Positions 1 through 60,933 of a stretch of DNA of 60,933 bases are shown piece by piece. The number at the start of each line of letters is the position of its first letter. The stretch's first letter is position 1. The notes beneath the pieces are model-generated. The model saw nothing but the letters and a program-made list of their open reading frames with translations, did not search any database and was not told where the DNA came from. A program made the translations under genes and the position numbers. Source of the stretch: a virus; the IMG/VR virus record IMGVR_UViG_3300051212_000930, positions 1-60,933 of that record, one strand, 5' to 3'.

Positions 1-3000
1 TTGTGTCATCATTACCTGTTGGTTGAACACTTAATGTGGTCGTAGTACCAGGAATTGCATTTTTATCGTATGATAAATTTAATGTGATCCCACTTGTAAC
101 CTCAAAGTTTGCGGCTGTTGGGGATAATGATACGTTATTTTTAATCGCAACAGATTCTGGTAAGCTATTGTTAAATGTGTACGCGTTACCCGAAATTTGT
201 TGTATTTTTAAATCTTTGGTTATTTGTTTAAAAAAATAATTCCCATTACCCAAAGACAAAAATTTGAGTTTATTACCGTAATTTAATTCAGAGTCATCAA
301 TAACAATTTTAATATCAGCAAATTCTAATAACTCATAATTGTTAAATGACATTGTTCTGTATTTGTAGTACGGGTCATAACCAAAAAGTGTTTCAGCCGA
401 AGTTTTTAATTTGTACTCATTCGGTATCACTTCATATCGATATGTTTTTGTTTCATCAGTCTTAATGTCATAACCATCTAAAACAACAGACAATCCATTA
501 ATTAAACTCACTAATTTACCCGTATTTCTCTCTAAATCACGTAAAATGACTCTCTTTTCTTCAGTAACGCCACTAACATATTTTGATAATTTGTCAATTA
601 AAAAATCAGTAAATATTTTTTGATGTGTAGACTCAAAGTTTTGTAAAAATTGGTCGAAGACATTTCTAGTTTTATCGTTTCTATGCCAAAAATGACACAA
701 GTTTAATTTAATTTTAAGCCCCATTTCTTCACCGAGTGCTAAAATAATATCACTTATATTCTCACTATAGTCGGTGTAATTTTTAAAATAAAAACCAGCA
801 ACTTCCGCATTTGTTTTTGTTGTATTGTTTTGATAACCACCTGTAAAGTTACCTGGATCAAACCTATTTAAATCGTCAAATGTACCAGCCGTTGAAACTA
901 ATGTGCTACCATTACCAATTTTATACATATAATTTTGTGGATTAAGATGTAATTTTAGTGGTGATAATTTAGCGGTTTTAATTTGATCAGATAAATTTTT
1001 ATTTAATAAATCATATGAACCATATTCGACATAATTTCTTTCAATAGCTTCTTTATCAAAAATAGTAAATAGGTTATATTTACCATTTGTTGTACCAGTT
1101 GTAATACCAGTTATATCATTAAAAACATCATCATTATTTGGAAGCGCACCCATTTCGGTTAAAGGGTCTGTAAGATCAATACCTTGATTACTTGTTGTTG
1201 AACCAGTTGTGCCAGTTATTATATTATTTGAATTTGTTTTTGTTAGCCTTTTATTGTAATTTTTATTTAAAATCAAATCCAGTAACGTCATGTTTGAGTC
1301 CGTAACTGTATTAAAATTCATATTACCATTAAAGACATTGGCATATGTTTCATAAAGTTGTTTAAACACATCTCTATAATGCACCTCATACCAATTAAAG
1401 TAGGATTTGTCCAAATATTGATTTGGGTTGTTTGGGTCTTTCGACACGTTACTAAATTCTAAAACAAATGCCTGTTCCCCATAGTTTCTCCATTTTATTT
1501 CTTCCCAATACTTTTTATTTGTTACTGGGGCTTGAGACCCATTTAATGTATTTTGAGTCAATAAATCCTTTTCATTATCAGCTTTTCTTAAATAAAATTT
1601 ACCTTGGTCGGAAACTATTTCATATGGTTGATATACCGTTGATTGGTTATACGCGTTCGCTGTAAATAAATCCATAGAATAATTACCACCTGGTGTTGTT
1701 GGTATTCTTTTTTTAGTAATTACACCGATGGTTCCATATGGAACATCATCAAGAAAATCGGCTGGAACTATTCTCTCAGCAGCAGCTACAATTGGTATTA
1801 AATCTAATGTGTTATTATCAAAGAAACTTCTTTCTAAATTAATTAAATTTCTTTCAAATAAATCTTTGTTCGCAAATGTTCTATCATCGTAAACATCAGC
1901 ATTAGCATAATAGTTAAAAGATAAAGCATTTTGTAACTCGTCAACGTATTTTCTTAAACCAGAACCCCCAATGTATTTAAAACTTAATTGCACATCAGCA
2001 ATCATTGGTTGTGCTCCGATACCCTCTGGGTTTAAATCCCAAACAAGTGGTTCATATGATATATTTAAATTATCAATAACGATCTTTGTGTGATAAAAAT
2101 CACCAATTCTTAAAACACAAATGGGTGGTTTACCAAATGCGGTATTAGACGCATCACAAGAATCTTCACCATGTTTTCTTTTTATTGTTTCACCAGGTCT
2201 TAAACATTGTTGTAAAAATGTTAATCTAGCATTTAAACCTTCGGGTGTAATTGCATGAAATGCTGGTTGAAAATATTTTAATTTTTGTTTTAAGGAATCG
2301 TACATAAAAGGTGCATCCGCTCTAAGTAATTCAAAATAATCACACTCTGTAATCATTTTATTTATAATTCTTTGCGCAATTTCTCTTTTTGTCACATTCT
2401 CATATGTGAGTGGTTTTTCTTCTTGTGTAATAATAGTTGTTTCAACTGGAATAGCTTCTTTTGGTTTTTTAATATCCTCTGGTTTGTTGATAACCTCAAC
2501 TTTAATTTCAGCTCTTCTTGCAAACGAACTTACAATTGATAGTGCACCACAAACAACATCTTTATATGGTCTGTCAATTTTAGCCTCAATTGTACCAATG
2601 TGACTTGAATTAACACCTGGTATCCAATTGCCTGTGATTGCTTTTTTAGCTAAAGCGTCTGTTTCAAAACAACAATATTTAACCTTTGTTGTGCTATTAG
2701 GATCTGGTGCGTCAACTGTGTAAAAAATATTCTTATTTGGCCCAGCTGTTTGTGGGTTTGGTATCATTTCTTTTATCGCATCCGTTGATGTAATACCTTT
2801 TGCTTCAGTTAAAACAAATGTTATTGTATCTTTTGTATCTGGCTTAGCTCCATCTCTTTTAAAACTTACAATCGATTGTGTTCCAGTATATAGTTGCTCT
2901 AAATAACTGTCAAACCACTCATTAGCCTCAAGTGGGTCATCATTGTCATAATAAATTTTACCCAAATCACCTTTACTGATTACCTTTGTCACTAACCATT

Positions 3001-6000
3001 TAAGCGTTGAAATAAATCTCCTTCTTGATAATATATTGTTATAATTTGCTGTACCTTGGTCTGGGCCCAAAGGTGATGCGTGTGTTTCTATTGTAATTTT
3101 TAAATCAAATCCTTTATACTTTGGATCGGATAAATCTTGTTCAATAGTTTGAAACTGTTTTTGCATACCATACCATTTTGGTTTTCCAGCTTCTGTTGAT
3201 TCCATGTAATTTTCGGCGGAATCTTTTCCTATTGTATAATTATATCTAATCCATTCTGGAGGTATTATACCCGATGATCTATAATTATTTTTAATTGCTT
3301 CAGCATTATTAGTTATATCAACACCCTTTGTTAATTCATAATATCTTGTAAATAAAATGTCAAAAGATTCTATTTTACCAGTATCATATATTGGACTAAT
3401 ATTTTTATCAAAATCATTAGGCCTTAATGGTACATCATTTTCAAAAAATAAACAATCTCCATCAATTATTGATTTTGGTTTTTCTCTATCAATAGTTATT
3501 GTTTGGTCAGCTTCGGGTTGTTTGTACGTTATTACCTTTTCAAGTTTTGGTTTTAATTTTTCATTTGATTTTGTTAAATCAAGATCACCAATAACTTTTT
3601 TAAAATAGTCTATGTCAGATTGTGTAAATTGATTCCATATTCTTGCTAACTCAAAAACATCAAAATCTAAGCAACCAGCCCAAAAAGCTGCGAGTAATTC
3701 ATCAACTTCACCGTCTGTTAATCTTGCTAATTCTTTCTGAGTTAATAAATTTAATATTGATGGGTGATCAACAACAATTTTCCAACTTAATGTTCCAGTT
3801 CTTTCTGAATTATTATATGTGTAAATTGGTTCTGGTCTACCCAAAAACTGATGTGTCGTCCAATTTGCTGTTGTATTATCTGTAAATTTAATATCATATG
3901 GCGGAAACCACATAATTCTACCGCCATTAGGGCCTTTTTCACAAGCTGGTAAATCCGTTTTACCATAATAGTTGTTTGCCTTATAATCTCTCCACGCAAG
4001 ATTTTCAATTGAAAACATGTATTTTCTTGCACGTCTTTCACCAAAATATTCAACAACCGCGTCACCAGAACCATCACCTAATCGACCATAACCAGTGTTA
4101 ACATTTAGCTCAGATGGAAATATATTGTAATTACCAAATCTATCAATAACAGAATTTCGCTCTTTTCTTATTAATTCTTTATATCTAACTAAGTCTGTTA
4201 CTTTATTATAAGGTTTAATTTTTGTCCAAACACGGCAAAGCTCAGCTTCGTTATACATTTCCCTATCACTTCTTTTTCCTGTTGGATCTAAACCTGGAAC
4301 TAAATAACGATAACCAATAACATCACCTTGTTTATTTAATCTCTCTGTTTTCTTTGGTAATATAGTTCCGTTTGCTCTAGACATAAAATCATAACCATCG
4401 TAAAATTTGGTTATGGTTTGATCAATAGGCGAATTAAACACACCAAATTCAGTTTGAATTCCTTTTTCAAGCAATTGGCTTGTTGTGTATAAAACCGAAC
4501 ATTCTCTAAAATTACCTTGTTTAAATTTGTTTACACTCAATAATGAGCTAGTGCTATCTATGTTAATTGGTACTGGTTGTGCTTTTTGGTTTGTTTTGAA
4601 ATCAAAAGCTTTATCTTGAGCTGTTGATGATTTCCAAATAAAGTGTGTTTTAACCGAACCGTATTCACTCACACCTTGTGGTCTGTCAATACCATCCGTA
4701 TCAGATCCACTGTAACCTGGTTCTTCATATTGATTTATAAGGGTTAAATTACCTTTTTTAAGTGATTCGACAATAGTTTGGTTGCTTCTAACTTGATGAC
4801 CGTCAGCATCTTGTAGTAAATAAAATGGATCGTCATACTTACCCTTGTTGCCAATATAATATCTACCTTCTGGCGTTTCACCAGCTCCTATACCAAAATA
4901 ACCGCCAATTTTTCTTAACTCTTGTAATTCTTCTTGGCCTAAAAATAAAGTTGTTTCTTGATCGGCTAAATAATCTGGTTGGTATTTGTTTTTACCAACG
5001 TTATAAAATAAAGAATATCTTTGGCCCGAACCAGTTCTTCTTATAAAATACCCATCTCTATCTTCTTTTCTTGTAACTTGTTTACCTAATAAATTATCAA
5101 TAAATTTAGCAAAACCACTTTTTGGTTCACCATCTGAGTTAAATTCAATAACATTACCAAAACATTTAGGTGCGAGGTCATCATCAGTGCTCATTGCAAA
5201 ATCAAATGCAATCGGGTTTGTTAAACCCGCTAAACTACCAGCGAACTCAGCTGCTTTGCCTAATGTGGTAGACGCTACGCTAATCTCATAATTTCTTTCA
5301 AATAAATTAAACCAACCAAACGGATTTCTAACAATATTAGCGGCAGCGATTGGATTTGTTAAAGCTTCATCTAAGTTTGTCGCACCTAGTGTTTTTCTCT
5401 CAATTGCACGTTTGATCCTACTTTCAAAATTAAATTTTAACTCTAGAGCGGCGATATTCATCAATAACGTTTCGTTTGTTAACGGAGGCGTTCCACCGTT
5501 TAATAAAAACGACATGGGATCCGCAGAATTTGTCATAATTGCTAACGGATTTATTGATGTTTGTATGTTTAAGAATGAACTTGGTTCATATTCTTGTGGC
5601 CCAGCATAATTAAAAACACCAGAATTATAAGCATCCACATATGGTTTACTAAAAGCATCTGGTTTTAAACTTAGAACCGTTGGTTCAAATTGATTAATCT
5701 CAACTGGGAAATATCTATTTTGTTGTAATTGTAGTTGCAGAGCAACTTCTGGTGTCTGATTTGATAATAACGATACGCTTATGGCGTTCGGTATATTAAG
5801 GTCATTAATTAACGTTAGTTTACCAATTGACTGTAATAACGAGGTATATGTATAACCACCTTGGCTTAAATAATCATATAATGGATCATTTTCTGATGGA
5901 TCGCTAATATTAATTGGTTTATTTTTGTTAAATAATTTTTGTCTTTCCACATTTGCCGCATTGTCAACAGTTCCTGGGTTTAATACCACACTGTCCCCTA

Positions 6001-6496
6001 TTGTCGTTTCCTGGCCAATACCACTAAGATAACCTGAAGATATATTTGCTAAAATGTCTGGTGGTGTTTGTAAGTTTCTATTTAAGTTTTTTTGTCTTGG
6101 GTTAATAGAGTCAGTTACAACGTCACCTGGATTAGTTACATTATAATCATTAATATCGGTAGGTAACCCTCTACCAGAAAGATATTGTTGTGTTAAACCT
6201 TGGTTTGCTGTAATATTACCAATACCAGTAGCAATCTCATTAGGCGTCTGTAAGTTTTTATTTAAATTTTTTTGTCTTGGGTTAATAGAATCAGTCACAA
6301 CATTACCAGGGTCGGTTAATTTAACTGAAGCCTTATCTGTTTTAATAACCGCATCCTTACCTAATGCATCAATATATGCCGCATATAACGCAGCACCACT
6401 CAAATCAACTAAACCCAGAACAACATCTGGTGGTGTTTTTAAATTTAATTTTAGAACCTCGTCTCTAAATTGCTCAGAAAATATTTTAAGACCCAT
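1..6496 (-). CDS. Giant baseplate/tail structural protein (partial, runs off the left edge)
   Basis: One reading frame starts at ATG 6496 and reads leftwards to base 1. Codons checked near 3900, 2040 and the left edge stay in this frame, giving at least 2165 residues with no C-terminus. Residues about 14-33, 71-90 and 131-150 carry a repeated 'NLxTPPD' motif. Around residues 1005-1165 there is an OmpA-like pattern: 'LFFENDVPLRP' early, then 'ETHASPLG' and 'NNILSRRR', resembling a peptidoglycan-binding domain. Near residue 1465 'PPICVLRIGDFYHTKIVI' resembles the tube/baseplate-junction fold of T4 gp48/54-type proteins. The rest is Asn/Thr-rich structural sequence. It lies directly downstream of the tape measure gene, where baseplate genes are expected. 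Baseplate assignment is inference; a tail fibre or wall-contacting tip protein is the alternative. Confidence 0.75.
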   Translation of the reverse strand, partial: MGLKIFSEQFRDEVLKLNLKTPPDVVLGLVDLSGAALYAAYIDALGKDAVIKTDKASVKLTDPGNVVTDSINPRQKNLNKNLQTPNEIATGIGNITANQGLTQQYLSGRGLPTDINDYNVTNPGDVVTDSINPRQKNLNRNLQTPPDILANISSGYLSGIGQETTIGDSVVLNPGTVDNAANVERQKLFNKNKPINISDPSENDPLYDYLSQGGYTYTSLLQSIGKLTLINDLNIPNAISVSLLSNQTPEVALQLQLQQNRYFPVEINQFEPTVLSLKPDAFSKPYVDAYNSGVFNYAGPQEYEPSSFLNIQTSINPLAIMTNSADPMSFLLNGGTPPLTNETLLMNIAALELKFNFESRIKRAIERKTLGATNLDEALTNPIAAANIVRNPFGWFNLFERNYEISVASTTLGKAAEFAGSLAGLTNPIAFDFAMSTDDDLAPKCFGNVIEFNSDGEPKSGFAKFIDNLLGKQVTRKEDRDGYFIRRTGSGQRYSLFYNVGKNKYQPDYLADQETTLFLGQEELQELRKIGGYFGIGAGETPEGRYYIGNKGKYDDPFYLLQDADGHQVRSNQTIVESLKKGNLTLINQYEEPGYSGSDTDGIDRPQGVSEYGSVKTHFIWKSSTAQDKAFDFKTNQKAQPVPINIDSTSSLLSVNKFKQGNFRECSVLYTTSQLLEKGIQTEFGVFNSPIDQTITKFYDGYDFMSRANGTILPKKTERLNKQGDVIGYRYLVPGLDPTGKRSDREMYNEAELCRVWTKIKPYNKVTDLVRYKELIRKERNSVIDRFGNYNIFPSELNVNTGYGRLGDGSGDAVVEYFGERRARKYMFSIENLAWRDYKANNYYGKTDLPACEKGPNGGRIMWFPPYDIKFTDNTTANWTTHQFLGRPEPIYTYNNSERTGTLSWKIVVDHPSILNLLTQKELARLTDGEVDELLAAFWAGCLDFDVFELARIWNQFTQSDIDYFKKVIGDLDLTKSNEKLKPKLEKVITYKQPEADQTITIDREKPKSIIDGDCLFFENDVPLRPNDFDKNISPIYDTGKIESFDILFTRYYELTKGVDITNNAEAIKNNYRSSGIIPPEWIRYNYTIGKDSAENYMESTEAGKPKWYGMQKQFQTIEQDLSDPKYKGFDLKITIETHASPLGPDQGTANYNNILSRRRFISTLKWLVTKVISKGDLGKIYYDNDDPLEANEWFDSYLEQLYTGTQSIVSFKRDGAKPDTKDTITFVLTEAKGITSTDAIKEMIPNPQTAGPNKNIFYTVDAPDPNSTTKVKYCCFETDALAKKAITGNWIPGVNSSHIGTIEAKIDRPYKDVVCGALSIVSSFARRAEIKVEVINKPEDIKKPKEAIPVETTIITQEEKPLTYENVTKREIAQRIINKMITECDYFELLRADAPFMYDSLKQKLKYFQPAFHAITPEGLNARLTFLQQCLRPGETIKRKHGEDSCDASNTAFGKPPICVLRIGDFYHTKIVIDNLNISYEPLVWDLNPEGIGAQPMIADVQLSFKYIGGSGLRKYVDELQNALSFNYYANADVYDDRTFANKDLFERNLINLERSFFDNNTLDLIPIVAAAERIVPADFLDDVPYGTIGVITKKRIPTTPGGNYSMDLFTANAYNQSTVYQPYEIVSDQGKFYLRKADNEKDLLTQNTLNGSQAPVTNKKYWEEIKWRNYGEQAFVLEFSNVSKDPNNPNQYLDKSYFNWYEVHYRDVFKQLYETYANVFNGNMNFNTVTDSNMTLLDLILNKNYNKRLTKTNSNNIITGTTGSTTSNQGIDLTDPLTEMGALPNNDDVFNDITGITTGTTNGKYNLFTIFDKEAIERNYVEYGSYDLLNKNLSDQIKTAKLSPLKLHLNPQNYMYKIGNGSTLVSTAGTFDDLNRFDPGNFTGGYQNNTTKTNAEVAGFYFKNYTDYSENISDIILALGEEMGLKIKLNLCHFWHRNDKTRNVFDQFLQNFESTHQKIFTDFLIDKLSKYVSGVTEEKRVILRDLERNTGKLVSLINGLSVVLDGYDIKTDETKTYRYEVIPNEYKLKTSAETLFGYDPYYKYRTMSFNNYELLEFADIKIVIDDSELNYGNKLKFLSLGNGNYFFKQITKDLKIQQISGNAYTFNNSLPESVAIKNNVSLSPTAANFEVTSGITLNLSYDKNAIPGTTTTLSVQPTGNDDT
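6064..6320 (-). repeat. Two direct repeats, 180 bp apart, inside the giant structural gene
   Basis: Bases 6064-6140 and 6244-6320 are near-identical and exactly 180 bp (60 codons) apart. On the coding strand each encodes 'VVTDSINPRQKNLN' followed by K or R and 'NLQTP'. A third, weaker copy ('LNLKTPPDVV') sits another 60 codons nearer the N-terminus, so the N-terminal region is built from 60-residue units. Confidence 0.8.
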
Positions 6497-6514
6497 TTTT
6501 TTTTAATCAATTTT

Positions 6515-9361
6515 TTATAATAGTGGTTGTATTGGCGCCATATTCCCATTTTGGTAGTTACCAAATCCGCGTTCATATGAATCGTTTATTGACTTCATTC
6601 TTGCACCAATTAAATCCCTTGCGCCATACATTTGATCCCAAGTAACAACCTTACCATCATCTGATTTTATTGTAATAACCCCGCTATGTTGTACAGCATT
6701 TGTTGACCCGCCACCACCAGAACCTGCGGCTCTTTCTGCGGCTGCTTGATCAATAAATTGAACCATATCCCCTTTAGAGAATTTTGCATACGAGCCATCT
6801 TTATAAATAACACCATCATCAAACGCACCCATTTCTCTAGCGGCATTACCAGCATCAATACCCATTGAAACGGCTGAACCAACACCTGGAGCTACTATGT
6901 TAGCTAAATTAGCCGCACCAGAAAGTAAATTTAATCCAGCGCCAGTCCAATCACCCTCAAAAGCATCATATATTGCAAAACCAAGACTAGCCAAAGAACC
7001 GAGTACAGGTATTCTTTTTGCTGCCATTGCAGCAGCTTTAACACCCCATTGACCACCTCGTTTCATACCAACTTTAGCTAATCTAGCGGCATTTTTGCCA
7101 AATGGCCCTTTAAGACCTTGTATAACACCACCAGGTATATTTTTAGCGCCCAAAGCCGCTTTTCCATATAAACCAGCACCTTGTAAAAAAGAACCACCTT
7201 TATCTGGTGACATTTGACTGGCTATTGCACTTTGACCACTTTCACCATATAATGTTTTAAGAAGATCACTATCAGCAATTGCGGCACTTTGCATTTCAAG
7301 CCCGTAATTTTTCATTTTATTACCACCTAACCAGCTTGGTAATGCACCACCAATAATTTCTAATAATTTACCGATACCCGCTTTTAATATTGGTATAGTA
7401 AATTTTAAAACTTCACTTATAATAGGAACAGCAACATCTTTAAATAAAAGTTTTAAAGTTGCTGCTATTTTTTCACCCAATGTTTTTTGATCATTGGTAA
7501 AGATTTGTTCAATATTTTTGAAAATGTTTGTTGCTTTATCTATTAAGGTTTTAAACCCATTTGTTAAGCCATCGGAACCCATAATATCTTCCATTATGAA
7601 CTTTGCAATTTTTTCTGAACCCTTTTCAACCATTTGTAAAAATGATTCAAATTCAGTTCCACCAAATAATTTATTAAATACATTTGAAAACCCTAACATA
7701 ACTCTATCAACAACTAATGATAATCTTTCAAGTAAATTTTTTCTTTGACGTGCGGCGTCTTCGTTTTTCTTTCTTTCGTCAAGTACAGCTTTTAATTGAT
7801 TTTTATCTGTGATATTCTCAAGTAATTTTGTTGTACCATCAGACATTCGTATTTCATATTTACCTTGTTTGTTTAATTGCATTAAGCTGGCAATACCCAA
7901 ACGCTCTTCTTCACCTAAACCCATTAAGTTAAAACCAGCTTTACCAAGCGCAGTCATCTTATCAGCAATCTTAGCTTGTTCTAAAGCTGTATTCTTAATT
8001 TCGTTATAATCTTGACCTAATGTTTCAGCTGCGATTTTTAGCATTTTTCTTTCGGCTGGTGGTATTATAAAATCACTACCACTTTTAATTACAGCCCCCT
8101 TAACAAGGTCGGTAACTCTTTCAGCTAATTTAGCTGGATCATTCATTGATTCAAATGCAAGTTGCATTGGATCGCCAAAATTTTCAGCAAATTTTCCACC
8201 CAATACTTGCATTCTAGCTGCGGCTTCAACCGCTTTATCTAAATCTGAAAATGAATCTGTAAAAGCTTCAGTTGATTTACCAATATCAAATCTAATCGCA
8301 TTAGCTTTTGCTGCCAATTTTGTTAAATTATCCAATCCTCTACCAAAACCAATACCACTTAAACTTTCAACAAGTCCTTTGTATGTTTTTAATACTTTTA
8401 GTGAATTTAAATTCATTTTAGCAGCCATGTTTCTGGCTTTATCAGTTAAACCAATTGTTCTTTCGAGTGATATGCCAATGTTATCAAAACTCGCAGCTAA
8501 TTCTGCGGCGCCTTGAACACCTAAATTGGTTCCTAAACCTAACTCAATTAATTGTTTTACCTCACCTTCATTGAATATTCTATTTTTACCCGTGGTTTCA
8601 CTAAATGTTGACATTAACATTGCAACATCTTTCATTGTTCCACCAAATTGCATGGCGGATATTGTAAGTGAGGCAAAATTATTTAGTAAAGCTCTAGACT
8701 CTTCAGCTGTTAATCCAATATCAGCAGCTAAATTTCCAACTGTACTTTGTATTTCCAAAAATGTATTAAAGGCCTTTTTAAGTGGAGCTAAAACCATCTT
8801 AACGATAATACTACCAACCTTTATTAAAGTTGACGCAACAGCTCCTAATATAGAAAATACTGAACCCAATACGCTACCAATACTAACCATTACGTCAGAT
8901 ATAGCTGCACCAACAGATCCCATTCTACCTAATAATGGTATAGTTCTTCTCATTTGTTGTTGTGTAACCTTATTCATTTGGTTATCCAACTTCATTTTAT
9001 CTCTTTGTTTTGTTAATGCATCGGCAAATGCTGTATCACCTTTTTTTCTAGCTTTTAATATTTTTAACTCTAATTTTTCGATTAAAGCGTCATTTTCTTT
9101 AATTTTTTTACTAAATTCTAAATTTTGTTTTTGTTGTTCTCTAATTTTTTTACCAACACTAGCAACTCTCTTTAATACATTTAACCCTTTGACATCGGAT
9201 TTTAACATATCTTTTCTTGCTTTACCAACGTTAATTTCTGCGGTGTATACATCATTAAGTATATCACGCATTTGTTCAGCATTAACAACACCAGCGGCTA
9301 ATGCTCGTTCAAGAACACCACCAGCTTCAGTAAATTGCCTAAAAAGATCTCCTTGAGCCAT
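6515..9361 (-). CDS. Tail tape measure protein
   Basis: This 948-residue protein has the composition of a tape measure protein. It has an N-terminal charged helical region with coiled-coil character (Lys/Glu/Gln-rich, about residues 60-130), then a long hydrophobic stretch rich in Gly, Ile, Val and Ala (about 140-205), then alternating Ala/Gly-rich helical segments and a glycine patch near residue 890. Tape measure proteins set tail length and are extruded during DNA ejection; at roughly 1.5 A per residue this one would predict a tail near 140 nm. It follows the sheath, tube and chaperone-like genes and precedes the giant baseplate gene, the usual place. No enzymatic domain was recognised. 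The assignment rests on composition, size and synteny. Confidence 0.82.
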   Translation of the reverse strand: MAQGDLFRQFTEAGGVLERALAAGVVNAEQMRDILNDVYTAEINVGKARKDMLKSDVKGLNVLKRVASVGKKIREQQKQNLEFSKKIKENDALIEKLELKILKARKKGDTAFADALTKQRDKMKLDNQMNKVTQQQMRRTIPLLGRMGSVGAAISDVMVSIGSVLGSVFSILGAVASTLIKVGSIIVKMVLAPLKKAFNTFLEIQSTVGNLAADIGLTAEESRALLNNFASLTISAMQFGGTMKDVAMLMSTFSETTGKNRIFNEGEVKQLIELGLGTNLGVQGAAELAASFDNIGISLERTIGLTDKARNMAAKMNLNSLKVLKTYKGLVESLSGIGFGRGLDNLTKLAAKANAIRFDIGKSTEAFTDSFSDLDKAVEAAARMQVLGGKFAENFGDPMQLAFESMNDPAKLAERVTDLVKGAVIKSGSDFIIPPAERKMLKIAAETLGQDYNEIKNTALEQAKIADKMTALGKAGFNLMGLGEEERLGIASLMQLNKQGKYEIRMSDGTTKLLENITDKNQLKAVLDERKKNEDAARQRKNLLERLSLVVDRVMLGFSNVFNKLFGGTEFESFLQMVEKGSEKIAKFIMEDIMGSDGLTNGFKTLIDKATNIFKNIEQIFTNDQKTLGEKIAATLKLLFKDVAVPIISEVLKFTIPILKAGIGKLLEIIGGALPSWLGGNKMKNYGLEMQSAAIADSDLLKTLYGESGQSAIASQMSPDKGGSFLQGAGLYGKAALGAKNIPGGVIQGLKGPFGKNAARLAKVGMKRGGQWGVKAAAMAAKRIPVLGSLASLGFAIYDAFEGDWTGAGLNLLSGAANLANIVAPGVGSAVSMGIDAGNAAREMGAFDDGVIYKDGSYAKFSKGDMVQFIDQAAAERAAGSGGGGSTNAVQHSGVITIKSDDGKVVTWDQMYGARDLIGARMKSINDSYERGFGNYQNGNMAPIQPLL

Positions 9362-9369
9362 TCGTTAAA

Positions 9370-10041
9370 TTAAAAATCTATTGTAATTATTTTTCCACCA
9401 CTACCTAATAAAACGTTGTTAATATTATAAGATGATTTATTATTATTTAAATCATTATAAAAACTTCTAAAATCATTTTGATTAAAAGCTCTATTTTTAA
9501 TTACCATACCAACTAAATCAGTTAACTTATCATCATTAAATATGATTGATATTGATTTGCCTTTTAAAAGTACTAAAGTATCACCTTCTAGATTTGTTGA
9601 TGATATCAAATAACTGAATTTTGAATTAAAAGTATTTTGGTCTAAATCAGCCGCTGGTAAAACCCTGTGAGTTTTCATTAAGGCGTAAATTTTATAAATA
9701 TCTCTATGGTGTTTTTTTGGTAAATCAACTGTTCTACCATCAATATCAACTCTAGTTGCACCACCACCTCTTAACAATTGATCAGCTGCATATTGAATCT
9801 CTCTTGTATTTTGGTCGGTCTTGGACATTATATTCAATAGTTTTTGATCCCTATCACTTAAACCAAGGCCTCTTTTAACTTTATTCATTAATTGATTTAG
9901 AACACTCCTATCATTTGGTTTGAACACTTGTTCAATATCTTGTTGACTACCTTTAAGAACTTCATTAATCGTTTCACCAGTTGTTGTGAAATCGTTATTT
10001 TCGATCATTCGTATTCTTTCTTTTATTTTTTCGATAGACAT
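9370..10041 (-). CDS. Conserved tail-module protein of unknown function
   Basis: This 223-residue protein is not recognised. It is charged and soluble-looking, with a helical N-terminal half (about residues 1-95) and a more beta-rich C-terminal half ending in 'GSGGKIITIDF'. It ends 8 bp before the tape measure gene and is probably co-transcribed with it. It follows a terminator (10080-10101) and has its own late-type promoter (10058-10065). Its place between the chaperone-like ORFs and the tape measure gene suggests a role in tail or baseplate hub assembly, but nothing in the sequence proves this. Confidence 0.7.
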   Translation of the reverse strand: MSIEKIKERIRMIENNDFTTTGETINEVLKGSQQDIEQVFKPNDRSVLNQLMNKVKRGLGLSDRDQKLLNIMSKTDQNTREIQYAADQLLRGGGATRVDIDGRTVDLPKKHHRDIYKIYALMKTHRVLPAADLDQNTFNSKFSYLISSTNLEGDTLVLLKGKSISIIFNDDKLTDLVGMVIKNRAFNQNDFRSFYNDLNNNKSSYNINNVLLGSGGKIITIDF

Positions 10042-10057
10042 GATTTTTTACTTTTTA

Positions 10058-10065
10058 TATAAATA
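10058..10065 (-). promoter_or_regulatory. Late-type promoter motif TATTTATA
   Basis: The coding strand reads CTATTTATA, 17 nt upstream of the ATG at 10041 and just downstream of a terminator for the preceding genes. The same motif precedes many other structural genes in the window. It is proposed as the target of the gp55-like sigma factor. Confidence 0.45.
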
Positions 10066-10079
10066 GTTTTAAATTAAAA

Positions 10080-10101
10080 AACCCACAAGAAATTGTGGGT
10101 T
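10080..10101 (-). terminator. Intrinsic terminator after the gp26-like/chaperone pair
   Basis: A perfect 9-bp stem (AACCCACAA / TTGTGGGTT) with a 4-nt loop is followed, on the minus strand, by a T-rich run. It lies 5 bp past the stop of the 10106-10375 gene. Confidence 0.8.
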
Positions 10102-10105
10102 CTAT

Positions 10106-10375
10106 TTATTTTCTTTTAGAATTAGCTTTGGCAATTTCTCTTTCTCTATGTTCCTTAACTTTTTTATTCTCTTCCATCAGTATATCAATAAAAGCCCTTC
10201 TTTCATAAACTGGCATATGTAATATATCAGCGTAGCTAAAATTACCGTGTTTTATGAGAATGTAAAACTCATAAAGTATATCTTTTTTATAAGTCGAGGT
10301 AAGGCCAAAGAAATTTTGAGGTAATCGGAAGTTCACCAAAAAAAAATTCTCCACTTGGCGCTTGGATTGATACAT
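10106..10375 (-). CDS. Downstream tail assembly chaperone ORF (gp51-like), probably made by frameshifting
   Basis: This 89-codon frame overlaps the 3' end of the gp26-like gene by 89 bp in another frame. Its own ATG (10375) has no visible ribosome binding site. From about residue 30 it encodes a helical, charged domain with 'FSYADILHMPVYERRAF' and a Lys/Glu-rich tail, a pattern I associate with small phage hub or tail-chaperone proteins that follow gp26-like genes. A run of nine T on the coding strand (10346-10338) lies in the overlap. A +1 or -2 slip there would join this domain to the upstream protein, giving a product of about 311 residues. Such G/GT-type fusions upstream of the tape measure gene are common in tailed phages. 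Independent initiation at 10375 remains possible. Confidence 0.65.
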   Translation of the reverse strand: MYQSKRQVENFFLVNFRLPQNFFGLTSTYKKDILYEFYILIKHGNFSYADILHMPVYERRAFIDILMEENKKVKEHREREIAKANSKRK

Positions 10376-11042
10376 TAAGATCTAAACCTGGTTCATTATC
10401 ATTAATGTACTTTCTAAGTGCACCAGAATCACCCACTGGCATCTGGTCAATAAATGATTGAATTTGACCTCTGTCTCTTACACCATCAATTTCTGTAACC
10501 TGAGCGGTTAATCTCATAGTTAATAATTGTGAGATGGCATTTTGACCAAGTTTTTTTCTTCTCGCTTCATCTTCTTTAACCAATTTATCATCTTCATCGG
10601 CTGTTAAATATTTAAACTTAACTTTCTTTTTACTTCTTGGTAAGAAGAAATCACATTCACCGTTTTCATCTGGATTAACAGAAATTTCTTTGGCTTGGAA
10701 TTGACTGATATCGATTTCAGTTTCAAATCTTTCCCCAGTCTTCGGATCAGATAATTCAACTGGATACATTTCACCATAACCCGTTGCTCTTAAAAAGAAT
10801 AATATTGCGTTTTTATCACCAGAAAGCATTTGACCAGCTTTTAAATCTTGGTCGATTACTTTCTTATCCAACAAAACATCAATCACTTTACCACTCTGTA
10901 AAAGATTTGGTGATGTTAAAATATTTTCGTCTGCGGCTGTTAGGTATGCTACTTTAACAGTTGATTTTTTATTTTTGTAAAATTTACCTTGCGAAGGCAA
11001 AGAAATCACGTCATGCGCTGGTTCCATAAATGAATTATCCAT
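10287..11042 (-). CDS. T4 gp26-like baseplate/tail assembly protein
   Basis: This 251-residue protein has the N-terminal signature of the T4 baseplate family that includes gp26: 'ISLPSQGKFYKN', then 'VAYLTAADENILTSPNLLQSG', then a segment reading 'DKNAILFFLRATGYGEMYP'. The middle part (about 110-165) is beta-rich and acidic. The end, from about residue 230, is read over a U9 tract that also opens the frame of the downstream chaperone ORF. T4 gp26 was long called a hub component; a chaperone role is more consistent with the overlapping gene pair here. An ATG 30 bp into a short divergent promoter region is the start. Family assignment is fairly firm, exact role less so. Confidence 0.72.
   Translation of the reverse strand: MDNSFMEPAHDVISLPSQGKFYKNKKSTVKVAYLTAADENILTSPNLLQSGKVIDVLLDKKVIDQDLKAGQMLSGDKNAILFFLRATGYGEMYPVELSDPKTGERFETEIDISQFQAKEISVNPDENGECDFFLPRSKKKVKFKYLTADEDDKLVKEDEARRKKLGQNAISQLLTMRLTAQVTEIDGVRDRGQIQSFIDQMPVGDSGALRKYINDNEPGLDLNVSIQAPSGEFFFGELPITSKFLWPYLDL
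10338..10346 (-). other. Candidate programmed frameshift site (T9 tract)
   Basis: On the coding strand the zero frame reads GAA TTT TTT TTT GGT (codons 232-236 of the gp26-like gene). The downstream ORF is in the frame reached by a +1 or -2 slip. Nine consecutive T allow re-pairing of tRNA-Phe without mismatch. Confidence 0.55.
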
Positions 11043-11161
11043 ATAATAATTTTTTTTGTTTTTTAATTATAATCTATTCTTAAATAGTGTAAACTATCTT
11101 TTTTTTATTTTTTACCGTTTACTTGAGATTTTACGGTAATTATAGTTAATAATAGAACAAT

Positions 11162-11563
11162 ATGGCTAAAAAGAAAAGTAAAATCGGTAAAATGTTTAAA
11201 AAAATGAATGGTACATCAAGTCTTGAGACAACCTTTGGTGAATTACTAACTTCGATGGGTGTGTCATTCGAACCACATTTTATCTTTAAAAATAGGGAAT
11301 ATGATTTTTTATTAACCGATTACAACATATTGGTTGAAACCCATGGGTGTTTTTTTCATTGCTGTAAAACGCACAACCCAGAACCAAAATATGCTTTCCA
11401 AAGAAAAAATTTAAAAAACGATCAATACAAAGTTAAAATTGTAAAGTTTGATAGGACTTACACTTTGTTGGTGATTTGGGAACACGAAATGAATGAAATT
11501 AAAAAGGTTAAAAAAAAGATAAATGAGTTTATCATCAAATACGGAAACGTACTTAACGGATAA
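11162..11563 (+). CDS. Vsr-like / DUF559-type small endonuclease
   Basis: This 133-residue protein matches the very-short-patch-repair endonuclease fold, a PD-(D/E)XK relative. It has 'SSLETTFGELLTSMGVSFE' at the front, the core 'REYDFLL' followed by 'ILVETHGCFFHCC', a basic segment 'RKNLKNDQYKVKIV', and 'LLVIWEHEM' where Vsr proteins have their late conserved Trp-Glu-His strand. Family members nick or cut DNA at mismatches or defined sites. The gene is plus-strand and alone among minus-strand tail genes, with a convergent terminator to its right. That placement resembles free-standing phage endonucleases which move on their own, although a repair or recombination role is equally possible. 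Confidence 0.72.
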   Translation: MAKKKSKIGKMFKKMNGTSSLETTFGELLTSMGVSFEPHFIFKNREYDFLLTDYNILVETHGCFFHCCKTHNPEPKYAFQRKNLKNDQYKVKIVKFDRTYTLLVIWEHEMNEIKKVKKKINEFIIKYGNVLNG

Positions 11564-11570
11564 AAAAAAG

Positions 11571-11605
11571 ACCCGACTGCTGATCTTACGGTAAGCAAAT
11601 CGGGT
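11571..11605 (-). terminator. Terminator of the tail tube gene, between convergent genes
   Basis: ACCCGA at 11571-11576 pairs with TCGGGT at 11600-11605, with a further inner stem around TTACGGTAA. On the minus strand the stem is followed by a run of eight T after one C. It lies 25 bp past the tail tube stop codon and just after the Vsr-like gene, and may also stop plus-strand transcription. Confidence 0.65.
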
Positions 11606-11629
11606 ACTGTTATTATCTTTATTACAAAA

Positions 11630-12118
11630 TTAGTATACCAAGATACATCTATCTGGTCTAAGAGTAGCTGTGATTTCAGCAATATCTTCTGCACTGTAAT
11701 CCAATGAACCAAAGTCAACGTTGGTCAAGAATGTTCCCTGAAGGATCCATTTTTCAACAACAACACCAGTTGGGTCTAACATCTCAAGTTCGATGTCTTT
11801 CTTATAACCAGCTGCGTAACCCATACGACCTGTAACAGATTCGGCGTGTAGACGAACCCACTCCATTAACGCTTGAGCGGCTGATGGCCCAATAGGGTCT
11901 TTAAATGTAACGTCAATAGATTCCCAGTTAAATCTACCAGCCACATAAGTTGATGTATTCAAAAACGGGATTTCAACTTCACCAATGGTGATTTTAGGTC
12001 TTGACGTTGAAATTACAAACCATTCGTTAATACCCAATGAACTTGGAAATCTTAGGATAAACCTGTTTTGTTTCTTTGGTTCGTAAGGTACAGGCATTTT
12101 CATTAATAAGTTCGCCAT
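11630..12118 (-). CDS. 19: Tail tube protein (T4 gp19-like)
   Basis: This 162-residue protein has the size (T4 gp19 is about 163) and pattern of the tail tube family. It opens with 'PYEPKKQNRFILRFP', continues with 'PKITIGEVEIPFLNTSTYVAGR' split over the first beta strands, then 'WESIDVTFKDPIGPSAAQAL' and a C-terminal 'LDYSAEDIAEITATLRPDRC'. The product stacks in hexameric rings inside the sheath and forms the channel for DNA. It lies downstream of the sheath gene, as in T4, but has its own late-type promoter (12155-12162) and terminator, consistent with the high dose needed. Confidence 0.93.
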   Translation of the reverse strand: MANLLMKMPVPYEPKKQNRFILRFPSSLGINEWFVISTSRPKITIGEVEIPFLNTSTYVAGRFNWESIDVTFKDPIGPSAAQALMEWVRLHAESVTGRMGYAAGYKKDIELEMLDPTGVVVEKWILQGTFLTNVDFGSLDYSAEDIAEITATLRPDRCILVY

Positions 12119-12154
12119 AATTTTCTATTTTTTTTTAATTGATTATTTCTTTTA

Positions 12155-12162
12155 TATAAATA
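12155..12162 (-). promoter_or_regulatory. Late-type promoter motif of the tail tube gene
   Basis: The coding strand reads AGATATTTATATAAAAG, 37 nt upstream of the ATG at 12118. It matches the shared TATTTATA motif and is placed where a -10 element would give a short leader. Confidence 0.5.
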
Positions 12163-12236
12163 TCTGGTAAAATCGCTTTGTTCAGATACTTTTTTATTTT
12201 ACAATAAATAGTTGAAAAAAAAATTTTTGTAAACAC

Positions 12237-12267
12237 TTGACTTTATCATTTTTTTTCCTTACTATTG
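12237..12267 (+). promoter_or_regulatory. Bacteroidetes-type promoter, plus strand, in a gene-free gap
   Basis: TTG (12237-12239), exactly 20 nt, then TACTATTG (12260-12267). The block TTGACTTTAT is shared with the promoter at 16998. No plus-strand gene lies downstream, only the terminator at 12433-12455. Confidence 0.5.
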
Positions 12268-12269
12268 AA

Positions 12270-12460
12270 TAGGGCCTTTTATATAAAAGGTACTTTTAAT
12301 ACATACTATATACATAAATAGTTAACAATATTAATAAATAATAGATAAATAATAAAATGTATAATGGTACTCTTATATAAAAGGAACTTATGATATAAGG
12401 TACTGTGCAATTTTTAAAATTGGTACATAAAAAAAGGGCTCTACTCGAGCCCTTTTAAAT
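12270..12460 (+). ncRNA. Candidate small RNA between tail sheath and tail tube genes
   Basis: A promoter at 12237-12267 and a terminator at 12433-12455 would delimit a plus-strand transcript of about 190 nt with no open frame of useful length. It contains the palindrome CCTTTTATATAAAAGG near its 5' end, a second copy of TTATATAAAAGG at 12372-12384, a hairpin CAATTTTTAAAATTG, and several GGTAC blocks. The whole gap 12119-12474 (355 bp) otherwise holds only the tube gene's leader and late promoter. The RNA is inference from flanking signals; spacer DNA or an origin-like element are alternatives. Confidence 0.35.
12433..12455. terminator. Bidirectional terminator beside the tail sheath gene
   Basis: A 9-bp perfect stem (AAAGGGCTC / GAGCCCTTT) with loop TACTC has a T-run on both strands: seven T on the minus strand, TTTT on the plus strand. 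It lies 20 bp beyond the sheath stop codon and can also end the candidate small RNA. Confidence 0.85.
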
Positions 12461-12474
12461 TTATTCTATTTTTA

Positions 12475-15400
12475 TTAGATATTATCGAATGATACGCTTG
12501 TTGGTGTAACCACGAATTCCAATTCGATGAATTCCAATGTTGGTGTTGGCTTAAGGAAGATTTTACCTCTAAGTGTGTTTCTATCGTTATCCTCAACTTC
12601 ATTCACCAATGAAACTCTAAAGTCGGTTAAACCTCTTTCTTTTCTGATGTTATCCAAGATTGGATTAACAAGTGATAAGAATTGACTTCTAACCTGTGCA
12701 TCATTTGGATCGAACAATAATCTGTTTGCTACCGCTACAATTAATTTTCTTGCTTGTAACAATAATCTTCTGATGTTTAATCTGTTCAATGCACTATCTC
12801 TCAATTGAAGGTTTCTGTTACCCCAAATTACATTTCCTACGTCAGAGAATGTGGCGATAGGGTTAATTCTACCTGGGTAAAGAATGTCTCTACTTTCTTG
12901 ATCTAATGCGATACGAGCTCTGATACAGTTAACAATACCTCTATTGTAACCTGCGGTTGCAAACCAAGGATGTGCTACATTATCAGTGAAGGCTAAGTTT
13001 CTTACAACCTCAGCAGTTGGTGGGATGTAAAGATTAGCGTTATTCTCGGTATCTGAAATTTGAATCCATGGGTAGTAAACCGCAGTATAGTTAGAATCAA
13101 TTTCTGTTGTTTCCAATTCATCAATGATATCATTAGGGAATAACCAATCTTCTGTGTTAGCAGCGTTGTTATTACCAATTAACTTGATATCAGGTAAAGT
13201 TGGTAAGTAAATTGAGTCTAATCTTTTCTCTTCAACAATTTCAATGGTATCTCTAACTAATTCTGTGTTATTAAGTATGTCAATACCTGGTGTTGCTAAA
13301 ATATTGATTACAGTTTGTTCTGGATTTTCAAATGTTTTAACACCATACAAGTATGAGTAATAATCTGAAGTACCAAACAAGTCACCGTATTCAACACTTG
13401 TAAATGTATCGAATCCAGCAGCTACGAAACCGTTTCTACCAATTTTATAGTCATCACCGTTTGTTCTTTGTTCTCTGTAAATATCCCAACCATCAAATCC
13501 ACCAGACAATAAAGCTGTGAATTTTCTTGTTTTAATGTCATGATATGGATGAGTTAATGTTGAAGCAATTACAACTGGATCAACAAAAGTACCAACACCA
13601 GCTGCAAATACATTGTTTCCGTTTGTATCCACAATTGTTCCCGCATTGATATCCAAGTGGAAACCTTTGGTTTTAGTTGTCCAATCTAAACCATCATTGT
13701 AAGCATTATCACCAGTTAAAGAAACTTTACCCTTGAATTGTAATAAATCAGCATCAAAACCATACTCAAGATCAGTAAAACCTAAGTAAATTTTTCTAAC
13801 TTTATCACCAAGTGAATATATTGGTGTTGAAAATGGTGGATTTACAATTAATTCACCTGGAGCGTAGTATTTTGTTTTGTAAGATAATTCAGGTACACCG
13901 CAGAAATCAGCTTCGGTTGAACCTGTTCCAAATGTTCTAAACTCGTAACCCTCAAAACCAGACGCAACAGCATCAATTGGAGCATTTTCAGCCATTTCAA
14001 CAACCACATAAGAACTTCTTAGTGGGTATTTGTTATCAATAGTACCAATTCTTCTACCAATGTAATTATCTTGCGACTCGTCCATAGATACAGATAAAAA
14101 TCTTTCAAGGAAGAATGGGTTCTTATCACTATCAGCAAAAGCTCTAATATAAACATCAAATGTTTTTCTGTCTAAATCAACATTACCAATTGAAATTTTA
14201 ATATCTGTATTAGCGTTTGTACCATCAGAAATAGATATGAATCTAAATAATCTTTGTGGTAAACCACCTCTTAATTCAGACACAAAGAATGGTGTTGCTG
14301 GTGATTGGAATTGAAACTTCATATGATCCCAAGTATTGATTGGTATCAAATCGAAGTGCAAACCTTTAATTTCATTAAAGTTCCAACCTTTCTTTATAAC
14401 AGAATCGTAAACTTCCTCAACAAACAAGAAAGCATCTTTATCAAAAGCTTGAGTACCCAAAACATTTTTGATATAGTTTTTCTTGGTTTTATCTAGTGAA
14501 ACGGTATATGAAAAATTCGTACCACCAGTAGTTGTACCAGTAATATCAAAAGTTGCATATGGGTTAGTTAGTGCGTTATCGAACTGATCATATGCCACCG
14601 TTGTTGAATCAACATTGTAACCCAATACGTTTGAAATATACTGACCTCTACTTCTTAATGTGGCAACCGTTTTTTTATGGTATTTTTGGTTTGGCGAGCA
14701 AACATAATCATAAACAATCAATTTCATTTTACCCGCATATACCGATGCACTAACACCTGTTATATCATAAGCGAATATCGCAAAAGACGATCCTTCATAC
14801 TGATCACTTACTTCATTAAAGGTAAATTCTTTTATTAAGATATCATCCGTTCTATCAGAAACTGGTATACCAATGGCCAACTCATACGCATCTAAAAAAG
14901 CTGGTGTGGCTGGGCCAGAACCAGTTAATGTTTGAGCGTTTCTATCAGCTACAATAGCTGTCTGTTCTGAACTATCTAAGATACCCCAATAAGATACGTT
15001 ATTTTTATACCAATCTTTTAATGTGTAGTTAATTACATTAAAGAAGTTATAATAAGCCGTATCAAATTTAGTTGTATCTATTCCAGTTAATGTTGATATA
15101 TGATCAACCACTTCAGTTGAAGTACCAGACACTAAAAAAGTACCAGGTTGACTAGTAGGTACATTAACATCAACTGTAAAGTCAAATACATATGTTGTAT
15201 CCGTATATGCTAATGTGTTTTTATTACATGTTCCTAAAGTCCTAATCGCATAACCCATACCAGCATCATAACCAGAAAGACCCAATACTCGGGTTACAAA
15301 TAACTGATTTGATTGACTTAAGTACGATTTTGCAATGTACGGTAATTCATATTTTACGATTTGAGTGTTTCTAAATCTTTCTGGGCTAGTACCACCAAAA

Positions 15401-15567
15401 CTAACTTTAAATTCATCATAATTTCTGATGAAAATAGGTTGGAAGGCAGGCCCTTTCTTTGTTTCACCCACTAATCCTAGGGTTGTAACACCAACTGTCT
15501 CAGTAGTAAATGTTAAATCTTTTTCTGAGGTATAGACACCTGGTGATGCATAAACTTTGTTTGCCAT
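12475..15567 (-). CDS. 18: Tail sheath protein (T4 gp18-like), enlarged
   Basis: This 1030-residue protein begins 'YASPGVYTSEKDLTFTTE' and has 'VGVTTLGLVGETKKGPAF', the classic N-terminus of contractile sheath proteins. The C-terminal part has the sheath core: 'PWFATAGYNRGIVNCIRAR', 'QESRDILYPGRINPIATF', 'NRNLQLRDSALNRLNIRRLL' and a final beta strand used to link subunits. It is larger than T4 gp18 (659 residues). The extra length sits in the middle and presumably forms surface domains. Sheath contraction drives the tube through the envelope. The gene is monocistronic, with a promoter-like motif upstream (15608-15615) and a strong terminator. Confidence 0.95.
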   Translation of the reverse strand: MANKVYASPGVYTSEKDLTFTTETVGVTTLGLVGETKKGPAFQPIFIRNYDEFKVSFGGTSPERFRNTQIVKYELPYIAKSYLSQSNQLFVTRVLGLSGYDAGMGYAIRTLGTCNKNTLAYTDTTYVFDFTVDVNVPTSQPGTFLVSGTSTEVVDHISTLTGIDTTKFDTAYYNFFNVINYTLKDWYKNNVSYWGILDSSEQTAIVADRNAQTLTGSGPATPAFLDAYELAIGIPVSDRTDDILIKEFTFNEVSDQYEGSSFAIFAYDITGVSASVYAGKMKLIVYDYVCSPNQKYHKKTVATLRSRGQYISNVLGYNVDSTTVAYDQFDNALTNPYATFDITGTTTGGTNFSYTVSLDKTKKNYIKNVLGTQAFDKDAFLFVEEVYDSVIKKGWNFNEIKGLHFDLIPINTWDHMKFQFQSPATPFFVSELRGGLPQRLFRFISISDGTNANTDIKISIGNVDLDRKTFDVYIRAFADSDKNPFFLERFLSVSMDESQDNYIGRRIGTIDNKYPLRSSYVVVEMAENAPIDAVASGFEGYEFRTFGTGSTEADFCGVPELSYKTKYYAPGELIVNPPFSTPIYSLGDKVRKIYLGFTDLEYGFDADLLQFKGKVSLTGDNAYNDGLDWTTKTKGFHLDINAGTIVDTNGNNVFAAGVGTFVDPVVIASTLTHPYHDIKTRKFTALLSGGFDGWDIYREQRTNGDDYKIGRNGFVAAGFDTFTSVEYGDLFGTSDYYSYLYGVKTFENPEQTVINILATPGIDILNNTELVRDTIEIVEEKRLDSIYLPTLPDIKLIGNNNAANTEDWLFPNDIIDELETTEIDSNYTAVYYPWIQISDTENNANLYIPPTAEVVRNLAFTDNVAHPWFATAGYNRGIVNCIRARIALDQESRDILYPGRINPIATFSDVGNVIWGNRNLQLRDSALNRLNIRRLLLQARKLIVAVANRLLFDPNDAQVRSQFLSLVNPILDNIRKERGLTDFRVSLVNEVEDNDRNTLRGKIFLKPTPTLEFIELEFVVTPTSVSFDNI

Positions 15568-15607
15568 ATTTGTTTAATTTTAATTTTTTTATTTACCTTT
15601 TACTTAC

Positions 15608-15615
15608 AATAAATA
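15608..15615 (-). promoter_or_regulatory. Late-type promoter motif of the tail sheath gene
   Basis: The coding strand reads GAGATATTTATTG, 41 nt upstream of the sheath ATG at 15567. It differs from TATTTATA only in the last base. Confidence 0.4.
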
Positions 15616-15672
15616 TCTCTGATTTTTTCAAAAAACAAGAAATACTATTTACTTTTTAAATTATTTTACGAG

Positions 15673-16440
15673 TTACTGCTTTTCAACAACCGTAAATGTT
15701 CTACTTATCGCTGGAGTTACTTCAAAATCATCTGGATCAAGAATAAAACCTTGTAACATAAACGAATAAAGCTGTACATAAAACCTTTTATTGTCTAAGT
15801 CCGTGATTTGACTTTCATCTGATGTATCCTCCAAAATAATTGGTATGTAATGACCATTTACAACAGCATATGCTTGTCGACTTTGAAAATGCTTAAAAAC
15901 TATTGAATTGAATTTATTTAGATCCTGTTGTCTGTAAGCAAAAATTCTAACATCGTAATTAATGTCAATTGGGATTGGTTGTGGTATTTTGTAAATATCA
16001 ACACCCTTTCGATTTCCATCCCAAGTTGGTACTTCTGAATAAATAAAGGACTTACCTTGTGGTATATTATATATCAAAGAAGGGTTTGTACCTGGTTTAG
16101 TGTCAGGTTGTCTAACTATATTAACAAAAGGTATTTTAATATTTTTATATTCATCTGAAAAATTCCATGTTTTTGAAAACTCAGTCCATTTTTGAATACC
16201 CATCATAAAAACTGGTACTCTATCACCGTTTAAGGTTAAAGCCATATTTTCAGTTACAAAATTTTTAAAACCAGAGTCTAAATCAATATGTAAAACCCCC
16301 TTTGGTAAATACGTATCTTTGTCTGTTATCATATCCTTCATATTTTCAGCGGCACCGCTTTCCATTATGTAAGGGTATTCAATATTAGATCTGTCTCTTG
16401 ATATGTTTACTTTTTTCTTATATGAACCAGGTAATGCCAT
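15673..16440 (-). CDS. Probable tail completion / sheath terminator protein (T4 gp15-like)
   Basis: This protein has 255 residues from ATG 16440 ('MALPGSYKKKVN'). An upstream in-frame ATG at 16470 would overlap the previous gene by 29 bp, whereas 16440 starts 1 bp after that gene's stop, so 16440 is preferred. The protein is beta-rich with a central 'PIPIDINYDVRIFAYRQQDL' and 'FYVQLYSFMLQGFILDPDDF' near the end. T4 gp15 has 272 residues and lies between genes 14 and 18, as this one does. In T4 it caps tube and sheath and joins them to the head. Assignment is from size and gene order more than from motifs. Confidence 0.6.
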   Translation of the reverse strand: MALPGSYKKKVNISRDRSNIEYPYIMESGAAENMKDMITDKDTYLPKGVLHIDLDSGFKNFVTENMALTLNGDRVPVFMMGIQKWTEFSKTWNFSDEYKNIKIPFVNIVRQPDTKPGTNPSLIYNIPQGKSFIYSEVPTWDGNRKGVDIYKIPQPIPIDINYDVRIFAYRQQDLNKFNSIVFKHFQSRQAYAVVNGHYIPIILEDTSDESQITDLDNKRFYVQLYSFMLQGFILDPDDFEVTPAISRTFTVVEKQ

Positions 16441-16441
16441 A

Positions 16442-16960
16442 TTAAATTCCGTTAAATTGATCTGGATCAACAGTTACACAGCTAATTGTTCTATAATAAC
16501 TTTTATAACCAAATTGAGTGTGTGCGTTATCCGAGTTTATTTTACCATCATCAAATACCTCAAAGTACTTTAAATTGTTTTCCCTATCAGAGTATCCGAC
16601 TATATCACCATAACTAATATCAACGCCTTTATCAATTAATTGCTTATTTAAAATAGTAAACGATAAATTACCATATTCTTGGTATCGCAATCTACCCTCA
16701 CCATAAGATTTGTTTTCAGCTTGCTCTAATGACAATAAAACTTTTAACTCGACTGGGGGTAAAAATCTGATTTCACGAGATTCACTTTCACCGTAAACAT
16801 CTTCATTATTACTGTTAACCTTATCTATTCTATATAAAACAACAGTAAAATTAGCATCTTCCTCAATAACCTCTCTCGCCATATCCAACTCCAACTCAAA
16901 GTCTTTTTCGTCATAAAATCGCGATAATCGGGTTATTGGTATCCTATTCTTACGTTCCAT
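16442..16960 (-). CDS. 14: Neck protein (T4 gp14-like)
   Basis: This 172-residue protein matches the head-tail connector family of T4 gp14. The front is a charged helix, followed by 'VVLYRIDKVNSNNEDVYGE', a 'REIRFLPPVELKVLLSLEQ' strand region, 'YGNLSFTILNKQL' and 'GVDISYGDIVGYSDRENN'. In T4 the product forms a ring below gp13 that gates the DNA exit. It is the first gene of the minus-strand tail operon and is followed directly by the gp15-like gene. T4 gp14 is longer (about 256 residues). The partner gp13-like gene is 3.5 kb away on the other strand. Confidence 0.7.
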   Translation of the reverse strand: MERKNRIPITRLSRFYDEKDFELELDMAREVIEEDANFTVVLYRIDKVNSNNEDVYGESESREIRFLPPVELKVLLSLEQAENKSYGEGRLRYQEYGNLSFTILNKQLIDKGVDISYGDIVGYSDRENNLKYFEVFDDGKINSDNAHTQFGYKSYYRTISCVTVDPDQFNGI

Positions 16961-16971
16961 ATTATTTTTAT

Positions 16972-16979
16972 TATAAATA
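16972..16979 (-). promoter_or_regulatory. Late-type promoter motif of the gp14-gp15 operon
   Basis: The coding strand reads GACTATTTATAAT, 12 nt upstream of the ATG at 16960. On the plus strand the same site reads TATAAATA, the T4 late consensus, but the plus-strand gene at 17041 has its own host-type promoter. Confidence 0.4.
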
Positions 16980-16997
16980 GTCTAAACAAACCCTATA

Positions 16998-17028
16998 TTG
17001 ACTTTATGGAAAATAATTACTATTATTG
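16998..17028 (+). promoter_or_regulatory. Bacteroidetes-type promoter of the helicase operon
   Basis: TTG (16998-17000), exactly 20 nt, TATTATTG (17021-17028), then the ATG at 17041. It starts with TTGACTTTAT like the site at 12237. The very short leader leaves no room for a ribosome binding site. Confidence 0.55.
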
Positions 17029-17040
17029 TCATAAAAAAAA

Positions 17041-17544
17041 ATGAGAGATCATATATTAGAATATTGTTCCGTTGATATATTAGAGGAACACATGTTTTTA
17101 GATGTTATCTTTGATAACGCTTTACTTGGAGTTTGCTATACAATGGAAGATGGGTTTATTCCAGCTTATGATATTGACTTAGTTATTGATAAAATCACCG
17201 AAAATGATAATCTAACGTATCAAGAAGCTCTTAATTTTTTTAATAATAATATTTTAGAGGCTTATCCAATGATATCTTTTATAAAGAAAAGTGATGAGTC
17301 CGAAGAAGAATTATCGGATTATAATAAAGAAATGCTATTTTTACCAGATTATAACAAAAATACGCTTGTTGGTGTGAAAATACAACAAGATAGAAATGTA
17401 ATCGCTGTTTATGATGATTTTATGTGTATTCAATCATTAATTGATGAAGGTCTGACGGAAGAAGATGCTATTGAACATTTTGAGTACAACACTCGAGGTT
17501 CATATGTAGGAGAAAACACACCTGCGTTTTTAACAATGTTTTAA
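17041..17544 (+). CDS. Small acidic protein with an internal duplication, function unknown
   Basis: This 167-residue acidic protein is not recognised. It appears to consist of two related halves. In each, a 'GV' strand and a Tyr-Asp pair are followed by a helical acidic segment: 'YDIDLVIDKITENDNLTYQE' in the first half, 'YDDFMCIQSLIDEGLTEEDA' in the second, each followed by a phenylalanine-rich helix and an aromatic ending. It ends 2 bp before the helicase gene and shares its promoter, so it may be an early protein acting in the same step. A DNA-mimic or inhibitor role is possible from the acidity but is only a guess. Confidence 0.7.
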   Translation: MRDHILEYCSVDILEEHMFLDVIFDNALLGVCYTMEDGFIPAYDIDLVIDKITENDNLTYQEALNFFNNNILEAYPMISFIKKSDESEEELSDYNKEMLFLPDYNKNTLVGVKIQQDRNVIAVYDDFMCIQSLIDEGLTEEDAIEHFEYNTRGSYVGENTPAFLTMF

Positions 17545-17546
17545 AA

Positions 17547-19328
17547 ATGAATTTACCGATAGAAAAACTAGCTCTGAATATCTTAAAAACATATAATGGG
17601 ACTAACGATTATATACAACAAATACAAAAAGATTATTTCAAAAATAAATCTTTTATACCGACAAAAAATCAATCTGATTATATCATAAAATTTCATAATA
17701 CTGTACCACATAGTGTAAAAAAAGAAGTTGCGATACACAAATCTTGTAGAGAATTTGTTAAAGACCAATTAAAATTAGATTTTTTACCTGATAAAATTTA
17801 CATAGATAAGTTATTATCCAGAAAAGAAGATATGCTTCATATCTGGGGCTGCTTTGGCGGTGATTGCGGTTATTACCAGACAATCTTTATATCAAAAGAA
17901 TGTATTAAAAAATTAAAAGAGGTTCCAAAAATAGACTTTTCTAAATATGAAAGAGAACCAAAGCCTCACCAAATAATAGCTATCAATAAGTTATTGGAAA
18001 ACGAAAAATTTATATTAGCGGATGATATGGGCCTTGGTAAAACGACATCAGCGATTATCGCAGCCATGGAAGGTGGTTTTAAAAAAATTCTAGTTGTTTG
18101 TCCAGCATCATTAAAATTAAACTGGAAAAAAGAAATCATGAACTATGATTCTGGTGAAAATATCTCAATTGTAGATAGTGTTGATTTCAGAGCAAAAAAA
18201 TGGACTATCGTGAACTACGATATTTTAAAAAATTTCCATTACTTACCGCAAAGAGGTGTTAAATTATCCGATCTACCACCGTCACCAATAGATTTTCATA
18301 AATTTGATTTGGTTATTGCTGACGAAGCGCATTATTTAAAAAACTCAACATCAAACCGAACAAAGATTTTTAACAATTTTGCTTCAAAAATACAGAACAG
18401 GTGGTTTTTAACAGGAACCCCAATAACAAATAAACCTGTTGATTTTTATAATCTATTGTATCTATGTGAATCCCCTATTGCGATAAATTGGATGTTCTAT
18501 GTTAGAAGATATTGTGCGGCAAAACAATTTAATAGAAAAGGTAGTAAACAAAAATATTGGGTAACCTCTGGTGCGTCTAATTTAGATGAACTCAGAGAAT
18601 ATTCGGCTGATTGTATACTTAGAAGAACTAAAAAAGATTCTATTGATTTACCACAAAAGACAATTAAACCAGTTTATTTACCAATAGAACTTTGTACAAA
18701 CTACAATAGTTATATTGCTGAATACGAAGCGTGGGTTGAGGAAATGTTAGCAATAGGTGAAAAACCATCGGTTACAGATCACTTGACAAAACTGATAAAA
18801 GTTAGGCAGCTTTTATCTCACGATAAAACAAAACACACAATTGAATTGGCTGAAGATTTAATTGAAAACGGGCATAAAGTAATTATATTCAGTTGTTTCA
18901 CGCAATCAATAAATTCAATACATGAACATTTTGGTAAAAGCTCTGTGATAATAGATGGATCCGTATCAAAAGAAAAAAGACAACTTGCTGTTGATAGATT
19001 CCAATCTGATGATAAAGTAAAAGTTTTTTGTGGCAATATAGTTGCTGCTGGTGTTGGTTTAACTTTAACCGAAGGTACGATCGTAATATTTAATGACCTG
19101 GATTGGACACCAACTAATCATGCACAAGCCGAAGATAGGGCACATAGGATTGGACAGGTTAATGACGTTCACATTATATACCCATTGTTTGATGAAACTT
19201 TGGATGTGATAATGTTTAACACACTAAGAAGAAAAATGAAAATCATTAACCAAGTTATGGGTGATAATATGGTTACCGATGAATTATCGGTTGGACAAGA
19301 AGTAATAAAAGATTTAATGAAACAATAA
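17547..19328 (+). CDS. SNF2-family DNA helicase/translocase
   Basis: This 593-residue superfamily 2 protein has the SNF2/SMARCAL1 layout. Motif I is 'DDMGLGKTT' (residues 159-167), motif II 'DEAH' (259-262), motif III 'WFLTGTP', and motif VI 'QAEDRAHRIGQ' near residue 530, which is diagnostic of SNF2 proteins. The first 130 residues lack helicase motifs and may bind DNA. Such phage enzymes rewind or remodel branched DNA during replication and recombination; T4 UvsW is a functional analogue, not necessarily an orthologue. It is in an apparent early operon behind the 167-residue acidic protein. Its end overlaps the convergent gp88-like gene by 15 bp. Confidence 0.9.
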   Translation: MNLPIEKLALNILKTYNGTNDYIQQIQKDYFKNKSFIPTKNQSDYIIKFHNTVPHSVKKEVAIHKSCREFVKDQLKLDFLPDKIYIDKLLSRKEDMLHIWGCFGGDCGYYQTIFISKECIKKLKEVPKIDFSKYEREPKPHQIIAINKLLENEKFILADDMGLGKTTSAIIAAMEGGFKKILVVCPASLKLNWKKEIMNYDSGENISIVDSVDFRAKKWTIVNYDILKNFHYLPQRGVKLSDLPPSPIDFHKFDLVIADEAHYLKNSTSNRTKIFNNFASKIQNRWFLTGTPITNKPVDFYNLLYLCESPIAINWMFYVRRYCAAKQFNRKGSKQKYWVTSGASNLDELREYSADCILRRTKKDSIDLPQKTIKPVYLPIELCTNYNSYIAEYEAWVEEMLAIGEKPSVTDHLTKLIKVRQLLSHDKTKHTIELAEDLIENGHKVIIFSCFTQSINSIHEHFGKSSVIIDGSVSKEKRQLAVDRFQSDDKVKVFCGNIVAAGVGLTLTEGTIVIFNDLDWTPTNHAQAEDRAHRIGQVNDVHIIYPLFDETLDVIMFNTLRRKMKIINQVMGDNMVTDELSVGQEVIKDLMKQ

Positions 19329-20480
19329 GAAAGAGTATTTAACATCAGCTCTTTGTGCCCCGATGTCACCCTCACCTTTTGGCGCAATCATCACATTATA
19401 TTGTAACGGTTCACCTTCTGGTGTTTTAACTAACTCATCATAGGTTAAAATTGTTTGCGGATCTACATTATAAGCCAAACCAAGTCTACTTTTTAATATT
19501 TCAGCACCATTTTCTTTAGCGTAAAGAGGTCTACCCTTACTATCTAATTTATAATTGCGTTTGTTATCATCCTTCACATAAAGATCGTCAAATAATTCTT
19601 TTGGCACCGTTTCAGCTTGTTTTTTATTCTCAATATTTTTTATTTTTGATCTTTCTCTTTTGTTAGCATCCGTTGAAAAGTTAACAACTATGTCTGGATC
19701 TGATAAATTAACAACATCACCCATTTTAGTGTATGCATATGATTTAACGTTGTAACCCTCAGCCTTAAGATCTTTGGTTATGTTTAAAGCAATTTGTAAA
19801 TATTTTTTAGCAAAAAAATCACCAGCATCATTCCATCTAAATTCAATTGTAACATCTGGATTCTTAACCGCAACAACTTCAAGTTCGTTTTTTAATAATT
19901 TTTCAAATCTTGCTGGGTAATTGAGTAAAAGATTTAAAATTCTGGTTTGGTTAACAAACACATCTGGGTACAATACATAACTACCTTTCCTTGCATAACA
20001 TATTGTTGCACAAGCTCCAGCCCCTGGACAAGTGTTAACAAAATAAAATTGTGTGTTTTCAATGTCATAGACTAAACCACGAAGTGCTGGTATACCTATA
20101 TTAACCGAAATAAGACCACCATCCGTTGATTTTTTCATTTTATCGTTTACACTGATAAGTTTATTTGGCATTGAAGTTATATTTTTTATAAAAGCATCAA
20201 TATCAATTTCACCAGAAGCTGTTTTTGGTATTCTTTTATTATGTATGTAAGGTTTATCTGGTGACAGTTTTTCTCTGTCTTTTGGTTTTTTTTCGTGGTT
20301 ATCCAAAACCGTGTTTAAATACTCAACCAGAGCCGCTCCAGTGATACATTTTTTACTAACATCAGCAAAATCCTCTTCCCAATCAATTTCATTTAACTCT
20401 TCTTCGGTAATCATTTCACCAGATAACATTTTCATTCTGGTAATCTCTTCAAATAATATAGCGTTTTTATATTTATCCAT
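19314..20480 (-). CDS. Gp88-like Cys-rich protein
   Basis: This 388-residue protein matches the phage 'gene product 88' type. The hallmark is 'NTCPGAGACATICYARKGSY' near residue 145, with four closely spaced Cys (C-x5-C-x3-C pattern), followed by 'RILNLLLNYPARFEKLL' and 'EFRWNDAGDFFAKKYLQIAL', and later 'SYAYTKMGDVV'. The Cys cluster suggests bound metal or an Fe-S cluster. I know no established biochemical function. The N-terminal 100 residues are charged and less conserved-looking. The start at 20480 faces the gp13-like gene across a palindromic late-type promoter; the 3' end overlaps the helicase gene tail-to-tail by 15 bp. Confidence 0.65.
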   Translation of the reverse strand: MDKYKNAILFEEITRMKMLSGEMITEEELNEIDWEEDFADVSKKCITGAALVEYLNTVLDNHEKKPKDREKLSPDKPYIHNKRIPKTASGEIDIDAFIKNITSMPNKLISVNDKMKKSTDGGLISVNIGIPALRGLVYDIENTQFYFVNTCPGAGACATICYARKGSYVLYPDVFVNQTRILNLLLNYPARFEKLLKNELEVVAVKNPDVTIEFRWNDAGDFFAKKYLQIALNITKDLKAEGYNVKSYAYTKMGDVVNLSDPDIVVNFSTDANKRERSKIKNIENKKQAETVPKELFDDLYVKDDNKRNYKLDSKGRPLYAKENGAEILKSRLGLAYNVDPQTILTYDELVKTPEGEPLQYNVMIAPKGEGDIGAQRADVKYSFLLFH

Positions 20481-20487
20481 TGTGTCC

Positions 20488-20507
20488 GATATTTATAGAT
20501 AAATATC
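20488..20507. promoter_or_regulatory. Divergent, palindromic late-type promoter
   Basis: GATATTTATAGATAAATATC is a near-perfect 20-bp palindrome centred in the 33-bp gap between the divergent starts at 20480 (-) and 20514 (+). It contains TATTTATA on the plus strand and TATTTATC on the minus strand, so one site can serve both genes. Confidence 0.55.
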
Positions 20508-20513
20508 ATTACC

Positions 20514-21605
20514 ATGAGAATAAATCTAGAAGAAAAAGAAAAGATATTTAAACAAGTCAAACACAGATTAGGTGCTCCGATCAGAAAAATACAGCTTGAA
20601 GAGGAACAAATGGACAGTTTATTAGAAATTGCCACAGAGGATTATATTGAATTTATTCAGAATTATATAATAGAACATCAATGGCCAGCCTTAATCGGAT
20701 TAAATGTATCTGAAGCTGATTTGACCAGAGCCTTTATAACCAGAGGTCAAGATTTTGTTACACAATATACCTATTCATACTCAAAGATTGTTGGTCTTGG
20801 GGCTGGTGAGGGCGGTTTTGTACTTAAAAAAGATTTTATTGAACTAGTAAAGGGGCAACAAATTTATGAAATACCAGCAAATCGTGAAATAAATGAGGTA
20901 CTGTGGTTTACCCCAGCAACAATTGACCAAGCGGTTATTGACCCATTCATTGGTGTTTGGAGTAATGCGTTTGGTGGTGAATATATTGGCTTGGGTAGTT
21001 ATTATATTTTACCCGCTTTTGATATCTTAATGAGGGCGTCCGATAGAAACTTAAAAAATAGAATTGTTAGGTCTGAACTAATTTATAAAATAACGAACGC
21101 CCCAAACGGAAAAAAATATATTCATTTAATGAACACCCCAGGTGATCGTTATGATTTTAGAAGCACTCTTTTTGATCAGGCTAAAGTTTGGTATTGGTAT
21201 TATGATATTAACCCACAAGATAAAGATGCTTGTTTCAGAGCAAATAAAGATATAATAAAATCACCGATGGATGTTCCTCTGGATAATATGTCGTTTGATG
21301 ATTTAAATGACCCATCAAAAATTTGGGTTAGACGTTATTTTACTGCTTTATGTAAAGAAACTTTAGGTAGAGTTAGAGGTACATTTGGTGGTAAAATACC
21401 TGTACCAGACGCGCAGATGGAGATTGAATATCAATCATTACTATCTGAGGGTAAAGATGAAATGGTAACTTTAAAAACAGAGTTAAGTACCATGTTGGGT
21501 AGATTAAGTCCACTTGAAATACTTAAAAGAGTTTCTGAAGAAGCTACATATGTAAACACATCATTAAAATTCAGGGCATTCCCCAAACCAATTAAAGTAA
21601 TTTAA
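20514..21605 (+). CDS. 13: Neck protein (T4 gp13-like)
   Basis: This 363-residue protein resembles T4 gp13 (about 309 residues). Its N-terminus reads 'VKHRLGAPIRKIQLEEEQMD', the helical start of this family. The C-terminal third has 'YFTALCKETLGRVRGTFGGK', then 'IPVPDAQMEIEYQSLLSEGK', which parallels the gp13 'LAKEQLGRIRGK' and 'QEG' region, and ends in a helical tail. In T4, gp13 binds the portal side of the neck and works with gp14. It is the first gene of a plus-strand structural operon behind a divergent late-type promoter. Confidence 0.8.
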   Translation: MRINLEEKEKIFKQVKHRLGAPIRKIQLEEEQMDSLLEIATEDYIEFIQNYIIEHQWPALIGLNVSEADLTRAFITRGQDFVTQYTYSYSKIVGLGAGEGGFVLKKDFIELVKGQQIYEIPANREINEVLWFTPATIDQAVIDPFIGVWSNAFGGEYIGLGSYYILPAFDILMRASDRNLKNRIVRSELIYKITNAPNGKKYIHLMNTPGDRYDFRSTLFDQAKVWYWYYDINPQDKDACFRANKDIIKSPMDVPLDNMSFDDLNDPSKIWVRRYFTALCKETLGRVRGTFGGKIPVPDAQMEIEYQSLLSEGKDEMVTLKTELSTMLGRLSPLEILKRVSEEATYVNTSLKFRAFPKPIKVI

Positions 21606-21609
21606 TATT

Positions 21610-21936
21610 ATGGCAAATATTACAAAAATAGATTTAACAAGACAGGCTAAATTAAACGAATTAACTTTACCTGAAGTTGAAAACTTAATTGAAGAGGGTG
21701 AAACTCTTTTATATAAAAAAACAGATGGTTCACTGGGTATGGTTACAAAAGAATCGGGGGTTGCTAGTGAAGTTAATCCAGGTGGCGATGTGATAAAAAA
21801 TTTACCGATACCCCCATTGCCAGTATCATTTCCAGATCCATTTGAGGGATATGCCCTTACTGTTGTTAGGGACGGGTTTAATTTTAAATTGGTATGGGCG
21901 CTTGTTGACACAAATATAGATTATAATACACCATGA
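21610..21936 (+). CDS. Small structural protein, paralogue of the next gene's N-terminus
   Basis: This 108-residue protein has no enzymatic motif. It aligns by eye over its whole length with residues 1-108 of the next protein: both have an 'LTRQAKLNEL / FTTEQLKISQL' type opening, a 'GDVIK' motif and an end reading 'GFNFKLVWALVDTN' here and 'GTNFKLVWGLVDTN' there. It looks like a tandem duplication in which this copy kept only the conserved N-terminal, probably virion-anchoring, domain. It starts 4 bp after gp13 and overlaps the next start by 4 bp, so the pair is translationally coupled. Confidence 0.75.
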   Translation: MANITKIDLTRQAKLNELTLPEVENLIEEGETLLYKKTDGSLGMVTKESGVASEVNPGGDVIKNLPIPPLPVSFPDPFEGYALTVVRDGFNFKLVWALVDTNIDYNTP

Positions 21937-23591
21937 GCACAGTTTCTAAATTATTTACAACTGAACAATTAAAAATATCACAATTAAATTTTGGTGATTT
22001 AAATGCTATTTTATCTGATGGTGAGAGTACTATTTACGTTGATGCAAACAATGTTTTAAAAATTGCAACAAAAAACGGGTTGTTAATTGAAGAAAAAAAT
22101 GCGGCGGGCGATGTAATAAAATCATTAGATGCTGACGAAATACCAAGTACTTTTCCTTTGGCAAATACTGGTTATGCGTTAATTGCGGTTCAAGACGGCA
22201 CTAATTTTAAATTAGTTTGGGGGTTAGTTGACACCAACGGTAATTATAATGTAATTAGCGGATCCACGACTTACACTGTAGTTTTTACTGACCCATCGGT
22301 ACAAATATTTGATCCATCAACCCCAGGTAATTATCCGTTTAACGGTATTATTAATATAACTGTTTCTGGTGATGGTGCACTTGCGGGTAAGCGATATAGT
22401 ATTGATGGCGGAACAACATTCACATCAATATTATACACACCAAGCTATGAATGGCAAACACTTGGTAGCTTAACTGGTGAAACATATAATTTAATTGTTG
22501 AAGATGTTAATAACGAAATTTTATATACTGATACAATAACATTAAACGCGCCAGATTATAGTTGGGATTTTATAAGTCAGGGTTTGTATACCCCGCCAGA
22601 TGTACCTCCTATTCAACATTTAATTTATAAATCTGATGATACGAATCCGAGCCTACCTGGTGTTGAAATTAATGTAAAAGTCATAACTAATGATGACGGA
22701 TCGGACTATTATCCAGGGTTATATAAATACGATTATTATCTCGATGGCATCTTAATTTTAGAGTCGCCTTATACAGAAGATACAGAATACGTGATAGGCG
22801 TTGGTGTGGGTACTGGCGAAGGTACTTGGACAGCGGTTGTTACCAGAAAAAACCCAGGTTATATTCGTTTAGGTGTTTTAAATATATTTAGTTCTCCAAC
22901 ATATTATCCAAGTGTTTTTACTTGGTCAACCGACAACGGAAATACGTTTTCTTCACCAGCGAATAGTACACCACCATTTAGTTTAAATCCAATAACAAAT
23001 CAAATTACTATATCATATTCAGCGGATTCGTTAGATGTTGGGTCAAATAAAACAATATATATGAAAGAAGGCTCTAATATATATCAATACACCCACAGTT
23101 TAACACAATCACCAATTACATCAATTGAAATTAACCCTAATGTAATTGTTACTGGTACAACTGGTCTTATTAATGATTTTAATTTTTCTAACTCATTTAT
23201 TTTTAGCGATAGCTACAATGTGCCAAATATTATACCTAGAAATAGTGCAATGTGGACAAGTCTTTTACCAGGTTCAGCTTTAAGTTTTAAAGTTTTATAT
23301 TTGGATACATCTTATTATGGTTCCCTAACAACACAATTATCATTGAGAATTGAAGATATAAGTGGAACTTTAGTAGCAACAGAAATTGCGACATTAGCAA
23401 ATGATGATCCCATTAATGGACAAGAGTTTTCTTTTTATATACCCAATTTTGACACATTAATCGCTGGTTTTAGTTTATGGGGAGAAGTTATCAGGTTTAG
23501 ATTTATATTTACTCCAGATAATACGGTTATACCAGTAGCCCCAGAAAACGATGTTTTGTCTAAATTAAAATTTGTTAAATTTTTACCATAA
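21933..23591 (+). CDS. Tail fibre / adhesin-like structural protein with Ig-like regions
   Basis: This 552-residue protein has an N-terminal ~105-residue domain shared with the previous gene, followed by Thr/Ser/Asn/Gly-rich beta-sandwich sequence. Segments such as 'FNGIINITVSGDGALAGKRY' with 'SIDGGTTFTS' resemble the SprB/Ig-like repeats common in Bacteroidetes surface adhesins. The C-terminal part (about 410-552) looks like a separate jelly-roll domain. Such proteins usually decorate the virion or bind host glycans. The shared N-terminus suggests a common docking site for both products. Its exact location on the particle cannot be told from sequence. Confidence 0.7.
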   Translation: MSTVSKLFTTEQLKISQLNFGDLNAILSDGESTIYVDANNVLKIATKNGLLIEEKNAAGDVIKSLDADEIPSTFPLANTGYALIAVQDGTNFKLVWGLVDTNGNYNVISGSTTYTVVFTDPSVQIFDPSTPGNYPFNGIINITVSGDGALAGKRYSIDGGTTFTSILYTPSYEWQTLGSLTGETYNLIVEDVNNEILYTDTITLNAPDYSWDFISQGLYTPPDVPPIQHLIYKSDDTNPSLPGVEINVKVITNDDGSDYYPGLYKYDYYLDGILILESPYTEDTEYVIGVGVGTGEGTWTAVVTRKNPGYIRLGVLNIFSSPTYYPSVFTWSTDNGNTFSSPANSTPPFSLNPITNQITISYSADSLDVGSNKTIYMKEGSNIYQYTHSLTQSPITSIEINPNVIVTGTTGLINDFNFSNSFIFSDSYNVPNIIPRNSAMWTSLLPGSALSFKVLYLDTSYYGSLTTQLSLRIEDISGTLVATEIATLANDDPINGQEFSFYIPNFDTLIAGFSLWGEVIRFRFIFTPDNTVIPVAPENDVLSKLKFVKFLP

Positions 23592-23599
23592 TATTACAT

Positions 23600-25063
23600 A
23601 TGTTTAAAACTGAGTTAGAAAAAGGTTCATACTATGATTTTGTTTTGACAAACGATTGTAGATTTTTTAAAAGAAATATTGAAAATAATATTTTATTTCA
23701 TATTGACGTTACCGAAGATTTGTGCGACACATCTGGTTATGAATTAAATCAAAACGTTTTAATAAAAAATATATCACTCACTGGTTACGATAATTTTTTT
23801 ATACCAACAGAAAATTCGTTGCCTGAGGTTATAATTGATCCAGAAATTGAATATCAATTTATATCTGGTGATACGTTTTGTTTTCATGAAGTTTCTGGTT
23901 ATACAAAAAATATTAAATATAATATAGAAACTCACAACGGTTACAACCAACTAGATGGCGGTTTTTATCAAGGGTTTTTTAAATTATTTGGCTATCCAGT
24001 TGAATTTTTTCCATCTAGAATGCGAAAAGGTTGGAGTGTTAATATGTTGTTACATTTACCAACTGGCGCAACAACGGGTGTTACAACTGGTATGACATTA
24101 AATAATATTTTTAACAACCCAGGATTTATTTTTTATATTGGTACTAGAGCTGAAAACAAATTTTCTGATTTAACAAATGTGGAGATAACAAAATTAAAGG
24201 ATGATTATTCTTTTAACTTTTTAGACACATACAATCTTTACACAGTTAATTATTACACGCTAAACGGTCTACCATATACTGGATATTTTAATTATTACAA
24301 TGGAATACCATATATTGGTAGAAAATACAACCCTTTAGAGTCAGTTGCATTAACATATAACAACAAATATAAAGATATCTTAAATAACGCACTTGGGGTT
24401 AGAATAACACCAGATGGTAGAGTTGGTTATAGAACTATTTACGAAACAGACCCATGTTATACTGGAGAAACTCAAGATGTAAGTGGTATAACAAATAATT
24501 CTTTTATTGATTACTCGTCACTTTGTGATGATTTTACAATTCGTAAAATTATAACAAAATATTTTACAATAGAGGAATCTTACACTAGATTACCAGTTAT
24601 CAATTTGTCCGATAATAAATATTTACTATTTACCATTAGCTTTGAAAGAGATTTTAGTTATGACAATAAATGTCAATTAAAATACGGTGATTACAAAAAA
24701 GGTACATTAAGTATTTTACTGAATGGTTTTACGGTTTATCGAAATCATAAATTTAAGGAAATTATTCCTCACGAGTTAGATGCGGAATCAAAATATCAAG
24801 AAGGGGTTCCATTTAATATATCGTATGGTGGGGGGACACAAGGTTTATACGAAGCTGTTTATTTAGATGGCGCGAAAGAAGTCCAAGGTATTCTTGAAAA
24901 GTTTTTTGCTGGTACATTTGATGGTGGTGTTAAATTTATCGAAATGTATTCAACGCCACTATACCCGATAGAAGTGAGAGATATTATTAAAAATAAATTA
25001 ACTGAATACGATTTATATTTACCAAAAGGTGGTAGACGTATATTTATTAAAAACGTAATGTAA
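23600..25063 (+). CDS. Virion structural protein with a short TTG repeat
   Basis: This 487-residue beta-rich protein contains 'TGATTGVTTGMTLNN' (bases about 24059-24097), a short form of the TTG[I/M/V] repeat that is much longer in the protein at 52375-53928. Both repeats lie near 'FDR/PGFIF' type beta-sandwich segments, so the two proteins are probably related. The C-terminal half ('LSILLNGFTVYRN', 'GVPFNISYGGGTQGLYEAV') resembles concanavalin/laminin-G-like lectin folds in phage fibres. It follows the adhesin-like gene and overlaps the next start by 1 bp. A tail fibre or baseplate appendage role is inferred. Confidence 0.65.
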   Translation: MFKTELEKGSYYDFVLTNDCRFFKRNIENNILFHIDVTEDLCDTSGYELNQNVLIKNISLTGYDNFFIPTENSLPEVIIDPEIEYQFISGDTFCFHEVSGYTKNIKYNIETHNGYNQLDGGFYQGFFKLFGYPVEFFPSRMRKGWSVNMLLHLPTGATTGVTTGMTLNNIFNNPGFIFYIGTRAENKFSDLTNVEITKLKDDYSFNFLDTYNLYTVNYYTLNGLPYTGYFNYYNGIPYIGRKYNPLESVALTYNNKYKDILNNALGVRITPDGRVGYRTIYETDPCYTGETQDVSGITNNSFIDYSSLCDDFTIRKIITKYFTIEESYTRLPVINLSDNKYLLFTISFERDFSYDNKCQLKYGDYKKGTLSILLNGFTVYRNHKFKEIIPHELDAESKYQEGVPFNISYGGGTQGLYEAVYLDGAKEVQGILEKFFAGTFDGGVKFIEMYSTPLYPIEVRDIIKNKLTEYDLYLPKGGRRIFIKNVM

Positions 25064-25467
25064 TGGTATTTTCAATAAGACAATATTCAACCTTACCAAC
25101 ACTAAAAATGAGGTTATATCGTGATGGTAGAAACGATTATAATCGTTTTGAAGAGTTACTGGAAAACTCAGTTATAACTTTTGCGATGAAAGATGAAAAA
25201 ACTGGTATTTATAAAATCGCAAATAAAGAGGCTAATATAATTTTAAAAGATCCTTGCACGGAAAATAGTCGAAAAGAATATTATATTGCATATGATTTTA
25301 CAAGTGAAGACACCGAAAAACCAGGAATTTATTTAGGTGAATTTAAAATTAATTTTTTGGATACAAATTTACAACCAAATGGCGAATTAATCGTACCAAT
25401 AGGGGAGCAATTATACATCCATATACTCGATTCTTTCGTTAAAAACGATATCACATACATTAATTAA
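25063..25467 (+). CDS. Baseplate/fibre-associated beta-sandwich protein (BppU N-terminal-like)
   Basis: This 134-residue protein has the pattern of the N-terminal Ig-like domain found in upper baseplate proteins and related modules: 'VITFAMKDEKTG' early, then 'EYYIAYDFTSEDTEKPGIYL', 'GEFKINF' and 'GELIVPIGEQLYIHI' at the end. Such domains attach receptor-binding parts to the baseplate. Its start overlaps the stop of the preceding structural gene by 1 bp and it is the last gene of the gp13 operon. The family match is by eye and moderate. Confidence 0.6.
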   Translation: MVFSIRQYSTLPTLKMRLYRDGRNDYNRFEELLENSVITFAMKDEKTGIYKIANKEANIILKDPCTENSRKEYYIAYDFTSEDTEKPGIYLGEFKINFLDTNLQPNGELIVPIGEQLYIHILDSFVKNDITYIN

Positions 25468-25478
25468 AAGACCAAGAT

Positions 25479-25509
25479 TTGCTTTTTACCAAGTAGTTTA
25501 CTATCTTTG
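25479..25509 (+). promoter_or_regulatory. Bacteroidetes-type promoter of the DNA polymerase gene
   Basis: TTG (25479-25481), exactly 20 nt, TATCTTTG (25502-25509), a full match to the -33/-7 consensus, 20 nt before the polymerase ATG. Confidence 0.75.
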
Positions 25510-25529
25510 TGGCAAATTATAGGTAAAGT

Positions 25530-28500
25530 ATGTCTGATTATAAAATATCTTTAAGCGAAGTCGAGTCTTTTTTACTGGGTCACGATGACGAAAAATATAT
25601 CGTAAATTTAGAGTACGATAAAGAAACGAACTTAATTTATAAGTTCAAACAACTACCTGACGGCACAAAAACAACTGAAACCGAACCGCTTAAGTCCTTT
25701 ATGTGGATGAAACACCTCGGCGAGTTAAAAGAAAACCTTAATTTTTACGGTAAAAACGATCTAAACATTCAAAATGCTAGAAAAGAATATGGTATAACCA
25801 TAACCGAACTTGACCACCAAAACCACCCTAAGCTTGAGACTGGTTACCAATATTTGGTAACTTGCGATCAGGGGCATGAAAGAATGTTGCAGTTTTTTAG
25901 AAACGGAGGTCTTTATGGTGGTGTGTACGATAGACGTAATGGTATAAATGAAAACTTCTTAATTTTGAGCCCTATCGAACAATACCTAATATCAACAGGT
26001 AAAAGGCTTTATAAAGGTTATGAGGACTACGACAATCTAGAAAAATTCGTATTTGACTTAGAGACAACTGGTTTGGATCCTAAAACTTCTAGGATATTTT
26101 TAGTTGGTTGTAAGTCAAATAATGGTTTTGAGGAATTATTTGATTGTGAAACCGATGGTGAAAATGCTGACAGAAGTGAAGTTGCCGCGATAGCTAAATT
26201 TTTTGCGGTTATCGATTATTTAAAACCAACAATAATTGGGGGGTACAATAGTGCAAACTTTGACTGGGATTTTATTTTTAAAAGATGTGAAATACTTGGT
26301 GTTGATATAACTAAAATCGCCAAAACACTAAAAAACGGTGAAGTTATTAATAATCGAGATGGTATATTAAAATTGGGTAACGAAATTGAAGATTATGTTC
26401 AAACAAACATGTTCGGATATTCGATTATTGATATTATACACTCTGTTAGAAGAGCTCAAGCAATTGACTCTAGCATGAAGTCAGCCTCGTTAAAATACGT
26501 TTGTAAGTATAACAAAGTAGCAAAAAAGAATCGTGTCTATATTAAAGGTGATAAGATTGGCGCTTTATGGTCTAGCGATAAAAAATATTATTTTGATGAT
26601 AAGACTGGTTCTTATTTAGAAATAAAACCAAAATTTGAAAAAATGGATTATATCACAAGAGAAATTGTTCGAGATAATCCTAAAAAAATATTTGTTTTTG
26701 GTGATAATGATGAGCGTGATGGTTTTGGTGGCCAGGCTGGCCAAATGAGGGGGGAAAAAAACTCAATTGGAATACCAACAAAGAAAAAACCAACAATGGA
26801 TCCTGATGCGTTCTATTGTGATTCCGAATTTGAAGAAAATAAGAAAAAGATTAATTATGCGGTAACGCAAATTTTATCAAAAATACGAGATGGTTATAGT
26901 GTTGTTTTTCCATCAGATGGTCTTGGTACTGGTTTAGCTGAATTACCAAAAAGAGCGCCAAAAACTTATCAGTTTTTACTGGCAAATATTAATGCCATTG
27001 AAAAGTATGTCAATCACGATTGGATTGAAGTTGATGGTAAATACATAGTTAAAAGGTATTTGATGGATGACTTATGGGAGACCATGGAAGTTGATAACAT
27101 CTACAATCAAACATCTTTTATGTTGGCTAAAATGATCCCAACCACATATCAAAGAGTGTCAACCATGGGTACCGCTGGGTTATGGAAACTACTAATGCTA
27201 ACATGGTCTTATGAGAAAAATTTAGCAATACCAATTTCGGATAGAAAAAGAGATTTTGTTGGGGGGTTATCAAGACTATTAAAAGTTGGGTTCTCAAAAG
27301 ACTTGAGAAAAATGGACTTTAACTCACTGTACCCAGCTATACAATTAGCGCATGATGTATTCCCATCTGTTGATGTTAGTGGTGTAATGAAATCTTTCTT
27401 AAAATATTTTCACTCTGAAAGATTTAAAGCAAAAGACTTGGCTAAAAAATATGGTAAAGAGGGTAATAAACAACTTGAGTCGCTTTACAAAAGAAAACAA
27501 TTACCACTTAAAATCTTCATCAACTCGATGTTCGGTGCGTTGGGTGCACCAAATGCGTTCCCGTGGGCTGAAATGGATGTTGCTGAGGGTATAACATGTA
27601 GAGCTAGGCAGTATCTTCGTTTAATGGTTAAGTTCTTTATGAAAAGAGGTTACCAACCAACTGTACTTGACACTGACGGTGTTAACTTCATGGCGCCAAG
27701 TACAGGTGAAGAACATTTTTATTATGTGGGTAAAGGTTATAATAGCGAAGTTGTTGCGGGTAAAGAATACAGAGGTGTACATGCCGTTGTTGCTGAATTT
27801 AATGATTTATATATGAAAGGCGAGATGGCACTTGGTTTAGATGGTATGTGGCCAGCCACACTAAATTTAGCTCGTAAAAACTATGCTCTACTTGAAAATG
27901 ATGGTAGTATTAGTTTAACTGGAAATACGATTAAATCTAAAAAGCTACCAATTTATATTGAAGAGTTTTTGGATAAGTCTATTGTTTTACTTTTAAACGG
28001 TAAGGGTTATGAGTTTGTCCAACTTTATTATGATTATATAGGTAAGATATGTGACAAAAAAATACCTTTGGCTAAAATCGCAACCAAAGCTAGGGTTAAA
28101 AAAACTATTGAACAATATAGAAACAGAGGTGTTAACAAAAACGGACAACCATTACCAAAACAAGCTCATATGGAATTGGCTATTTTAAATAATATATCGG
28201 TCAGTTTGGGTGATACACTTTATTATGTGAATAATGGTACAAAAAAATCTCACGGAGATATCCAAACAACCAAAAAATGTAAGTTAAAGGCGGCTGAAGT
28301 TAGATTGTTTGAGATTAATAATGGTAAGTCACCAGGCCCAGAGTATTATGATATAACTGAAAAAATAAATTGCTATCTTCTTGATGAAAAGCAAATGGAG
28401 GCTAACCCAGAAGCTGTTGGGGAATACAATGTTGAAAAATATGTTGCGATGTTTAATTCTAGAATCAAAGGGCTTTTGGTTAATTTTGATATTAAGGTTA

Positions 28501-28736
28501 GAAACCAAATACTAATTAACAACCCAGAAGAAAAAAAGAATTGGATGGTATCAGAACTTGAAATGGTTAATAGCCAACCAAATAAAGAAAGCGATCAAGA
28601 TACAATTGAGGAATTATTCACACCATCAGACCTTGAAAAGATTTATTGGGGTAAATACAATTACGATTCTGATTTTTGGTTTACGGATAATGTCAATTTC
28701 ACAATCCCAGGTTTGGGTAGAGAAGTACCTGTTTAG
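25530..28736 (+). CDS. Family B DNA polymerase with a macro-like domain inserted in the exonuclease
   Basis: This 1068-residue replicative polymerase has Exo I 'FDLETTGLDP' (D176, E178), Exo II 'GGYNSANFDWDF' near residue 236, and Exo III 'YLMDDLWET' near residue 510. Polymerase motif A is 'MDFNSLYPAI' near 595, motif B 'KIFINSMFGALG' near 660, and motif C 'DTDG' at 714-717, where most family B enzymes have DTDS. Between Exo II and Exo III, residues about 375-500 form an extra domain: 'KKIFVFGDNDERDGFGGQAG', 'RGEKNSIGIPTKKKP', 'VVFPSDGLGTGLAELP'. I know this as a small stand-alone phage/bacterial domain with macro-domain-like features (from memory DUF7831). No intein or splice motifs are present, so it stays in the mature enzyme. 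The gene is monocistronic behind a host-type promoter. Confidence 0.95.
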   Translation: MSDYKISLSEVESFLLGHDDEKYIVNLEYDKETNLIYKFKQLPDGTKTTETEPLKSFMWMKHLGELKENLNFYGKNDLNIQNARKEYGITITELDHQNHPKLETGYQYLVTCDQGHERMLQFFRNGGLYGGVYDRRNGINENFLILSPIEQYLISTGKRLYKGYEDYDNLEKFVFDLETTGLDPKTSRIFLVGCKSNNGFEELFDCETDGENADRSEVAAIAKFFAVIDYLKPTIIGGYNSANFDWDFIFKRCEILGVDITKIAKTLKNGEVINNRDGILKLGNEIEDYVQTNMFGYSIIDIIHSVRRAQAIDSSMKSASLKYVCKYNKVAKKNRVYIKGDKIGALWSSDKKYYFDDKTGSYLEIKPKFEKMDYITREIVRDNPKKIFVFGDNDERDGFGGQAGQMRGEKNSIGIPTKKKPTMDPDAFYCDSEFEENKKKINYAVTQILSKIRDGYSVVFPSDGLGTGLAELPKRAPKTYQFLLANINAIEKYVNHDWIEVDGKYIVKRYLMDDLWETMEVDNIYNQTSFMLAKMIPTTYQRVSTMGTAGLWKLLMLTWSYEKNLAIPISDRKRDFVGGLSRLLKVGFSKDLRKMDFNSLYPAIQLAHDVFPSVDVSGVMKSFLKYFHSERFKAKDLAKKYGKEGNKQLESLYKRKQLPLKIFINSMFGALGAPNAFPWAEMDVAEGITCRARQYLRLMVKFFMKRGYQPTVLDTDGVNFMAPSTGEEHFYYVGKGYNSEVVAGKEYRGVHAVVAEFNDLYMKGEMALGLDGMWPATLNLARKNYALLENDGSISLTGNTIKSKKLPIYIEEFLDKSIVLLLNGKGYEFVQLYYDYIGKICDKKIPLAKIATKARVKKTIEQYRNRGVNKNGQPLPKQAHMELAILNNISVSLGDTLYYVNNGTKKSHGDIQTTKKCKLKAAEVRLFEINNGKSPGPEYYDITEKINCYLLDEKQMEANPEAVGEYNVEKYVAMFNSRIKGLLVNFDIKVRNQILINNPEEKKNWMVSELEMVNSQPNKESDQDTIEELFTPSDLEKIYWGKYNYDSDFWFTDNVNFTIPGLGREVPV

Positions 28737-28758
28737 TTAACAAATGCGATTTCCTAGA

Positions 28759-28766
28759 TATTTATA
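28759..28766 (+). promoter_or_regulatory. Late-type promoter motif
   Basis: AGATATTTATAAG, with TATTTATA ending 16 nt before the ATG at 28783, in the 46-bp gap after the polymerase gene. It would drive the small-gene operon that follows. Confidence 0.5.
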
Positions 28767-28782
28767 AGAAATATTAAATAAT

Positions 28783-29313
28783 ATGGAAGACGGTATAAAA
28801 GAGTTTGTTAATTTGGATGGTAGCATTATTAGTAGTAAAGTTCCTAATATTGACCCAAAAACCTCTGCCAAAACAACGACAGATAAAAGTGTAAGGATGA
28901 GAACTCAACCTTACAATTGGACAATATATAATGTAAAATTACAAGAAAAAGAACTACCGTATTCTAACGAAGCTAATAAAATGGCTAAAGATCCAGAAAA
29001 TTTTTATAAATTTTTGGAATCTGTTGGTGAATCTGAAAAATTTGAAGAGTACTTTGAAGCTAAATCAACACCAGAATCTAAACTAAAAGAAATTAGTAAA
29101 GAAAAGGCGTATAAAATGATGGAGACTCTTTTAGCGAAAAAAAATCACGTTGGCGATGTGTTAACAAAACAAGTTCCGACAATCGATGAAATTAAAAATA
29201 AAGAAATTTTACTATTAGATAAATTAACAAAAATCGCCGAGACAATTAAAGAAGTAATGTCTGAGGACGAGAAAAAAGTTATTTTGTCTTATTTCAGTGA
29301 AAAGATAAGATAA
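28783..29313 (+). CDS. Hypothetical late protein, Lys/Glu-rich
   Basis: This 176-residue protein is not recognised. Residues 1-45 are polar and look disordered. The rest is predicted helical with many Lys and Glu ('KFEEYFEAKSTPESKLKEIS', 'EIKNKEILLLDKLTKIAETI'). It is first in an operon of tightly packed genes (0-40 bp gaps) behind a late-type promoter, so a virion or assembly role is plausible. No membrane segment or signal peptide is visible. Confidence 0.65.
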   Translation: MEDGIKEFVNLDGSIISSKVPNIDPKTSAKTTTDKSVRMRTQPYNWTIYNVKLQEKELPYSNEANKMAKDPENFYKFLESVGESEKFEEYFEAKSTPESKLKEISKEKAYKMMETLLAKKNHVGDVLTKQVPTIDEIKNKEILLLDKLTKIAETIKEVMSEDEKKVILSYFSEKIR

Positions 29314-29781
29314 ATGTCAAACTCAAAATTAATCGGTAAAATATTTCCAGTACCTGAGAAGGTATTGAAAGAGCTTGGAAAAAACTTAAAAAAATTCTCA
29401 GATAAAAGAGAATCTAAAGGTTTTAATCGAGCTATTTTTATTCTTGAAAGAAAGGCTTGCACATATGAGCAACTTAAAAGAATAAAAAATTACTTTGATT
29501 ATGTAACTGACGAAAATTATGATGAGATTGAATATTTATTAAATGGTGGGGATGTTATGAAGGATTGGGTTAATTATACTTTGGATCAGGCGAGAAAAAG
29601 TGTTTATGGTACAAAATCAGCTAGAAAAAATGCTGGAATGGAAAACCAATTTAGATCTGACGCTGAAGACAACATGAATCCAGTTACACCAACATTAAAA
29701 TCAACACCAGAATTTATGTCAACATCAGAGTTGATGGAAGAAGTAAATAAAATAAAAAAAATATACAAAAATTTAAATTAA
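29314..29781 (+). CDS. Hypothetical late protein
   Basis: This 155-residue protein is not recognised. It is basic and helical over residues 1-75, including 'FNRAIFILERKACTYEQLKR' and an acidic 'DENYDEIEYLL'. The C-terminal half is Asn/Thr/Pro-rich and probably flexible, with a final amphipathic helix. It starts directly after the previous stop codon and ends 1 bp before the next gene, so it belongs to the same operon. Confidence 0.65.
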   Translation: MSNSKLIGKIFPVPEKVLKELGKNLKKFSDKRESKGFNRAIFILERKACTYEQLKRIKNYFDYVTDENYDEIEYLLNGGDVMKDWVNYTLDQARKSVYGTKSARKNAGMENQFRSDAEDNMNPVTPTLKSTPEFMSTSELMEEVNKIKKIYKNLN

Positions 29782-29782
29782 A

Positions 29783-30049
29783 ATGGCAGACACCGTTAGA
29801 ATTCCAGCCTCAGAACAGCTTAGAAAAGTTGCTGTTGATGAAAGAGAGGGTAAATTATTCCCTATCAATGAATATAAACCAACTTCATCGGAGTATGGCG
29901 CAGGTCACCCAAATGCGTTATCAGATGGTGACGAAAAAGGAAAAGGTGAAACACAGACAATTGGTGGTAAAACAGATATTTTAACCAGAAGTGCGTTAAA
30001 AGCTGTGAATCAATATAGCGACTCAGCACCATATACTTCACCAGAATAA
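29783..30049 (+). CDS. Small hypothetical late protein
   Basis: This 88-residue polar protein is rich in Gly, Lys, Glu and Ser, without clear secondary-structure pattern ('SSEYGAGHPNALSDGDEKGK'). It may be an intrinsically disordered virion or scaffold peptide. It starts 1 bp after the preceding gene. No homologue is recognised. Confidence 0.55.
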   Translation: MADTVRIPASEQLRKVAVDEREGKLFPINEYKPTSSEYGAGHPNALSDGDEKGKGETQTIGGKTDILTRSALKAVNQYSDSAPYTSPE

Positions 30050-30067
30050 CTTTACATTTCGAAATCT

Positions 30068-30595
30068 ATGCTTATACTTGAACAATCGGAAAGTGATAAA
30101 TTAACCTTATTGAAAAAAGCAATTGAAGATAAGGTTGAGATTTCTTTTTGGTATAAAGGTGTAAAATTTAGAGACCCGAAAGAAAAAAGATATACGAGAC
30201 AAAATTGGAGGTTTGCACAACCAACGGATTTAGGTAAAAGTAAAGCGACCGACAAATGGATGCTTAGGGCTTATCAAATTGCTGGCACAACAAATACAAA
30301 CCAAAGGTCTTGGAAAACATTTTTGGTTGATGAAATGAGTAGTATAAGATTAATGAATGGTGATAATAGTGCATATAAACCTTTTGAAACGCCGACTGGA
30401 TCTGGATTCAGTACAACTGGTGATAAAAAAATGAAGAACGATAGACCTGAATTAAAATTAGACTTAACTAAAAAACCAATAGATAATCAAAATAAGATAG
30501 AACAACCACCAGTTGAAAATCCAGAAAAAGAACAATTAACTGAAAGCAAAGGATTTTTAAACTGGATTTTAAATTTTAATTATGAATCAGAATGA
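30068..30595 (+). CDS. WYL-like domain protein
   Basis: This 175-residue protein has residues 10-98 that fit the WYL fold: 'LLKKAIEDKVEISFWYKG', then 'RFAQPTDLGKS', 'KWMLRAYQIAG' and 'WKTFLVDEMSSIRLM'. WYL domains bind nucleic acid or nucleotides and often regulate transcription or nucleases in bacteria. Here no helix-turn-helix precedes it. A disordered Lys/Pro/Glu-rich tail of about 75 residues follows, ending in 'GFLNWILNFNY'. The context is late small genes, which is unusual for a regulator; some T4-like phages carry similar proteins of unknown role. The ATG at 30068 is preceded by an A/T-rich leader, and the end overlaps the next gene by 14 bp. Confidence 0.55.
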   Translation: MLILEQSESDKLTLLKKAIEDKVEISFWYKGVKFRDPKEKRYTRQNWRFAQPTDLGKSKATDKWMLRAYQIAGTTNTNQRSWKTFLVDEMSSIRLMNGDNSAYKPFETPTGSGFSTTGDKKMKNDRPELKLDLTKKPIDNQNKIEQPPVENPEKEQLTESKGFLNWILNFNYESE

Positions 30596-31139
30596 TAAAA
30601 TGAACTTTTTAGCACAATCTATACAAAGTGCCAGAAAAGTTATGGAAAAAGTAGAGGGTGGGGCTATAACAGCAAAAAACGAATATAGTAAAAGACCTAT
30701 GACCGAAGATGATATTGATAGAATGTTAGACTCTGACGGGAATGATTTGATATCGGAGGCTCAAATGCGAACAAAGTCTAATTCTATGAGAAATCTGTCT
30801 ACATCAAAAATGCCAGCGGCGATTTTAAAATCTTTCCAAGAAAATCCTATCATTGATCCAACAGCTCCTGTTGGTATGGAATCAATGATGCAAGAAATAA
30901 CAAAAAAAGTAGCCCCAGTCAAAACAGAGCAAATTACTGAACGTGTTAATCTAACACAACCACAATCATCTGCTCCAGTTATGGATACTAAACTAATTGA
31001 ATACATCATCAAAAAAACTGTAGAAGAAACATTAGAACAGGTTAGTAAAAAAACAGCTATTGATGAAAATTTTCAAATTAAAATTGGTGACAAAACTTTT
31101 GGTGGTAAATTAACAGCCCTAAAAGAAACTAAAAAATAA
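30582..31139 (+). CDS. Hypothetical late protein
   Basis: This 185-residue protein is helical at the N-terminus ('NFLAQSIQSARKVMEKVEGG'), has a disordered Ser/Thr/Pro/Gln-rich middle, and a conserved-looking C-terminal block ('LIEYIIKKTVEETLEQVS' followed by 'FQIKIGDKTFGGKLTALKE'). The end reads like a short capping domain found in some T4-like internal or scaffold-associated proteins, but I cannot name a family. It is coupled to the WYL-like gene by overlap. Confidence 0.6.
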   Translation: MNQNDKMNFLAQSIQSARKVMEKVEGGAITAKNEYSKRPMTEDDIDRMLDSDGNDLISEAQMRTKSNSMRNLSTSKMPAAILKSFQENPIIDPTAPVGMESMMQEITKKVAPVKTEQITERVNLTQPQSSAPVMDTKLIEYIIKKTVEETLEQVSKKTAIDENFQIKIGDKTFGGKLTALKETKK

Positions 31140-31166
31140 AATAAACATACTAAAAAAAAAGAAAAC

Positions 31167-31328
31167 ATGAACAAAGAACAAGTATTAGGTTTGGTTCGCC
31201 ACATTTTAACGTTTGTTGGTGGTATTTTAGTTGCGAAAGGTATCGCAACTGAAGCACAATCGGTTGAATTAGTTGGTGCCGTAATAACCGCAATTGGTGG
31301 CATTTGGTCGATTTTGTCAAAGAAATAA
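31167..31328 (+). CDS. Putative holin (Pam3-gp28-type)
   Basis: This 53-residue protein starts at ATG 31167. It has two short hydrophobic segments, 'ILTFVGGILVAKG' (about 12-24) and 'LVGAVITAIGGIWSILS' (about 34-50), separated by a polar turn and ended by two Lys. The pattern 'GLVRHILTFVGG' is typical of the small putative holins in marine and Bacteroidetes phages. Holins open the inner membrane at the end of infection. No endolysin gene was recognised nearby. Topology would be two transmembrane helices with both ends on the same side. Confidence 0.6.
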   Translation: MNKEQVLGLVRHILTFVGGILVAKGIATEAQSVELVGAVITAIGGIWSILSKK

Positions 31329-31352
31329 TAAACTTAAAACAAAATTAATAGC

Positions 31353-31541
31353 ATGAGTAAAACAATTAAATTCTGCAAAAACAAATGCTGCCCAGTTGTT
31401 GAAATACAAGAGAATTCCATTGTATTAGGTGATAAAAATGGCCCAGAAGGTATTACAACATGGACAAAAAATCAATTCAAAGATTTTGTTGAGGCGGCAA
31501 AAAAAGGTAAATTCGATAAGGTTATCGAAGTAACCGAGTAA
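31353..31541 (+). CDS. Small protein with a DUF397-like pattern
   Basis: This 62-residue protein has a front carrying 'CKNKCCPVVEI', then 'VLGDKNGPEG', a Trp and a helix 'QFKDFVEAAKKGKFDKV'. This order resembles the short bacterial DUF397 proteins (Cys, Val-Glu-Val strand, Asp-Ser-Lys, Pro-Asp-Gly, Trp, Phe-Val, Gly-x-Phe-Asp), which are partners of regulators in actinobacteria. The likeness is by eye and could be convergence in a small fold. It is last in its operon, before a strong terminator. Confidence 0.6.
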   Translation: MSKTIKFCKNKCCPVVEIQENSIVLGDKNGPEGITTWTKNQFKDFVEAAKKGKFDKVIEVTE

Positions 31542-31566
31542 ATTATTAGATAATAATTAATTAAAT

Positions 31567-31595
31567 GGGGTTAAGCAATTAACCCCTTTTTTTTT
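31567..31595 (+). terminator. Strong intrinsic terminator at the end of the small late operon
   Basis: GGGGTTAA / TTAACCCC, a perfect 8-bp stem with loop GCAA, is followed by nine T. It isolates the upstream late operon from the glycan island. Confidence 0.92.
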
Positions 31596-31620
31596 GCGTA
31601 ATATTTCTTAATATTGTAAT

Positions 31621-32016
31621 ATGGATGAAAAAGTTTGGGTAAATGGTACATTTGACGTTTTACATAATGGACATTTCAGATTAATTAATTATGCGTCATC
31701 ATTAGGCAAGTTAATAATCGCCATTGATAGCGATGAGCGAGTTAAAAAACTAAAAGGTGGTAACAGACCATACCATAATCAGTTTGAAAGACAGTATAAT
31801 TTACAATCAATAAAAGGTGTATACAATGTACTAGTTTTTGATAGTGATGAGGAATTAAAAGAATTAATTAAATTTAACTCACCAGAGTATTTTGTTATAG
31901 GGTCTGATTATAAAAATAAAGAAATAATTGGATCCCAATACGCCAAGGAAATAATCTACTTTAATAGAATAAACTTTTCAACAACAGAAATCTTAAAACA
32001 ATGGGACATAAAATAA
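31621..32016 (+). CDS. Cytidylyltransferase-fold nucleotidyltransferase (TagD/HldE-C-like)
   Basis: This 131-residue protein is the size of glycerol-3-phosphate cytidylyltransferases and of the HldE C-terminal domain. It has the 'GTFDVLHNGHFRLI' HxGH signature at residues 8-22, 'LKGGNRPYHNQFER' for substrate binding, 'FVIGSDYKN', and 'INFSTTEILKQW' in place of the ISTT motif. The 'GSDY...STTEI' arrangement is closer to heptose-1-phosphate or ethanolamine-type enzymes than to TagD. It would activate a sugar or alcohol phosphate as an NDP derivative. It is the first gene of the glycan island. Substrate cannot be fixed from sequence. Confidence 0.82.
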   Translation: MDEKVWVNGTFDVLHNGHFRLINYASSLGKLIIAIDSDERVKKLKGGNRPYHNQFERQYNLQSIKGVYNVLVFDSDEELKELIKFNSPEYFVIGSDYKNKEIIGSQYAKEIIYFNRINFSTTEILKQWDIK

Positions 32017-32402
32017 AACCAAAAGTCATCAATGCAAAAGAATGCGAAAGTTGTAATATACCAAAAGGTTGGGGACACGAAATTATTTTTGAAAATAATG
32101 AACTATATTGTGGTAAATTACTTTGTTTTAAAGCTGGGGCTAAGTTTTCTATGCATTACCACATGATAAAAGATGAAGCGTGGTATGTTAAAGAAGGTAA
32201 ATTCATTTACAGGTGGATTGACACGGATAACGCCGATATTCATGAAATTGAATTACGAGAGGGTGACAGTGTTAGACAATTACCAGGTCAACCACACCAA
32301 TTAGAAGCGGTTACCGATGGTATCGTTTTTGAGGTTTCAACACAACATTTTGATTATGATTCCTATCGCGTATTAAAAGGTGATTCAAATAAACCCCAAT
32401 AA
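32001..32402 (+). CDS. Cupin-fold protein (sugar isomerase/epimerase-like)
   Basis: This 133-residue cupin resembles the type II mannose-6-phosphate isomerase C-terminal fold: 'GWGHEIIFENNELYCGKLL', then metal-binding 'FSMHYHMIKDEAWYVKEGKF' and 'REGDSVRQLPGQPHQLEAVT'. The two His, a Glu and the late His are all present. Such small cupins occur beside nucleotidyltransferases in capsule and LPS clusters. It overlaps the previous gene by 16 bp, so they probably act on one sugar. Activity is not determined by sequence alone. Confidence 0.75.
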   Translation: MGHKIKPKVINAKECESCNIPKGWGHEIIFENNELYCGKLLCFKAGAKFSMHYHMIKDEAWYVKEGKFIYRWIDTDNADIHEIELREGDSVRQLPGQPHQLEAVTDGIVFEVSTQHFDYDSYRVLKGDSNKPQ

Positions 32403-32416
32403 AATTAATAAAATAC

Positions 32417-32447
32417 TTGTTTTTTAGCGTATTTTTTTTTATTATTG
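32417..32447 (+). promoter_or_regulatory. Bacteroidetes-type promoter of the glycan island, with hairpin leader
   Basis: TTG (32417-32419), exactly 20 nt, TATTATTG (32440-32447). The end of the -7 box overlaps a small hairpin TGGGT-AAA-ACCCA (32446-32458), and TATAAATA follows just before the ATG at 32470. Confidence 0.55.
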
Positions 32448-32469
32448 GGTAAAACCCAGTTATAAATAT

Positions 32470-33696
32470 ATGGCAAAAATTAAAATTTTAGTAGCCCCAG
32501 GTGATAAAGCGGGTTCTGGTAAATTTAGATGTGTTGATCCGCATGTAAACCTACAAAATAACTTTTCTGACGAATTTTTTATCGATATTGATTATGCGAT
32601 AGATTTTAATAATGTAGAGTATTTAAAAAAGTATGATGTTATTTTTATACACAGAATACCGCAGCATAAACACAAAGAAGCTGTAAACATAATTAAAAAT
32701 TTAAAGAAAATTGGATTAAAGGTAATCATTGATACAGATGACCACTGGAATTTAGATCCATCGCATGGTTTATATCATTCAGCTAAAAGGGAAAATATCT
32801 CAGGTATTTTAGTTGAGTGTATTAAAATGGCTGACATGGTTACAGTACCAACTACAATTTTAGCTGATGAAGTTAAAAAATACAATAAAAATGTTTTTGT
32901 TTTACCAAACGCAATTGACCCAAATGAAGAACAATTTAAACCTAAAAAAACAGAATCTAATTTAATTAGATTTGGTTGGTTAGGTGGTTCTTCCCACATA
33001 AAAGATATTGAGTTATTAAAAGGTTTAGGTAATACGCAAAAATCTTTTGATAAAAAAACACAATTTGTTTTATGTGGGTTTGATACCCGAGGTACCGTTC
33101 AAATGTTGGATCCAAACACAGGTGAGATAAAACAAAGACCAATGCAACCACAAGAAACAACCTGGTTTATGTATGAGTTGTTTTTAACCGACAGTTATAA
33201 AAACTTAGAGGGTGATGCGGATTATTTAAAATACTTAGTTTCGTTTGAAGATGATCCAAATTACAGTGTGTTAAATAAACCTTATCGTAGAATTTGGACA
33301 AAACCCATTAGTCAATATGCGACTGGGTATAATCATTTTGACATTGCGTTGGCCCCACTTAACGACTCTCAATTTAATAAGTATAAATCTCAACTTAAAG
33401 TGATTGAAGCTGGATTTCATAAAAAAGCTTTGATTGCTCAAAACTACGGGCCATATACGATTGATTTGATTGGCGCTATTGATAAAGGTGGCGCCTGGAA
33501 CCCAAAAGGTAATTGCTTACTTGTTGAAACTTCTAAAAACCATAAACAATGGACTAAAAATGCTAAAAAATTAATTGACAATCCAGATTTAATCACCGAA
33601 CTTGGTGAAAAATTATATGAAACGGTTAAAGATAAATACAATTTAAATAACGTTACAAAATTAAGATCAGAACTATACAAAAATTTAATAAAATGA
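32470..33696 (+). CDS. GT-B glycosyltransferase (GT4-like)
   Basis: This 408-residue protein has a typical two-Rossmann arrangement. The N-domain begins 'KIKILVAPGDKAGSGKFRC' and has 'LKKIGLKVIIDTDDHWNL' and 'PNAIDPNEEQF' at its end. The C-domain begins 'IRFGWLGGSSHIKDIELL' and has 'LNDSQFNKYKSQLKVIEAG' with the conserved Glu of the donor site. The product should transfer an activated sugar. This is the first gene behind the host-type promoter at 32417, so it and the genes behind it may be expressed early. Its end overlaps the HD-like gene start by 4 bp. Confidence 0.82.
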   Translation: MAKIKILVAPGDKAGSGKFRCVDPHVNLQNNFSDEFFIDIDYAIDFNNVEYLKKYDVIFIHRIPQHKHKEAVNIIKNLKKIGLKVIIDTDDHWNLDPSHGLYHSAKRENISGILVECIKMADMVTVPTTILADEVKKYNKNVFVLPNAIDPNEEQFKPKKTESNLIRFGWLGGSSHIKDIELLKGLGNTQKSFDKKTQFVLCGFDTRGTVQMLDPNTGEIKQRPMQPQETTWFMYELFLTDSYKNLEGDADYLKYLVSFEDDPNYSVLNKPYRRIWTKPISQYATGYNHFDIALAPLNDSQFNKYKSQLKVIEAGFHKKALIAQNYGPYTIDLIGAIDKGGAWNPKGNCLLVETSKNHKQWTKNAKKLIDNPDLITELGEKLYETVKDKYNLNNVTKLRSELYKNLIK

Positions 33697-34265
33697 TACC
33701 AGCAGAAACAATTGAAAAAAACAAAAAAAGTTATTATAGCGCAGCTAAAGGCTATAAAGTTTGTGAATTAGAATTAGTTGACAAATTAGCTGATATGGGT
33801 TTATTCGAAACACCCGCATCGACCATGTTAAGCCTACACAACGCATTTCCAGGTGGTTTAGTTGATCACTTGTTAAGAGTTACATCATATGCTGTTAAAC
33901 TAAACGATATGTTACCAGAATCACTTAAACAACCTAAGGAAAGTGTTGTTAGAGTGAGCCTATTACACTCCATTGGTAAAATTGGGTTATATTCATTATG
34001 TAAAAGTGAATGGCATATTAAAAACCAAGGTAAAATGTATGAATTTAACGAAGATCTAACATCAATGACAATTGGTGAAAGAAGCATTTATTACATTATG
34101 TCCAATGGATTTGGTAGTATTTTAAGTGATATCGAATACCAAGCGATATTAAATCACGATAAGGGGTCATCGGATAAAATGTCTGAATGGCACACATCAT
34201 CTTTAGGTGAAACTTTAAAGATGGCGATAAAATTAGCTATAATGGAAGAAAAGACGAAGAAATAA
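33693..34265 (+). CDS. HD-fold protein with a broken HD motif
   Basis: This 190-residue protein resembles the HD domain of YhaM-type nucleases. It has 'LHNAFPGGLVDHLLRVTSYA' (H49, H59) followed by 'LLHSIGKIG' where family members have LLHDIGK. The catalytic HD pair is therefore H92-S93 instead of His-Asp. A later 'YQAILNHDKGSS' holds the distal His-Asp. Loss of the central Asp should weaken or abolish metal binding, suggesting a non-catalytic role or altered chemistry. It sits between a glycosyltransferase and dUTPase genes and overlaps the former. Confidence 0.65.
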   Translation: MIPAETIEKNKKSYYSAAKGYKVCELELVDKLADMGLFETPASTMLSLHNAFPGGLVDHLLRVTSYAVKLNDMLPESLKQPKESVVRVSLLHSIGKIGLYSLCKSEWHIKNQGKMYEFNEDLTSMTIGERSIYYIMSNGFGSILSDIEYQAILNHDKGSSDKMSEWHTSSLGETLKMAIKLAIMEEKTKK

Positions 34266-34266
34266 T

Positions 34267-34872
34267 ATGAGCGGAAATAATAAAGAAAAGACCGAATTAG
34301 AAAGATTGATGAATTTAAACGTAAATGATTTTCTAACCGATGATGAAAAAAGTCAAATGAGCGACATTTTCAATCAAGTTGGTATGGAAGATTGGATTTA
34401 CGAGCCTGGTGATAGTTCGATGAAGTTAAAGATTAAAATCATTAACAATTCAACAAATCCAGATCCAACTTATCAAAAAATTGGCGATAGTGGGTTTGAT
34501 TTTATGGCTAATTTACCTGAAGGTGAAATGATAGTAGTGGGGCCACTTAAACGAGCCCTTATACCAACTGGGTTACACTTTCAAATACCTATTGGATTTG
34601 AATTACAAGTTAGACCAAGAAGCGGTTTGGCACTTAAAAATGGGATTACTGTTTTAAACACACCTGGAACTGTTGATTCTGGCTATAGGGGTGAAATAAA
34701 AATTATTTTATATAACACCGATGAAGCCCCATTTGTGGTTAGAAATGGTGACAGAATTGCACAAGGTGTTATCGCGCCAGTTCAGTTTACAAAAACAACC
34801 AAATTTATAAGAGTAAATAATTTAGATGAATCTGACAGGGGAACTGGGGGATTCGGTTCAACTGGAGTTTAA
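34267..34872 (+). CDS. dut: dUTPase with an N-terminal extension
   Basis: This 201-residue protein has the five dUTPase motifs in order: 'GDSGFDFMANL' (from about residue 74), 'VRPRSGLALKNGITVLN', 'GTVDSGYRGEIKI', 'GDRIAQGVI' and the C-terminal 'DRGTGGFGSTGV'. The enzyme hydrolyses dUTP to dUMP and PPi, keeping uracil out of phage DNA and feeding dTMP synthesis. The first ~55 residues are an acidic helical extension ('NVNDFLTDDEKSQMSDIFNQ') not needed for catalysis. It is cotranscribed with the HD-like gene, 1 bp apart, and followed without gap by a 93-residue protein. Confidence 0.96.
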   Translation: MSGNNKEKTELERLMNLNVNDFLTDDEKSQMSDIFNQVGMEDWIYEPGDSSMKLKIKIINNSTNPDPTYQKIGDSGFDFMANLPEGEMIVVGPLKRALIPTGLHFQIPIGFELQVRPRSGLALKNGITVLNTPGTVDSGYRGEIKIILYNTDEAPFVVRNGDRIAQGVIAPVQFTKTTKFIRVNNLDESDRGTGGFGSTGV

Positions 34873-35154
34873 ATGAGAGAATATTTCAAAGCGCAATTAG
34901 CTTATTACCCACAAATAACAGAAGAAATTTTAGATAAAGTTGAATTTAAAACTGTTTGGTCGGGAAAAAGAATACAGCCAGGCGATAAGGTTGTATATGC
35001 CTACGTTTATTTATTAAACACCGATGATCTTAAAGCTATTTCGTTTTTGGAAAGGGAGTTGGATGAAATTAATACTAAATTTAAATTTATAAAATTAGAA
35101 GACGATATCATGCCAATTTTAGCATTTAAAGAAGACACAAAAAAAAGAGATTGA
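34873..35154 (+). CDS. Small protein of unknown function after dUTPase
   Basis: This 93-residue protein is not recognised. It has an alternating beta/helix pattern ('VVYAYVYLLNTDDLKAISFL', then a Glu-rich helix and 'IMPILAFKED'). It starts directly after the dUTPase stop codon and ends 1 bp before a glycosyltransferase, so it is in the same operon. Confidence 0.65.
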   Translation: MREYFKAQLAYYPQITEEILDKVEFKTVWSGKRIQPGDKVVYAYVYLLNTDDLKAISFLERELDEINTKFKFIKLEDDIMPILAFKEDTKKRD

Positions 35155-35155
35155 T

Positions 35156-35827
35156 ATGGAAAACTTTTCAATGACAATAGCTTTCTCAACAAGAAAAATA
35201 AATCAAGAGTATGTTGAACACGTTAAAAAATCATGTGCATGCCCAGATTTAGAGTTGTTGGTTTATGAAAACAATGGTGATAAAAGTTTAACTGAAGTTT
35301 ATAACGAAGTTTTAAAAACCGCAAAAAATGATGTTGTTGTTTTTTGTCACGATGATTTAATTTTTGACACACCTTATTGGGGTAGAAAATTAATTAAACA
35401 TTTTAAAAGAAACCCAGATTATGGCATAATCGGAATTGCTGGCACCAACAATCTAATAAACGGTAGGTGGTGGTCGTTAAGGGAATCAATGCATGGTATT
35501 GTCAATCATACGGATGGTAATAGAAAATGGACAAGTATGTTTTCTCAACCACAAGGTAATAAAATAAAACAAATGGTTATACTTGATGGTTTGTTTTTTG
35601 CCGTTGATAAGACAAAAATTAAACATGGCTTTGATGAGGATTTTAATGGGTTTCATTTTTATGACTTATCATTTTGTATACCAAATCATTTAGATGGTGT
35701 TAAAATTGGTGTTATAACAGATATAATGGTCACACACCTATCTGTTGGTATGACCAATCAGAAATGGGAAGACAATAAAACGTTACTTGAAAAAAAATAT
35801 GCGGACAAATTCCCAATTAAAATATGA
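35156..35827 (+). CDS. GT-A glycosyltransferase, StrF-like
   Basis: This 223-residue protein fits the StrF-type family 2 glycosyltransferases. It has 'IAFSTRKINQEYVEHV', then 'LTEVYNEVLKTAKNDVVVFC', the metal-binding 'CHDDLIF' and 'GFDEDFNGFHFYDLSFC', where the Asp-Glu-Asp and His-x-Tyr-Asp pattern matches catalytic positions. These proteins glycosylate surface polymers or small molecules. The gene ends 4 bp into the next one. Confidence 0.8.
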   Translation: MENFSMTIAFSTRKINQEYVEHVKKSCACPDLELLVYENNGDKSLTEVYNEVLKTAKNDVVVFCHDDLIFDTPYWGRKLIKHFKRNPDYGIIGIAGTNNLINGRWWSLRESMHGIVNHTDGNRKWTSMFSQPQGNKIKQMVILDGLFFAVDKTKIKHGFDEDFNGFHFYDLSFCIPNHLDGVKIGVITDIMVTHLSVGMTNQKWEDNKTLLEKKYADKFPIKI

Positions 35828-36486
35828 AAAACATTACTAGTTTAAAAAATACCCATTCTGGGGAGGACATTTATATTTTAGCATCGGGTAAATCAGTTGA
35901 TTTTTTTGATGAAAGTTTTTTTGATGGTAAAATTGTCATAGGCGTTAATCAGGCGTACAAATTTACTTGGTGTGATTATCTTGTCAGGAAAGAGGTTAAA
36001 TTTATTAAACAAAGTTTAGAGACGGAATCTGTTGTTATTGTTTCCGAATATGATAGTGGTAATTTAAATTCAGGTGAACAAAAATTAAATACAAATAAAA
36101 TCGATCACCCAAATTTATATTATTTTGAACATTTGGATAATCAACACGCAAGATTAGATACATCTGTTTTTGGTACCGATAAAATTGTTGTTAGTTTTTC
36201 GACTATCACATCAGCCATACACATCGCAGCTTACATGGGTGCTAAAAATATCATTTTAATTGGCCACGATTGTGGTACGATTGATGGTGAAATGACGTTT
36301 AAGGGGTATTATGATTCTATTAAAGACACACCATGGATAAGCTGGGATCAATATAAGAGTTGGTTAAAAATAATAGAAAGTCAAACGATAGAGGTTAAAA
36401 AACAAGTAAAAAAACACTATGGTGCTAATGTTGTATCAATCCTACCATTTGTTTCATTAAACTTAGAAAATCATTTATATTTGTGA
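35824..36486 (+). CDS. DUF115/Maf-like glycosyltransferase
   Basis: This 220-residue protein resembles the MptE-like domain of Maf proteins, which attach nonulosonic acids to flagellins. It has 'GEDIYILASGKSVDFF' in the first nucleotide-binding loop, 'VIGVNQAYKFTWCDYLV', and 'SAIHIAAYMGAKNIILIGHD' with the terminal His-Asp-Cys. Its neighbour downstream is a CMP-nonulosonic acid synthetase. Transfer of a sialic-acid-type sugar is therefore plausible. The fold also occurs in other glycosyltransferases, so donor and acceptor are inferred from context. Confidence 0.6.
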   Translation: MKNITSLKNTHSGEDIYILASGKSVDFFDESFFDGKIVIGVNQAYKFTWCDYLVRKEVKFIKQSLETESVVIVSEYDSGNLNSGEQKLNTNKIDHPNLYYFEHLDNQHARLDTSVFGTDKIVVSFSTITSAIHIAAYMGAKNIILIGHDCGTIDGEMTFKGYYDSIKDTPWISWDQYKSWLKIIESQTIEVKKQVKKHYGANVVSILPFVSLNLENHLYL

Positions 36487-37115
36487 TAAAATATATTATA
36501 CCAGCGAGACGAAACTCAAAAGGGTTTCCATTTAAAAATAGAAAATTAATAAATTATACGTTAGATAATCTACCAAAAAACGTATATGACGATGTTATTT
36601 TAACTACCGATGATGAAAAGTTATTGGAAATTGGTTTAAAATATGGTATAAAATGTATTAATAGAAACGCAAGCTTAGCTTTAGATGAAACCTCAACCAA
36701 GGAAGTGATGGACGATCTAAAGTTTCAAGGTATTATTAATGACACAGACATTGTTGTTATGTTATATTTGACATATCCGCAAAGAAACTGGTTAGATATA
36801 ATTAACGCTTTGCGGTTTTTTGATAATAAAAATGCAAAAAGCCTTTTGTGTAAAAAAGAAATAACAACAACCCACCCATATTTATATTTACTTGAAGTTG
36901 GTGATTTTAAGGGTAAACAATTAACCCCCCATAATCTATACAGAAGGCAAGATTATCCAAAAGTTTTTGAAGTATCACACTTTATATCTATTTTTAAAGT
37001 CAGTGAACTCGAAAATTTAAATAATAATCTTTATAATAACGACACCGTTTTTTATCCAATTGATGATATAATTGATGTTGACACTAATAAAGATTTAGAA
37101 AGGTTTTTAGAATAA
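36483..37115 (+). CDS. neuA: CMP-nonulosonic acid synthetase (NeuA-like)
   Basis: This 210-residue protein starts at GTG 36483, overlapping the previous stop by 4 bp. It has the family opening 'IIPARRNSKGFPFKNRKLIN' (IPAR-x-SKG and KN), 'VILTTDDEKLLEIGLKYG' and 'CINRNASLALDETSTKEVMD', and ends with 'IIDVDTNKDLERFLE', the VDVDTxxD metal-binding end. The enzyme joins CTP and a 2-keto sugar acid (sialic, legionaminic or pseudaminic acid) to give the CMP-sugar donor. It pairs with NeuB (42987-43829) and GT29-like (37115-38251) proteins. The next gene starts at its last base. Confidence 0.85.
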   Translation: MIKYIIPARRNSKGFPFKNRKLINYTLDNLPKNVYDDVILTTDDEKLLEIGLKYGIKCINRNASLALDETSTKEVMDDLKFQGIINDTDIVVMLYLTYPQRNWLDIINALRFFDNKNAKSLLCKKEITTTHPYLYLLEVGDFKGKQLTPHNLYRRQDYPKVFEVSHFISIFKVSELENLNNNLYNNDTVFYPIDDIIDVDTNKDLERFLE

Positions 37116-38251
37116 TGGGCATTTTTATAAAAAATAAAACAAAAAGGGTACAAAAAGATGACACAAAACAACCAGTGTTAACTAATACAGCGACTAATAA
37201 ATCTTTAATAGGTGAAGAGGTTGTTGTTGCTGAAAAAAAAGCAATTAAAAAAGGATTTGCTGATAAAAAAATTGTAAACAAAGAACCAGTAAAGACTACA
37301 ATTAATTCTTTGTCGGTTAATAAAGAGGAAAAAAAATCTGTGTTGTTATTTGAAAATAACACAAAAAATGAACCGACCACAAATTTATTAATTAATAAAA
37401 TTAATAATTCTTCAGGTAGAAACTCAATTTTTGACAAAGTTGTTGCCCCAGAAATTAAAAATTCAAATGACAAAGTTGTTAACGACATTTATGATAAAGC
37501 TAGGAAAAATATTAGTTTTATAAAAAATAAAAATAATAAGTATTATGATTTTGTTTTCACTAAAGGGTACATAAATGAAAAAGATATTAAACATGTTAAC
37601 ACTGAACTAGATAAACAATTAAATAATTTAAAAATAAATCCGTCAACAATGGATTTATACTTTTTTAAATCGTTTATAAAAGATAAAACAATTGCTCTCA
37701 TTGCCAACTCTTCTGATTTATTAAATAAAAAACTTGGCGGGGAAATCGATTCTCACGATATTGTAATTAGATTTAATTCGTATAAAATATTAAAAGAGGA
37801 CACTGGTGAAAAATTAACTATGCATGTTAGCATTTATTTACAAAATGAAAATTTAAATAATTTTGCGCCCATTAGATTTATCCTTTCAGGTATTAAAACA
37901 AACTGGGCTAAAAAAATATTAACATTAAATAAGTTCAATCAATCCACAATATTAAAGTATAATCATCACTCAATATTACCAGGTAATTTCAAAGATGATT
38001 CGCCAACCACAACAGGTTTTGCTACTTTAATTTTACTACTTAAAATTGGTGGTTTTAAAAAAATCAATATGTTTGGTTTTGATTTTTATCAAAAAGGTAA
38101 TGATAGTTTATTTAGAACGGACATTGGTATGGAATCACAAATATCCACCGTCCATGATTATTTCTTTGAAAAAGAATTTATAATGGAATATTCGTATGAA
38201 TATAACGATAAAAAAAATATAATTACTTTTTATGATTATAGCACATTTTAA
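37115..38251 (+). CDS. GT29-type (eukaryote-like) sialyltransferase
   Basis: This 378-residue protein has a Lys/Asn-rich, probably disordered front (about 1-125). From residue 191 the GT29 motifs appear in order. Sialyl motif L is 'IALIANSSDLLNKKLGGEID' followed by S-H-D-I-V-I-R-F-N (N198, D212, H214, D215, R219, N221). Motif S is 'SPTTTGFATLILLLKIGGFK' followed by 'INMFGFDF' (296-324). Motif VS is H347-x4-E352, with the catalytic His. These residues bind CMP-sialic acid and act as base in animal sialyltransferases. No transmembrane anchor is seen. It follows the CMP-sugar synthetase directly, so it very likely uses that product. GT29-like proteins exist in some bacteria and phages, so transfer direct from a eukaryote is not implied. 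Confidence 0.78.
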   Translation: MGIFIKNKTKRVQKDDTKQPVLTNTATNKSLIGEEVVVAEKKAIKKGFADKKIVNKEPVKTTINSLSVNKEEKKSVLLFENNTKNEPTTNLLINKINNSSGRNSIFDKVVAPEIKNSNDKVVNDIYDKARKNISFIKNKNNKYYDFVFTKGYINEKDIKHVNTELDKQLNNLKINPSTMDLYFFKSFIKDKTIALIANSSDLLNKKLGGEIDSHDIVIRFNSYKILKEDTGEKLTMHVSIYLQNENLNNFAPIRFILSGIKTNWAKKILTLNKFNQSTILKYNHHSILPGNFKDDSPTTTGFATLILLLKIGGFKKINMFGFDFYQKGNDSLFRTDIGMESQISTVHDYFFEKEFIMEYSYEYNDKKNIITFYDYSTF

Positions 38252-39080
38252 AGAAACCCCAATAGCGTATGCACCAGAGGCGATTAGTGATGTTATAAAC
38301 AAATACACAGATCATAAATCTTATGTTTTTGGTTACGGTTACCCGAATAAAAAATTAATACCAAAAACCGACATACTCCATTTACATAATATGGATAGAA
38401 ATTATAATTTTGGTAAAAAAGTAATACAGTATCATAGTGAACCTTTTAGAGTAACATTAGATGTAAAGACAAAAAAATTGGTAATAGCTCAGTATCACGC
38501 AACCTTACCTGAATATAATAATTGTACTGTTGTCAGAAATCCAATTGACATTTATGATATAAAATTTTTACCAAAATATCAAAACAAAAAAATAAGAATC
38601 GGTTATTCCCCATCAACACTTAGGCCGTTATCAATTTGGGCGGATAAAGGATATGCAGAAACATACCCCATTTTACAAAAAATAAAATCTAAATACGGAA
38701 ACTCCGTTGAAGTCGACATAATTGTAAATGTTCCATTAGATGAATGTTTAAGACGGAAATCTTTATGCAATATTTTTATTGATGAAGTTAAAACAATATC
38801 ATACCATAGGTCTGGATTGGAATCATTATCAATGGGTATACCAACAATATGTTCTATTGGCCCAACAGTTGAAAGTTTATTGTTAAAATCTTCGAATGCG
38901 ACAACTAATCCATTTATTAATGTAAATCATAACCAATTAGAAAAAAAACTAGTGGAGTTAATTAATTTAGGTTTAAATGGTTTATTGGAAATTGGTTACA
39001 ATAGTAGACTTTGGATGGAAAAACATTGGTCACCAGATACCATTGCAAACGAATATATTGAAATATATAAAAAAATTTAA
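38232..39080 (+). CDS. GT-B glycosyltransferase
   Basis: This 282-residue protein is a compact GT-B type transferase. It has 'DILHLHNMDRNYNFGKKVIQ' in the N-domain, 'RIGYSPSTLRP' opening the C-domain and 'SGLESLSMGIPTICSIGP', the donor-binding Glu motif (GT4-like 'E-x7-E' region, first Glu in 'GLES'). The start overlaps the GT29 gene by 20 bp and its reading is supported by the coupled spacing. Acceptor and donor sugars cannot be told. Confidence 0.75.
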   Translation: MIIAHFKETPIAYAPEAISDVINKYTDHKSYVFGYGYPNKKLIPKTDILHLHNMDRNYNFGKKVIQYHSEPFRVTLDVKTKKLVIAQYHATLPEYNNCTVVRNPIDIYDIKFLPKYQNKKIRIGYSPSTLRPLSIWADKGYAETYPILQKIKSKYGNSVEVDIIVNVPLDECLRRKSLCNIFIDEVKTISYHRSGLESLSMGIPTICSIGPTVESLLLKSSNATTNPFINVNHNQLEKKLVELINLGLNGLLEIGYNSRLWMEKHWSPDTIANEYIEIYKKI

Positions 39081-39081
39081 A

Positions 39082-39741
39082 ATGAAAAAATATTCAGTTA
39101 TAATACCAACAATGTGGATGTCTAGCCATTTATTTAAAATGTTAGATATTTATGAGGAAAATAATTTAATAGAAGAGGTTATACTTATAGATAATGCACC
39201 AGAAAAAAATGTAGCACTACCAAAACAAATAAGTAAATTAAAGTTACATACTAAAGGTAAAAATATATATGTTAACCCATCGTGGAATTTTGGTGTTTCG
39301 ATAGCAATAAGTGATTATATTATAATCGCCAATGATGATATATTATTTAATAAAAAAGATTTTAATGATTTGCTAAATAAATCATTTGAATTTTTAAATG
39401 AAAATACCATAATTGGGCCATCAATGTATTGTTTTAAACAAAATGGCCTGGTTAAATATGATTTAAAAATCGAAAAAACCGATAGTCAATTTACTTATGG
39501 GTTTGGAACTTTTATGATAATGAAAAAGGAATCTTACACGATAATACCAGATGATATTTTAATATTTCATGGGGACGTAATTCAACATAAAACAAATGAG
39601 GTATTTTTATTTAGCGGCATTGAAATTGATACTCCCATGAGTGTTACGCTTAAAAGCGACCCACAAATACACAATTTAGCTAGATTAGATCACGCTAAAT
39701 CATTAAAATATGATGTTAAAAAATTAATTAAATTTAAATAA
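39082..39741 (+). CDS. GT-A glycosyltransferase (family 2-like)
   Basis: This protein has 219 residues from ATG 39082, one base after the previous stop. A longer reading from 38977 would overlap the upstream gene by over 100 bp and lacks the family start. It has 'YSVIIPTMWMSSHLFKML' as the opening GT2 strand, 'EEVILIDNAPEKN', and the metal-binding 'IIANDDILFNKKDF'. The C-terminal part carries 'GFGTFMIMKKESY'. Family 2 fold is clear, donor is not. Confidence 0.75.
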   Translation: MKKYSVIIPTMWMSSHLFKMLDIYEENNLIEEVILIDNAPEKNVALPKQISKLKLHTKGKNIYVNPSWNFGVSIAISDYIIIANDDILFNKKDFNDLLNKSFEFLNENTIIGPSMYCFKQNGLVKYDLKIEKTDSQFTYGFGTFMIMKKESYTIIPDDILIFHGDVIQHKTNEVFLFSGIEIDTPMSVTLKSDPQIHNLARLDHAKSLKYDVKKLIKFK

Positions 39742-40386
39742 ATGGCAAACGGAATTTACAAAATAACAGAAGAATTTGAAAAAGCACTATCTGACTATAC
39801 AGGTGCCCCATATGTAATTACTGTGGACAATCAGTCAAACGCGTTGTTTTTGGCGTTATACTATGAAAAAAACATAAAAAAATCTATTATTTCGGAGTAT
39901 ATTGGAATCCCTTCAAGAACCTATCCTTCAGTTCCATGTGAAATTATCCATGCTGGACTTAAAGTACTTTTTGATAAAGTAGAAGGTAATACTTTAAAGG
40001 GCGCTTACGAATTAAGAGGTAGTAATGTATGGGATTCGGCATTAAGATTCACATCTGAAATGTATATGCCTGGTACACATATGTGTATTTCTTTTACGGG
40101 CCCATATAAACACTTTAAACTAAGTAAGGGGGGCGCCATCTTAACCGATAGTCATGAGGCTTATTTATGGTTTAAAAGGGCTAGGTATAGCGGTAGAAGA
40201 GAATGTTCTTACCACGATGATCATTTTGATATGCTTGGTTGGAATTTTTACATGATGCCAGAACTAGCAGCGCGTGGAATGTTGTTAATGAACCAATTTT
40301 ACAATATTGATGGCACCAAGAAAAAAAATGAAGATTTAGAATTACCTTATCCAGATTTATCAAAATTTGATATTTATAAAAAATGA
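39742..40386 (+). CDS. Short DegT/DnrJ-type aminotransferase-like protein
   Basis: This 214-residue protein covers the PLP-binding part of the DegT/DnrJ/EryC1/StrS sugar aminotransferases. It has 'FEKALSDYTGAPYVITVDNQ' and 'NALFLALYYE', 'YIGIPSRTYPSVPCEIIHAG', 'VWDSALRFTSEMY', then 'CISFTGPYKHFKLSKGGAIL', where the Lys (from the ISFTxxxK motif) is the expected Schiff-base residue. Full enzymes have about 370 residues; this one stops after the PLP site and lacks the C-terminal domain that helps bind the substrate. There is no downstream in-frame remnant, as the next gene begins at the overlap. It may work as a homodimer with a shortened active site or be a scaffold; either is inference. Confidence 0.7.
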   Translation: MANGIYKITEEFEKALSDYTGAPYVITVDNQSNALFLALYYEKNIKKSIISEYIGIPSRTYPSVPCEIIHAGLKVLFDKVEGNTLKGAYELRGSNVWDSALRFTSEMYMPGTHMCISFTGPYKHFKLSKGGAILTDSHEAYLWFKRARYSGRRECSYHDDHFDMLGWNFYMMPELAARGMLLMNQFYNIDGTKKKNEDLELPYPDLSKFDIYKK

Positions 40387-41105
40387 AACACATAGTTGTC
40401 TTTTTAGCCTATGAGAATTTTGATATGATTAAAAAATCATTTAATTCTTTAAAAAATTCAAATTCTGATTTTTTCATAATAGAGAATTTTTCTAAAAATT
40501 CAAATAGTATAAAAGAATTTTTTATAAAAGAAAAATTAATTGGGTATATTCAATTTTTAGATAACGCCAGAGCTAATGCTGTAAATATTTTTATTGAAAA
40601 ATATTACGATTTATTATCTCAGTATGATTACGTAACAATAACTGATGGTGATTTATTTATATATGATATAGCAGATACATTTAAAGAAATAATTTTATCA
40701 TTTAACGATATTAATTGTTATGTTTGTGGTGTTACATTGTATAAGGGTAATAATTATGAAAATAACCCCAACAGAATTATTGGTACTGAACATTATGTTG
40801 AACACATGTTGAGTAAGTCTGAACATAAAATAGGGCCGATAAAAGGTAGAACAGGTAATCATTTATTAACTTTTAACAAAAAAAGCCTAAATGTTATTAA
40901 AGATGTACATTATATTGATTCAAATATTTTTTTAAAAATAAAAAATTTGGGCGGGTCTTGTTATAGAACAACAAAAAATTTAGCTTATCATTTAACTTGG
41001 GATTTATATTTTGACGGTAACCCATATTACGAAAATAAAAAAAATAATTTAAAAGAAATTTGGGCTAAATCAAATGATAATTTTATGTATAATCAAATCA
41101 TATGA
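40383..41105 (+). CDS. GT-A-like glycosyltransferase
   Basis: This 240-residue protein resembles small family 2/GT-A transferases. It has 'IVVFLAYENFDMIKKSFNSL', then 'YVTITDGDLFIYDIADTF' with a D-G-D metal motif, and a C-terminal 'LGGSCYRTTKNLAYHLTWDL' in place of the acceptor-binding strand. It overlaps the aminotransferase-like gene by 4 bp and the NeuD-like gene by 4 bp. Family membership is by fold pattern; the sequence is diverged. Confidence 0.65.
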   Translation: MKHIVVFLAYENFDMIKKSFNSLKNSNSDFFIIENFSKNSNSIKEFFIKEKLIGYIQFLDNARANAVNIFIEKYYDLLSQYDYVTITDGDLFIYDIADTFKEIILSFNDINCYVCGVTLYKGNNYENNPNRIIGTEHYVEHMLSKSEHKIGPIKGRTGNHLLTFNKKSLNVIKDVHYIDSNIFLKIKNLGGSCYRTTKNLAYHLTWDLYFDGNPYYENKKNNLKEIWAKSNDNFMYNQII

Positions 41106-41689
41106 AAAAGGCGTTAATAGGTGCTGGTGGCTTTGCACGTGAAATTAAAGCCCACATTGGGGACGAATCAATGATATGTTTTGTTGATGATAATTATTAT
41201 ATGGGTGATATTCATACATTACCCCTAAGCCAATTTGACCCAAATGAGTATGAGGTGTTAATTGCTATTGGAGATCCACGCGCAAGGTATGAGGTATATA
41301 GTCGATTACCTAAAGAAACTAAATATTTTACGCATATTGATAAACGAGCTATTATATTGGACAGTGATGTTGAAATCGGTGAGGGTAGTATTGTTTGTGC
41401 GGGTTGTATATTAACGACAAATATTAAAATAGGTAGACACGCTCACTTAAATCTACAAACGACAATTGGACATGACACAATTATCGGTGATTTTTTTACA
41501 ACAGCGCCTGGTGCAAAAGTATCGGGTAATTGTACAATATATGATTTAGTGTATATCGGTACAAACGCATCTATTAGAGAAAAAATAACAATTCATAGTT
41601 TAGCGACAATAGGTTTAAATGCTGGTGTTGTAAAAGACATAATTGAGCCAGGTGTTTATGGTGGGACACCATGTAAAAAAATTAAATAA
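41102..41689 (+). CDS. neuD: NeuD/PglD-family sugar O/N-acyltransferase
   Basis: This 195-residue protein has the two-domain layout of NeuD and PglD. The N-terminal Rossmann-like domain has 'ALIGAGGFAREIKAH' and 'YEVLIAIGDPRARYEVY'; the C-terminal left-handed beta helix has hexapeptide repeats from about residue 75 ('AIILDSDVEIGEGSIVCAG' onward) and ends 'EPGVYGGTPCKKIK', the family terminus. The helix forms trimers with acetyl-CoA at the interface. PglD acetylates an amino-sugar in bacillosamine or legionaminic-type pathways and NeuD acetylates sialic acid, so this one probably decorates the nonulosonic acid or its precursor. Exact substrate is inferred. Confidence 0.85.
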   Translation: MKKALIGAGGFAREIKAHIGDESMICFVDDNYYMGDIHTLPLSQFDPNEYEVLIAIGDPRARYEVYSRLPKETKYFTHIDKRAIILDSDVEIGEGSIVCAGCILTTNIKIGRHAHLNLQTTIGHDTIIGDFFTTAPGAKVSGNCTIYDLVYIGTNASIREKITIHSLATIGLNAGVVKDIIEPGVYGGTPCKKIK

Positions 41690-41690
41690 T

Positions 41691-42305
41691 ATGCAAAATA
41701 CAATAGAATCTTTAAATTTAATTAAAAAAATATCAGATGAAATTAATAATATGACATTTCATCATCATTATTATATTTTATATGATGTGGCTAAAGAATT
41801 TGGAACCGCACCAATTAACTATGTTGAAATAGGCTGTTATGCTGGGGGCTCCGCTTGTCTTATGTTACAAAGACCAAATACCAACGTAATTAGTATTGAT
41901 TTAGGCATACCAATTAGTTCAGATATAGTTAAAGAAAATGTAAAAAAATTAAATATTTTAAATAACCATTACAATTACATACAAGGTAACTCACAAAAAA
42001 TTCAAACCGTTAATGAATTAAAAAACTTAATTCAATCAATTGATATTTTATTCATCGATGGTGATCATAGTTACAACGGTGTTATTAACGATTTTAATTT
42101 GTATTCTAAAATGGTAAAACCAGGTGGTTATATTGTTTTTGACGATTACAATGACAAACAACATAGTCCTCAAGTTAAAGTAGCTGTTGATGATTTATTA
42201 AAAAATAACTACGAGTATGAAATATTTGGTACGTTACCAAATGTTTTTGGCGCCAGGCCTAGTGAATTAAAAGAGGGTAATTGTTTTATAATTAAAAAAA
42301 AATAA
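41691..42305 (+). CDS. Class I SAM-dependent methyltransferase
   Basis: This protein has 204 residues from ATG 41691, 1 bp after the previous stop. An earlier in-frame ATG at 41643 lies inside the upstream gene and is disfavoured. It has motif I 'YVEIGCYAGGSACLML', the acidic loop 'NVISIDLGIPISSD', 'DILFIDGDHSYNGVINDFNL' and 'KPGGYIVFDDYND'. This matches the methyltransferase_24 type often found in sugar clusters, where it O-methylates glycans. Motifs are complete; substrate is unknown. Confidence 0.82.
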   Translation: MQNTIESLNLIKKISDEINNMTFHHHYYILYDVAKEFGTAPINYVEIGCYAGGSACLMLQRPNTNVISIDLGIPISSDIVKENVKKLNILNNHYNYIQGNSQKIQTVNELKNLIQSIDILFIDGDHSYNGVINDFNLYSKMVKPGGYIVFDDYNDKQHSPQVKVAVDDLLKNNYEYEIFGTLPNVFGARPSELKEGNCFIIKKK

Positions 42306-42306
42306 T

Positions 42307-42987
42307 ATGTTAGCCATTGTTATAGCCACATATCAAAGAAATGATGGCACCACACCAAATCATTTAACCAAAGCGCTAACCTCAATTAAAAACCAAACAT
42401 ATCAAAAGTACACTGTATTTTTAATTGGTGATCATTACGATGACAATGATGAATTTGTAAAATTAGCGACATCAATAATTGATTCCGATAAAATTGTATT
42501 TGTAAATTTACCAAATGCCGTTGAACGAAAAAAATATCCATTTGGTGATAAGCGCCTATGGTCATCTGGTGGCGTAAATGCGGTTAATTTTGGTATTAAG
42601 CTTGCTTTGGAACAAAATTATAGTTATATTTGTAGACTAGATCACGATGACTGGTGGGCGCCAGAACATTTGGATTTAATAAAAGATAAATTAAACGAAA
42701 ACCATTTAATAATTGCAACAAAAGGTGTACATTTTACAAAACAAATATTACCTGTGAAAGATAAAAACCCATTTTATCCACGAAGTTCCGATTTAATACA
42801 CTCATCTGTTTGTGTAAATTTTAGAGAAACACCGTTAAGATATCGTGATGTTTTTGCTGAAGAGGGTACCATTTATGCAGCTGACGCTGATTTATGGAAT
42901 CGAATGTCGGATTATATGGTAAAAAACAATAAAACGGGTTATTTAATAAACAAGGTAACGTGTTATCATAGTAATGAAAGAAAGTAA
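42307..42987 (+). CDS. GT-A glycosyltransferase (family 2)
   Basis: This 226-residue GT2 protein has 'LAIVIATYQRNDGTTPNHL', 'ALTSIKNQTYQKYTVFLIGD', the metal-binding 'CRLDHDDWWAPEHLDLI' and 'AADADLWNRM', where the Asp-Ala-Asp-Leu near the end is the base region. Its stop overlaps the NeuB start by 1 bp. It is one of about nine transferases in the island. Confidence 0.88.
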   Translation: MLAIVIATYQRNDGTTPNHLTKALTSIKNQTYQKYTVFLIGDHYDDNDEFVKLATSIIDSDKIVFVNLPNAVERKKYPFGDKRLWSSGGVNAVNFGIKLALEQNYSYICRLDHDDWWAPEHLDLIKDKLNENHLIIATKGVHFTKQILPVKDKNPFYPRSSDLIHSSVCVNFRETPLRYRDVFAEEGTIYAADADLWNRMSDYMVKNNKTGYLINKVTCYHSNERK

Positions 42988-43829
42988 TGGCTACAAAAAT
43001 TATCGCAGAAATAGGAATTAATCACAATGGTGATATGGAAATCGCTAAACAACTTATTGTGGTAGCAAAAGCCGCTGGGTGTGATTATGTGAAATTCCAG
43101 AAGAGGAATCCAGATGTGTGTGTCCCAGAAGATCAAAAAAGTAAAATTCGTCAAACACCTTGGGGTGAAATGACATATTTGGAGTATAAATGGAGAACCG
43201 AATTTAATTATGAGCAATATTGTGAAATTGACGAATTTTGTCATCAAATAGGTATTAAATGGTTTGTATCCGTTTGGGATAAAAGTAGTGTAGATTTTAT
43301 GGATATTTTCAAAAGACTGGGTAAAGCATATGATGGCACCATGAAAATACCGTCAGCTTTAATCACCGATTTAGAACTTTGTAAATACGCTAGAGCAAAC
43401 TGTGATAAGTTAATAATTTCAACTGGAATGAGTACTGAAAATGAAATCAAATCTTGTGTTAATGTTTGTCACCCAGACGTTATTATGCATACTAATTCAA
43501 CATATCCGTGCCCAGTAGAAGAATTAAACCTTAATTATATCAATTGGCTTAAAAGTTGGTATTTTGGCGCTGACATTGGTTATAGTGGTCACGAATACGG
43601 TTTAGTAACAACATTTGCAACTATTTCAATGGGGGTTACTTGGATTGAAAGACACATCACTTTAGATAGAAATATGTGGGGTTCTGACCAATCTGCTTCA
43701 ATAGAACCATCTGGACTTTTTAAATTGGTTAAAGGTGTCCGCGACATAGAAGCTGCATTAAGTATACCAATGAAACCGAGAGAAGTTTTAGGTGGTGAAT
43801 TAATCAAACAAAAAACTTTAAGAAAATAA
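42987..43829 (+). CDS. neuB: Nonulosonic acid synthase (NeuB family), lacking the SAF domain
   Basis: This 280-residue TIM-barrel protein condenses a hexose-type substrate with PEP. It has 'IIAEIGINHNGDMEIAKQLI' (residues 5-24), 'CDYVKFQKRNPDVCVP', 'KIPSALITDLELCKYA', 'LIISTGMSTENEIKSC', 'MHTNSTYPCPVEELNLNYI', 'DIGYSGHEYG' and 'WIERHITLDRNMWGSDQSAS'. The barrel motifs, including the metal-binding His, are complete. Typical NeuB proteins have about 345 residues because a C-terminal antifreeze-like SAF domain (~60 residues) completes the active site of the partner subunit. Here the protein ends shortly after the barrel ('PREVLGGELIKQKTLRK') and the next gene starts on its last base, so the domain is absent, not displaced by a frameshift. 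Confidence 0.9.
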   Translation: MATKIIAEIGINHNGDMEIAKQLIVVAKAAGCDYVKFQKRNPDVCVPEDQKSKIRQTPWGEMTYLEYKWRTEFNYEQYCEIDEFCHQIGIKWFVSVWDKSSVDFMDIFKRLGKAYDGTMKIPSALITDLELCKYARANCDKLIISTGMSTENEIKSCVNVCHPDVIMHTNSTYPCPVEELNLNYINWLKSWYFGADIGYSGHEYGLVTTFATISMGVTWIERHITLDRNMWGSDQSASIEPSGLFKLVKGVRDIEAALSIPMKPREVLGGELIKQKTLRK

Positions 43830-44155
43830 TGAATATTTACGTAGACGTGGATAACACAATAACGGAAACTTCTGGTATGGATTATCAAAATGCCAAACCA
43901 ATATACTCAAAAATATTAATAATAAATAAACTTTATGATAGTGGTCATACAATAACTTATTGGACTGCCAGAGGATCTGTATCTGGAATTGATCATTATA
44001 GCCTAACAAAAAATCAATTAGATAGTTGGGGTGTAAAATACCACAATTTTATGGTTGGAAAGCCAGCGTTTGATCTTTTAATTGACGATAAAACAATAAA
44101 TAACATTAACGAAAACCTTTTTACATGGGTAACCAAAGAAGAAGAAAAAAACTAA
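43829..44155 (+). CDS. Small HAD-family phosphatase-like protein
   Basis: This 108-residue protein matches short Bacteroides-type HAD proteins in capsule loci. It has 'IYVDVDNTITETSG' (catalytic D6 and D8), 'GHTITYWTARGSVSG' with motif II Thr, and 'MVGKPAFDLLIDDKTIN' with the motif III Lys and motif IV Asp pair. It lacks a cap domain. Such enzymes act on sugar phosphates; in Bacteroides a HAD phosphatase completes sialic acid or KDN synthesis after a phosphorylated NeuB product. Adjacency to NeuB favours that role, but a general nucleotide phosphatase is possible. It overlaps PhoH by 31 bp. Confidence 0.8.
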   Translation: MNIYVDVDNTITETSGMDYQNAKPIYSKILIINKLYDSGHTITYWTARGSVSGIDHYSLTKNQLDSWGVKYHNFMVGKPAFDLLIDDKTINNINENLFTWVTKEEEKN

Positions 44156-44862
44156 CACCAGAAGAAGAATTAGAAGCTCTTGAAGCTATTAATCGAGGGC
44201 ATTCTGGTAACATATTTGATAAAATCAAAATCGATATTAAATCAAAAACACCGAATCAAAAAAAATTGGTGAATGAAATAAAAGCAAAAGAAATAGTAAT
44301 ATGTTCTGGCTTACCTGGTACAGGTAAAACTTTTTTATCTTGTGCGGTTGCACTAGAATTATTGAAAAATGACCCGAGATATAAAAAAATTGTAATTGTA
44401 AAATCTGTAACAACTTTAAAAGACGAGGAAATTGGGTTCTTAAAAGGTACTATGAAAGAAAAAATGGAACCGTTTATGTATTCTTTTATGCATAATTTTG
44501 AAAAAGTAATCGGTAAATACAATGTCGAAGCTTTAAGAAATGCGGGTATGATCGAAGAGCTACCAATAGCTTACATGAGGGGTATTAATATTGATAATTC
44601 AATTACAATTATTGACGAGGCCCAAAACATATCAATAGATAATATTAGAACAATAATGACCAGACTTGGTGAAAATTCAAAAATGATATTTTTGGGGGAT
44701 GAAAACCAAATTGACATGAAGAAAAAATCTGAAAGCTCATTAAATTTCATTATAAACAAATTTAAAGACTTTGATGAGGTTGGTACAATTACCTTAGGTG
44801 AAGAAGACGTTGTTAGAAATCCTTTAATTAAGAAAATCGAACAGATTTTCAGAGAAAAGTAA
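44125..44862 (+). CDS. phoH: PhoH-like ATPase
   Basis: This 245-residue protein is the size of a phage PhoH. It has Walker A 'GLPGTGKT' (residues 62-69), Walker B 'ITIIDEAQN' (D164-E165), sensor-like 'MTRLGENSKMIFLGDENQID' and a C-terminal 'GEEDVVRNPLIKKIEQIF'. Related proteins are ATP-dependent RNA/DNA-binding helicase-like enzymes; phosphate-starvation links are known only in some hosts. It overlaps the HAD gene by 31 bp. The N-terminal ~50 residues are basic and Glu-rich. Confidence 0.93.
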   Translation: MGNQRRRKKLTPEEELEALEAINRGHSGNIFDKIKIDIKSKTPNQKKLVNEIKAKEIVICSGLPGTGKTFLSCAVALELLKNDPRYKKIVIVKSVTTLKDEEIGFLKGTMKEKMEPFMYSFMHNFEKVIGKYNVEALRNAGMIEELPIAYMRGINIDNSITIIDEAQNISIDNIRTIMTRLGENSKMIFLGDENQIDMKKKSESSLNFIINKFKDFDEVGTITLGEEDVVRNPLIKKIEQIFREK

Positions 44863-44920
44863 AATAGGGTTTACTTTAGACCATTTAATCATAGATTTAT
44901 GTTAATTAAACATATATTTT

Positions 44921-45559
44921 ATGATTATTGGTATTACAATCAATAATATTATTAGAGATCACATTAGTCAGTTAAAAAAAGCCTATACCCTTTTAACGGA
45001 AGAGGACTGCCTCGAACCCATCAACCCATATGATCTTGAATCATCTTTCCCAAATCGAGTTTCAACCGAAATAGTCCAGGAATTTGATGTGACTAAAGAA
45101 TCGGTGGAAGACTTACCATTAAATGAGGTAAATGAAGAATTTAACGTCTATGAGTTTATGTATCATGAGGCATCTTTTGAGATATTTGGTAGATCCGAAG
45201 AAACAATAGATGGTGTGGTTCGAAAACTAAAAGACTACGAAAAAAAGTTAAAAGTTAAAATTGTTCTAGTAAACAAAGAATCCCCCAGATCAAAATGTGC
45301 TACATTATTTTTCTTATCAAAAAATGGGTTTGATTTTGATACGATTTATTTCCCAAAAGACGACAAAGGATATTGGGATAATGTTGATGTGCTAATAACA
45401 GATAACCCTAAGATATTAAAGAAAAAACCAAAAAATAAAATATCAATTAAAGTTAATAATAATTTTAACATTGACATAAAGTCAGATTTTACTATAATTG
45501 ATCTAAATGATTTTAAAAATTTGAAAAGAATAATAAAAACAATAAAAGAAAAAGTTTAA
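44921..45559 (+). CDS. HAD-like protein of unknown substrate
   Basis: This 212-residue protein is weakly recognisable. Its second half reads like an inactive or degenerate HAD/5'-nucleotidase: 'KIVLVNKESPRSKCATLFFL', 'NVDVLITDNPKILKKKP' and 'KISIKVNNNFN', where the second Asp pair and Lys fit HAD motifs III-IV, but the usual N-terminal DxD is not evident. The first 100 residues are acidic and unlike known domains. A 58-bp gap after PhoH contains TAGATTTATG, similar to a -7 box but with no good TTG upstream. It is followed by a glycosyltransferase 1 bp away. Confidence 0.55.
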   Translation: MIIGITINNIIRDHISQLKKAYTLLTEEDCLEPINPYDLESSFPNRVSTEIVQEFDVTKESVEDLPLNEVNEEFNVYEFMYHEASFEIFGRSEETIDGVVRKLKDYEKKLKVKIVLVNKESPRSKCATLFFLSKNGFDFDTIYFPKDDKGYWDNVDVLITDNPKILKKKPKNKISIKVNNNFNIDIKSDFTIIDLNDFKNLKRIIKTIKEKV

Positions 45560-45560
45560 A

Positions 45561-46637
45561 ATGGAAAAAATAAACGAGACATTAAAGAACATCGAAAGTG
45601 CGATTGAAAAAGTTAAAAACAAAGAAAGTAAAATCGTATTTTTATCACCAGACACAAAAGGTACGGCCAGAGCTAGCGTGTCGTATATTTACCGACAAGC
45701 GTTAATATTAAAAAATGCTGGCTACACAATTAACATATTACACGAAAAAAACGATTACATCAAAGTCGGTAGTTGGTTAGGTGAGGAATATGATGAGCTA
45801 GAACATAAATCAATCGAAAATAACGATTTAACTGTTGGGCCTCAAGATATTATTGTGGTACCCGAAATATATGGTAATGTTTTTGAACAAATATTACAAT
45901 TACCAGTTCAAAAAGTTATATTAACGCAATCTTATGATTATTTATTAGATAGTTTTTCACCTGGTAAATCTTGGTTAGATTTTGATGTTATGACTTGTTT
46001 GACAACATCAAAAACATTATCTGATGCCATAAGCGAACTAGTACCTTCAAGTAGTATTGAGTTTGTTAATCCTGGTATTGCCGAATGTTTTTCACCGAGT
46101 GAAAAACCACAAATGCCAGTTATTGCAATTCATTGTAGAGATCAAAGAAAAGCGGCAAAAATAATTAAAACTTTTTATTTAAAATATCCGCTATATCGCT
46201 TTATTTCGTTTAAAGATATGCACGGAATGACTGAAAGTGATTTCGCAAAAAATTTAAAAGAATGTGCGTTATCTGTTTGGGTCGATGATGATAGTACTTT
46301 TGGCACATTTCCAGTTGAATCTATGAAATGTAACGTTCCCGTTATTGGTAAAGTACCTAATATAATTCCAGAATGGATGAATGATGATAATGGTATTTGG
46401 GTTTACGATGAAAACCAAATTGCGGATTTAGCATTTAACTATATTAAAAATTGGATGGAAGATAGTTTACCAGAAAACCTATTAAAAGTAAGTGAAACTG
46501 TTGATGGTAAATATACTATGGAATCATTTGAAAAAGCAACAATCGAAGTCTACAACACAATGTTTGAGAATTGTTTGGCTAGACTTAATAGAATAAAAGA
46601 AACCTTTGAAAAAACACTAGAAACTAATGAAAACTAA
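45561..46637 (+). CDS. GT-B glycosyltransferase
   Basis: This 358-residue protein has an N-domain with 'KIVFLSPDTKGTARASVSYI' and 'ALILKNAGYTINILHEKND', and a C-domain with 'GIAECFSPSEKPQMPVIAI' and 'STFGTFPVESMKCNVPVIGK', the donor-site Glu motif of GT4-like enzymes. Its last 40 residues are a helical Lys/Glu-rich tail. It overlaps the next gene by 11 bp. Sugar specificity is unknown. Confidence 0.78.
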   Translation: MEKINETLKNIESAIEKVKNKESKIVFLSPDTKGTARASVSYIYRQALILKNAGYTINILHEKNDYIKVGSWLGEEYDELEHKSIENNDLTVGPQDIIVVPEIYGNVFEQILQLPVQKVILTQSYDYLLDSFSPGKSWLDFDVMTCLTTSKTLSDAISELVPSSSIEFVNPGIAECFSPSEKPQMPVIAIHCRDQRKAAKIIKTFYLKYPLYRFISFKDMHGMTESDFAKNLKECALSVWVDDDSTFGTFPVESMKCNVPVIGKVPNIIPEWMNDDNGIWVYDENQIADLAFNYIKNWMEDSLPENLLKVSETVDGKYTMESFEKATIEVYNTMFENCLARLNRIKETFEKTLETNEN

Positions 46638-47451
46638 TATAGACTTAACAGTTGTTATCCCAGTACACTCCGTTGCGGATGAAAAATTTAATGAATTATT
46701 AAGCGGTGCTTTAAATAGTATCGAGAACAATAACATACACCCATCAAATGTGATGATTGTTAGATGTGGATGTTCTGAGGTTAAAGAGGTTTTGAAAGAC
46801 TTTGATTTTTCAAAATATTCTTTCCACGTGACATTACTTGAAAATAAAACAGGTAAATCATTTCAAAACCAAATAAATGAAGCTGCAAAAAATATCGAAA
46901 CAAAATATTTTAGCTTTTTAGAATTTGATGATGAATATTCGGTTAATTGGTTCAAGAACGTTAAAAAATATACAGAGGCGTATCCCGAAATTGACATGTT
47001 TTTACCAATCATAACTGATGTTACTAATGAAAATAACTTCGTTGGCTTTACTAATGAAGCCGCTTGGGCATACAACTTTTCAGATACTTTAGGACAAATC
47101 GATCATGAAGTTTTAAATGAGTTCCCTAATATTAATCCAGATGGTATGGTGGTTAAAACCGAAGTCTTTAAATCGGTTGGTGGTTATAAGCCATCAATTA
47201 AACTAACATTTAATTATGAGTTTTTATTGAGATTTACAAATGGCGGTAGAAATATTATGGTTATACCCAAAATTGGTTATAAACATGTTAATATGCGACC
47301 AGGCTCTTTATTTTGGGAATATAAAAATAGTGAAATTCCAGAAATGAGAATTACCCCCGAAGAAGCTAAATTTTGGATGGAGGCTGCTAAAAAAGAATTT
47401 TTTTATACTGAAGATAGACCAATAATATACGAAGAAAATGAAACAGCCTAA
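46627..47451 (+). CDS. GT-A glycosyltransferase (family 2)
   Basis: This 274-residue GT2 protein has 'DLTVVIPVHSVADEKFNELL', a central 'KYFSFLEFDDEYSVNWFKN' metal site, and 'GMVVKTEVFKSVGGYKPSI' followed by 'LRFTNGGRNIMVIPKIGY'. It is the last gene of the glycan island; the late sigma factor gene starts 2 bp after its stop. Confidence 0.82.
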   Translation: MKTNIDLTVVIPVHSVADEKFNELLSGALNSIENNNIHPSNVMIVRCGCSEVKEVLKDFDFSKYSFHVTLLENKTGKSFQNQINEAAKNIETKYFSFLEFDDEYSVNWFKNVKKYTEAYPEIDMFLPIITDVTNENNFVGFTNEAAWAYNFSDTLGQIDHEVLNEFPNINPDGMVVKTEVFKSVGGYKPSIKLTFNYEFLLRFTNGGRNIMVIPKIGYKHVNMRPGSLFWEYKNSEIPEMRITPEEAKFWMEAAKKEFFYTEDRPIIYEENETA

Positions 47452-47453
47452 AA

Positions 47454-48167
47454 ATGTCAAGAAAGAAAAAAGACCGCAATTATTATGGTGCAGATCAAGA
47501 ATCGGCGGTTGTTGCTTTCTTGAATGCTAAGACGGTAGCGGAGAAAGAAAAAATTTATCGTGAGTTTTTACAAGAACCGATCAATAAAATGATCGAAAGT
47601 ATTATTAGAACTTATAAATTATATCGACAATCATACGAATTTAACGATTTACACGCAGATACCTTGTCATTCTTAATGACAAAGTTTGACAAATTTAATC
47701 CCGAAAAGGGTAATAAATCATTTTCATATTTTGGTACTGTTTGCAAAAACTATCTTTATAACGAAATGATGAAGGAGTACAAAAAAAGTACTTCGTTCAC
47801 AAATATTGACGATAGTGAACAAGATTTTTTAAAAAGAGACGATTTATTGTATAGAATTGATGAGCAAGAAATTGATTTGTCAGATTTTATCGATAAATTA
47901 TGCTCCTCAATAAAAGAAGAACTTAAAAATGATAATTTAAATGAAAATGAATTTAAAGTTGGCCACTCCCTGGTTAAAATATTAGAAGATTGGAAAGAAT
48001 TATTCGCACAAAACGAAACTGGAAAAAACTCAACAAAATTCAATAAAAATTTAATTTTACTTTATATCAGAAATATGACTGGTTTAAATACAAAAGAAAT
48101 AAGAAACAGTATGAAAAGATATAAAAGTTTATATGGCTTATTTAAAGATAGATATTTAGATGAGTGA
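47454..48167 (+). CDS. 55: Late-transcription sigma factor (T4 gp55-like)
   Basis: This 237-residue protein resembles the minimal sigma factor gp55, which directs host RNA polymerase to late promoters. A sigma region 2 core is seen in 'LHADTLSFLMTKFDKFNPEK', 'GNKSFSYFGTVCKNYLYNEM' and 'MKEYKKSTSF', where the aromatic, Lys-rich helix contacts RNAP and the -10 element. T4 gp55 has 185 residues; this one has a longer helical C-terminus that may hold a beta-flap or clamp contact. A TATTTATA motif lies immediately after its stop, in front of structural genes. Sigma function is inferred from pattern and from the repeated motif in the window. Confidence 0.72.
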   Translation: MSRKKKDRNYYGADQESAVVAFLNAKTVAEKEKIYREFLQEPINKMIESIIRTYKLYRQSYEFNDLHADTLSFLMTKFDKFNPEKGNKSFSYFGTVCKNYLYNEMMKEYKKSTSFTNIDDSEQDFLKRDDLLYRIDEQEIDLSDFIDKLCSSIKEELKNDNLNENEFKVGHSLVKILEDWKELFAQNETGKNSTKFNKNLILLYIRNMTGLNTKEIRNSMKRYKSLYGLFKDRYLDE

Positions 48168-48175
48168 TATTTATA
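48168..48175 (+). promoter_or_regulatory. Late-type promoter motif
   Basis: GATATTTATAG begins at the base after the sigma gene's stop, 15 nt before the ATG at 48190. It would drive the baseplate gene block. Confidence 0.5.
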
Positions 48176-48189
48176 GTTAAACAAATACT

Positions 48190-48570
48190 ATGATTGGCAA
48201 TCAAAAAAAGAAAAAAATTGATGTTTCTGAGGAAAGCATGAAAGAACTTATGCAAGAAACGTATAATGAAATTGTTGATGAAAGAAATAAAGCTTTAACC
48301 GCTTATAAAAAATTCAGCAAAGACATTAATGAAAATTCCGATATAGCTTTAGTTGGTAAGATTACAAACGATCTTTTAAAAATAATCGATGGAACTATTG
48401 AAAAAAAACTAAGGTTAATTAAAATTCAAAGCGATATTTTGTATAAAAACGGTAAAGGCGCATCGGGTGATGGTGGTGCCCCAATGGTGATTACAGAGGA
48501 AGATAGGAAGTGGGCTGAAGAGTTTTTAAAAAAACAAAATAACGGTGATAATGAAAAAGAATACGAATAA
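48190..48570 (+). CDS. Hypothetical helical protein after the late sigma gene
   Basis: This 126-residue protein is highly charged and helical ('EESMKELMQETYNEIVDERN', 'LIKIQSDILYKNGKGASG'), with a glycine-rich hinge near residue 93 and an acidic tail. It is not recognised. Its place behind the sigma gene would fit a T4 gp33-like late co-activator, but there is no sequence support for that. It could equally be a chaperone or part of the baseplate operon that it starts. Confidence 0.65.
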   Translation: MIGNQKKKKIDVSEESMKELMQETYNEIVDERNKALTAYKKFSKDINENSDIALVGKITNDLLKIIDGTIEKKLRLIKIQSDILYKNGKGASGDGGAPMVITEEDRKWAEEFLKKQNNGDNEKEYE

Positions 48571-50507
48571 TGAGCCAACAAAGTGAAATATTTTCAAGGT
48601 ATCGATCACTTTTTAACAGTAGTTCAATTAGACCTCTTGAAAGTGAAACATCGAGGCGGTTAAACAACATGGACTTTGTTGATTTTTTATTTGAATTAGT
48701 TAAAGCAACAAAAGGTCAAAAACAATTTAAAAATATAATATTAAAAGGTAGTTTGTCGAAATTAAAAAAAACTGATGAATTAAACAAAACTATAAAAAAA
48801 GCTTTATTAGCTCAATTTGGTTGTGATGATACTTTAATTATACCAACTAAATACACCACCAAATCATCGCTAGGAGTTGAATTGGATAAAGGTGAAATCG
48901 ACCCTTTTGGTATGTTTGGTATCGATCCAGATACTCAAGTTGGTAAACTGATGTATGAAGGTAACGATCCCAAAAAACACATTAACTATCTATTATTTAA
49001 ATCTCAAGGGGTTGGGACAATAAACCCAGTTGAAATGAATTATAATGGTAGAGTTTTATTTAGAGTATACGCAAAAACGCCAAACACCCTTATTTTTAAA
49101 TTTGGTGAATTTTACGAAAACAAACTTTATATTGAATGGTTAAATGATTATATAGATGCTATGCAGCCAATATTTAACACAGTTAATTTTACAACAATAT
49201 TAACTGATATTATTACTGGTGCAATTTCTTTAAAAGCGAATAAAAACAAAATAGAAATAAGAAAACAAAGCGGGGTTATTAAAGCCTTGCAAAAAATATT
49301 TGGATTTTGTTCAGAGTCCGATGAAAATATTGGAGGGCCAAGTCAACCAACTAATAATATATTAAAAGATCCATTATTACAAAATTCGAATTTTAATGGT
49401 GAAAATATTGTCGGAAGTCAAAGTGGTTTGGGTGATTTTAACAATGAAAATCAATCAAGTGACGACCCTTTTGATTTTGATTTTAATGATTTGGATGAAA
49501 TTGAACGGGATACCGATTTAAAATCTAGAGGCGTTATTAGGTTTTCAACATGTGGTGATTTGGATTTAGATATAAATCCAGATGATATTTTAAGTGGTTT
49601 AGAATTACTGTTCGCCAATGCGGATCAGAATAATGTTTACAGTTATGACGGTACAATAAATAATGAACTCCCAGAAACTGCCACTGCTAGTCCATTATAT
49701 GATAATTCGCAAATCGTACCCAATTCAGACAAAGCCGCAGATTTTTTTGATAATGCGTTAAAAAATGGGGCAAATAATGCGATAAATCAAGGTGAAACAA
49801 ATATTATTATTGATTTACCCACAATGAACGCTGAGTTACAATTAAATATTTTAAAAGCTATACCATATGCTTTAATGCAAATGGTATTAAGCCCTAAAGT
49901 TGTTTTAGTACCCAAACTATTTACGGTATTAAGTGGTGATACTGGTAAAAAATCCCCAAATGATTTTATAAAAAACATGATGCCATCCATTTCAAAAATA
50001 GGTGAAAATATAACAAGCATGTTAATACAAAATATATTTGACGCGATAAAATCAGATTTGACTAGATTGGCTAGCGAATTAGCAATTGCATACTTAAAAC
50101 AACGTGGTATGGATTATTTAGCAACGCTAAGATCTTTATTAAGTTTGCTTGGCTTGTTTAGTGGCGGAGGTGGGGGTTGTGGCGGTGTTTTGGACAAACT
50201 TCTAAAATTACTAAAACTATCAAATTTTGGGCCGATGCCTATGCTACCACCACCATTGGTACTTATAGCTGGCGCAATAAAACCTGGTATGAATAGTGTA
50301 TCAATGATAAATGATATTAAATCTAGTTTAACCGAAAAAGGTATAGAGACCGCACCAACACTACCCGATGGTACACCAAATAATATGATGATTGCAATAG
50401 AAGAAACTGTTAAAACAATGGTTACACACATTAAAACAAATTCGACTATACAAACTTTTGGTATATCTGCGGTTGGCCCAGTTCAAGGCTATGGGCAAAT
50501 TCAATAA
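48570..50507 (+). CDS. Large virion structural protein (probable baseplate)
   Basis: This 645-residue protein has a soluble N-terminal part (about 1-235), an acidic, disordered 'SDDPFDFDFNDLDEIERDT' stretch near 305, and a hydrophobic C-terminal half with 'LGLFSGGGGGCGGVLDKLL' near 535, then a Pro/Met-rich loop 'PMPMLPPPLVLIAGAIKPGM'. The 50-residue hydrophobic stretch resembles membrane-active segments of phage tail or baseplate components. It starts on the last base of the previous gene. It belongs to a late operon with an OB-fold hub protein. The precise particle location is unknown. Confidence 0.65.
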   Translation: MSQQSEIFSRYRSLFNSSSIRPLESETSRRLNNMDFVDFLFELVKATKGQKQFKNIILKGSLSKLKKTDELNKTIKKALLAQFGCDDTLIIPTKYTTKSSLGVELDKGEIDPFGMFGIDPDTQVGKLMYEGNDPKKHINYLLFKSQGVGTINPVEMNYNGRVLFRVYAKTPNTLIFKFGEFYENKLYIEWLNDYIDAMQPIFNTVNFTTILTDIITGAISLKANKNKIEIRKQSGVIKALQKIFGFCSESDENIGGPSQPTNNILKDPLLQNSNFNGENIVGSQSGLGDFNNENQSSDDPFDFDFNDLDEIERDTDLKSRGVIRFSTCGDLDLDINPDDILSGLELLFANADQNNVYSYDGTINNELPETATASPLYDNSQIVPNSDKAADFFDNALKNGANNAINQGETNIIIDLPTMNAELQLNILKAIPYALMQMVLSPKVVLVPKLFTVLSGDTGKKSPNDFIKNMMPSISKIGENITSMLIQNIFDAIKSDLTRLASELAIAYLKQRGMDYLATLRSLLSLLGLFSGGGGGCGGVLDKLLKLLKLSNFGPMPMLPPPLVLIAGAIKPGMNSVSMINDIKSSLTEKGIETAPTLPDGTPNNMMIAIEETVKTMVTHIKTNSTIQTFGISAVGPVQGYGQIQ

Positions 50508-50517
50508 TCAAGTATTT

Positions 50518-50730
50518 ATGAAAAACGAAAAGTTACAAGAAATTATAGATAATTGCAAAAACAAACCAAATAAAGATTTGGCAAATGTTTTAGTTACGCT
50601 TGAAGTTGATTTTAATAATATTAAATCAACAATACTAGAATTAACAGAAACATTAAAAGAACTTGAAATTACATATGATACTGTATACGATGAATTACAA
50701 AAAAGATTAAAATTTGAAGATAAAAAATGA
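50518..50730 (+). CDS. Small coiled-coil protein
   Basis: This protein has 70 residues from ATG 50518. A longer frame from 50458 would overlap the upstream gene, so the shorter one is preferred. It is almost entirely helical with a heptad-like Leu/Ile pattern ('VDFNNIKSTILELTETLKEL'), typical of a small assembly or linker protein. Its end overlaps the hub gene start by 4 bp. Confidence 0.6.
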   Translation: MKNEKLQEIIDNCKNKPNKDLANVLVTLEVDFNNIKSTILELTETLKELEITYDTVYDELQKRLKFEDKK

Positions 50731-52361
50731 AGGCCGATTATAAAATAGGTGTGTGTTTTGACAATGAAGATCCTAAAAATTTAGGTAGGATCAGAGCAAT
50801 TCCTATTGATATTTTGGGTAAATTTGCAACATTAAAAGATATTCGCGATTTTGTCAAAAAAGAAGATGATAAAGCAATAGCCGCTTTACTTTACAACCCG
50901 TGGTACCCAACAAAATACCAAAACTTTAAAGAAAAAGATAAATATGTTTGCGAACCATTTTTGCCAAAAAATATAGGAGTCACACCAAATGCTGGTCAAT
51001 TAGTTAAAATAATAACATATGAAGACTTAAATCAAAAACTTGAGTTTATAGGCCCCTACACAATAGATCAAGTAACTCTAACTGAAGAATATAGAAATGT
51101 TGTAAGTAACCTACAAAAAACCTTATCAATAGCTGAAGTTATACCTAAAAAGGGTAAGACATTTATTTCTGGATACTCAAACGAACAAATTATTTTGGGT
51201 GATAATGAATTTTTAATTAGATTAAACCACATAAATGGCAGTGAAAAAACTAGAAAAACTAGTTATCCTTTTATACAGTTATCTCAATTTTTTAATAGTT
51301 ATGATGTTAAACAAAAAACAACAACTATTACAGAAACACCAGATATTCCAATTGATTTTATTTGTGAATTGTTTTTACAATACACCCCAAAAAGAAATTC
51401 GAATGAAAAAAATTTTACAGCCGAAGTTATTTTATATGACGCCTCAAAGCAAATAAATAGAAAGGGTGAAATAGGGTTAACTAAAGATACTTACTCCCCA
51501 ACAACACAATATATAACAAATTCATATACAAATTATGTTGTTAAACACTACATAAACACATCTAATGGGGGTGAATTTATAAAAACAATTGAAGATATAA
51601 TATCTGGGTATAACTCTGGTGGTTTAATAAAATATTATGATGTGAACAACACATTGTCCGAACAAAGGATTGAAAATAATAGTACTACGATAATAGTATA
51701 TAATAATGTAATAACTACACCAAATGCGGGTGGTGCTTTGGGTGATTCTAATATTGTATCAAATATTAAAAGTTGGTTATTTAGACTAACGCCTGGTACA
51801 AAATTAACTGATTATGCTGGTAATTTAACCCAACCTAATTTACCTGATAATAACATTGAAACTATTAGATATAAAGATTATATTAAATTGGATTCATTAA
51901 TATCAAAATACACTGTTGATAAAAAATATGGTAACCTGGCTATCAATAATTCAAGAACAACAACTGTTACAAAACCAGTCGCCGAATCTTTAAACAAACC
52001 ACAATCAGTCCATACGATTTATTCTGACAAATTTTTATTTTTAAGTAGTTTGAATTCTTTAAATATTGTTGATAATTTAAATTTTGATGGACTCCCATCT
52101 GATAAAATAGCAGAAATTTTAAGTGGATTGAATCAAAACACAAGAACTTATGGGTTTGTGAGAGGTGAAAAATTAATGGAGTTGCTTAATGAAATTTTGG
52201 ATATGTTTACTAAACATGGACATGAAGCTGGAAAAGATCCAAGAGCATCAATTATCCAATCAACCCAAGAAGCCGTTGAGAATCTAAAAAAGAAAATAAA
52301 AGATGAGTTAAAGGAAGGTCAAAATAATGTGATAATCAATCATAACTTAAGACTTAATTAA
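50727..52361 (+). CDS. Baseplate hub protein with OB-fold domain (gp5-like N-terminus)
   Basis: This 544-residue protein has an N-terminal OB-fold of the phage gp5/spike kind: 'YKIGVCFDNEDPKNLGRIRA' and 'NAGQLVKIITYEDLNQKLEF' up to 'GPYTIDQ' (about residues 4-118). The middle is Asn/Thr-rich beta structure. The C-terminal helical part ('FVRGEKLMELLNEILDMFTK' with 'HGHEAGKDP') resembles the C-terminus of T4-like virion proteins that cap the hub. No lysozyme domain is inserted, unlike T4 gp5. It is one of the more confident baseplate calls in this block. Confidence 0.68.
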   Translation: MKADYKIGVCFDNEDPKNLGRIRAIPIDILGKFATLKDIRDFVKKEDDKAIAALLYNPWYPTKYQNFKEKDKYVCEPFLPKNIGVTPNAGQLVKIITYEDLNQKLEFIGPYTIDQVTLTEEYRNVVSNLQKTLSIAEVIPKKGKTFISGYSNEQIILGDNEFLIRLNHINGSEKTRKTSYPFIQLSQFFNSYDVKQKTTTITETPDIPIDFICELFLQYTPKRNSNEKNFTAEVILYDASKQINRKGEIGLTKDTYSPTTQYITNSYTNYVVKHYINTSNGGEFIKTIEDIISGYNSGGLIKYYDVNNTLSEQRIENNSTTIIVYNNVITTPNAGGALGDSNIVSNIKSWLFRLTPGTKLTDYAGNLTQPNLPDNNIETIRYKDYIKLDSLISKYTVDKKYGNLAINNSRTTTVTKPVAESLNKPQSVHTIYSDKFLFLSSLNSLNIVDNLNFDGLPSDKIAEILSGLNQNTRTYGFVRGEKLMELLNEILDMFTKHGHEAGKDPRASIIQSTQEAVENLKKKIKDELKEGQNNVIINHNLRLN

Positions 52362-52363
52362 AA

Positions 52364-52371
52364 TATTTATA
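52364..52371 (+). promoter_or_regulatory. Late-type promoter motif, very close to the start codon
   Basis: AATATTTATATTT, with TATTTATA only 4 nt before the ATG at 52375, would give a nearly leaderless mRNA if used as a -10 element. It could be coincidental in AT-rich DNA. Confidence 0.3.
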
Positions 52372-52374
52372 TTT

Positions 52375-53928
52375 ATGGGAATTTACCGCACATATTTTGA
52401 CAAGAATAATACAATAGTAAGAAATTCTTTAGTTAATACAGGCAGAAACCAGGTTTCTGAGCTATATTTTGGTGACAAAGTCAGTAGATTTTTGTTTTAC
52501 TGTTCATTTGATGAAATAAAAAATAAAGTTGAAAATAAAGAAATTATTATCAATGGCGATGTTAAACACTATCTTAGGATAAAGAATACATCAAATTTTG
52601 ATGTTTCACCTTTTTTATCTGATAGCAATAATTTGGTTTTTACTGATAAGTATAGATCATCTTCTTTTGATTTAGAATTAAAACCAGCAAAAGAGTTTTG
52701 GGATGAAGGTATGGGTTATGATTTTCAATTAAGCCCATTTTCCAGGCCACAAGATAGGGACTTTAACGAAGAACCGTCAAACTGGTTCAATGGCACATAC
52801 GTCAATGAATTTTTGACGCCAGGTGTTACATTGGGTAACAGAATAGCTTTACAACATTTTGATAGAGGCAATGAGGATGTTTTAATGGATATCACCAATT
52901 TCGTTAATGGAATTATTACCACAGGAATAACCACTGGTATAACAACGGGGATAACCACTGGCATGACTACTGGAATTACAACTGGAATTACAACGGGGAT
53001 AACCACTGGCATGACTACTGGAATTACCACTGGTATAACATACATAATAACAACAGGTATTACAACAGGAATCACCACTGGAATTACTACTGGCGTAACA
53101 AGTAGTTATAACGGATTTTGTTTAAAATATACCGATCCATACGAATCTTTAGTATTCGATGATGCCAGGGCTTATGTTTTGGGTTTATTTACAAAATATA
53201 CACAAACATTTTTTGAACCTTTTATCGAAACACATTATAATGACCATATAGTTGATGATAGAGTTGATTTTTTCTTAAATAAAACTAATAGGTTGTATCT
53301 TTATGTAAATGTTGATGGTAAATTAACTAATTTAGATGAATTACCATCATTTAATATCGATGGGGTTGTTACTTTAAATCCATTTGTTGTTAAACAACAA
53401 ACAAAGGGTGTTTATTATGTTGAATTTTTTGCATCAAGCGATGTTTATGATTCTTATACTGAATATAAAGATGTATGGTCTAACATAAAAATTAATGGTA
53501 TTAACAGACCAGATATAAAATTACGTTTTGTACCCAAAGAAGATAATGATTATTACCAATTAGGATCGGATGTTTCCGAACCAATTAGGTATGGATTATC
53601 AATTAGTGGTATAAAAAGAGAGGAAAAAATTAACCAAGGAGAAAAAAGACGCATTAATGTGCATCTTAGGAAACCATATACTGTTGAACAACAAGACGTA
53701 AAAACTAACGTATATTATAAATTATACGTCAAACAGGGCCCAAATGTTATAGATATACTTGATTGGCAACCCGTCAATAAATTATATAATTCAAATACAT
53801 TTAATATTGATACGACCTGGTTAGTACCTCAAATATACTACGTGGATATTAAGATTGAAAGGAATGATGAGGTTAATGTTTATAATGAAGAATTAAAATT
53901 CACTATTTTAAGTAAATTAAAAGGATAA
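52375..53928 (+). CDS. Virion structural protein with a 14-copy TTG[I/M/V] repeat
   Basis: This 517-residue protein has a beta-rich N-terminus (residues 1-178), then a pure tetrapeptide array of T-T-G plus Ile, Met or Val (residues about 181-240, 14 TTG units, broken once by 'TYI'), then a C-terminal beta-sandwich (about 245-517) with 'GFCLKYTDPYESLVFDDARA' that resembles fibre receptor-binding or Ig-like modules. The array is unlike collagen (no Gly-x-y). It could form a short beta-helix or a flexible tether between the two domains. Related short arrays occur in the proteins at 23600-25063 and 1-6496. A fibre or baseplate-appendage role is inferred. Its stop overlaps the next start by 1 bp. 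Confidence 0.72.
   Translation: MGIYRTYFDKNNTIVRNSLVNTGRNQVSELYFGDKVSRFLFYCSFDEIKNKVENKEIIINGDVKHYLRIKNTSNFDVSPFLSDSNNLVFTDKYRSSSFDLELKPAKEFWDEGMGYDFQLSPFSRPQDRDFNEEPSNWFNGTYVNEFLTPGVTLGNRIALQHFDRGNEDVLMDITNFVNGIITTGITTGITTGITTGMTTGITTGITTGITTGMTTGITTGITYIITTGITTGITTGITTGVTSSYNGFCLKYTDPYESLVFDDARAYVLGLFTKYTQTFFEPFIETHYNDHIVDDRVDFFLNKTNRLYLYVNVDGKLTNLDELPSFNIDGVVTLNPFVVKQQTKGVYYVEFFASSDVYDSYTEYKDVWSNIKINGINRPDIKLRFVPKEDNDYYQLGSDVSEPIRYGLSISGIKREEKINQGEKRRINVHLRKPYTVEQQDVKTNVYYKLYVKQGPNVIDILDWQPVNKLYNSNTFNIDTTWLVPQIYYVDIKIERNDEVNVYNEELKFTILSKLKG
52915..53094 (+). repeat. Minisatellite-like tandem repeat coding (TTG[I/M/V])n
   Basis: About 180 bp made of degenerate 12-bp units (consensus ACTGGAATTACA and variants) encoding fourteen TTG tetrads. 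Wobble positions vary (ACA/ACC/ACT/ACG, GGA/GGT/GGG/GGC) while the amino acids are constant, so selection acts on the protein. The reverse strand also stays open over this stretch, which explains the long antisense frame there. Confidence 0.9.
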
Positions 53929-54329
53929 TGGTATTAACATATATTAACCCACTGAATAAAAACTATAAAGGCCAATACACCTACGAATTTATTTTTTCAA
54001 AAACAAACGAAATAAATTTTGGTGATGATTGGGACGTTTTACCAGCAGCCAGCGGGTCGCTCACACCACCACCAGTTGATGATATTGAAACTGTCGCCAT
54101 ATTAAAAACAAACGACATTGAATTAGATTTGGCTATTTACTCCGACAATTTTTCGATGTACGATTGTGTTGAAAACGTAATAGCGATGGGTTGGGAAAAA
54201 GAATCACCAAACAATGAAATTAGATTGGTGTTTCACTTTGGCGAATCCTATGAAAGCGTAAAAGAAAAATTATATAGCAGAGATAAAATAATTGTAATGA
54301 TAAAAACACCAGAAAATGAAGAAATCTGA
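53928..54329 (+). CDS. Hypothetical structural protein
   Basis: This 133-residue protein starts on the last base of the preceding gene. It is alpha/beta with 'TYINPLNKNYKGQYTYEFIF' at the front and an acidic 'VENVIAMGWEKESPNNEIRL' and 'FGESYESVKEKLYSRDKIIV' toward the end. No family is recognised. Overlap with both neighbours suggests that all three are made together, probably as parts of the baseplate or head. Confidence 0.6.
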   Translation: MVLTYINPLNKNYKGQYTYEFIFSKTNEINFGDDWDVLPAASGSLTPPPVDDIETVAILKTNDIELDLAIYSDNFSMYDCVENVIAMGWEKESPNNEIRLVFHFGESYESVKEKLYSRDKIIVMIKTPENEEI

Positions 54330-55005
54330 TTTTATAGAAAAATTAAAAGAAAATAAAGAAGTCCCAAGTGTCGGTGACATTGAAAAGGCGTCACAGAATG
54401 TTGAAAAAATGGGTACGATTGTTAAACAATTTGGTGACCATATCCAATCATTAAAAGATATGGGTGTATTGGGTGAAGATTTTGATGCGTCAAAAGACTA
54501 TGAATCTGAAACTGAATTTTTTAGTGACATGATTGATCACCTAATGTATAAAAAATACAATATGACATACTTTAAACCCATTGAGGTAAAACAACCAACG
54601 ACCAAACCTCAAGAACCAGAGATTAAAGATCCACAACTAAAAATTGATTTCCCCAAAGAAAAAACTTACGATTTCGAAAAAGAAGAGGAAACAAAACCAA
54701 TTTCACAAATGTCTGATTCTGAGTTTAGGGATACCATGGATAAAAAAATGATGTTTGGTGGTAGTAATTCAATATTTTATGTGGTAAATTTAATTAAAAG
54801 AGGAGTTGAAGAGCTTAAAAATAATCCAGAATCTGGAAAAAACGCTTTAAGACCCGCTTATATAGCGTTACAAGACATAATTAGAAAAAATCTTGAAGAA
54901 AATTTTGCGGATTCAAAAATCTTCACTATTATTGCGGAGGCAGAAACGCCAAAAATTAGTAAAAAAGAAATTTTAGAATACTTAAACCGCAATGAACATG
55001 AGTAA
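54316..55005 (+). CDS. Hypothetical acidic helical protein
   Basis: This 229-residue protein is helical with a disordered Lys/Pro/Glu linker (residues about 95-135). The first domain carries 'VEKMGTIVKQFGDHIQSLKD'; the last has 'IALQDIIRKNLEENFADSKI'. No helix-turn-helix is seen, so the idea that it is the small terminase upstream of TerL is unsupported. It overlaps the preceding gene by 14 bp and the following 38-residue gene by 8 bp. Confidence 0.6.
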   Translation: MKKSDFIEKLKENKEVPSVGDIEKASQNVEKMGTIVKQFGDHIQSLKDMGVLGEDFDASKDYESETEFFSDMIDHLMYKKYNMTYFKPIEVKQPTTKPQEPEIKDPQLKIDFPKEKTYDFEKEEETKPISQMSDSEFRDTMDKKMMFGGSNSIFYVVNLIKRGVEELKNNPESGKNALRPAYIALQDIIRKNLEENFADSKIFTIIAEAETPKISKKEILEYLNRNEHE

Positions 55006-55114
55006 TACAAAAGAAAAAGAGGCCCCAGTTATCACTCCGACAACTACGCCAACAGAAGATCCGTCAAAGATTAAATTTCCAAAACCTAGCGTTTTACCAA
55101 AACCTCAGGCATAA
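54998..55114 (+). CDS. Very small Pro/Thr-rich protein
   Basis: This 38-residue gene is at 54998-55114, with its ATG overlapping the end of the previous gene. It is polar with 'VITPTTTPTEDPSK' and 'FPKPSVLPKPQA', which suggests an extended, unstructured peptide. No homologue is recognised. Tight spacing and clean codons support it, but it could be a spurious frame; its stop is only 2 bp before the promoter at 55117. Confidence 0.45.
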   Translation: MSNTKEKEAPVITPTTTPTEDPSKIKFPKPSVLPKPQA

Positions 55115-55116
55115 AT

Positions 55117-55147
55117 TTGGTTATTAAATTTTTTTTGCTTATCTTTG
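55117..55147 (+). promoter_or_regulatory. Bacteroidetes-type promoter overlapping a terminator
   Basis: TTG (55117-55119), exactly 20 nt, TATCTTTG (55140-55147), a full consensus match. The last base of the -7 box is the first base of the hairpin at 55147-55170, so transcripts starting here would skip most of the left arm while transcripts from upstream would form it. Confidence 0.7.
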
Positions 55148-55176
55148 CCCTATAAATAAAAATATAGGGCTTTTTT
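55147..55176 (+). terminator. Intrinsic terminator directly before the 55177 start codon
   Basis: GCCCTATA / TATAGGGC, a perfect 8-bp stem with an 8-nt A-rich loop, is followed by six T (55171-55176) and then the ATG. It ends the upstream late transcripts. The loop region also contains TATAAATA. Confidence 0.8.
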
Positions 55177-56316
55177 ATGGAAAAAACTGAAAGACAATCG
55201 AATATCGACCTAACTGGGTATCCTAAGTTGATAAACAACGATATTCTAAACAAAATCGCGAATAGACGCCATCCTATGGCTAATATGCCGTATTATCACA
55301 AGAAAAATGAACCACAAAAACTTCACGAAGAAGATATAATTGAGGATCGTTTTAAAAATTTGGTTGATTCATATACTAATACATTTGGTGGTAGTAAAGA
55401 ACATGTTAATCAAATGCGTGTGATGATGAACGCTGGTGCCAATGGTATGGAAATAATGCGAACTGAAAAACCAAAACGTAAAGAATTGGTTCGATTGGTT
55501 GAGCGTATTATGCGAGAAGAATTTAATGTTGGTCGCGATGAGGTTTTATTTGATTTGGAAATTGTTGATGTTGGATCTTGTGATCTTCCAGATGAGATGG
55601 ACACCGAAAAAGAAATTAACGATGATTTCGAGCAAACAGACAACTTTGATGTTTTAAAGAAAAGGACAATTAATGCTTTTTCACAAGGAGCCGCACTGGC
55701 ATCACATTACATTTTCCATATGTATAAAGATGATTTTGAAAAAATATGTTCGGACATCACACCAACTTACCAAAGAGCTCTTATAGCGAATGATTTGTTT
55801 TACTTCATATTGGATGATAGTAGTCTACAAAATCAACTTTGCAGTGGTGAAAGTGGTGCTAATGCTGGATACTGTCGTTTAAATTTTGATGGCGACATTC
55901 CTGTTATTGAAGCCAAAGCTATAAGCGCACCGATATTATTACATGAAGTTACAAAAGCCCTAATAACATTTTTTTCGATTCCAGGTATTCAAAACATGGA
56001 TAAAGAAACTATTGATGAAACGGATTATGTGATGGCCGAATTGTGGGATATTCGTTTTGGTACAACACTTTGGGTTAATTTCCACTCACTTATAGATGAA
56101 AGAGATTATGACATTAAAAAATTAATCTTTGTTGAAGTATTTAAAATGGATTCAGAGATGTTTGTTAAAGACTTCATGTACAATGTCATGAATAAACCCG
56201 AATTAGCTAAAAAAGAGATTGATTTTATTGTTAAAAAAATCAGAAATAAAATCACCGAATACCAATTTGAAAAGGATTCTGACGGTATCGACTTGTCCGA
56301 TTTGGGTATTTTCTAA
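55177..56316 (+). CDS. Conserved phage protein of unknown function upstream of TerL
   Basis: This 379-residue protein has a charged N-terminus (1-60), then a helical region 'EHVNQMRVMMNAGANGMEIM' and 'RKELVRLVERIMREEFNVGR', then an acidic loop and a long mainly helical C-domain with 'GAALASHYIFHMYKDDFEKI' and 'APILLHEVTKALITFFSIPG'. No known fold or HTH is seen. It is the only gene between a full-consensus host promoter and the late-type motif before TerL, so it may be expressed at another time than TerL. An assembly or packaging role is suggested only by position. Confidence 0.75.
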   Translation: MEKTERQSNIDLTGYPKLINNDILNKIANRRHPMANMPYYHKKNEPQKLHEEDIIEDRFKNLVDSYTNTFGGSKEHVNQMRVMMNAGANGMEIMRTEKPKRKELVRLVERIMREEFNVGRDEVLFDLEIVDVGSCDLPDEMDTEKEINDDFEQTDNFDVLKKRTINAFSQGAALASHYIFHMYKDDFEKICSDITPTYQRALIANDLFYFILDDSSLQNQLCSGESGANAGYCRLNFDGDIPVIEAKAISAPILLHEVTKALITFFSIPGIQNMDKETIDETDYVMAELWDIRFGTTLWVNFHSLIDERDYDIKKLIFVEVFKMDSEMFVKDFMYNVMNKPELAKKEIDFIVKKIRNKITEYQFEKDSDGIDLSDLGIF

Positions 56317-56324
56317 AATAAAAG

Positions 56325-56332
56325 TATTTATA
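56325..56332 (+). promoter_or_regulatory. Late-type promoter motif of the terminase gene
   Basis: AAGTATTTATATGAAAA, with TATTTATA ending 12 nt before the GTG at 56345, in the 28-bp gap. It would drive the TerL-portal block. Confidence 0.45.
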
Positions 56333-56344
56333 TGAAAATACTTT

Positions 56345-58129
56345 GTGAATATAACAGATAAAAGACAATTACTATTAGAGTACACAAAATGCGCTAAAGA
56401 CCCTTCTTATGCAATTGAAAGTTATTTCGAAACTTTTGATAAAACACAAGAGGGTTTTGTGCCATTTAAATTATTTGACAAACAGAAGTTATTAATTAGT
56501 AATTACGAAACTAATCGATTTAATTTAGTTTTAAAATATAGACAAGCTGGTATATCAACGGTAACTGCGGCATATGCTGCGGTAAAAACAGCTTTTGCTA
56601 TTTCAGATAACCCAGAGAGGGTGCTTATTCTAGCGAACAAACAAGAAACTGCCGTTGAATTCTTAAATAAGATAACAGGTTTCATCAAACAATTACCTGA
56701 TTGGACTAACATCACATTCGATAAAGCATCCCAAAAACATGTTAAACTATCAAATGGGTCAGAATTAAAGGCAGTTGCAACATCTACGGATGCATTACGT
56801 GGTTATACACCAACGATAATGATTTTAGATGAGGCTGCGTTTATTGAAGGGGGCCAAGCTCTTTGGTCTGCGTGTTTAGCGGCGATTGGTACGGGTGGTA
56901 AAGCATTTTTAATATCAACACCAAATGGTTTAGATGAAATTTACTATGAGGCATATGAGGGTGCGATAAATGCAACAAATAAATTCAAGATAACACACCT
57001 AAAATGGTGGCAAGATCCTCGATTTAACAAAGATTTACGCCTAATAAAAACAAATGATATTGTAAACTGGATTCAAAAACCAGAAGCGGAAAAAGATGAG
57101 CACATTATTGAAAGTGCGGTTGTTTTACATTATGATGTCATTTTAAAATTTCTTGAAGAAGGTTATAAACCACATTCAACATGGTACGAAAATATGTGCC
57201 GTGATATGAATCTTAATAAACGAATGATTAATCAAGAGTTGGAATGTGCTTTTATCGGTTCGGGCGACAATGTTATTGAGGGTGAGGTTTTGAGAAAACA
57301 AGAAGAAATAAACGTTATTGAACCTTCTTTTAAAGATAGAGAATGGGATAATAACGTTTGGGTTTGGAAAATGCCCCAGAAGGGCCACAGATACATTTTA
57401 GCGTTGGATGTTTCTCGCGGCGATTCGGAAGATGCGACAGGTATGTGTATTATTGATTATGACACATACGAACAAGTTTTAGAATACCACGGAAAAGTCC
57501 CGCCAGATGTTGCTGCCCAACTTGTTGATCATTACGGTAGAATGTATAATGCGCTATCAACTTTTGATATAACTGGTGGTATGGGTATTGCTGCAACATC
57601 AAAATTAAAAGAAATGAACTACCCAAAATCGTTATTGCACTATGATAATTTAAATGATGATGCATTTTATATTCCACCACCTGATGCAATTCCAGGTATA
57701 AATTTTGCGTCAAAAAATAGGAGGAGTCAAATTGTTGCGGCGCTTGAAGAAGCTGTATCTAGGGGTGATTTTAAAATACGAAGCGAAAGATTAATCGCTG
57801 AGCTAAAGAAATTTATATATAAAAATGGTAAACCAGATCACATGAAAGGATCGCACGATGATCTAATCATGGCTTTGGGTATGTGTTTATTTGTAGCTAA
57901 CACATCATTTAAAAAGCTACAAGAGTCTGATAGTATGACAAAAGCTATGTTGGATAGTTGGAGAACAAATATTAATACAACTCCAACAAAAAGCAGCTAT
58001 TTATTAGAGGATACAATAAAATCAACACCAGATGAAGGTAAAGTCTACAATAAAAGAGAAATAAACGATAATATTTTACAAAATACACGTGACTTTTCCT
58101 GGCTTTTTGGTAATATTAATAAAAGATAA
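56345..58129 (+). CDS. terL: Terminase large subunit (T4 gp17-like)
   Basis: This 594-residue packaging motor starts at GTG 56345; the ATG at 56332 lies in another frame that stops quickly. The ATPase has Walker A 'YRQAGIST' (65-72) and Walker B 'IMILDEAAF' (D162-E163). The nuclease domain has 'LALDVSRGDSEDATGMCIID' (D355), 'FDITGGMGIAATSKLKEMN' and 'HDDLIMALG' (H504, D505, D506), the RNase H-like metal site that cuts the DNA concatemer. Length matches T4 gp17 (610). It is followed 6 bp later by a small gene and then portal, so head genes are cotranscribed. Confidence 0.97.
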   Translation: MNITDKRQLLLEYTKCAKDPSYAIESYFETFDKTQEGFVPFKLFDKQKLLISNYETNRFNLVLKYRQAGISTVTAAYAAVKTAFAISDNPERVLILANKQETAVEFLNKITGFIKQLPDWTNITFDKASQKHVKLSNGSELKAVATSTDALRGYTPTIMILDEAAFIEGGQALWSACLAAIGTGGKAFLISTPNGLDEIYYEAYEGAINATNKFKITHLKWWQDPRFNKDLRLIKTNDIVNWIQKPEAEKDEHIIESAVVLHYDVILKFLEEGYKPHSTWYENMCRDMNLNKRMINQELECAFIGSGDNVIEGEVLRKQEEINVIEPSFKDREWDNNVWVWKMPQKGHRYILALDVSRGDSEDATGMCIIDYDTYEQVLEYHGKVPPDVAAQLVDHYGRMYNALSTFDITGGMGIAATSKLKEMNYPKSLLHYDNLNDDAFYIPPPDAIPGINFASKNRRSQIVAALEEAVSRGDFKIRSERLIAELKKFIYKNGKPDHMKGSHDDLIMALGMCLFVANTSFKKLQESDSMTKAMLDSWRTNINTTPTKSSYLLEDTIKSTPDEGKVYNKREINDNILQNTRDFSWLFGNINKR

Positions 58130-58135
58130 ATCATT

Positions 58136-58363
58136 GTGGCTAATAAAAAAACGGTTATATCAAGAATAAATTCAATTGGCGCAATGCGTCAGAATATTAC
58201 TGGTGTACAAATAAATGATAAAATTAGCGGTAGGGCGTTAAAAAAAGCTTACTGTTCTATTGACAATGATAGTATAACAACTTATGTCCAAAAAAAAGAA
58301 TGGGTTATAAGTTTAAATGATTACTTATTTCCACCTTATGTGGAATGTGAATATGTAGTATGA
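58136..58363 (+). CDS. Small protein between TerL and portal
   Basis: This 75-residue protein starts at GTG 58136 and ends 1 bp before portal. It has 'ISRINSIGAMRQNITGVQ', a Lys-rich turn and an aromatic C-terminus 'SLNDYLFPPYVECEYVV'. No family is recognised. Close spacing to both neighbours suggests that it is translated with them and may be a head or connector accessory protein. Confidence 0.6.
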   Translation: MANKKTVISRINSIGAMRQNITGVQINDKISGRALKKAYCSIDNDSITTYVQKKEWVISLNDYLFPPYVECEYVV

Positions 58364-58364
58364 T

Positions 58365-60215
58365 ATGGCAGAAAAATTAACAGTATTTCAGAAATTAGGT
58401 CGTGCATTGGGATCGCAAGTCAGCGGGCCAGCATACATTATTGACCCAAAATCTTTTGCAAATTTAGATGCAAAAGAATTAGAACAAAAAAAATTAGAGG
58501 CTCAACAAACCTATTATCTACAAAATCAGTGGAAAAAAATAGATAATGAGCTTTACCAAAAAGCTGTATATTATGAACCAACAAGAATGGCGTCATATTT
58601 TGACTATGAAGCCATGGAGTATACACCAGAAATAGCAGCCGCATTAGATATTTTTGCTGACGAGGCGACAACCTCAAACGAAAGTGGTAAAATATTAAGC
58701 ATTTATTCGGATAGTACCCGAATTAAGAATGAATTAGTTGACCTTTTTGAGAATGTATTGGACATAAATACCAATTTAACATCTTGGGCTAGAAATTTAT
58801 GTAAATATGGTGATAACTTTGTTTACAATAAGATCGTACCTAAAAAGGGTATTGTTGGTTGTGTTCAATTACCAAATATTGAAATAACAAGAACAGAACC
58901 AGGTTTTGTTCCTGTTAGAAATTTAGATCAATATCAAGAGGAAAACGCTATTCAGTTTCATTGGAAAGATAAGAATATAGATTTTAATTCATTTGAGGTT
59001 TCCCATTTCAGATTATTGGGTGATGATAGAAAATTACCATATGGTACATCAATGCTTGAAAAAGTTAGGAGAATTTGGAAACAATTATTACTTTCTGAAG
59101 ATGCGATGTTGGTTTATCGTGTTACCAGAGCCCCAGAAAGAAGGGTTTACAAAATCTTTGTGGGTAACATGGATGATAAGGACGTTGATGGTTATGTTGA
59201 TAAAATTGCCAATAACTTTAAGAGGATTAATATTGTAAACTCACAGAATGGACAGCAAGATACAAGATATAATCCTTTGGCGGTTGACCAAGATTATTTT
59301 ATTCCAGTAAGAGACCCAGCATTAACGATGCCCATTGAAACTCTACCTGGTGCACAAAATTTATCTGAAATTGCTGATATTGAATATATCCAGAAAAAAA
59401 TGTTAGCGGCTCTTAGAGTACCTAAAGCATTTTTAGGTTTTGATGAAGCAACTGGTGAAGGTAAAAACTTAGCCATACTTGATATTCGTTTTGCTAGAGC
59501 GGTACATAGAATACAAAAAGCTCTTATTCAAGAGTTAAATAAGATGGCGATTATTCATCTTTACCTTAAAGGTTATGAAGATGATTTAAATAATTTCACA
59601 TTATCATTAACAACACCATCAACACAAGCGGACATCCTTAAAGTACAAAACTGGAAGGAAAAAATTCAGCTATATCGCGATGCGGTATCTGATGCTGGAA
59701 ACGGGTATGGTGCAGTATCGATGACATGGGCCAAAAAAGAAATACTCGGTATGTCAGAAGAGGACATCAAACTTGATATTCAAAGACAAGCTGTTGAAAA
59801 AGCGGGTGGCGAAGAAATTAAAATGTTGGCTGAGACGATTAAACAAACTGGACTATTCAGGGAAATCTATAAAGCTTACAAGATTAATCCAGATAATATG
59901 ACAGCTGGTGGTGCAACTGGAGCAGCTGGGGCTGAAGCTGGGGCTGAATTAAGTGCTGCTATCGGTGGTGGTGGTGGAGCTGAAGGTGGTTTAGGTACCG
60001 ACTTTACAGCACCATTGGAAACACCAGAAGCGGGGGCTGAGGTTGGAGCTGAAGCTGGAGCTGAAACAGGGGGTGAAGCTGGAGCTGAAACTGAAACCGC
60101 ACCAGAAGAAACTTTAGCTGAAAGATCTAAAAGATACATGGATAAAAGACGTAGTAACATTACCGAAACCATAAACAAAAGTATCGCTGAGATAGATAAA
60201 ATATTAAAAGACTAA
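58365..60215 (+). CDS. 20: Portal protein (T4 gp20-like)
   Basis: This 616-residue protein has the portal pattern: an N-terminal helical and clip region, 'YEAMEYTPEIAAALDIFADE' and 'NLTSWARNLCKYGDNFVYNK', 'EKVRRIWKQLLLSEDAMLVY' in the stem helices, 'RAPERRVYKIFVGN', and 'LRVPKAFLGFDEATGEGKNL', a conserved crown-proximal motif. The dodecamer is the DNA channel and TerL docking site. The C-terminus (about 510-585) is an Ala/Gly/Glu-rich low-complexity tail ('AGAEAGAE' repeats), longer than in T4. It is in the TerL operon and leads to a probable core gene. Confidence 0.95.
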   Translation: MAEKLTVFQKLGRALGSQVSGPAYIIDPKSFANLDAKELEQKKLEAQQTYYLQNQWKKIDNELYQKAVYYEPTRMASYFDYEAMEYTPEIAAALDIFADEATTSNESGKILSIYSDSTRIKNELVDLFENVLDINTNLTSWARNLCKYGDNFVYNKIVPKKGIVGCVQLPNIEITRTEPGFVPVRNLDQYQEENAIQFHWKDKNIDFNSFEVSHFRLLGDDRKLPYGTSMLEKVRRIWKQLLLSEDAMLVYRVTRAPERRVYKIFVGNMDDKDVDGYVDKIANNFKRINIVNSQNGQQDTRYNPLAVDQDYFIPVRDPALTMPIETLPGAQNLSEIADIEYIQKKMLAALRVPKAFLGFDEATGEGKNLAILDIRFARAVHRIQKALIQELNKMAIIHLYLKGYEDDLNNFTLSLTTPSTQADILKVQNWKEKIQLYRDAVSDAGNGYGAVSMTWAKKEILGMSEEDIKLDIQRQAVEKAGGEEIKMLAETIKQTGLFREIYKAYKINPDNMTAGGATGAAGAEAGAELSAAIGGGGGAEGGLGTDFTAPLETPEAGAEVGAEAGAETGGEAGAETETAPEETLAERSKRYMDKRRSNITETINKSIAEIDKILKD

Positions 60216-60234
60216 ATTTAACCAATAATTCAAA

Positions 60235-60242
60235 TATTTATC
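60235..60242 (+). promoter_or_regulatory. Late-type promoter motif after the portal gene
   Basis: AATATTTATCTAAA, with TATTTATC ending 15 nt before the ATG at 60258. It differs from the consensus only in the last base. Confidence 0.35.
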
Positions 60243-60257
60243 TAAAAATAGAAAATC

Positions 60258-60933
60258 ATGTTTGGAGTTATAAAAGAAAATATTTTAGGTAAGTTAGAAA
60301 AAACTTATACTGATGGTGATGTGACTTCTTTTAAAAAAGAATTTAATCGTTACATTAAAACAATAAAGGAAAACAAAGACCTTAAAGAATTTTATGAGGT
60401 TTACGATTTGTTTAAACAAGTTAATTTTGATGACATCGATATCGCGAAAGAATTTGTTGAAGAATCCATTAGTTATCTAAAGCAATTTAACAAATCTGAG
60501 GTTGATAAATTAACCGAACTTACCGAAAGTTTACATAAATTAAATGAGAAAACGATTGAATTTAAATTAGATCAATTAATTTTTAACGAAAACATCTCTT
60601 TAAAAGAAAAAGCTCAGTACAAAGTTGAGCTAATCAAACAAATTACCAAAAAAGAAAACACAAAAATTGATTATAAAGATAGTTTCGAAGCTTTACATAA
60701 AAAAATAAATGAAAATGTTTCGAAATTAAATACAGAGCAAACAAAAGCGCTCGAATTGTTCATTGAAAATGATGTAAACAAGATTAATGATTTTTATCAG
60801 AACTTAATTAATGATACAGAAACTATTGTAGAGAATAAAATTTTAAATAGTGAAAACTCTGAGGTTGTTAAGAAATTAGTTGAGGTTAAAAAAAGACTTA
60901 ATTCTCTTAAAGAAGAAAACCCAACTATAATAG
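60258..60933 (+). CDS. Helical Lys/Glu-rich protein, probable prohead core component (partial)
   Basis: Open from ATG 60258 to the right edge (225 complete codons plus one base), with no stop seen. The product is almost entirely charged helix ('FVEESISYLKQFNKSEVDKL', 'LNEKTIEFKLDQLIFNENIS') with Lys, Glu, Asn and Leu dominant, as in scaffold and core proteins. It follows portal, where T4 has core genes 67/68, protease 21 and scaffold 22 before the major capsid. It is therefore a candidate core or protease-fused core protein, but no protease motif is visible in the part shown. Confidence 0.65.
   Translation, partial: MFGVIKENILGKLEKTYTDGDVTSFKKEFNRYIKTIKENKDLKEFYEVYDLFKQVNFDDIDIAKEFVEESISYLKQFNKSEVDKLTELTESLHKLNEKTIEFKLDQLIFNENISLKEKAQYKVELIKQITKKENTKIDYKDSFEALHKKINENVSKLNTEQTKALELFIENDVNKINDFYQNLINDTETIVENKILNSENSEVVKKLVEVKKRLNSLKEENPTII

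Follow-up and report, generated by a model that had tools for sequence, protein, structure and literature searches.

Gene content of the locus

The IMG/VR record IMGVR_UViG_3300051212_000930 (60,933 nucleotides; the whole stretch analyzed is hereafter the window) represents a T4-like myovirus, with a T4-type portal protein (Portal_T4, 3.6e-77), terminase and tail sheath, and is collinear with a 298.8-kb sister contig. The phage is probably a jumbo T4-like virus, with a host that probably belongs to Bacteroidota; a megablast search with the initial 25 kb matched no phage record. Between the replication and virion genes (polymerase, sheath, portal, terminase) lies a run of genes in which two modules can be distinguished, a nonulosonate (NulO) core and a short DegT/NeuD block.

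35156..35827, + strand: GT2/GT-A glycosyltransferase, conserved upstream neighbor (PF13712, E 2.6e-26; same slot in close relatives)
35824..36486, + strand: Cst/Maf-like (GT42/MptE-fold) putative NulO transferase (PF01973, 8.2e-7, below cut-off; PHROG 4603)
36483..37115, + strand: NeuA-type CMP-nonulosonate synthetase, GTG start (PF02348; PDB 1eyr, E 2.5e-11)
37115..38251, + strand: predicted GT29 sialyltransferase with an unusual N-terminal tail (PF00777; profile; AF2 fold)
38232..39080, + strand: putative glycosyltransferase with no Pfam match, of a family that also occurs in huge phage LR756508 (42% identical to the L010 protein over 286 aa)
39082..39741, + strand: GT2-like protein, start inferred, scanned as a longer frame from 38977 (PF00535, 2.2e-4, 21.6 bits, below the cut-off of 23.3)
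39742..40386, + strand: short DegT-type PLP protein (214 aa), opening the inserted amino-sugar module (PF01041)
40383..41105, + strand: inserted module, protein with no match above cut-off in family scans (Pfam, NCBIfam, PHROG)
41102..41689, + strand: inserted module, NeuD/PglD-type hexapeptide acetyltransferase (TIGR03570, 7.6e-47)
41691..42305, + strand: inserted module, methyltransferase, ATG start inferred (PF13578, 2.6e-18)
42307..42987, + strand: GT2 glycosyltransferase (PF00535, 2.5e-11)
42987..43829, + strand: NeuB-type nonulosonate synthase without SAF domain (PF03102, 8.6e-60)
43829..44155, + strand: small HAD phosphatase (BcbF/EcbF type), proposed NulO-9-phosphate phosphatase (TIGR01689; PDB 9iqw)
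44125..44862, + strand: PhoH, conserved downstream phage neighbor (PF02562, 3.4e-58; synteny)

The NulO core consists of the Cst/Maf-like protein, NeuA, GT29, a glycosyltransferase, NeuB and the small HAD phosphatase, so that synthase, phosphatase and CMP synthetase share one locus (36483-44155). The initial annotation had described a sialic-acid-type cassette at 36483-43829; Pfam and NCBIfam matches bear out its NeuB, NeuA-type, GT29, NeuD-like and DegT-type genes, and the DUF115/Maf-like transferase that it placed at 35824 has an MptE/DUF115-like match, albeit below cut-off (29.4 vs 34.6). The same span also holds glycosyltransferases at 38232, 39082 and 42307, the protein at 40383 and the methyltransferase at 41691, and the HAD gene, which we count in the NulO set, lies just beyond it. 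The 1-4 bp overlaps noted earlier occur at 7 of the 12 junctions between 35827 and 43829, the others being four gaps of 0-1 bp and one 20-bp overlap (the tally includes two inferred starts, 39082 and 41691). LPS-type genes (RfaE-like, cupin) and several generic glycosyltransferases flank the module.

Synthase, CMP synthetase and phosphatase

The window NeuB matches the TIM-barrel domain PF03102 well above cut-off (202.6 vs 22.1 bits), and both NeuB and NeuA have relatives in the PDB. NeuB keeps the 1xuu positions E25, K53, K129, S132, S154, Y186, S213, H215, H236 and D247, which we take to have active-site roles, and departs from 1xuu at N74 (T), N184 (S) and T110 (S). Across 97 aligned viral NeuB rows, E25, K53, K129, S132, Y186, S213, H215 and H236 are kept throughout and D247 in 95. 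With 280 aa, the protein has no residues left for a C-terminal SAF (antifreeze-like) domain, and NeuB measures 270-306 aa in 84/90 listed viral clusters. We considered and rejected SAF loss as a phage peculiarity: a SAF-sized tail is absent from all 80 bacterial NeuBs kept (the best 80 of at least 575 genome NeuBs), and the Leptospira chain 6ncs comprises merely 290 residues. The scores fall short of the NCBIfam equivalog cut-offs for NeuB_NnaB (201.7 vs 399.65) and PseI (153.1 vs 340.25). In a tree built by a quick method, with some long branches and one 116-aa NeuB left out as below the length limit, 84 of the 97 viral NeuBs form one set with a single bacterial row. The closest cellular NeuB among the best 80 of at least 575 (L273) is 57% identical, and its locus, with a phage-type HAD, may itself be phage DNA. 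The window NeuB is probably a nonulosonate-9-phosphate synthase.

NeuA likewise exceeds its family cut-off (PF02348, E 2.3e-10, 41.1 vs 22.6 bits), remaining below the NCBIfam PseF equivalog cut-off (51.2 vs 205.7). Its motif residues R9, S12, K18, N19, P99 and Q156 are present in 90/90 aligned rows, D200 in 89/90 and D198 in 68/90. The HAD protein scores far below the TIGR01689 cut-off (7.2e-8, 32.4 vs 162 bits) and matches PDB 9iqw at 1.4e-16; D6, D8, T10 and T46 are found in 74/74 rows, and the first position of the DD motif is Asp in just 55/74. This BcbF/EcbF subfamily differs from the KdsC-like HAD of bacteria, the phage type appearing in 1 of the 80 bacterial loci (best 80 of at least 575).

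Transferases

Sialic-acid-type sugars have been described chiefly in animals and on bacterial surfaces, and GT29 enzymes are best known in animals. The protein at 37115..38251 matches PF00777 (E 7.6e-11, 42.3 vs 23 bits) only over aa 191-238; its catalytic part covers aa 185-378. A family profile (A7) retrieves ST3Gal-I (2wml) at E 9e-31, and the AF2 model (pTM 0.83) returns animal sialyltransferases throughout Foldseek ranks 1-30. Residues N37, G117 and H163 of the domain, presumably with sialylmotif roles, are invariant in 30/30 rows. Profile and predicted fold thus strongly confirm the GT29 family call. A tblastn search with this domain matched no phage record. Matches to the N-terminal tail are confined to the same slot, to full-length relatives and to the L200 (631 aa, E 2e-18) and L203 (611 aa, E 2e-8) proteins, the sole other row being at E 0.03; the sister contig carries no copy elsewhere.

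The protein at 35824 matches PHROG 4603, 'alpha-2,3-sialyltransferase' (8.3e-9), and its family profile (A5) reaches GT42 Cst-I/Cst-II at E 8.8e-5 to 9e-4 and MptE at 0.0019. The Cst His, in our understanding the GT42 catalytic residue, has no counterpart in the printed alignment; we do not claim a proven GT42 enzyme. Maf enzymes are known to glycosylate flagellin.

Co-occurrence of the NulO genes in viral loci

IMG/VR loci (the best 80 of 207 for short DegT, of 113 for NeuA and of at least 539 for viral NeuB) that share sampled 60-mers were merged into 143 clusters, 90 with NeuB and 53 without, with similar median locus lengths (20,615 vs 20,021). Nearly all NeuB-less clusters have short DegT as their anchor and thus do not serve as random phage loci in the following comparisons of listed clusters: NeuA is found in 86/90 with NeuB vs 5/53 without, HAD in 75/90 vs 2/53 (Fisher 1e-22), GT29 in 36/90 vs 1/53 and the Cst/Maf-like protein in 52/90 vs 7/53. 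Iterated profiles broaden the NeuA, GT29 and Cst/Maf-like sets; single-sequence queries give 73/90 vs 4/53 for NeuA and 74/90 vs 2/53 for HAD, and these 74 HAD genes lie downstream of NeuB on the same strand in 68 cases, within 100 bp in 30. NeuA and HAD occur together in 72 of the 90 listed NeuB clusters, and jointly with GT29 or the Cst/Maf-like protein in 63. HAD is missing from the fetched DNA in 15, five of which have at most 1.7 kb after NeuB.

The cassette occurs in many environmental phage contigs and is rare in catalogued phage records, where a pathway of this kind appears in 3 of 50,697, including a short contig from Moritella. The same core is present in huge phage LR756508 (NeuA, NeuB, HAD and four GT29-like ORFs), which is very different from the window phage. 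The terminase model PHROG 2, which also matches 11/14 cellular control genomes, matches 30 of 39 NeuB-bearing records, the window included, and 23 of 39 at E <=1e-20; a weak second match in the window is PhoH, and other weak matches were taken to be of the same kind.

The inserted short DegT/NeuD block

The aminotransferase-like protein of the initial annotation does belong to the DegT family (PF01041, E 6.8e-12, 45.7 vs 19.8 bits), with D98 and K123, which we assume to serve in the PLP domain, invariant in 38/38 rows and a predicted fold (AF2 pLDDT 87.4) resembling DegT aminotransferases (7b0d: Z 17.7 over 198 residues, rmsd 3.6). At only 214 aa, a length shared by its counterpart in contig G004, it falls short of the full DegT length of ~360-390 aa; DegT chains among the PDB matches have 358-445 residues. 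NeuD scores slightly below its TIGR03570 cut-off (159.5 vs 160.8 bits). The cultured Flavobacterium phage immuto carries the short DegT (81% identical over 214 aa) paired with NeuD, with no match to NeuB. The block, shared only with contigs L002-L004 (90-100% identity) among the relatives compared, is inserted between NeuA and NeuB, and its short DegT, NeuD and methyltransferase probably make another, N-acylated amino sugar.

Proposed pathway and alternatives

The earlier proposal that synthesis, CMP activation and transfer of a NulO are all encoded here appears to hold, most of the catalytic residues checked being kept and the genes co-occurring in many phage loci. We think it reasonably probable that the locus is a jumbo phage CMP-nonulosonate module that works by a phosphorylated route and has received a separate DegT/NeuD block. 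NeuB would condense phosphoenolpyruvate with a host-derived hexose-6-phosphate, yielding Kdn-9-P from mannose-6-P or Neu5Ac-9-P from ManNAc-6-P; the adjoining small HAD enzyme would strip the phosphate, NeuA would form the CMP-sugar, and GT29 and/or the Cst/Maf-like protein would transfer the sugar to an acceptor made by the neighboring glycosyltransferases. The association of NeuB with HAD, in phages and in the bacterial relatives that likewise lack SAF, suggests this route, from hexose-6-phosphate through NulO-9-phosphate and NulO to CMP-NulO, and the sugar is possibly Kdn. Points against it are the different HAD subfamilies of phage and bacteria, the low TIGR01689 score and variable DD motif of the phage HAD, the WecB-like genes in some NeuB clusters, the 15 listed NeuB clusters lacking HAD, the scores below the NeuB, PseI and PseF equivalog cut-offs, and the departures from 1xuu at N74 and N184. 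A NeuC/WecB-type gene (PF02350) is absent from the window, as previously stated, and from the sister contig, the search thereby extending beyond the window; the upstream steps then regarded as missing are not a gap if the route starts from host hexose-6-phosphate, so that NeuC may not be needed. A sugar kinase or nucleotidyltransferase completing the precursor pathway was considered and dropped, PF00480 (ROK kinase) and PF00483 matching 0/15 phage records, window included. The PF02350 gene in G004, considered as NeuC, is a non-hydrolyzing WecB by NCBIfam score (259.7 vs cut-off 210.15, against 70.8 vs 235.9 for NeuC) and so gives no evidence for a NeuC/ManNAc route.

NeuB might instead take unphosphorylated ManNAc or a 6-deoxy-diacetamido sugar, HAD having another role in glycan synthesis; lacking a NeuC-type gene, the phage would then have to obtain the precursor from host enzymes of the NeuC, LegB/LegG or PseB/C/G type. 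The absence of PF02350 from window and sister contig is compatible with such supply, NCBIfam ranks NeuB_NnaB over PseI, and WecB-like epimerases in 16 of the 90 listed NeuB clusters (WecB rather than NeuC in the single case checked; 14 of the 16 also have HAD) fit a UDP-ManNAc or unphosphorylated route elsewhere. Against it, such a route has no need of the HAD that accompanies NeuB in 75/90 listed clusters, nor of the KdsC-like HAD domain found no more than 3 kb from NeuB or fused to NeuB/NeuA in 69/80 bacterial relatives (best 80 of at least 575); we rate this reading as rather unlikely. Still less probable is a single pathway, implied when NeuD and the aminotransferase were first assigned to NulO synthesis, in which they make an N-acylated legionaminic/pseudaminic-type precursor for NeuB. 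The single gene run with tight junctions, the presence of LegC and PseC models among the DegT matches (E 2e-6), the full-length LegC-like and short DegT genes before WecB, NeuA and NeuB in G004, and the short DegT and NeuD in 28 and 11 of the 90 listed NeuB clusters speak for it. Co-occurrence and synteny weaken it: NeuD is present in 1 of 59 listed clusters anchored on NeuB, those anchored on short DegT (n=53) have NeuD in 41 and NeuB in only 4, and 12/12 close relatives shown (NeuB 71-91% identical) have no short DegT/NeuD between NeuA and NeuB, so that elsewhere the pair is a separate module, usually without NeuB. Moreover, the cassette proteins scanned include no 4,6-dehydratase, and the best candidate in the sister contig is Gmd-like and ~170 kb away. 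Decayed or passenger genes without function are highly improbable, given uninterrupted frames, catalytic residues largely kept in 97 viral NeuB, 90 NeuA and 74 HAD rows, and recurrence of the core in a very different huge phage.

The acceptor could be either the virion or the infected host surface, the latter for superinfection block or masking of lysing cells. Phage remodeling of the host surface is a known strategy, and the generic glycosyltransferases and LPS-type genes alongside fit it; we give it a little under an even chance, as the site between replication and virion genes and the Maf-like protein fit direct protein glycosylation equally, and the 20 proteins scanned include no polysaccharide transporter or polymerase.

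Similar gene sets in many uncultured phages suggest that such viruses may coat themselves or their hosts with a sialic-acid-type sugar, which could be one part of the way phages hide or claim hosts and would make environmental phage coats testable by an ordinary sugar assay; the phage members would be new material on GT29 origin. More tentatively, and with the odds against it, large uncultured phages might run a self-sufficient Kdn-type pathway on host mannose-6-phosphate, PEP and CTP and decorate virion proteins with their own GT29, which would imply phages coated with sialic acid and perhaps a GT29 reservoir in viruses.

Comparison with known systems

Among the matches listed from the open-licence literature, no paper dealt with phage-encoded NulO synthesis cassettes. 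Roux et al. 2013 (PMC3877843), in the accessible part of the paper, gives read counts for neuB and neuA in viromes, without gene context, partners, transferases or a pathway. Acinetobacter prophage genes (epaA/epaB and O-acetyltransferases), as the available excerpts of PMC12053666 and PMC6586298 have it, act on nonulosonic acids made by the host and do not synthesize, activate or transfer them.

The phage GT29 shares with ST3Gal-I, ST8SiaIII (5bo6) and ST6Gal1 the conserved Asn, Gly and VS-type His and the predicted fold, and differs from animal GT29 in its N-terminal tail and in an identity of only ~15-20% in the fold alignment. The protein at 35824 resembles Cst-I/Cst-II GT42 and Maf/DUF115 transferases at the profile level, the GT42 His not being evident.

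The nearest cellular NeuBs belong to operons of Chlorobi, Chloroflexi, Streptomyces, Hymenobacter and others that, like the phage, encode NeuB without SAF, with a NeuA-type domain in 54/80 bacterial loci (best 80 of at least 575); unlike the phage, their HAD is of the KdsC type and often fused to NeuA in one ORF. The HAD of a Chlorobi relative (L274) best matches Bacteroides PDB 3e81 (E 5.9e-31), presumably the Kdn-9-P phosphatase of B. thetaiotaomicron. The accessible portion of PMC6200933 assigns the phosphorylated route to B. thetaiotaomicron, Prymnesium parvum and humans, with Man-6-P as the only substrate accepted by the P. parvum synthase. The phage module, with its SAF-less NeuB, shares with this Kdn-9-P pathway the logic of NeuB-type synthase, phosphatase and CMP-sugar synthetase, and differs from it in the small BcbF/EcbF-type HAD and the added sialyltransferase.

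The cassette in its phage genome

The window (31.3% G+C over 60,933 bases) encodes a T4-type set of genes, including the portal (Portal_T4, 3.6e-77), a T4-like terminase (4.6e-11), the tail sheath (PHROG 23, 1.2e-58) and DNA polymerase B, and is collinear with a stretch of the 298,833-base IMG/VR contig G002. Among the listed matches in catalogued phages, the terminase is closest to that of Flavobacterium phages 'immuto' (29% identity). No GGAGG motif was detected within 20 bases 5' of 14 inspected starts, one of which has AAAGG. Lack of a GGAGG-type motif is a trait of Bacteroidota, and starts of this kind fit a host from this phylum. The DNA polymerase B gene (25530-28736) contains a DUF7831 match within the polymerase (aa 372-484), and ORF 52375-53928, without a PHROG match, contains a tandem repeat of 12-base units (52903-53106). 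The window has no tRNA genes; in the final 59 kb of G002, the region scanned, there are 26, at 260001-281000 (L025, L026), followed at 281-283 kb by a Gmd-like gene and a second epimerase-like gene.

The cassette is a compact gene run (35156-44155). The initial annotation described a single nonulosonic acid (NulO) cassette at 36483-43829 that consisted of NeuB, NeuA, GT29, NeuD and an aminotransferase, and family profiles match all of these genes where they had been placed; its limits need to be extended, given that the HAD gene at 43829-44155, outside that span, belongs to the set. The 1-4 bp overlaps attributed to the cassette occur at 7 of the 12 junctions between 35827 and 43829, the others being four gaps of 0-1 bp and one 20-bp overlap.

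Conservation of the core enzymes

We filed the NeuB, NeuA and GT29 proteins of the window as members of their families, with exceptions from the membership tests. NeuB clearly belongs to its family, scoring 202.6 bits where the cut-off is 22.1, and lacks the C-terminal SAF domain. In the alignment with Neisseria NeuB (1xuu), all 97 viral rows share E25, K53, K129, S132, Y186, S213, H215 and H236; 96 have S154 and 95 have D247, N74 and N184 are lost, and T110 is mostly Ser. In the nucleotide motif of NeuA, R9, S12, K18 and N19 are found in 90/90 rows and K13 in 84/90; among the acidic positions, D200 is retained in 89/90, and D198 is Asp in 68/90. The phage-borne set of NeuA, NeuB and GT29 with conserved residues is our most secure conclusion.

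Within aa 57-73 of the window NeuB, P58, W59, G60, K68, E72 and F73 are invariant in a 9-row alignment. The TPWG motif of this region is present in the five bacterial rows inspected and in 0/4 PDB rows; the region may offset the absence of the SAF domain.

The Pfam assignment of the GT29 protein is a match of 48 residues only. A 30-row profile of the phage family matches ST3Gal-I (2wml, 9e-31), ST8SiaIII (2e-23) and ST6Gal1 (2e-22), and also GT42 Cst-II entries (3e-14 to 2e-12). With the AlphaFold2 model of aa 185-378 (pLDDT 79.5, pTM 0.83) as the Foldseek query, ranks 1-30 are all animal sialyltransferases, with a sharp fall past rank 30 and a top TM-score on the query of 0.69 (2wml). The 25-row profile of the family encoded at 35824 matches GT42 Cst (8.8e-5) ahead of MptE (0.0019). 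The catalytic His of Cst enzymes has no counterpart in the family alignment, and therefore we denote this protein only Cst/Maf-like.

Co-occurrence of the cassette genes and the inserted block

Four scans of viral_contigs yielded at least 539 relatives of NeuB, 113 of NeuA and 207 of the short DegT protein. The best 80 loci per scan were kept; 234 loci (L039-L272) were grouped by shared 60-mers into 143 clusters, 90 with NeuB and 53 without it (iterated profiles). The clusters without NeuB are almost all anchored on the short DegT and thus do not sample phage DNA at random; median locus lengths in the two groups are alike (20,021 and 20,615).

Co-occurrence of cassette genes with NeuB in viral clusters
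Gene; iterated profiles, with NeuB; iterated profiles, without NeuB; single-sequence queries, with NeuB; single-sequence queries, rest
NeuA; 86/90; 5/53; 73/90; 4/53
HAD; 75/90; 2/53; 74/90; 2/53
GT29; 36/90; 1/53; 10/90; 1/53
Cst/Maf-like; 52/90; 7/53; 18/90; 0/53

NeuA and HAD jointly accompany NeuB in 72/90 clusters, and in 63/90 together with GT29 or the Cst/Maf-like gene; for divergent families, single-sequence queries give smaller counts than iterated profiles. NeuD is found in 41 and NeuB in 4 of the 53 clusters anchored on the short DegT, as against NeuD in 1 and the short DegT in 16 of the 59 anchored on NeuB; across all 90 NeuB clusters, the respective numbers are 11 and 28.

Neither the short DegT nor NeuD separates NeuA from NeuB in 12 of the 12 close relatives examined (NeuB 71-91% identical). 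The DegT/NeuD block is common only to the window and contigs L002-L004 (L002 from rows not split by locus), and in L200-L203, L206 and L210 a single protein of 611-631 aa occupies this space:

L199: Cst/Maf-like, NeuA, GT29, GT, 219-aa protein, NeuB, 234-aa protein, methyltransferase, HAD, PhoH
L207, L209: NeuA, GT29, GT, small protein, NeuB, HAD, PhoH
L129: NeuA, 137-aa protein, NeuB, HAD
L200:7128-9023, L203:8161-9996, L206:8155-10002: the 611-631-aa slot proteins

The L200 slot protein contains a GT8 domain (4.7e-21), and the N-terminal tail of the window GT29 protein recurs in the L200 and L203 slot proteins, as if a common tail bore exchangeable transferases in the NeuA-NeuB slot.

The cultured Flavobacterium phage immuto encodes the short DegT (81% identity) with a NeuD-like gene (60%) immediately downstream; the 24.6-kb stretch that holds this pair contains no match to other window proteins, and the immuto record is not one of the three NeuB-matching catalogued phage records. 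From the co-occurrence, the synteny of the relatives and the immuto pair, the most fitting interpretation of 39742-42305 is that an amino-sugar module has been inserted there, separate from the NulO core in which the initial annotation had included NeuD and the aminotransferase. Treating this block as separate and adding HAD to the core is the most useful correction to the initial annotation. The short DegT (39742-40386; also L353:12001-12645) is 214 aa long, consists of the PLP domain only and represents a strongly conserved phage family; the best 80 of 207 loci are at least 77% identical to the window protein. Its AlphaFold2 model (pLDDT 87.4) matches DegT aminotransferases; the protein may be either a mini-aminotransferase or a non-catalytic relative.

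Spread and origin

Among 50,697 catalogued phage records, NeuB is matched in three (the huge phage LR756508.1, the marine SAG virus MH319754.1 and a short Moritella contig) and NeuA in two. LR756508.1 (484 kb) also has NeuA, HAD and a member of the 38232 GT family, and four GT29-like ORFs surround its NeuB (L038:7025-11843); the gene order differs from that of the window. In a NeuB tree built by a quick method, with long branches flagged, 84 of the 97 viral rows group with only one bacterial row in a starred set (99), and the viral label changes 5 times in total. When NeuB-bearing records, the window among them, were searched for terminase, 23 of 39 gave strong matches (E <=1e-20), which is evidence against cellular contamination for those 23. 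Reads of neuB and neuA in viromes figure in Roux et al. 2013 (PMC3877843). Among titles and abstract beginnings listed from the open-licence literature, where GT29 was not queried by name, none deals with a phage NulO cassette. We consider this cassette a real finding that is worth following.

Precursor supply

As the initial annotation had it, NeuC is absent: the window has no PF02350 (NeuC/WecB) match, and the search of further genome sequence that it called for gave none in the sister contig G002. ROK kinase and PF00483 have 0 matches in 15 phage records, the window included; because these records may be fragments, the absence of precursor genes is not proof.

The phage HAD follows NeuB 3' on the same strand in 68/74 clusters (single-sequence search). 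It matches TIGR01689 far below the cut-off (7.2e-8) and PDB 9iqw at 1.4e-16; D6, D8, T10 and T46 are present in 74/74 rows; for both K78 and D87 the count is 73, and D86 is Asp in 55. In the simplest reading, NeuB would be a NulO-9-phosphate synthase that uses the universal hexose-6-phosphate of the host, and HAD, its putative partner phosphatase, would act on NulO-9-phosphate and supply NeuA. Such a route may explain the absence of precursor genes. Against it, 15 of the 90 NeuB clusters have no HAD (5 of these extend 1.7 kb or less after NeuB), and WecB-like genes are present in 16/90, 14 of them also with HAD. A Kdn-like phosphorylated route in a phage is put forward as an idea, the most testable new one of this analysis.

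The bacterial comparison set comprises the best 80 of at least 575 NeuBs in the genome scan (57% identity or less). All 80 end within 26 residues past the domain, that is, without SAF; 69/80 loci have a KdsC-like HAD domain no more than 3 kb from NeuB (within 1 kb in 68), often in one ORF with NeuA, and a WecB-like gene occurs in 0/80. In several actinobacterial loci, for example, L289, L290 and L292, NeuA, HAD and NeuB matches fall within one ORF of ~685 aa, apparently a natural three-step fusion. The Chlorobi HAD (L274) has as its top PDB match, before KdsC entries, 3e81 (5.9e-31), named acylneuraminate cytidylyltransferase by its depositors, which we take to be the Kdn-9-P phosphatase of B. 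thetaiotaomicron. Compared with these bacterial KdsC-like HADs, the phage enzyme is of another subfamily. According to PMC6200933, the pathways of B. thetaiotaomicron, P. parvum and human proceed via phosphorylated sugars, those of many bacteria do not, and Man-6-P is the sole substrate accepted by the P. parvum synthase.
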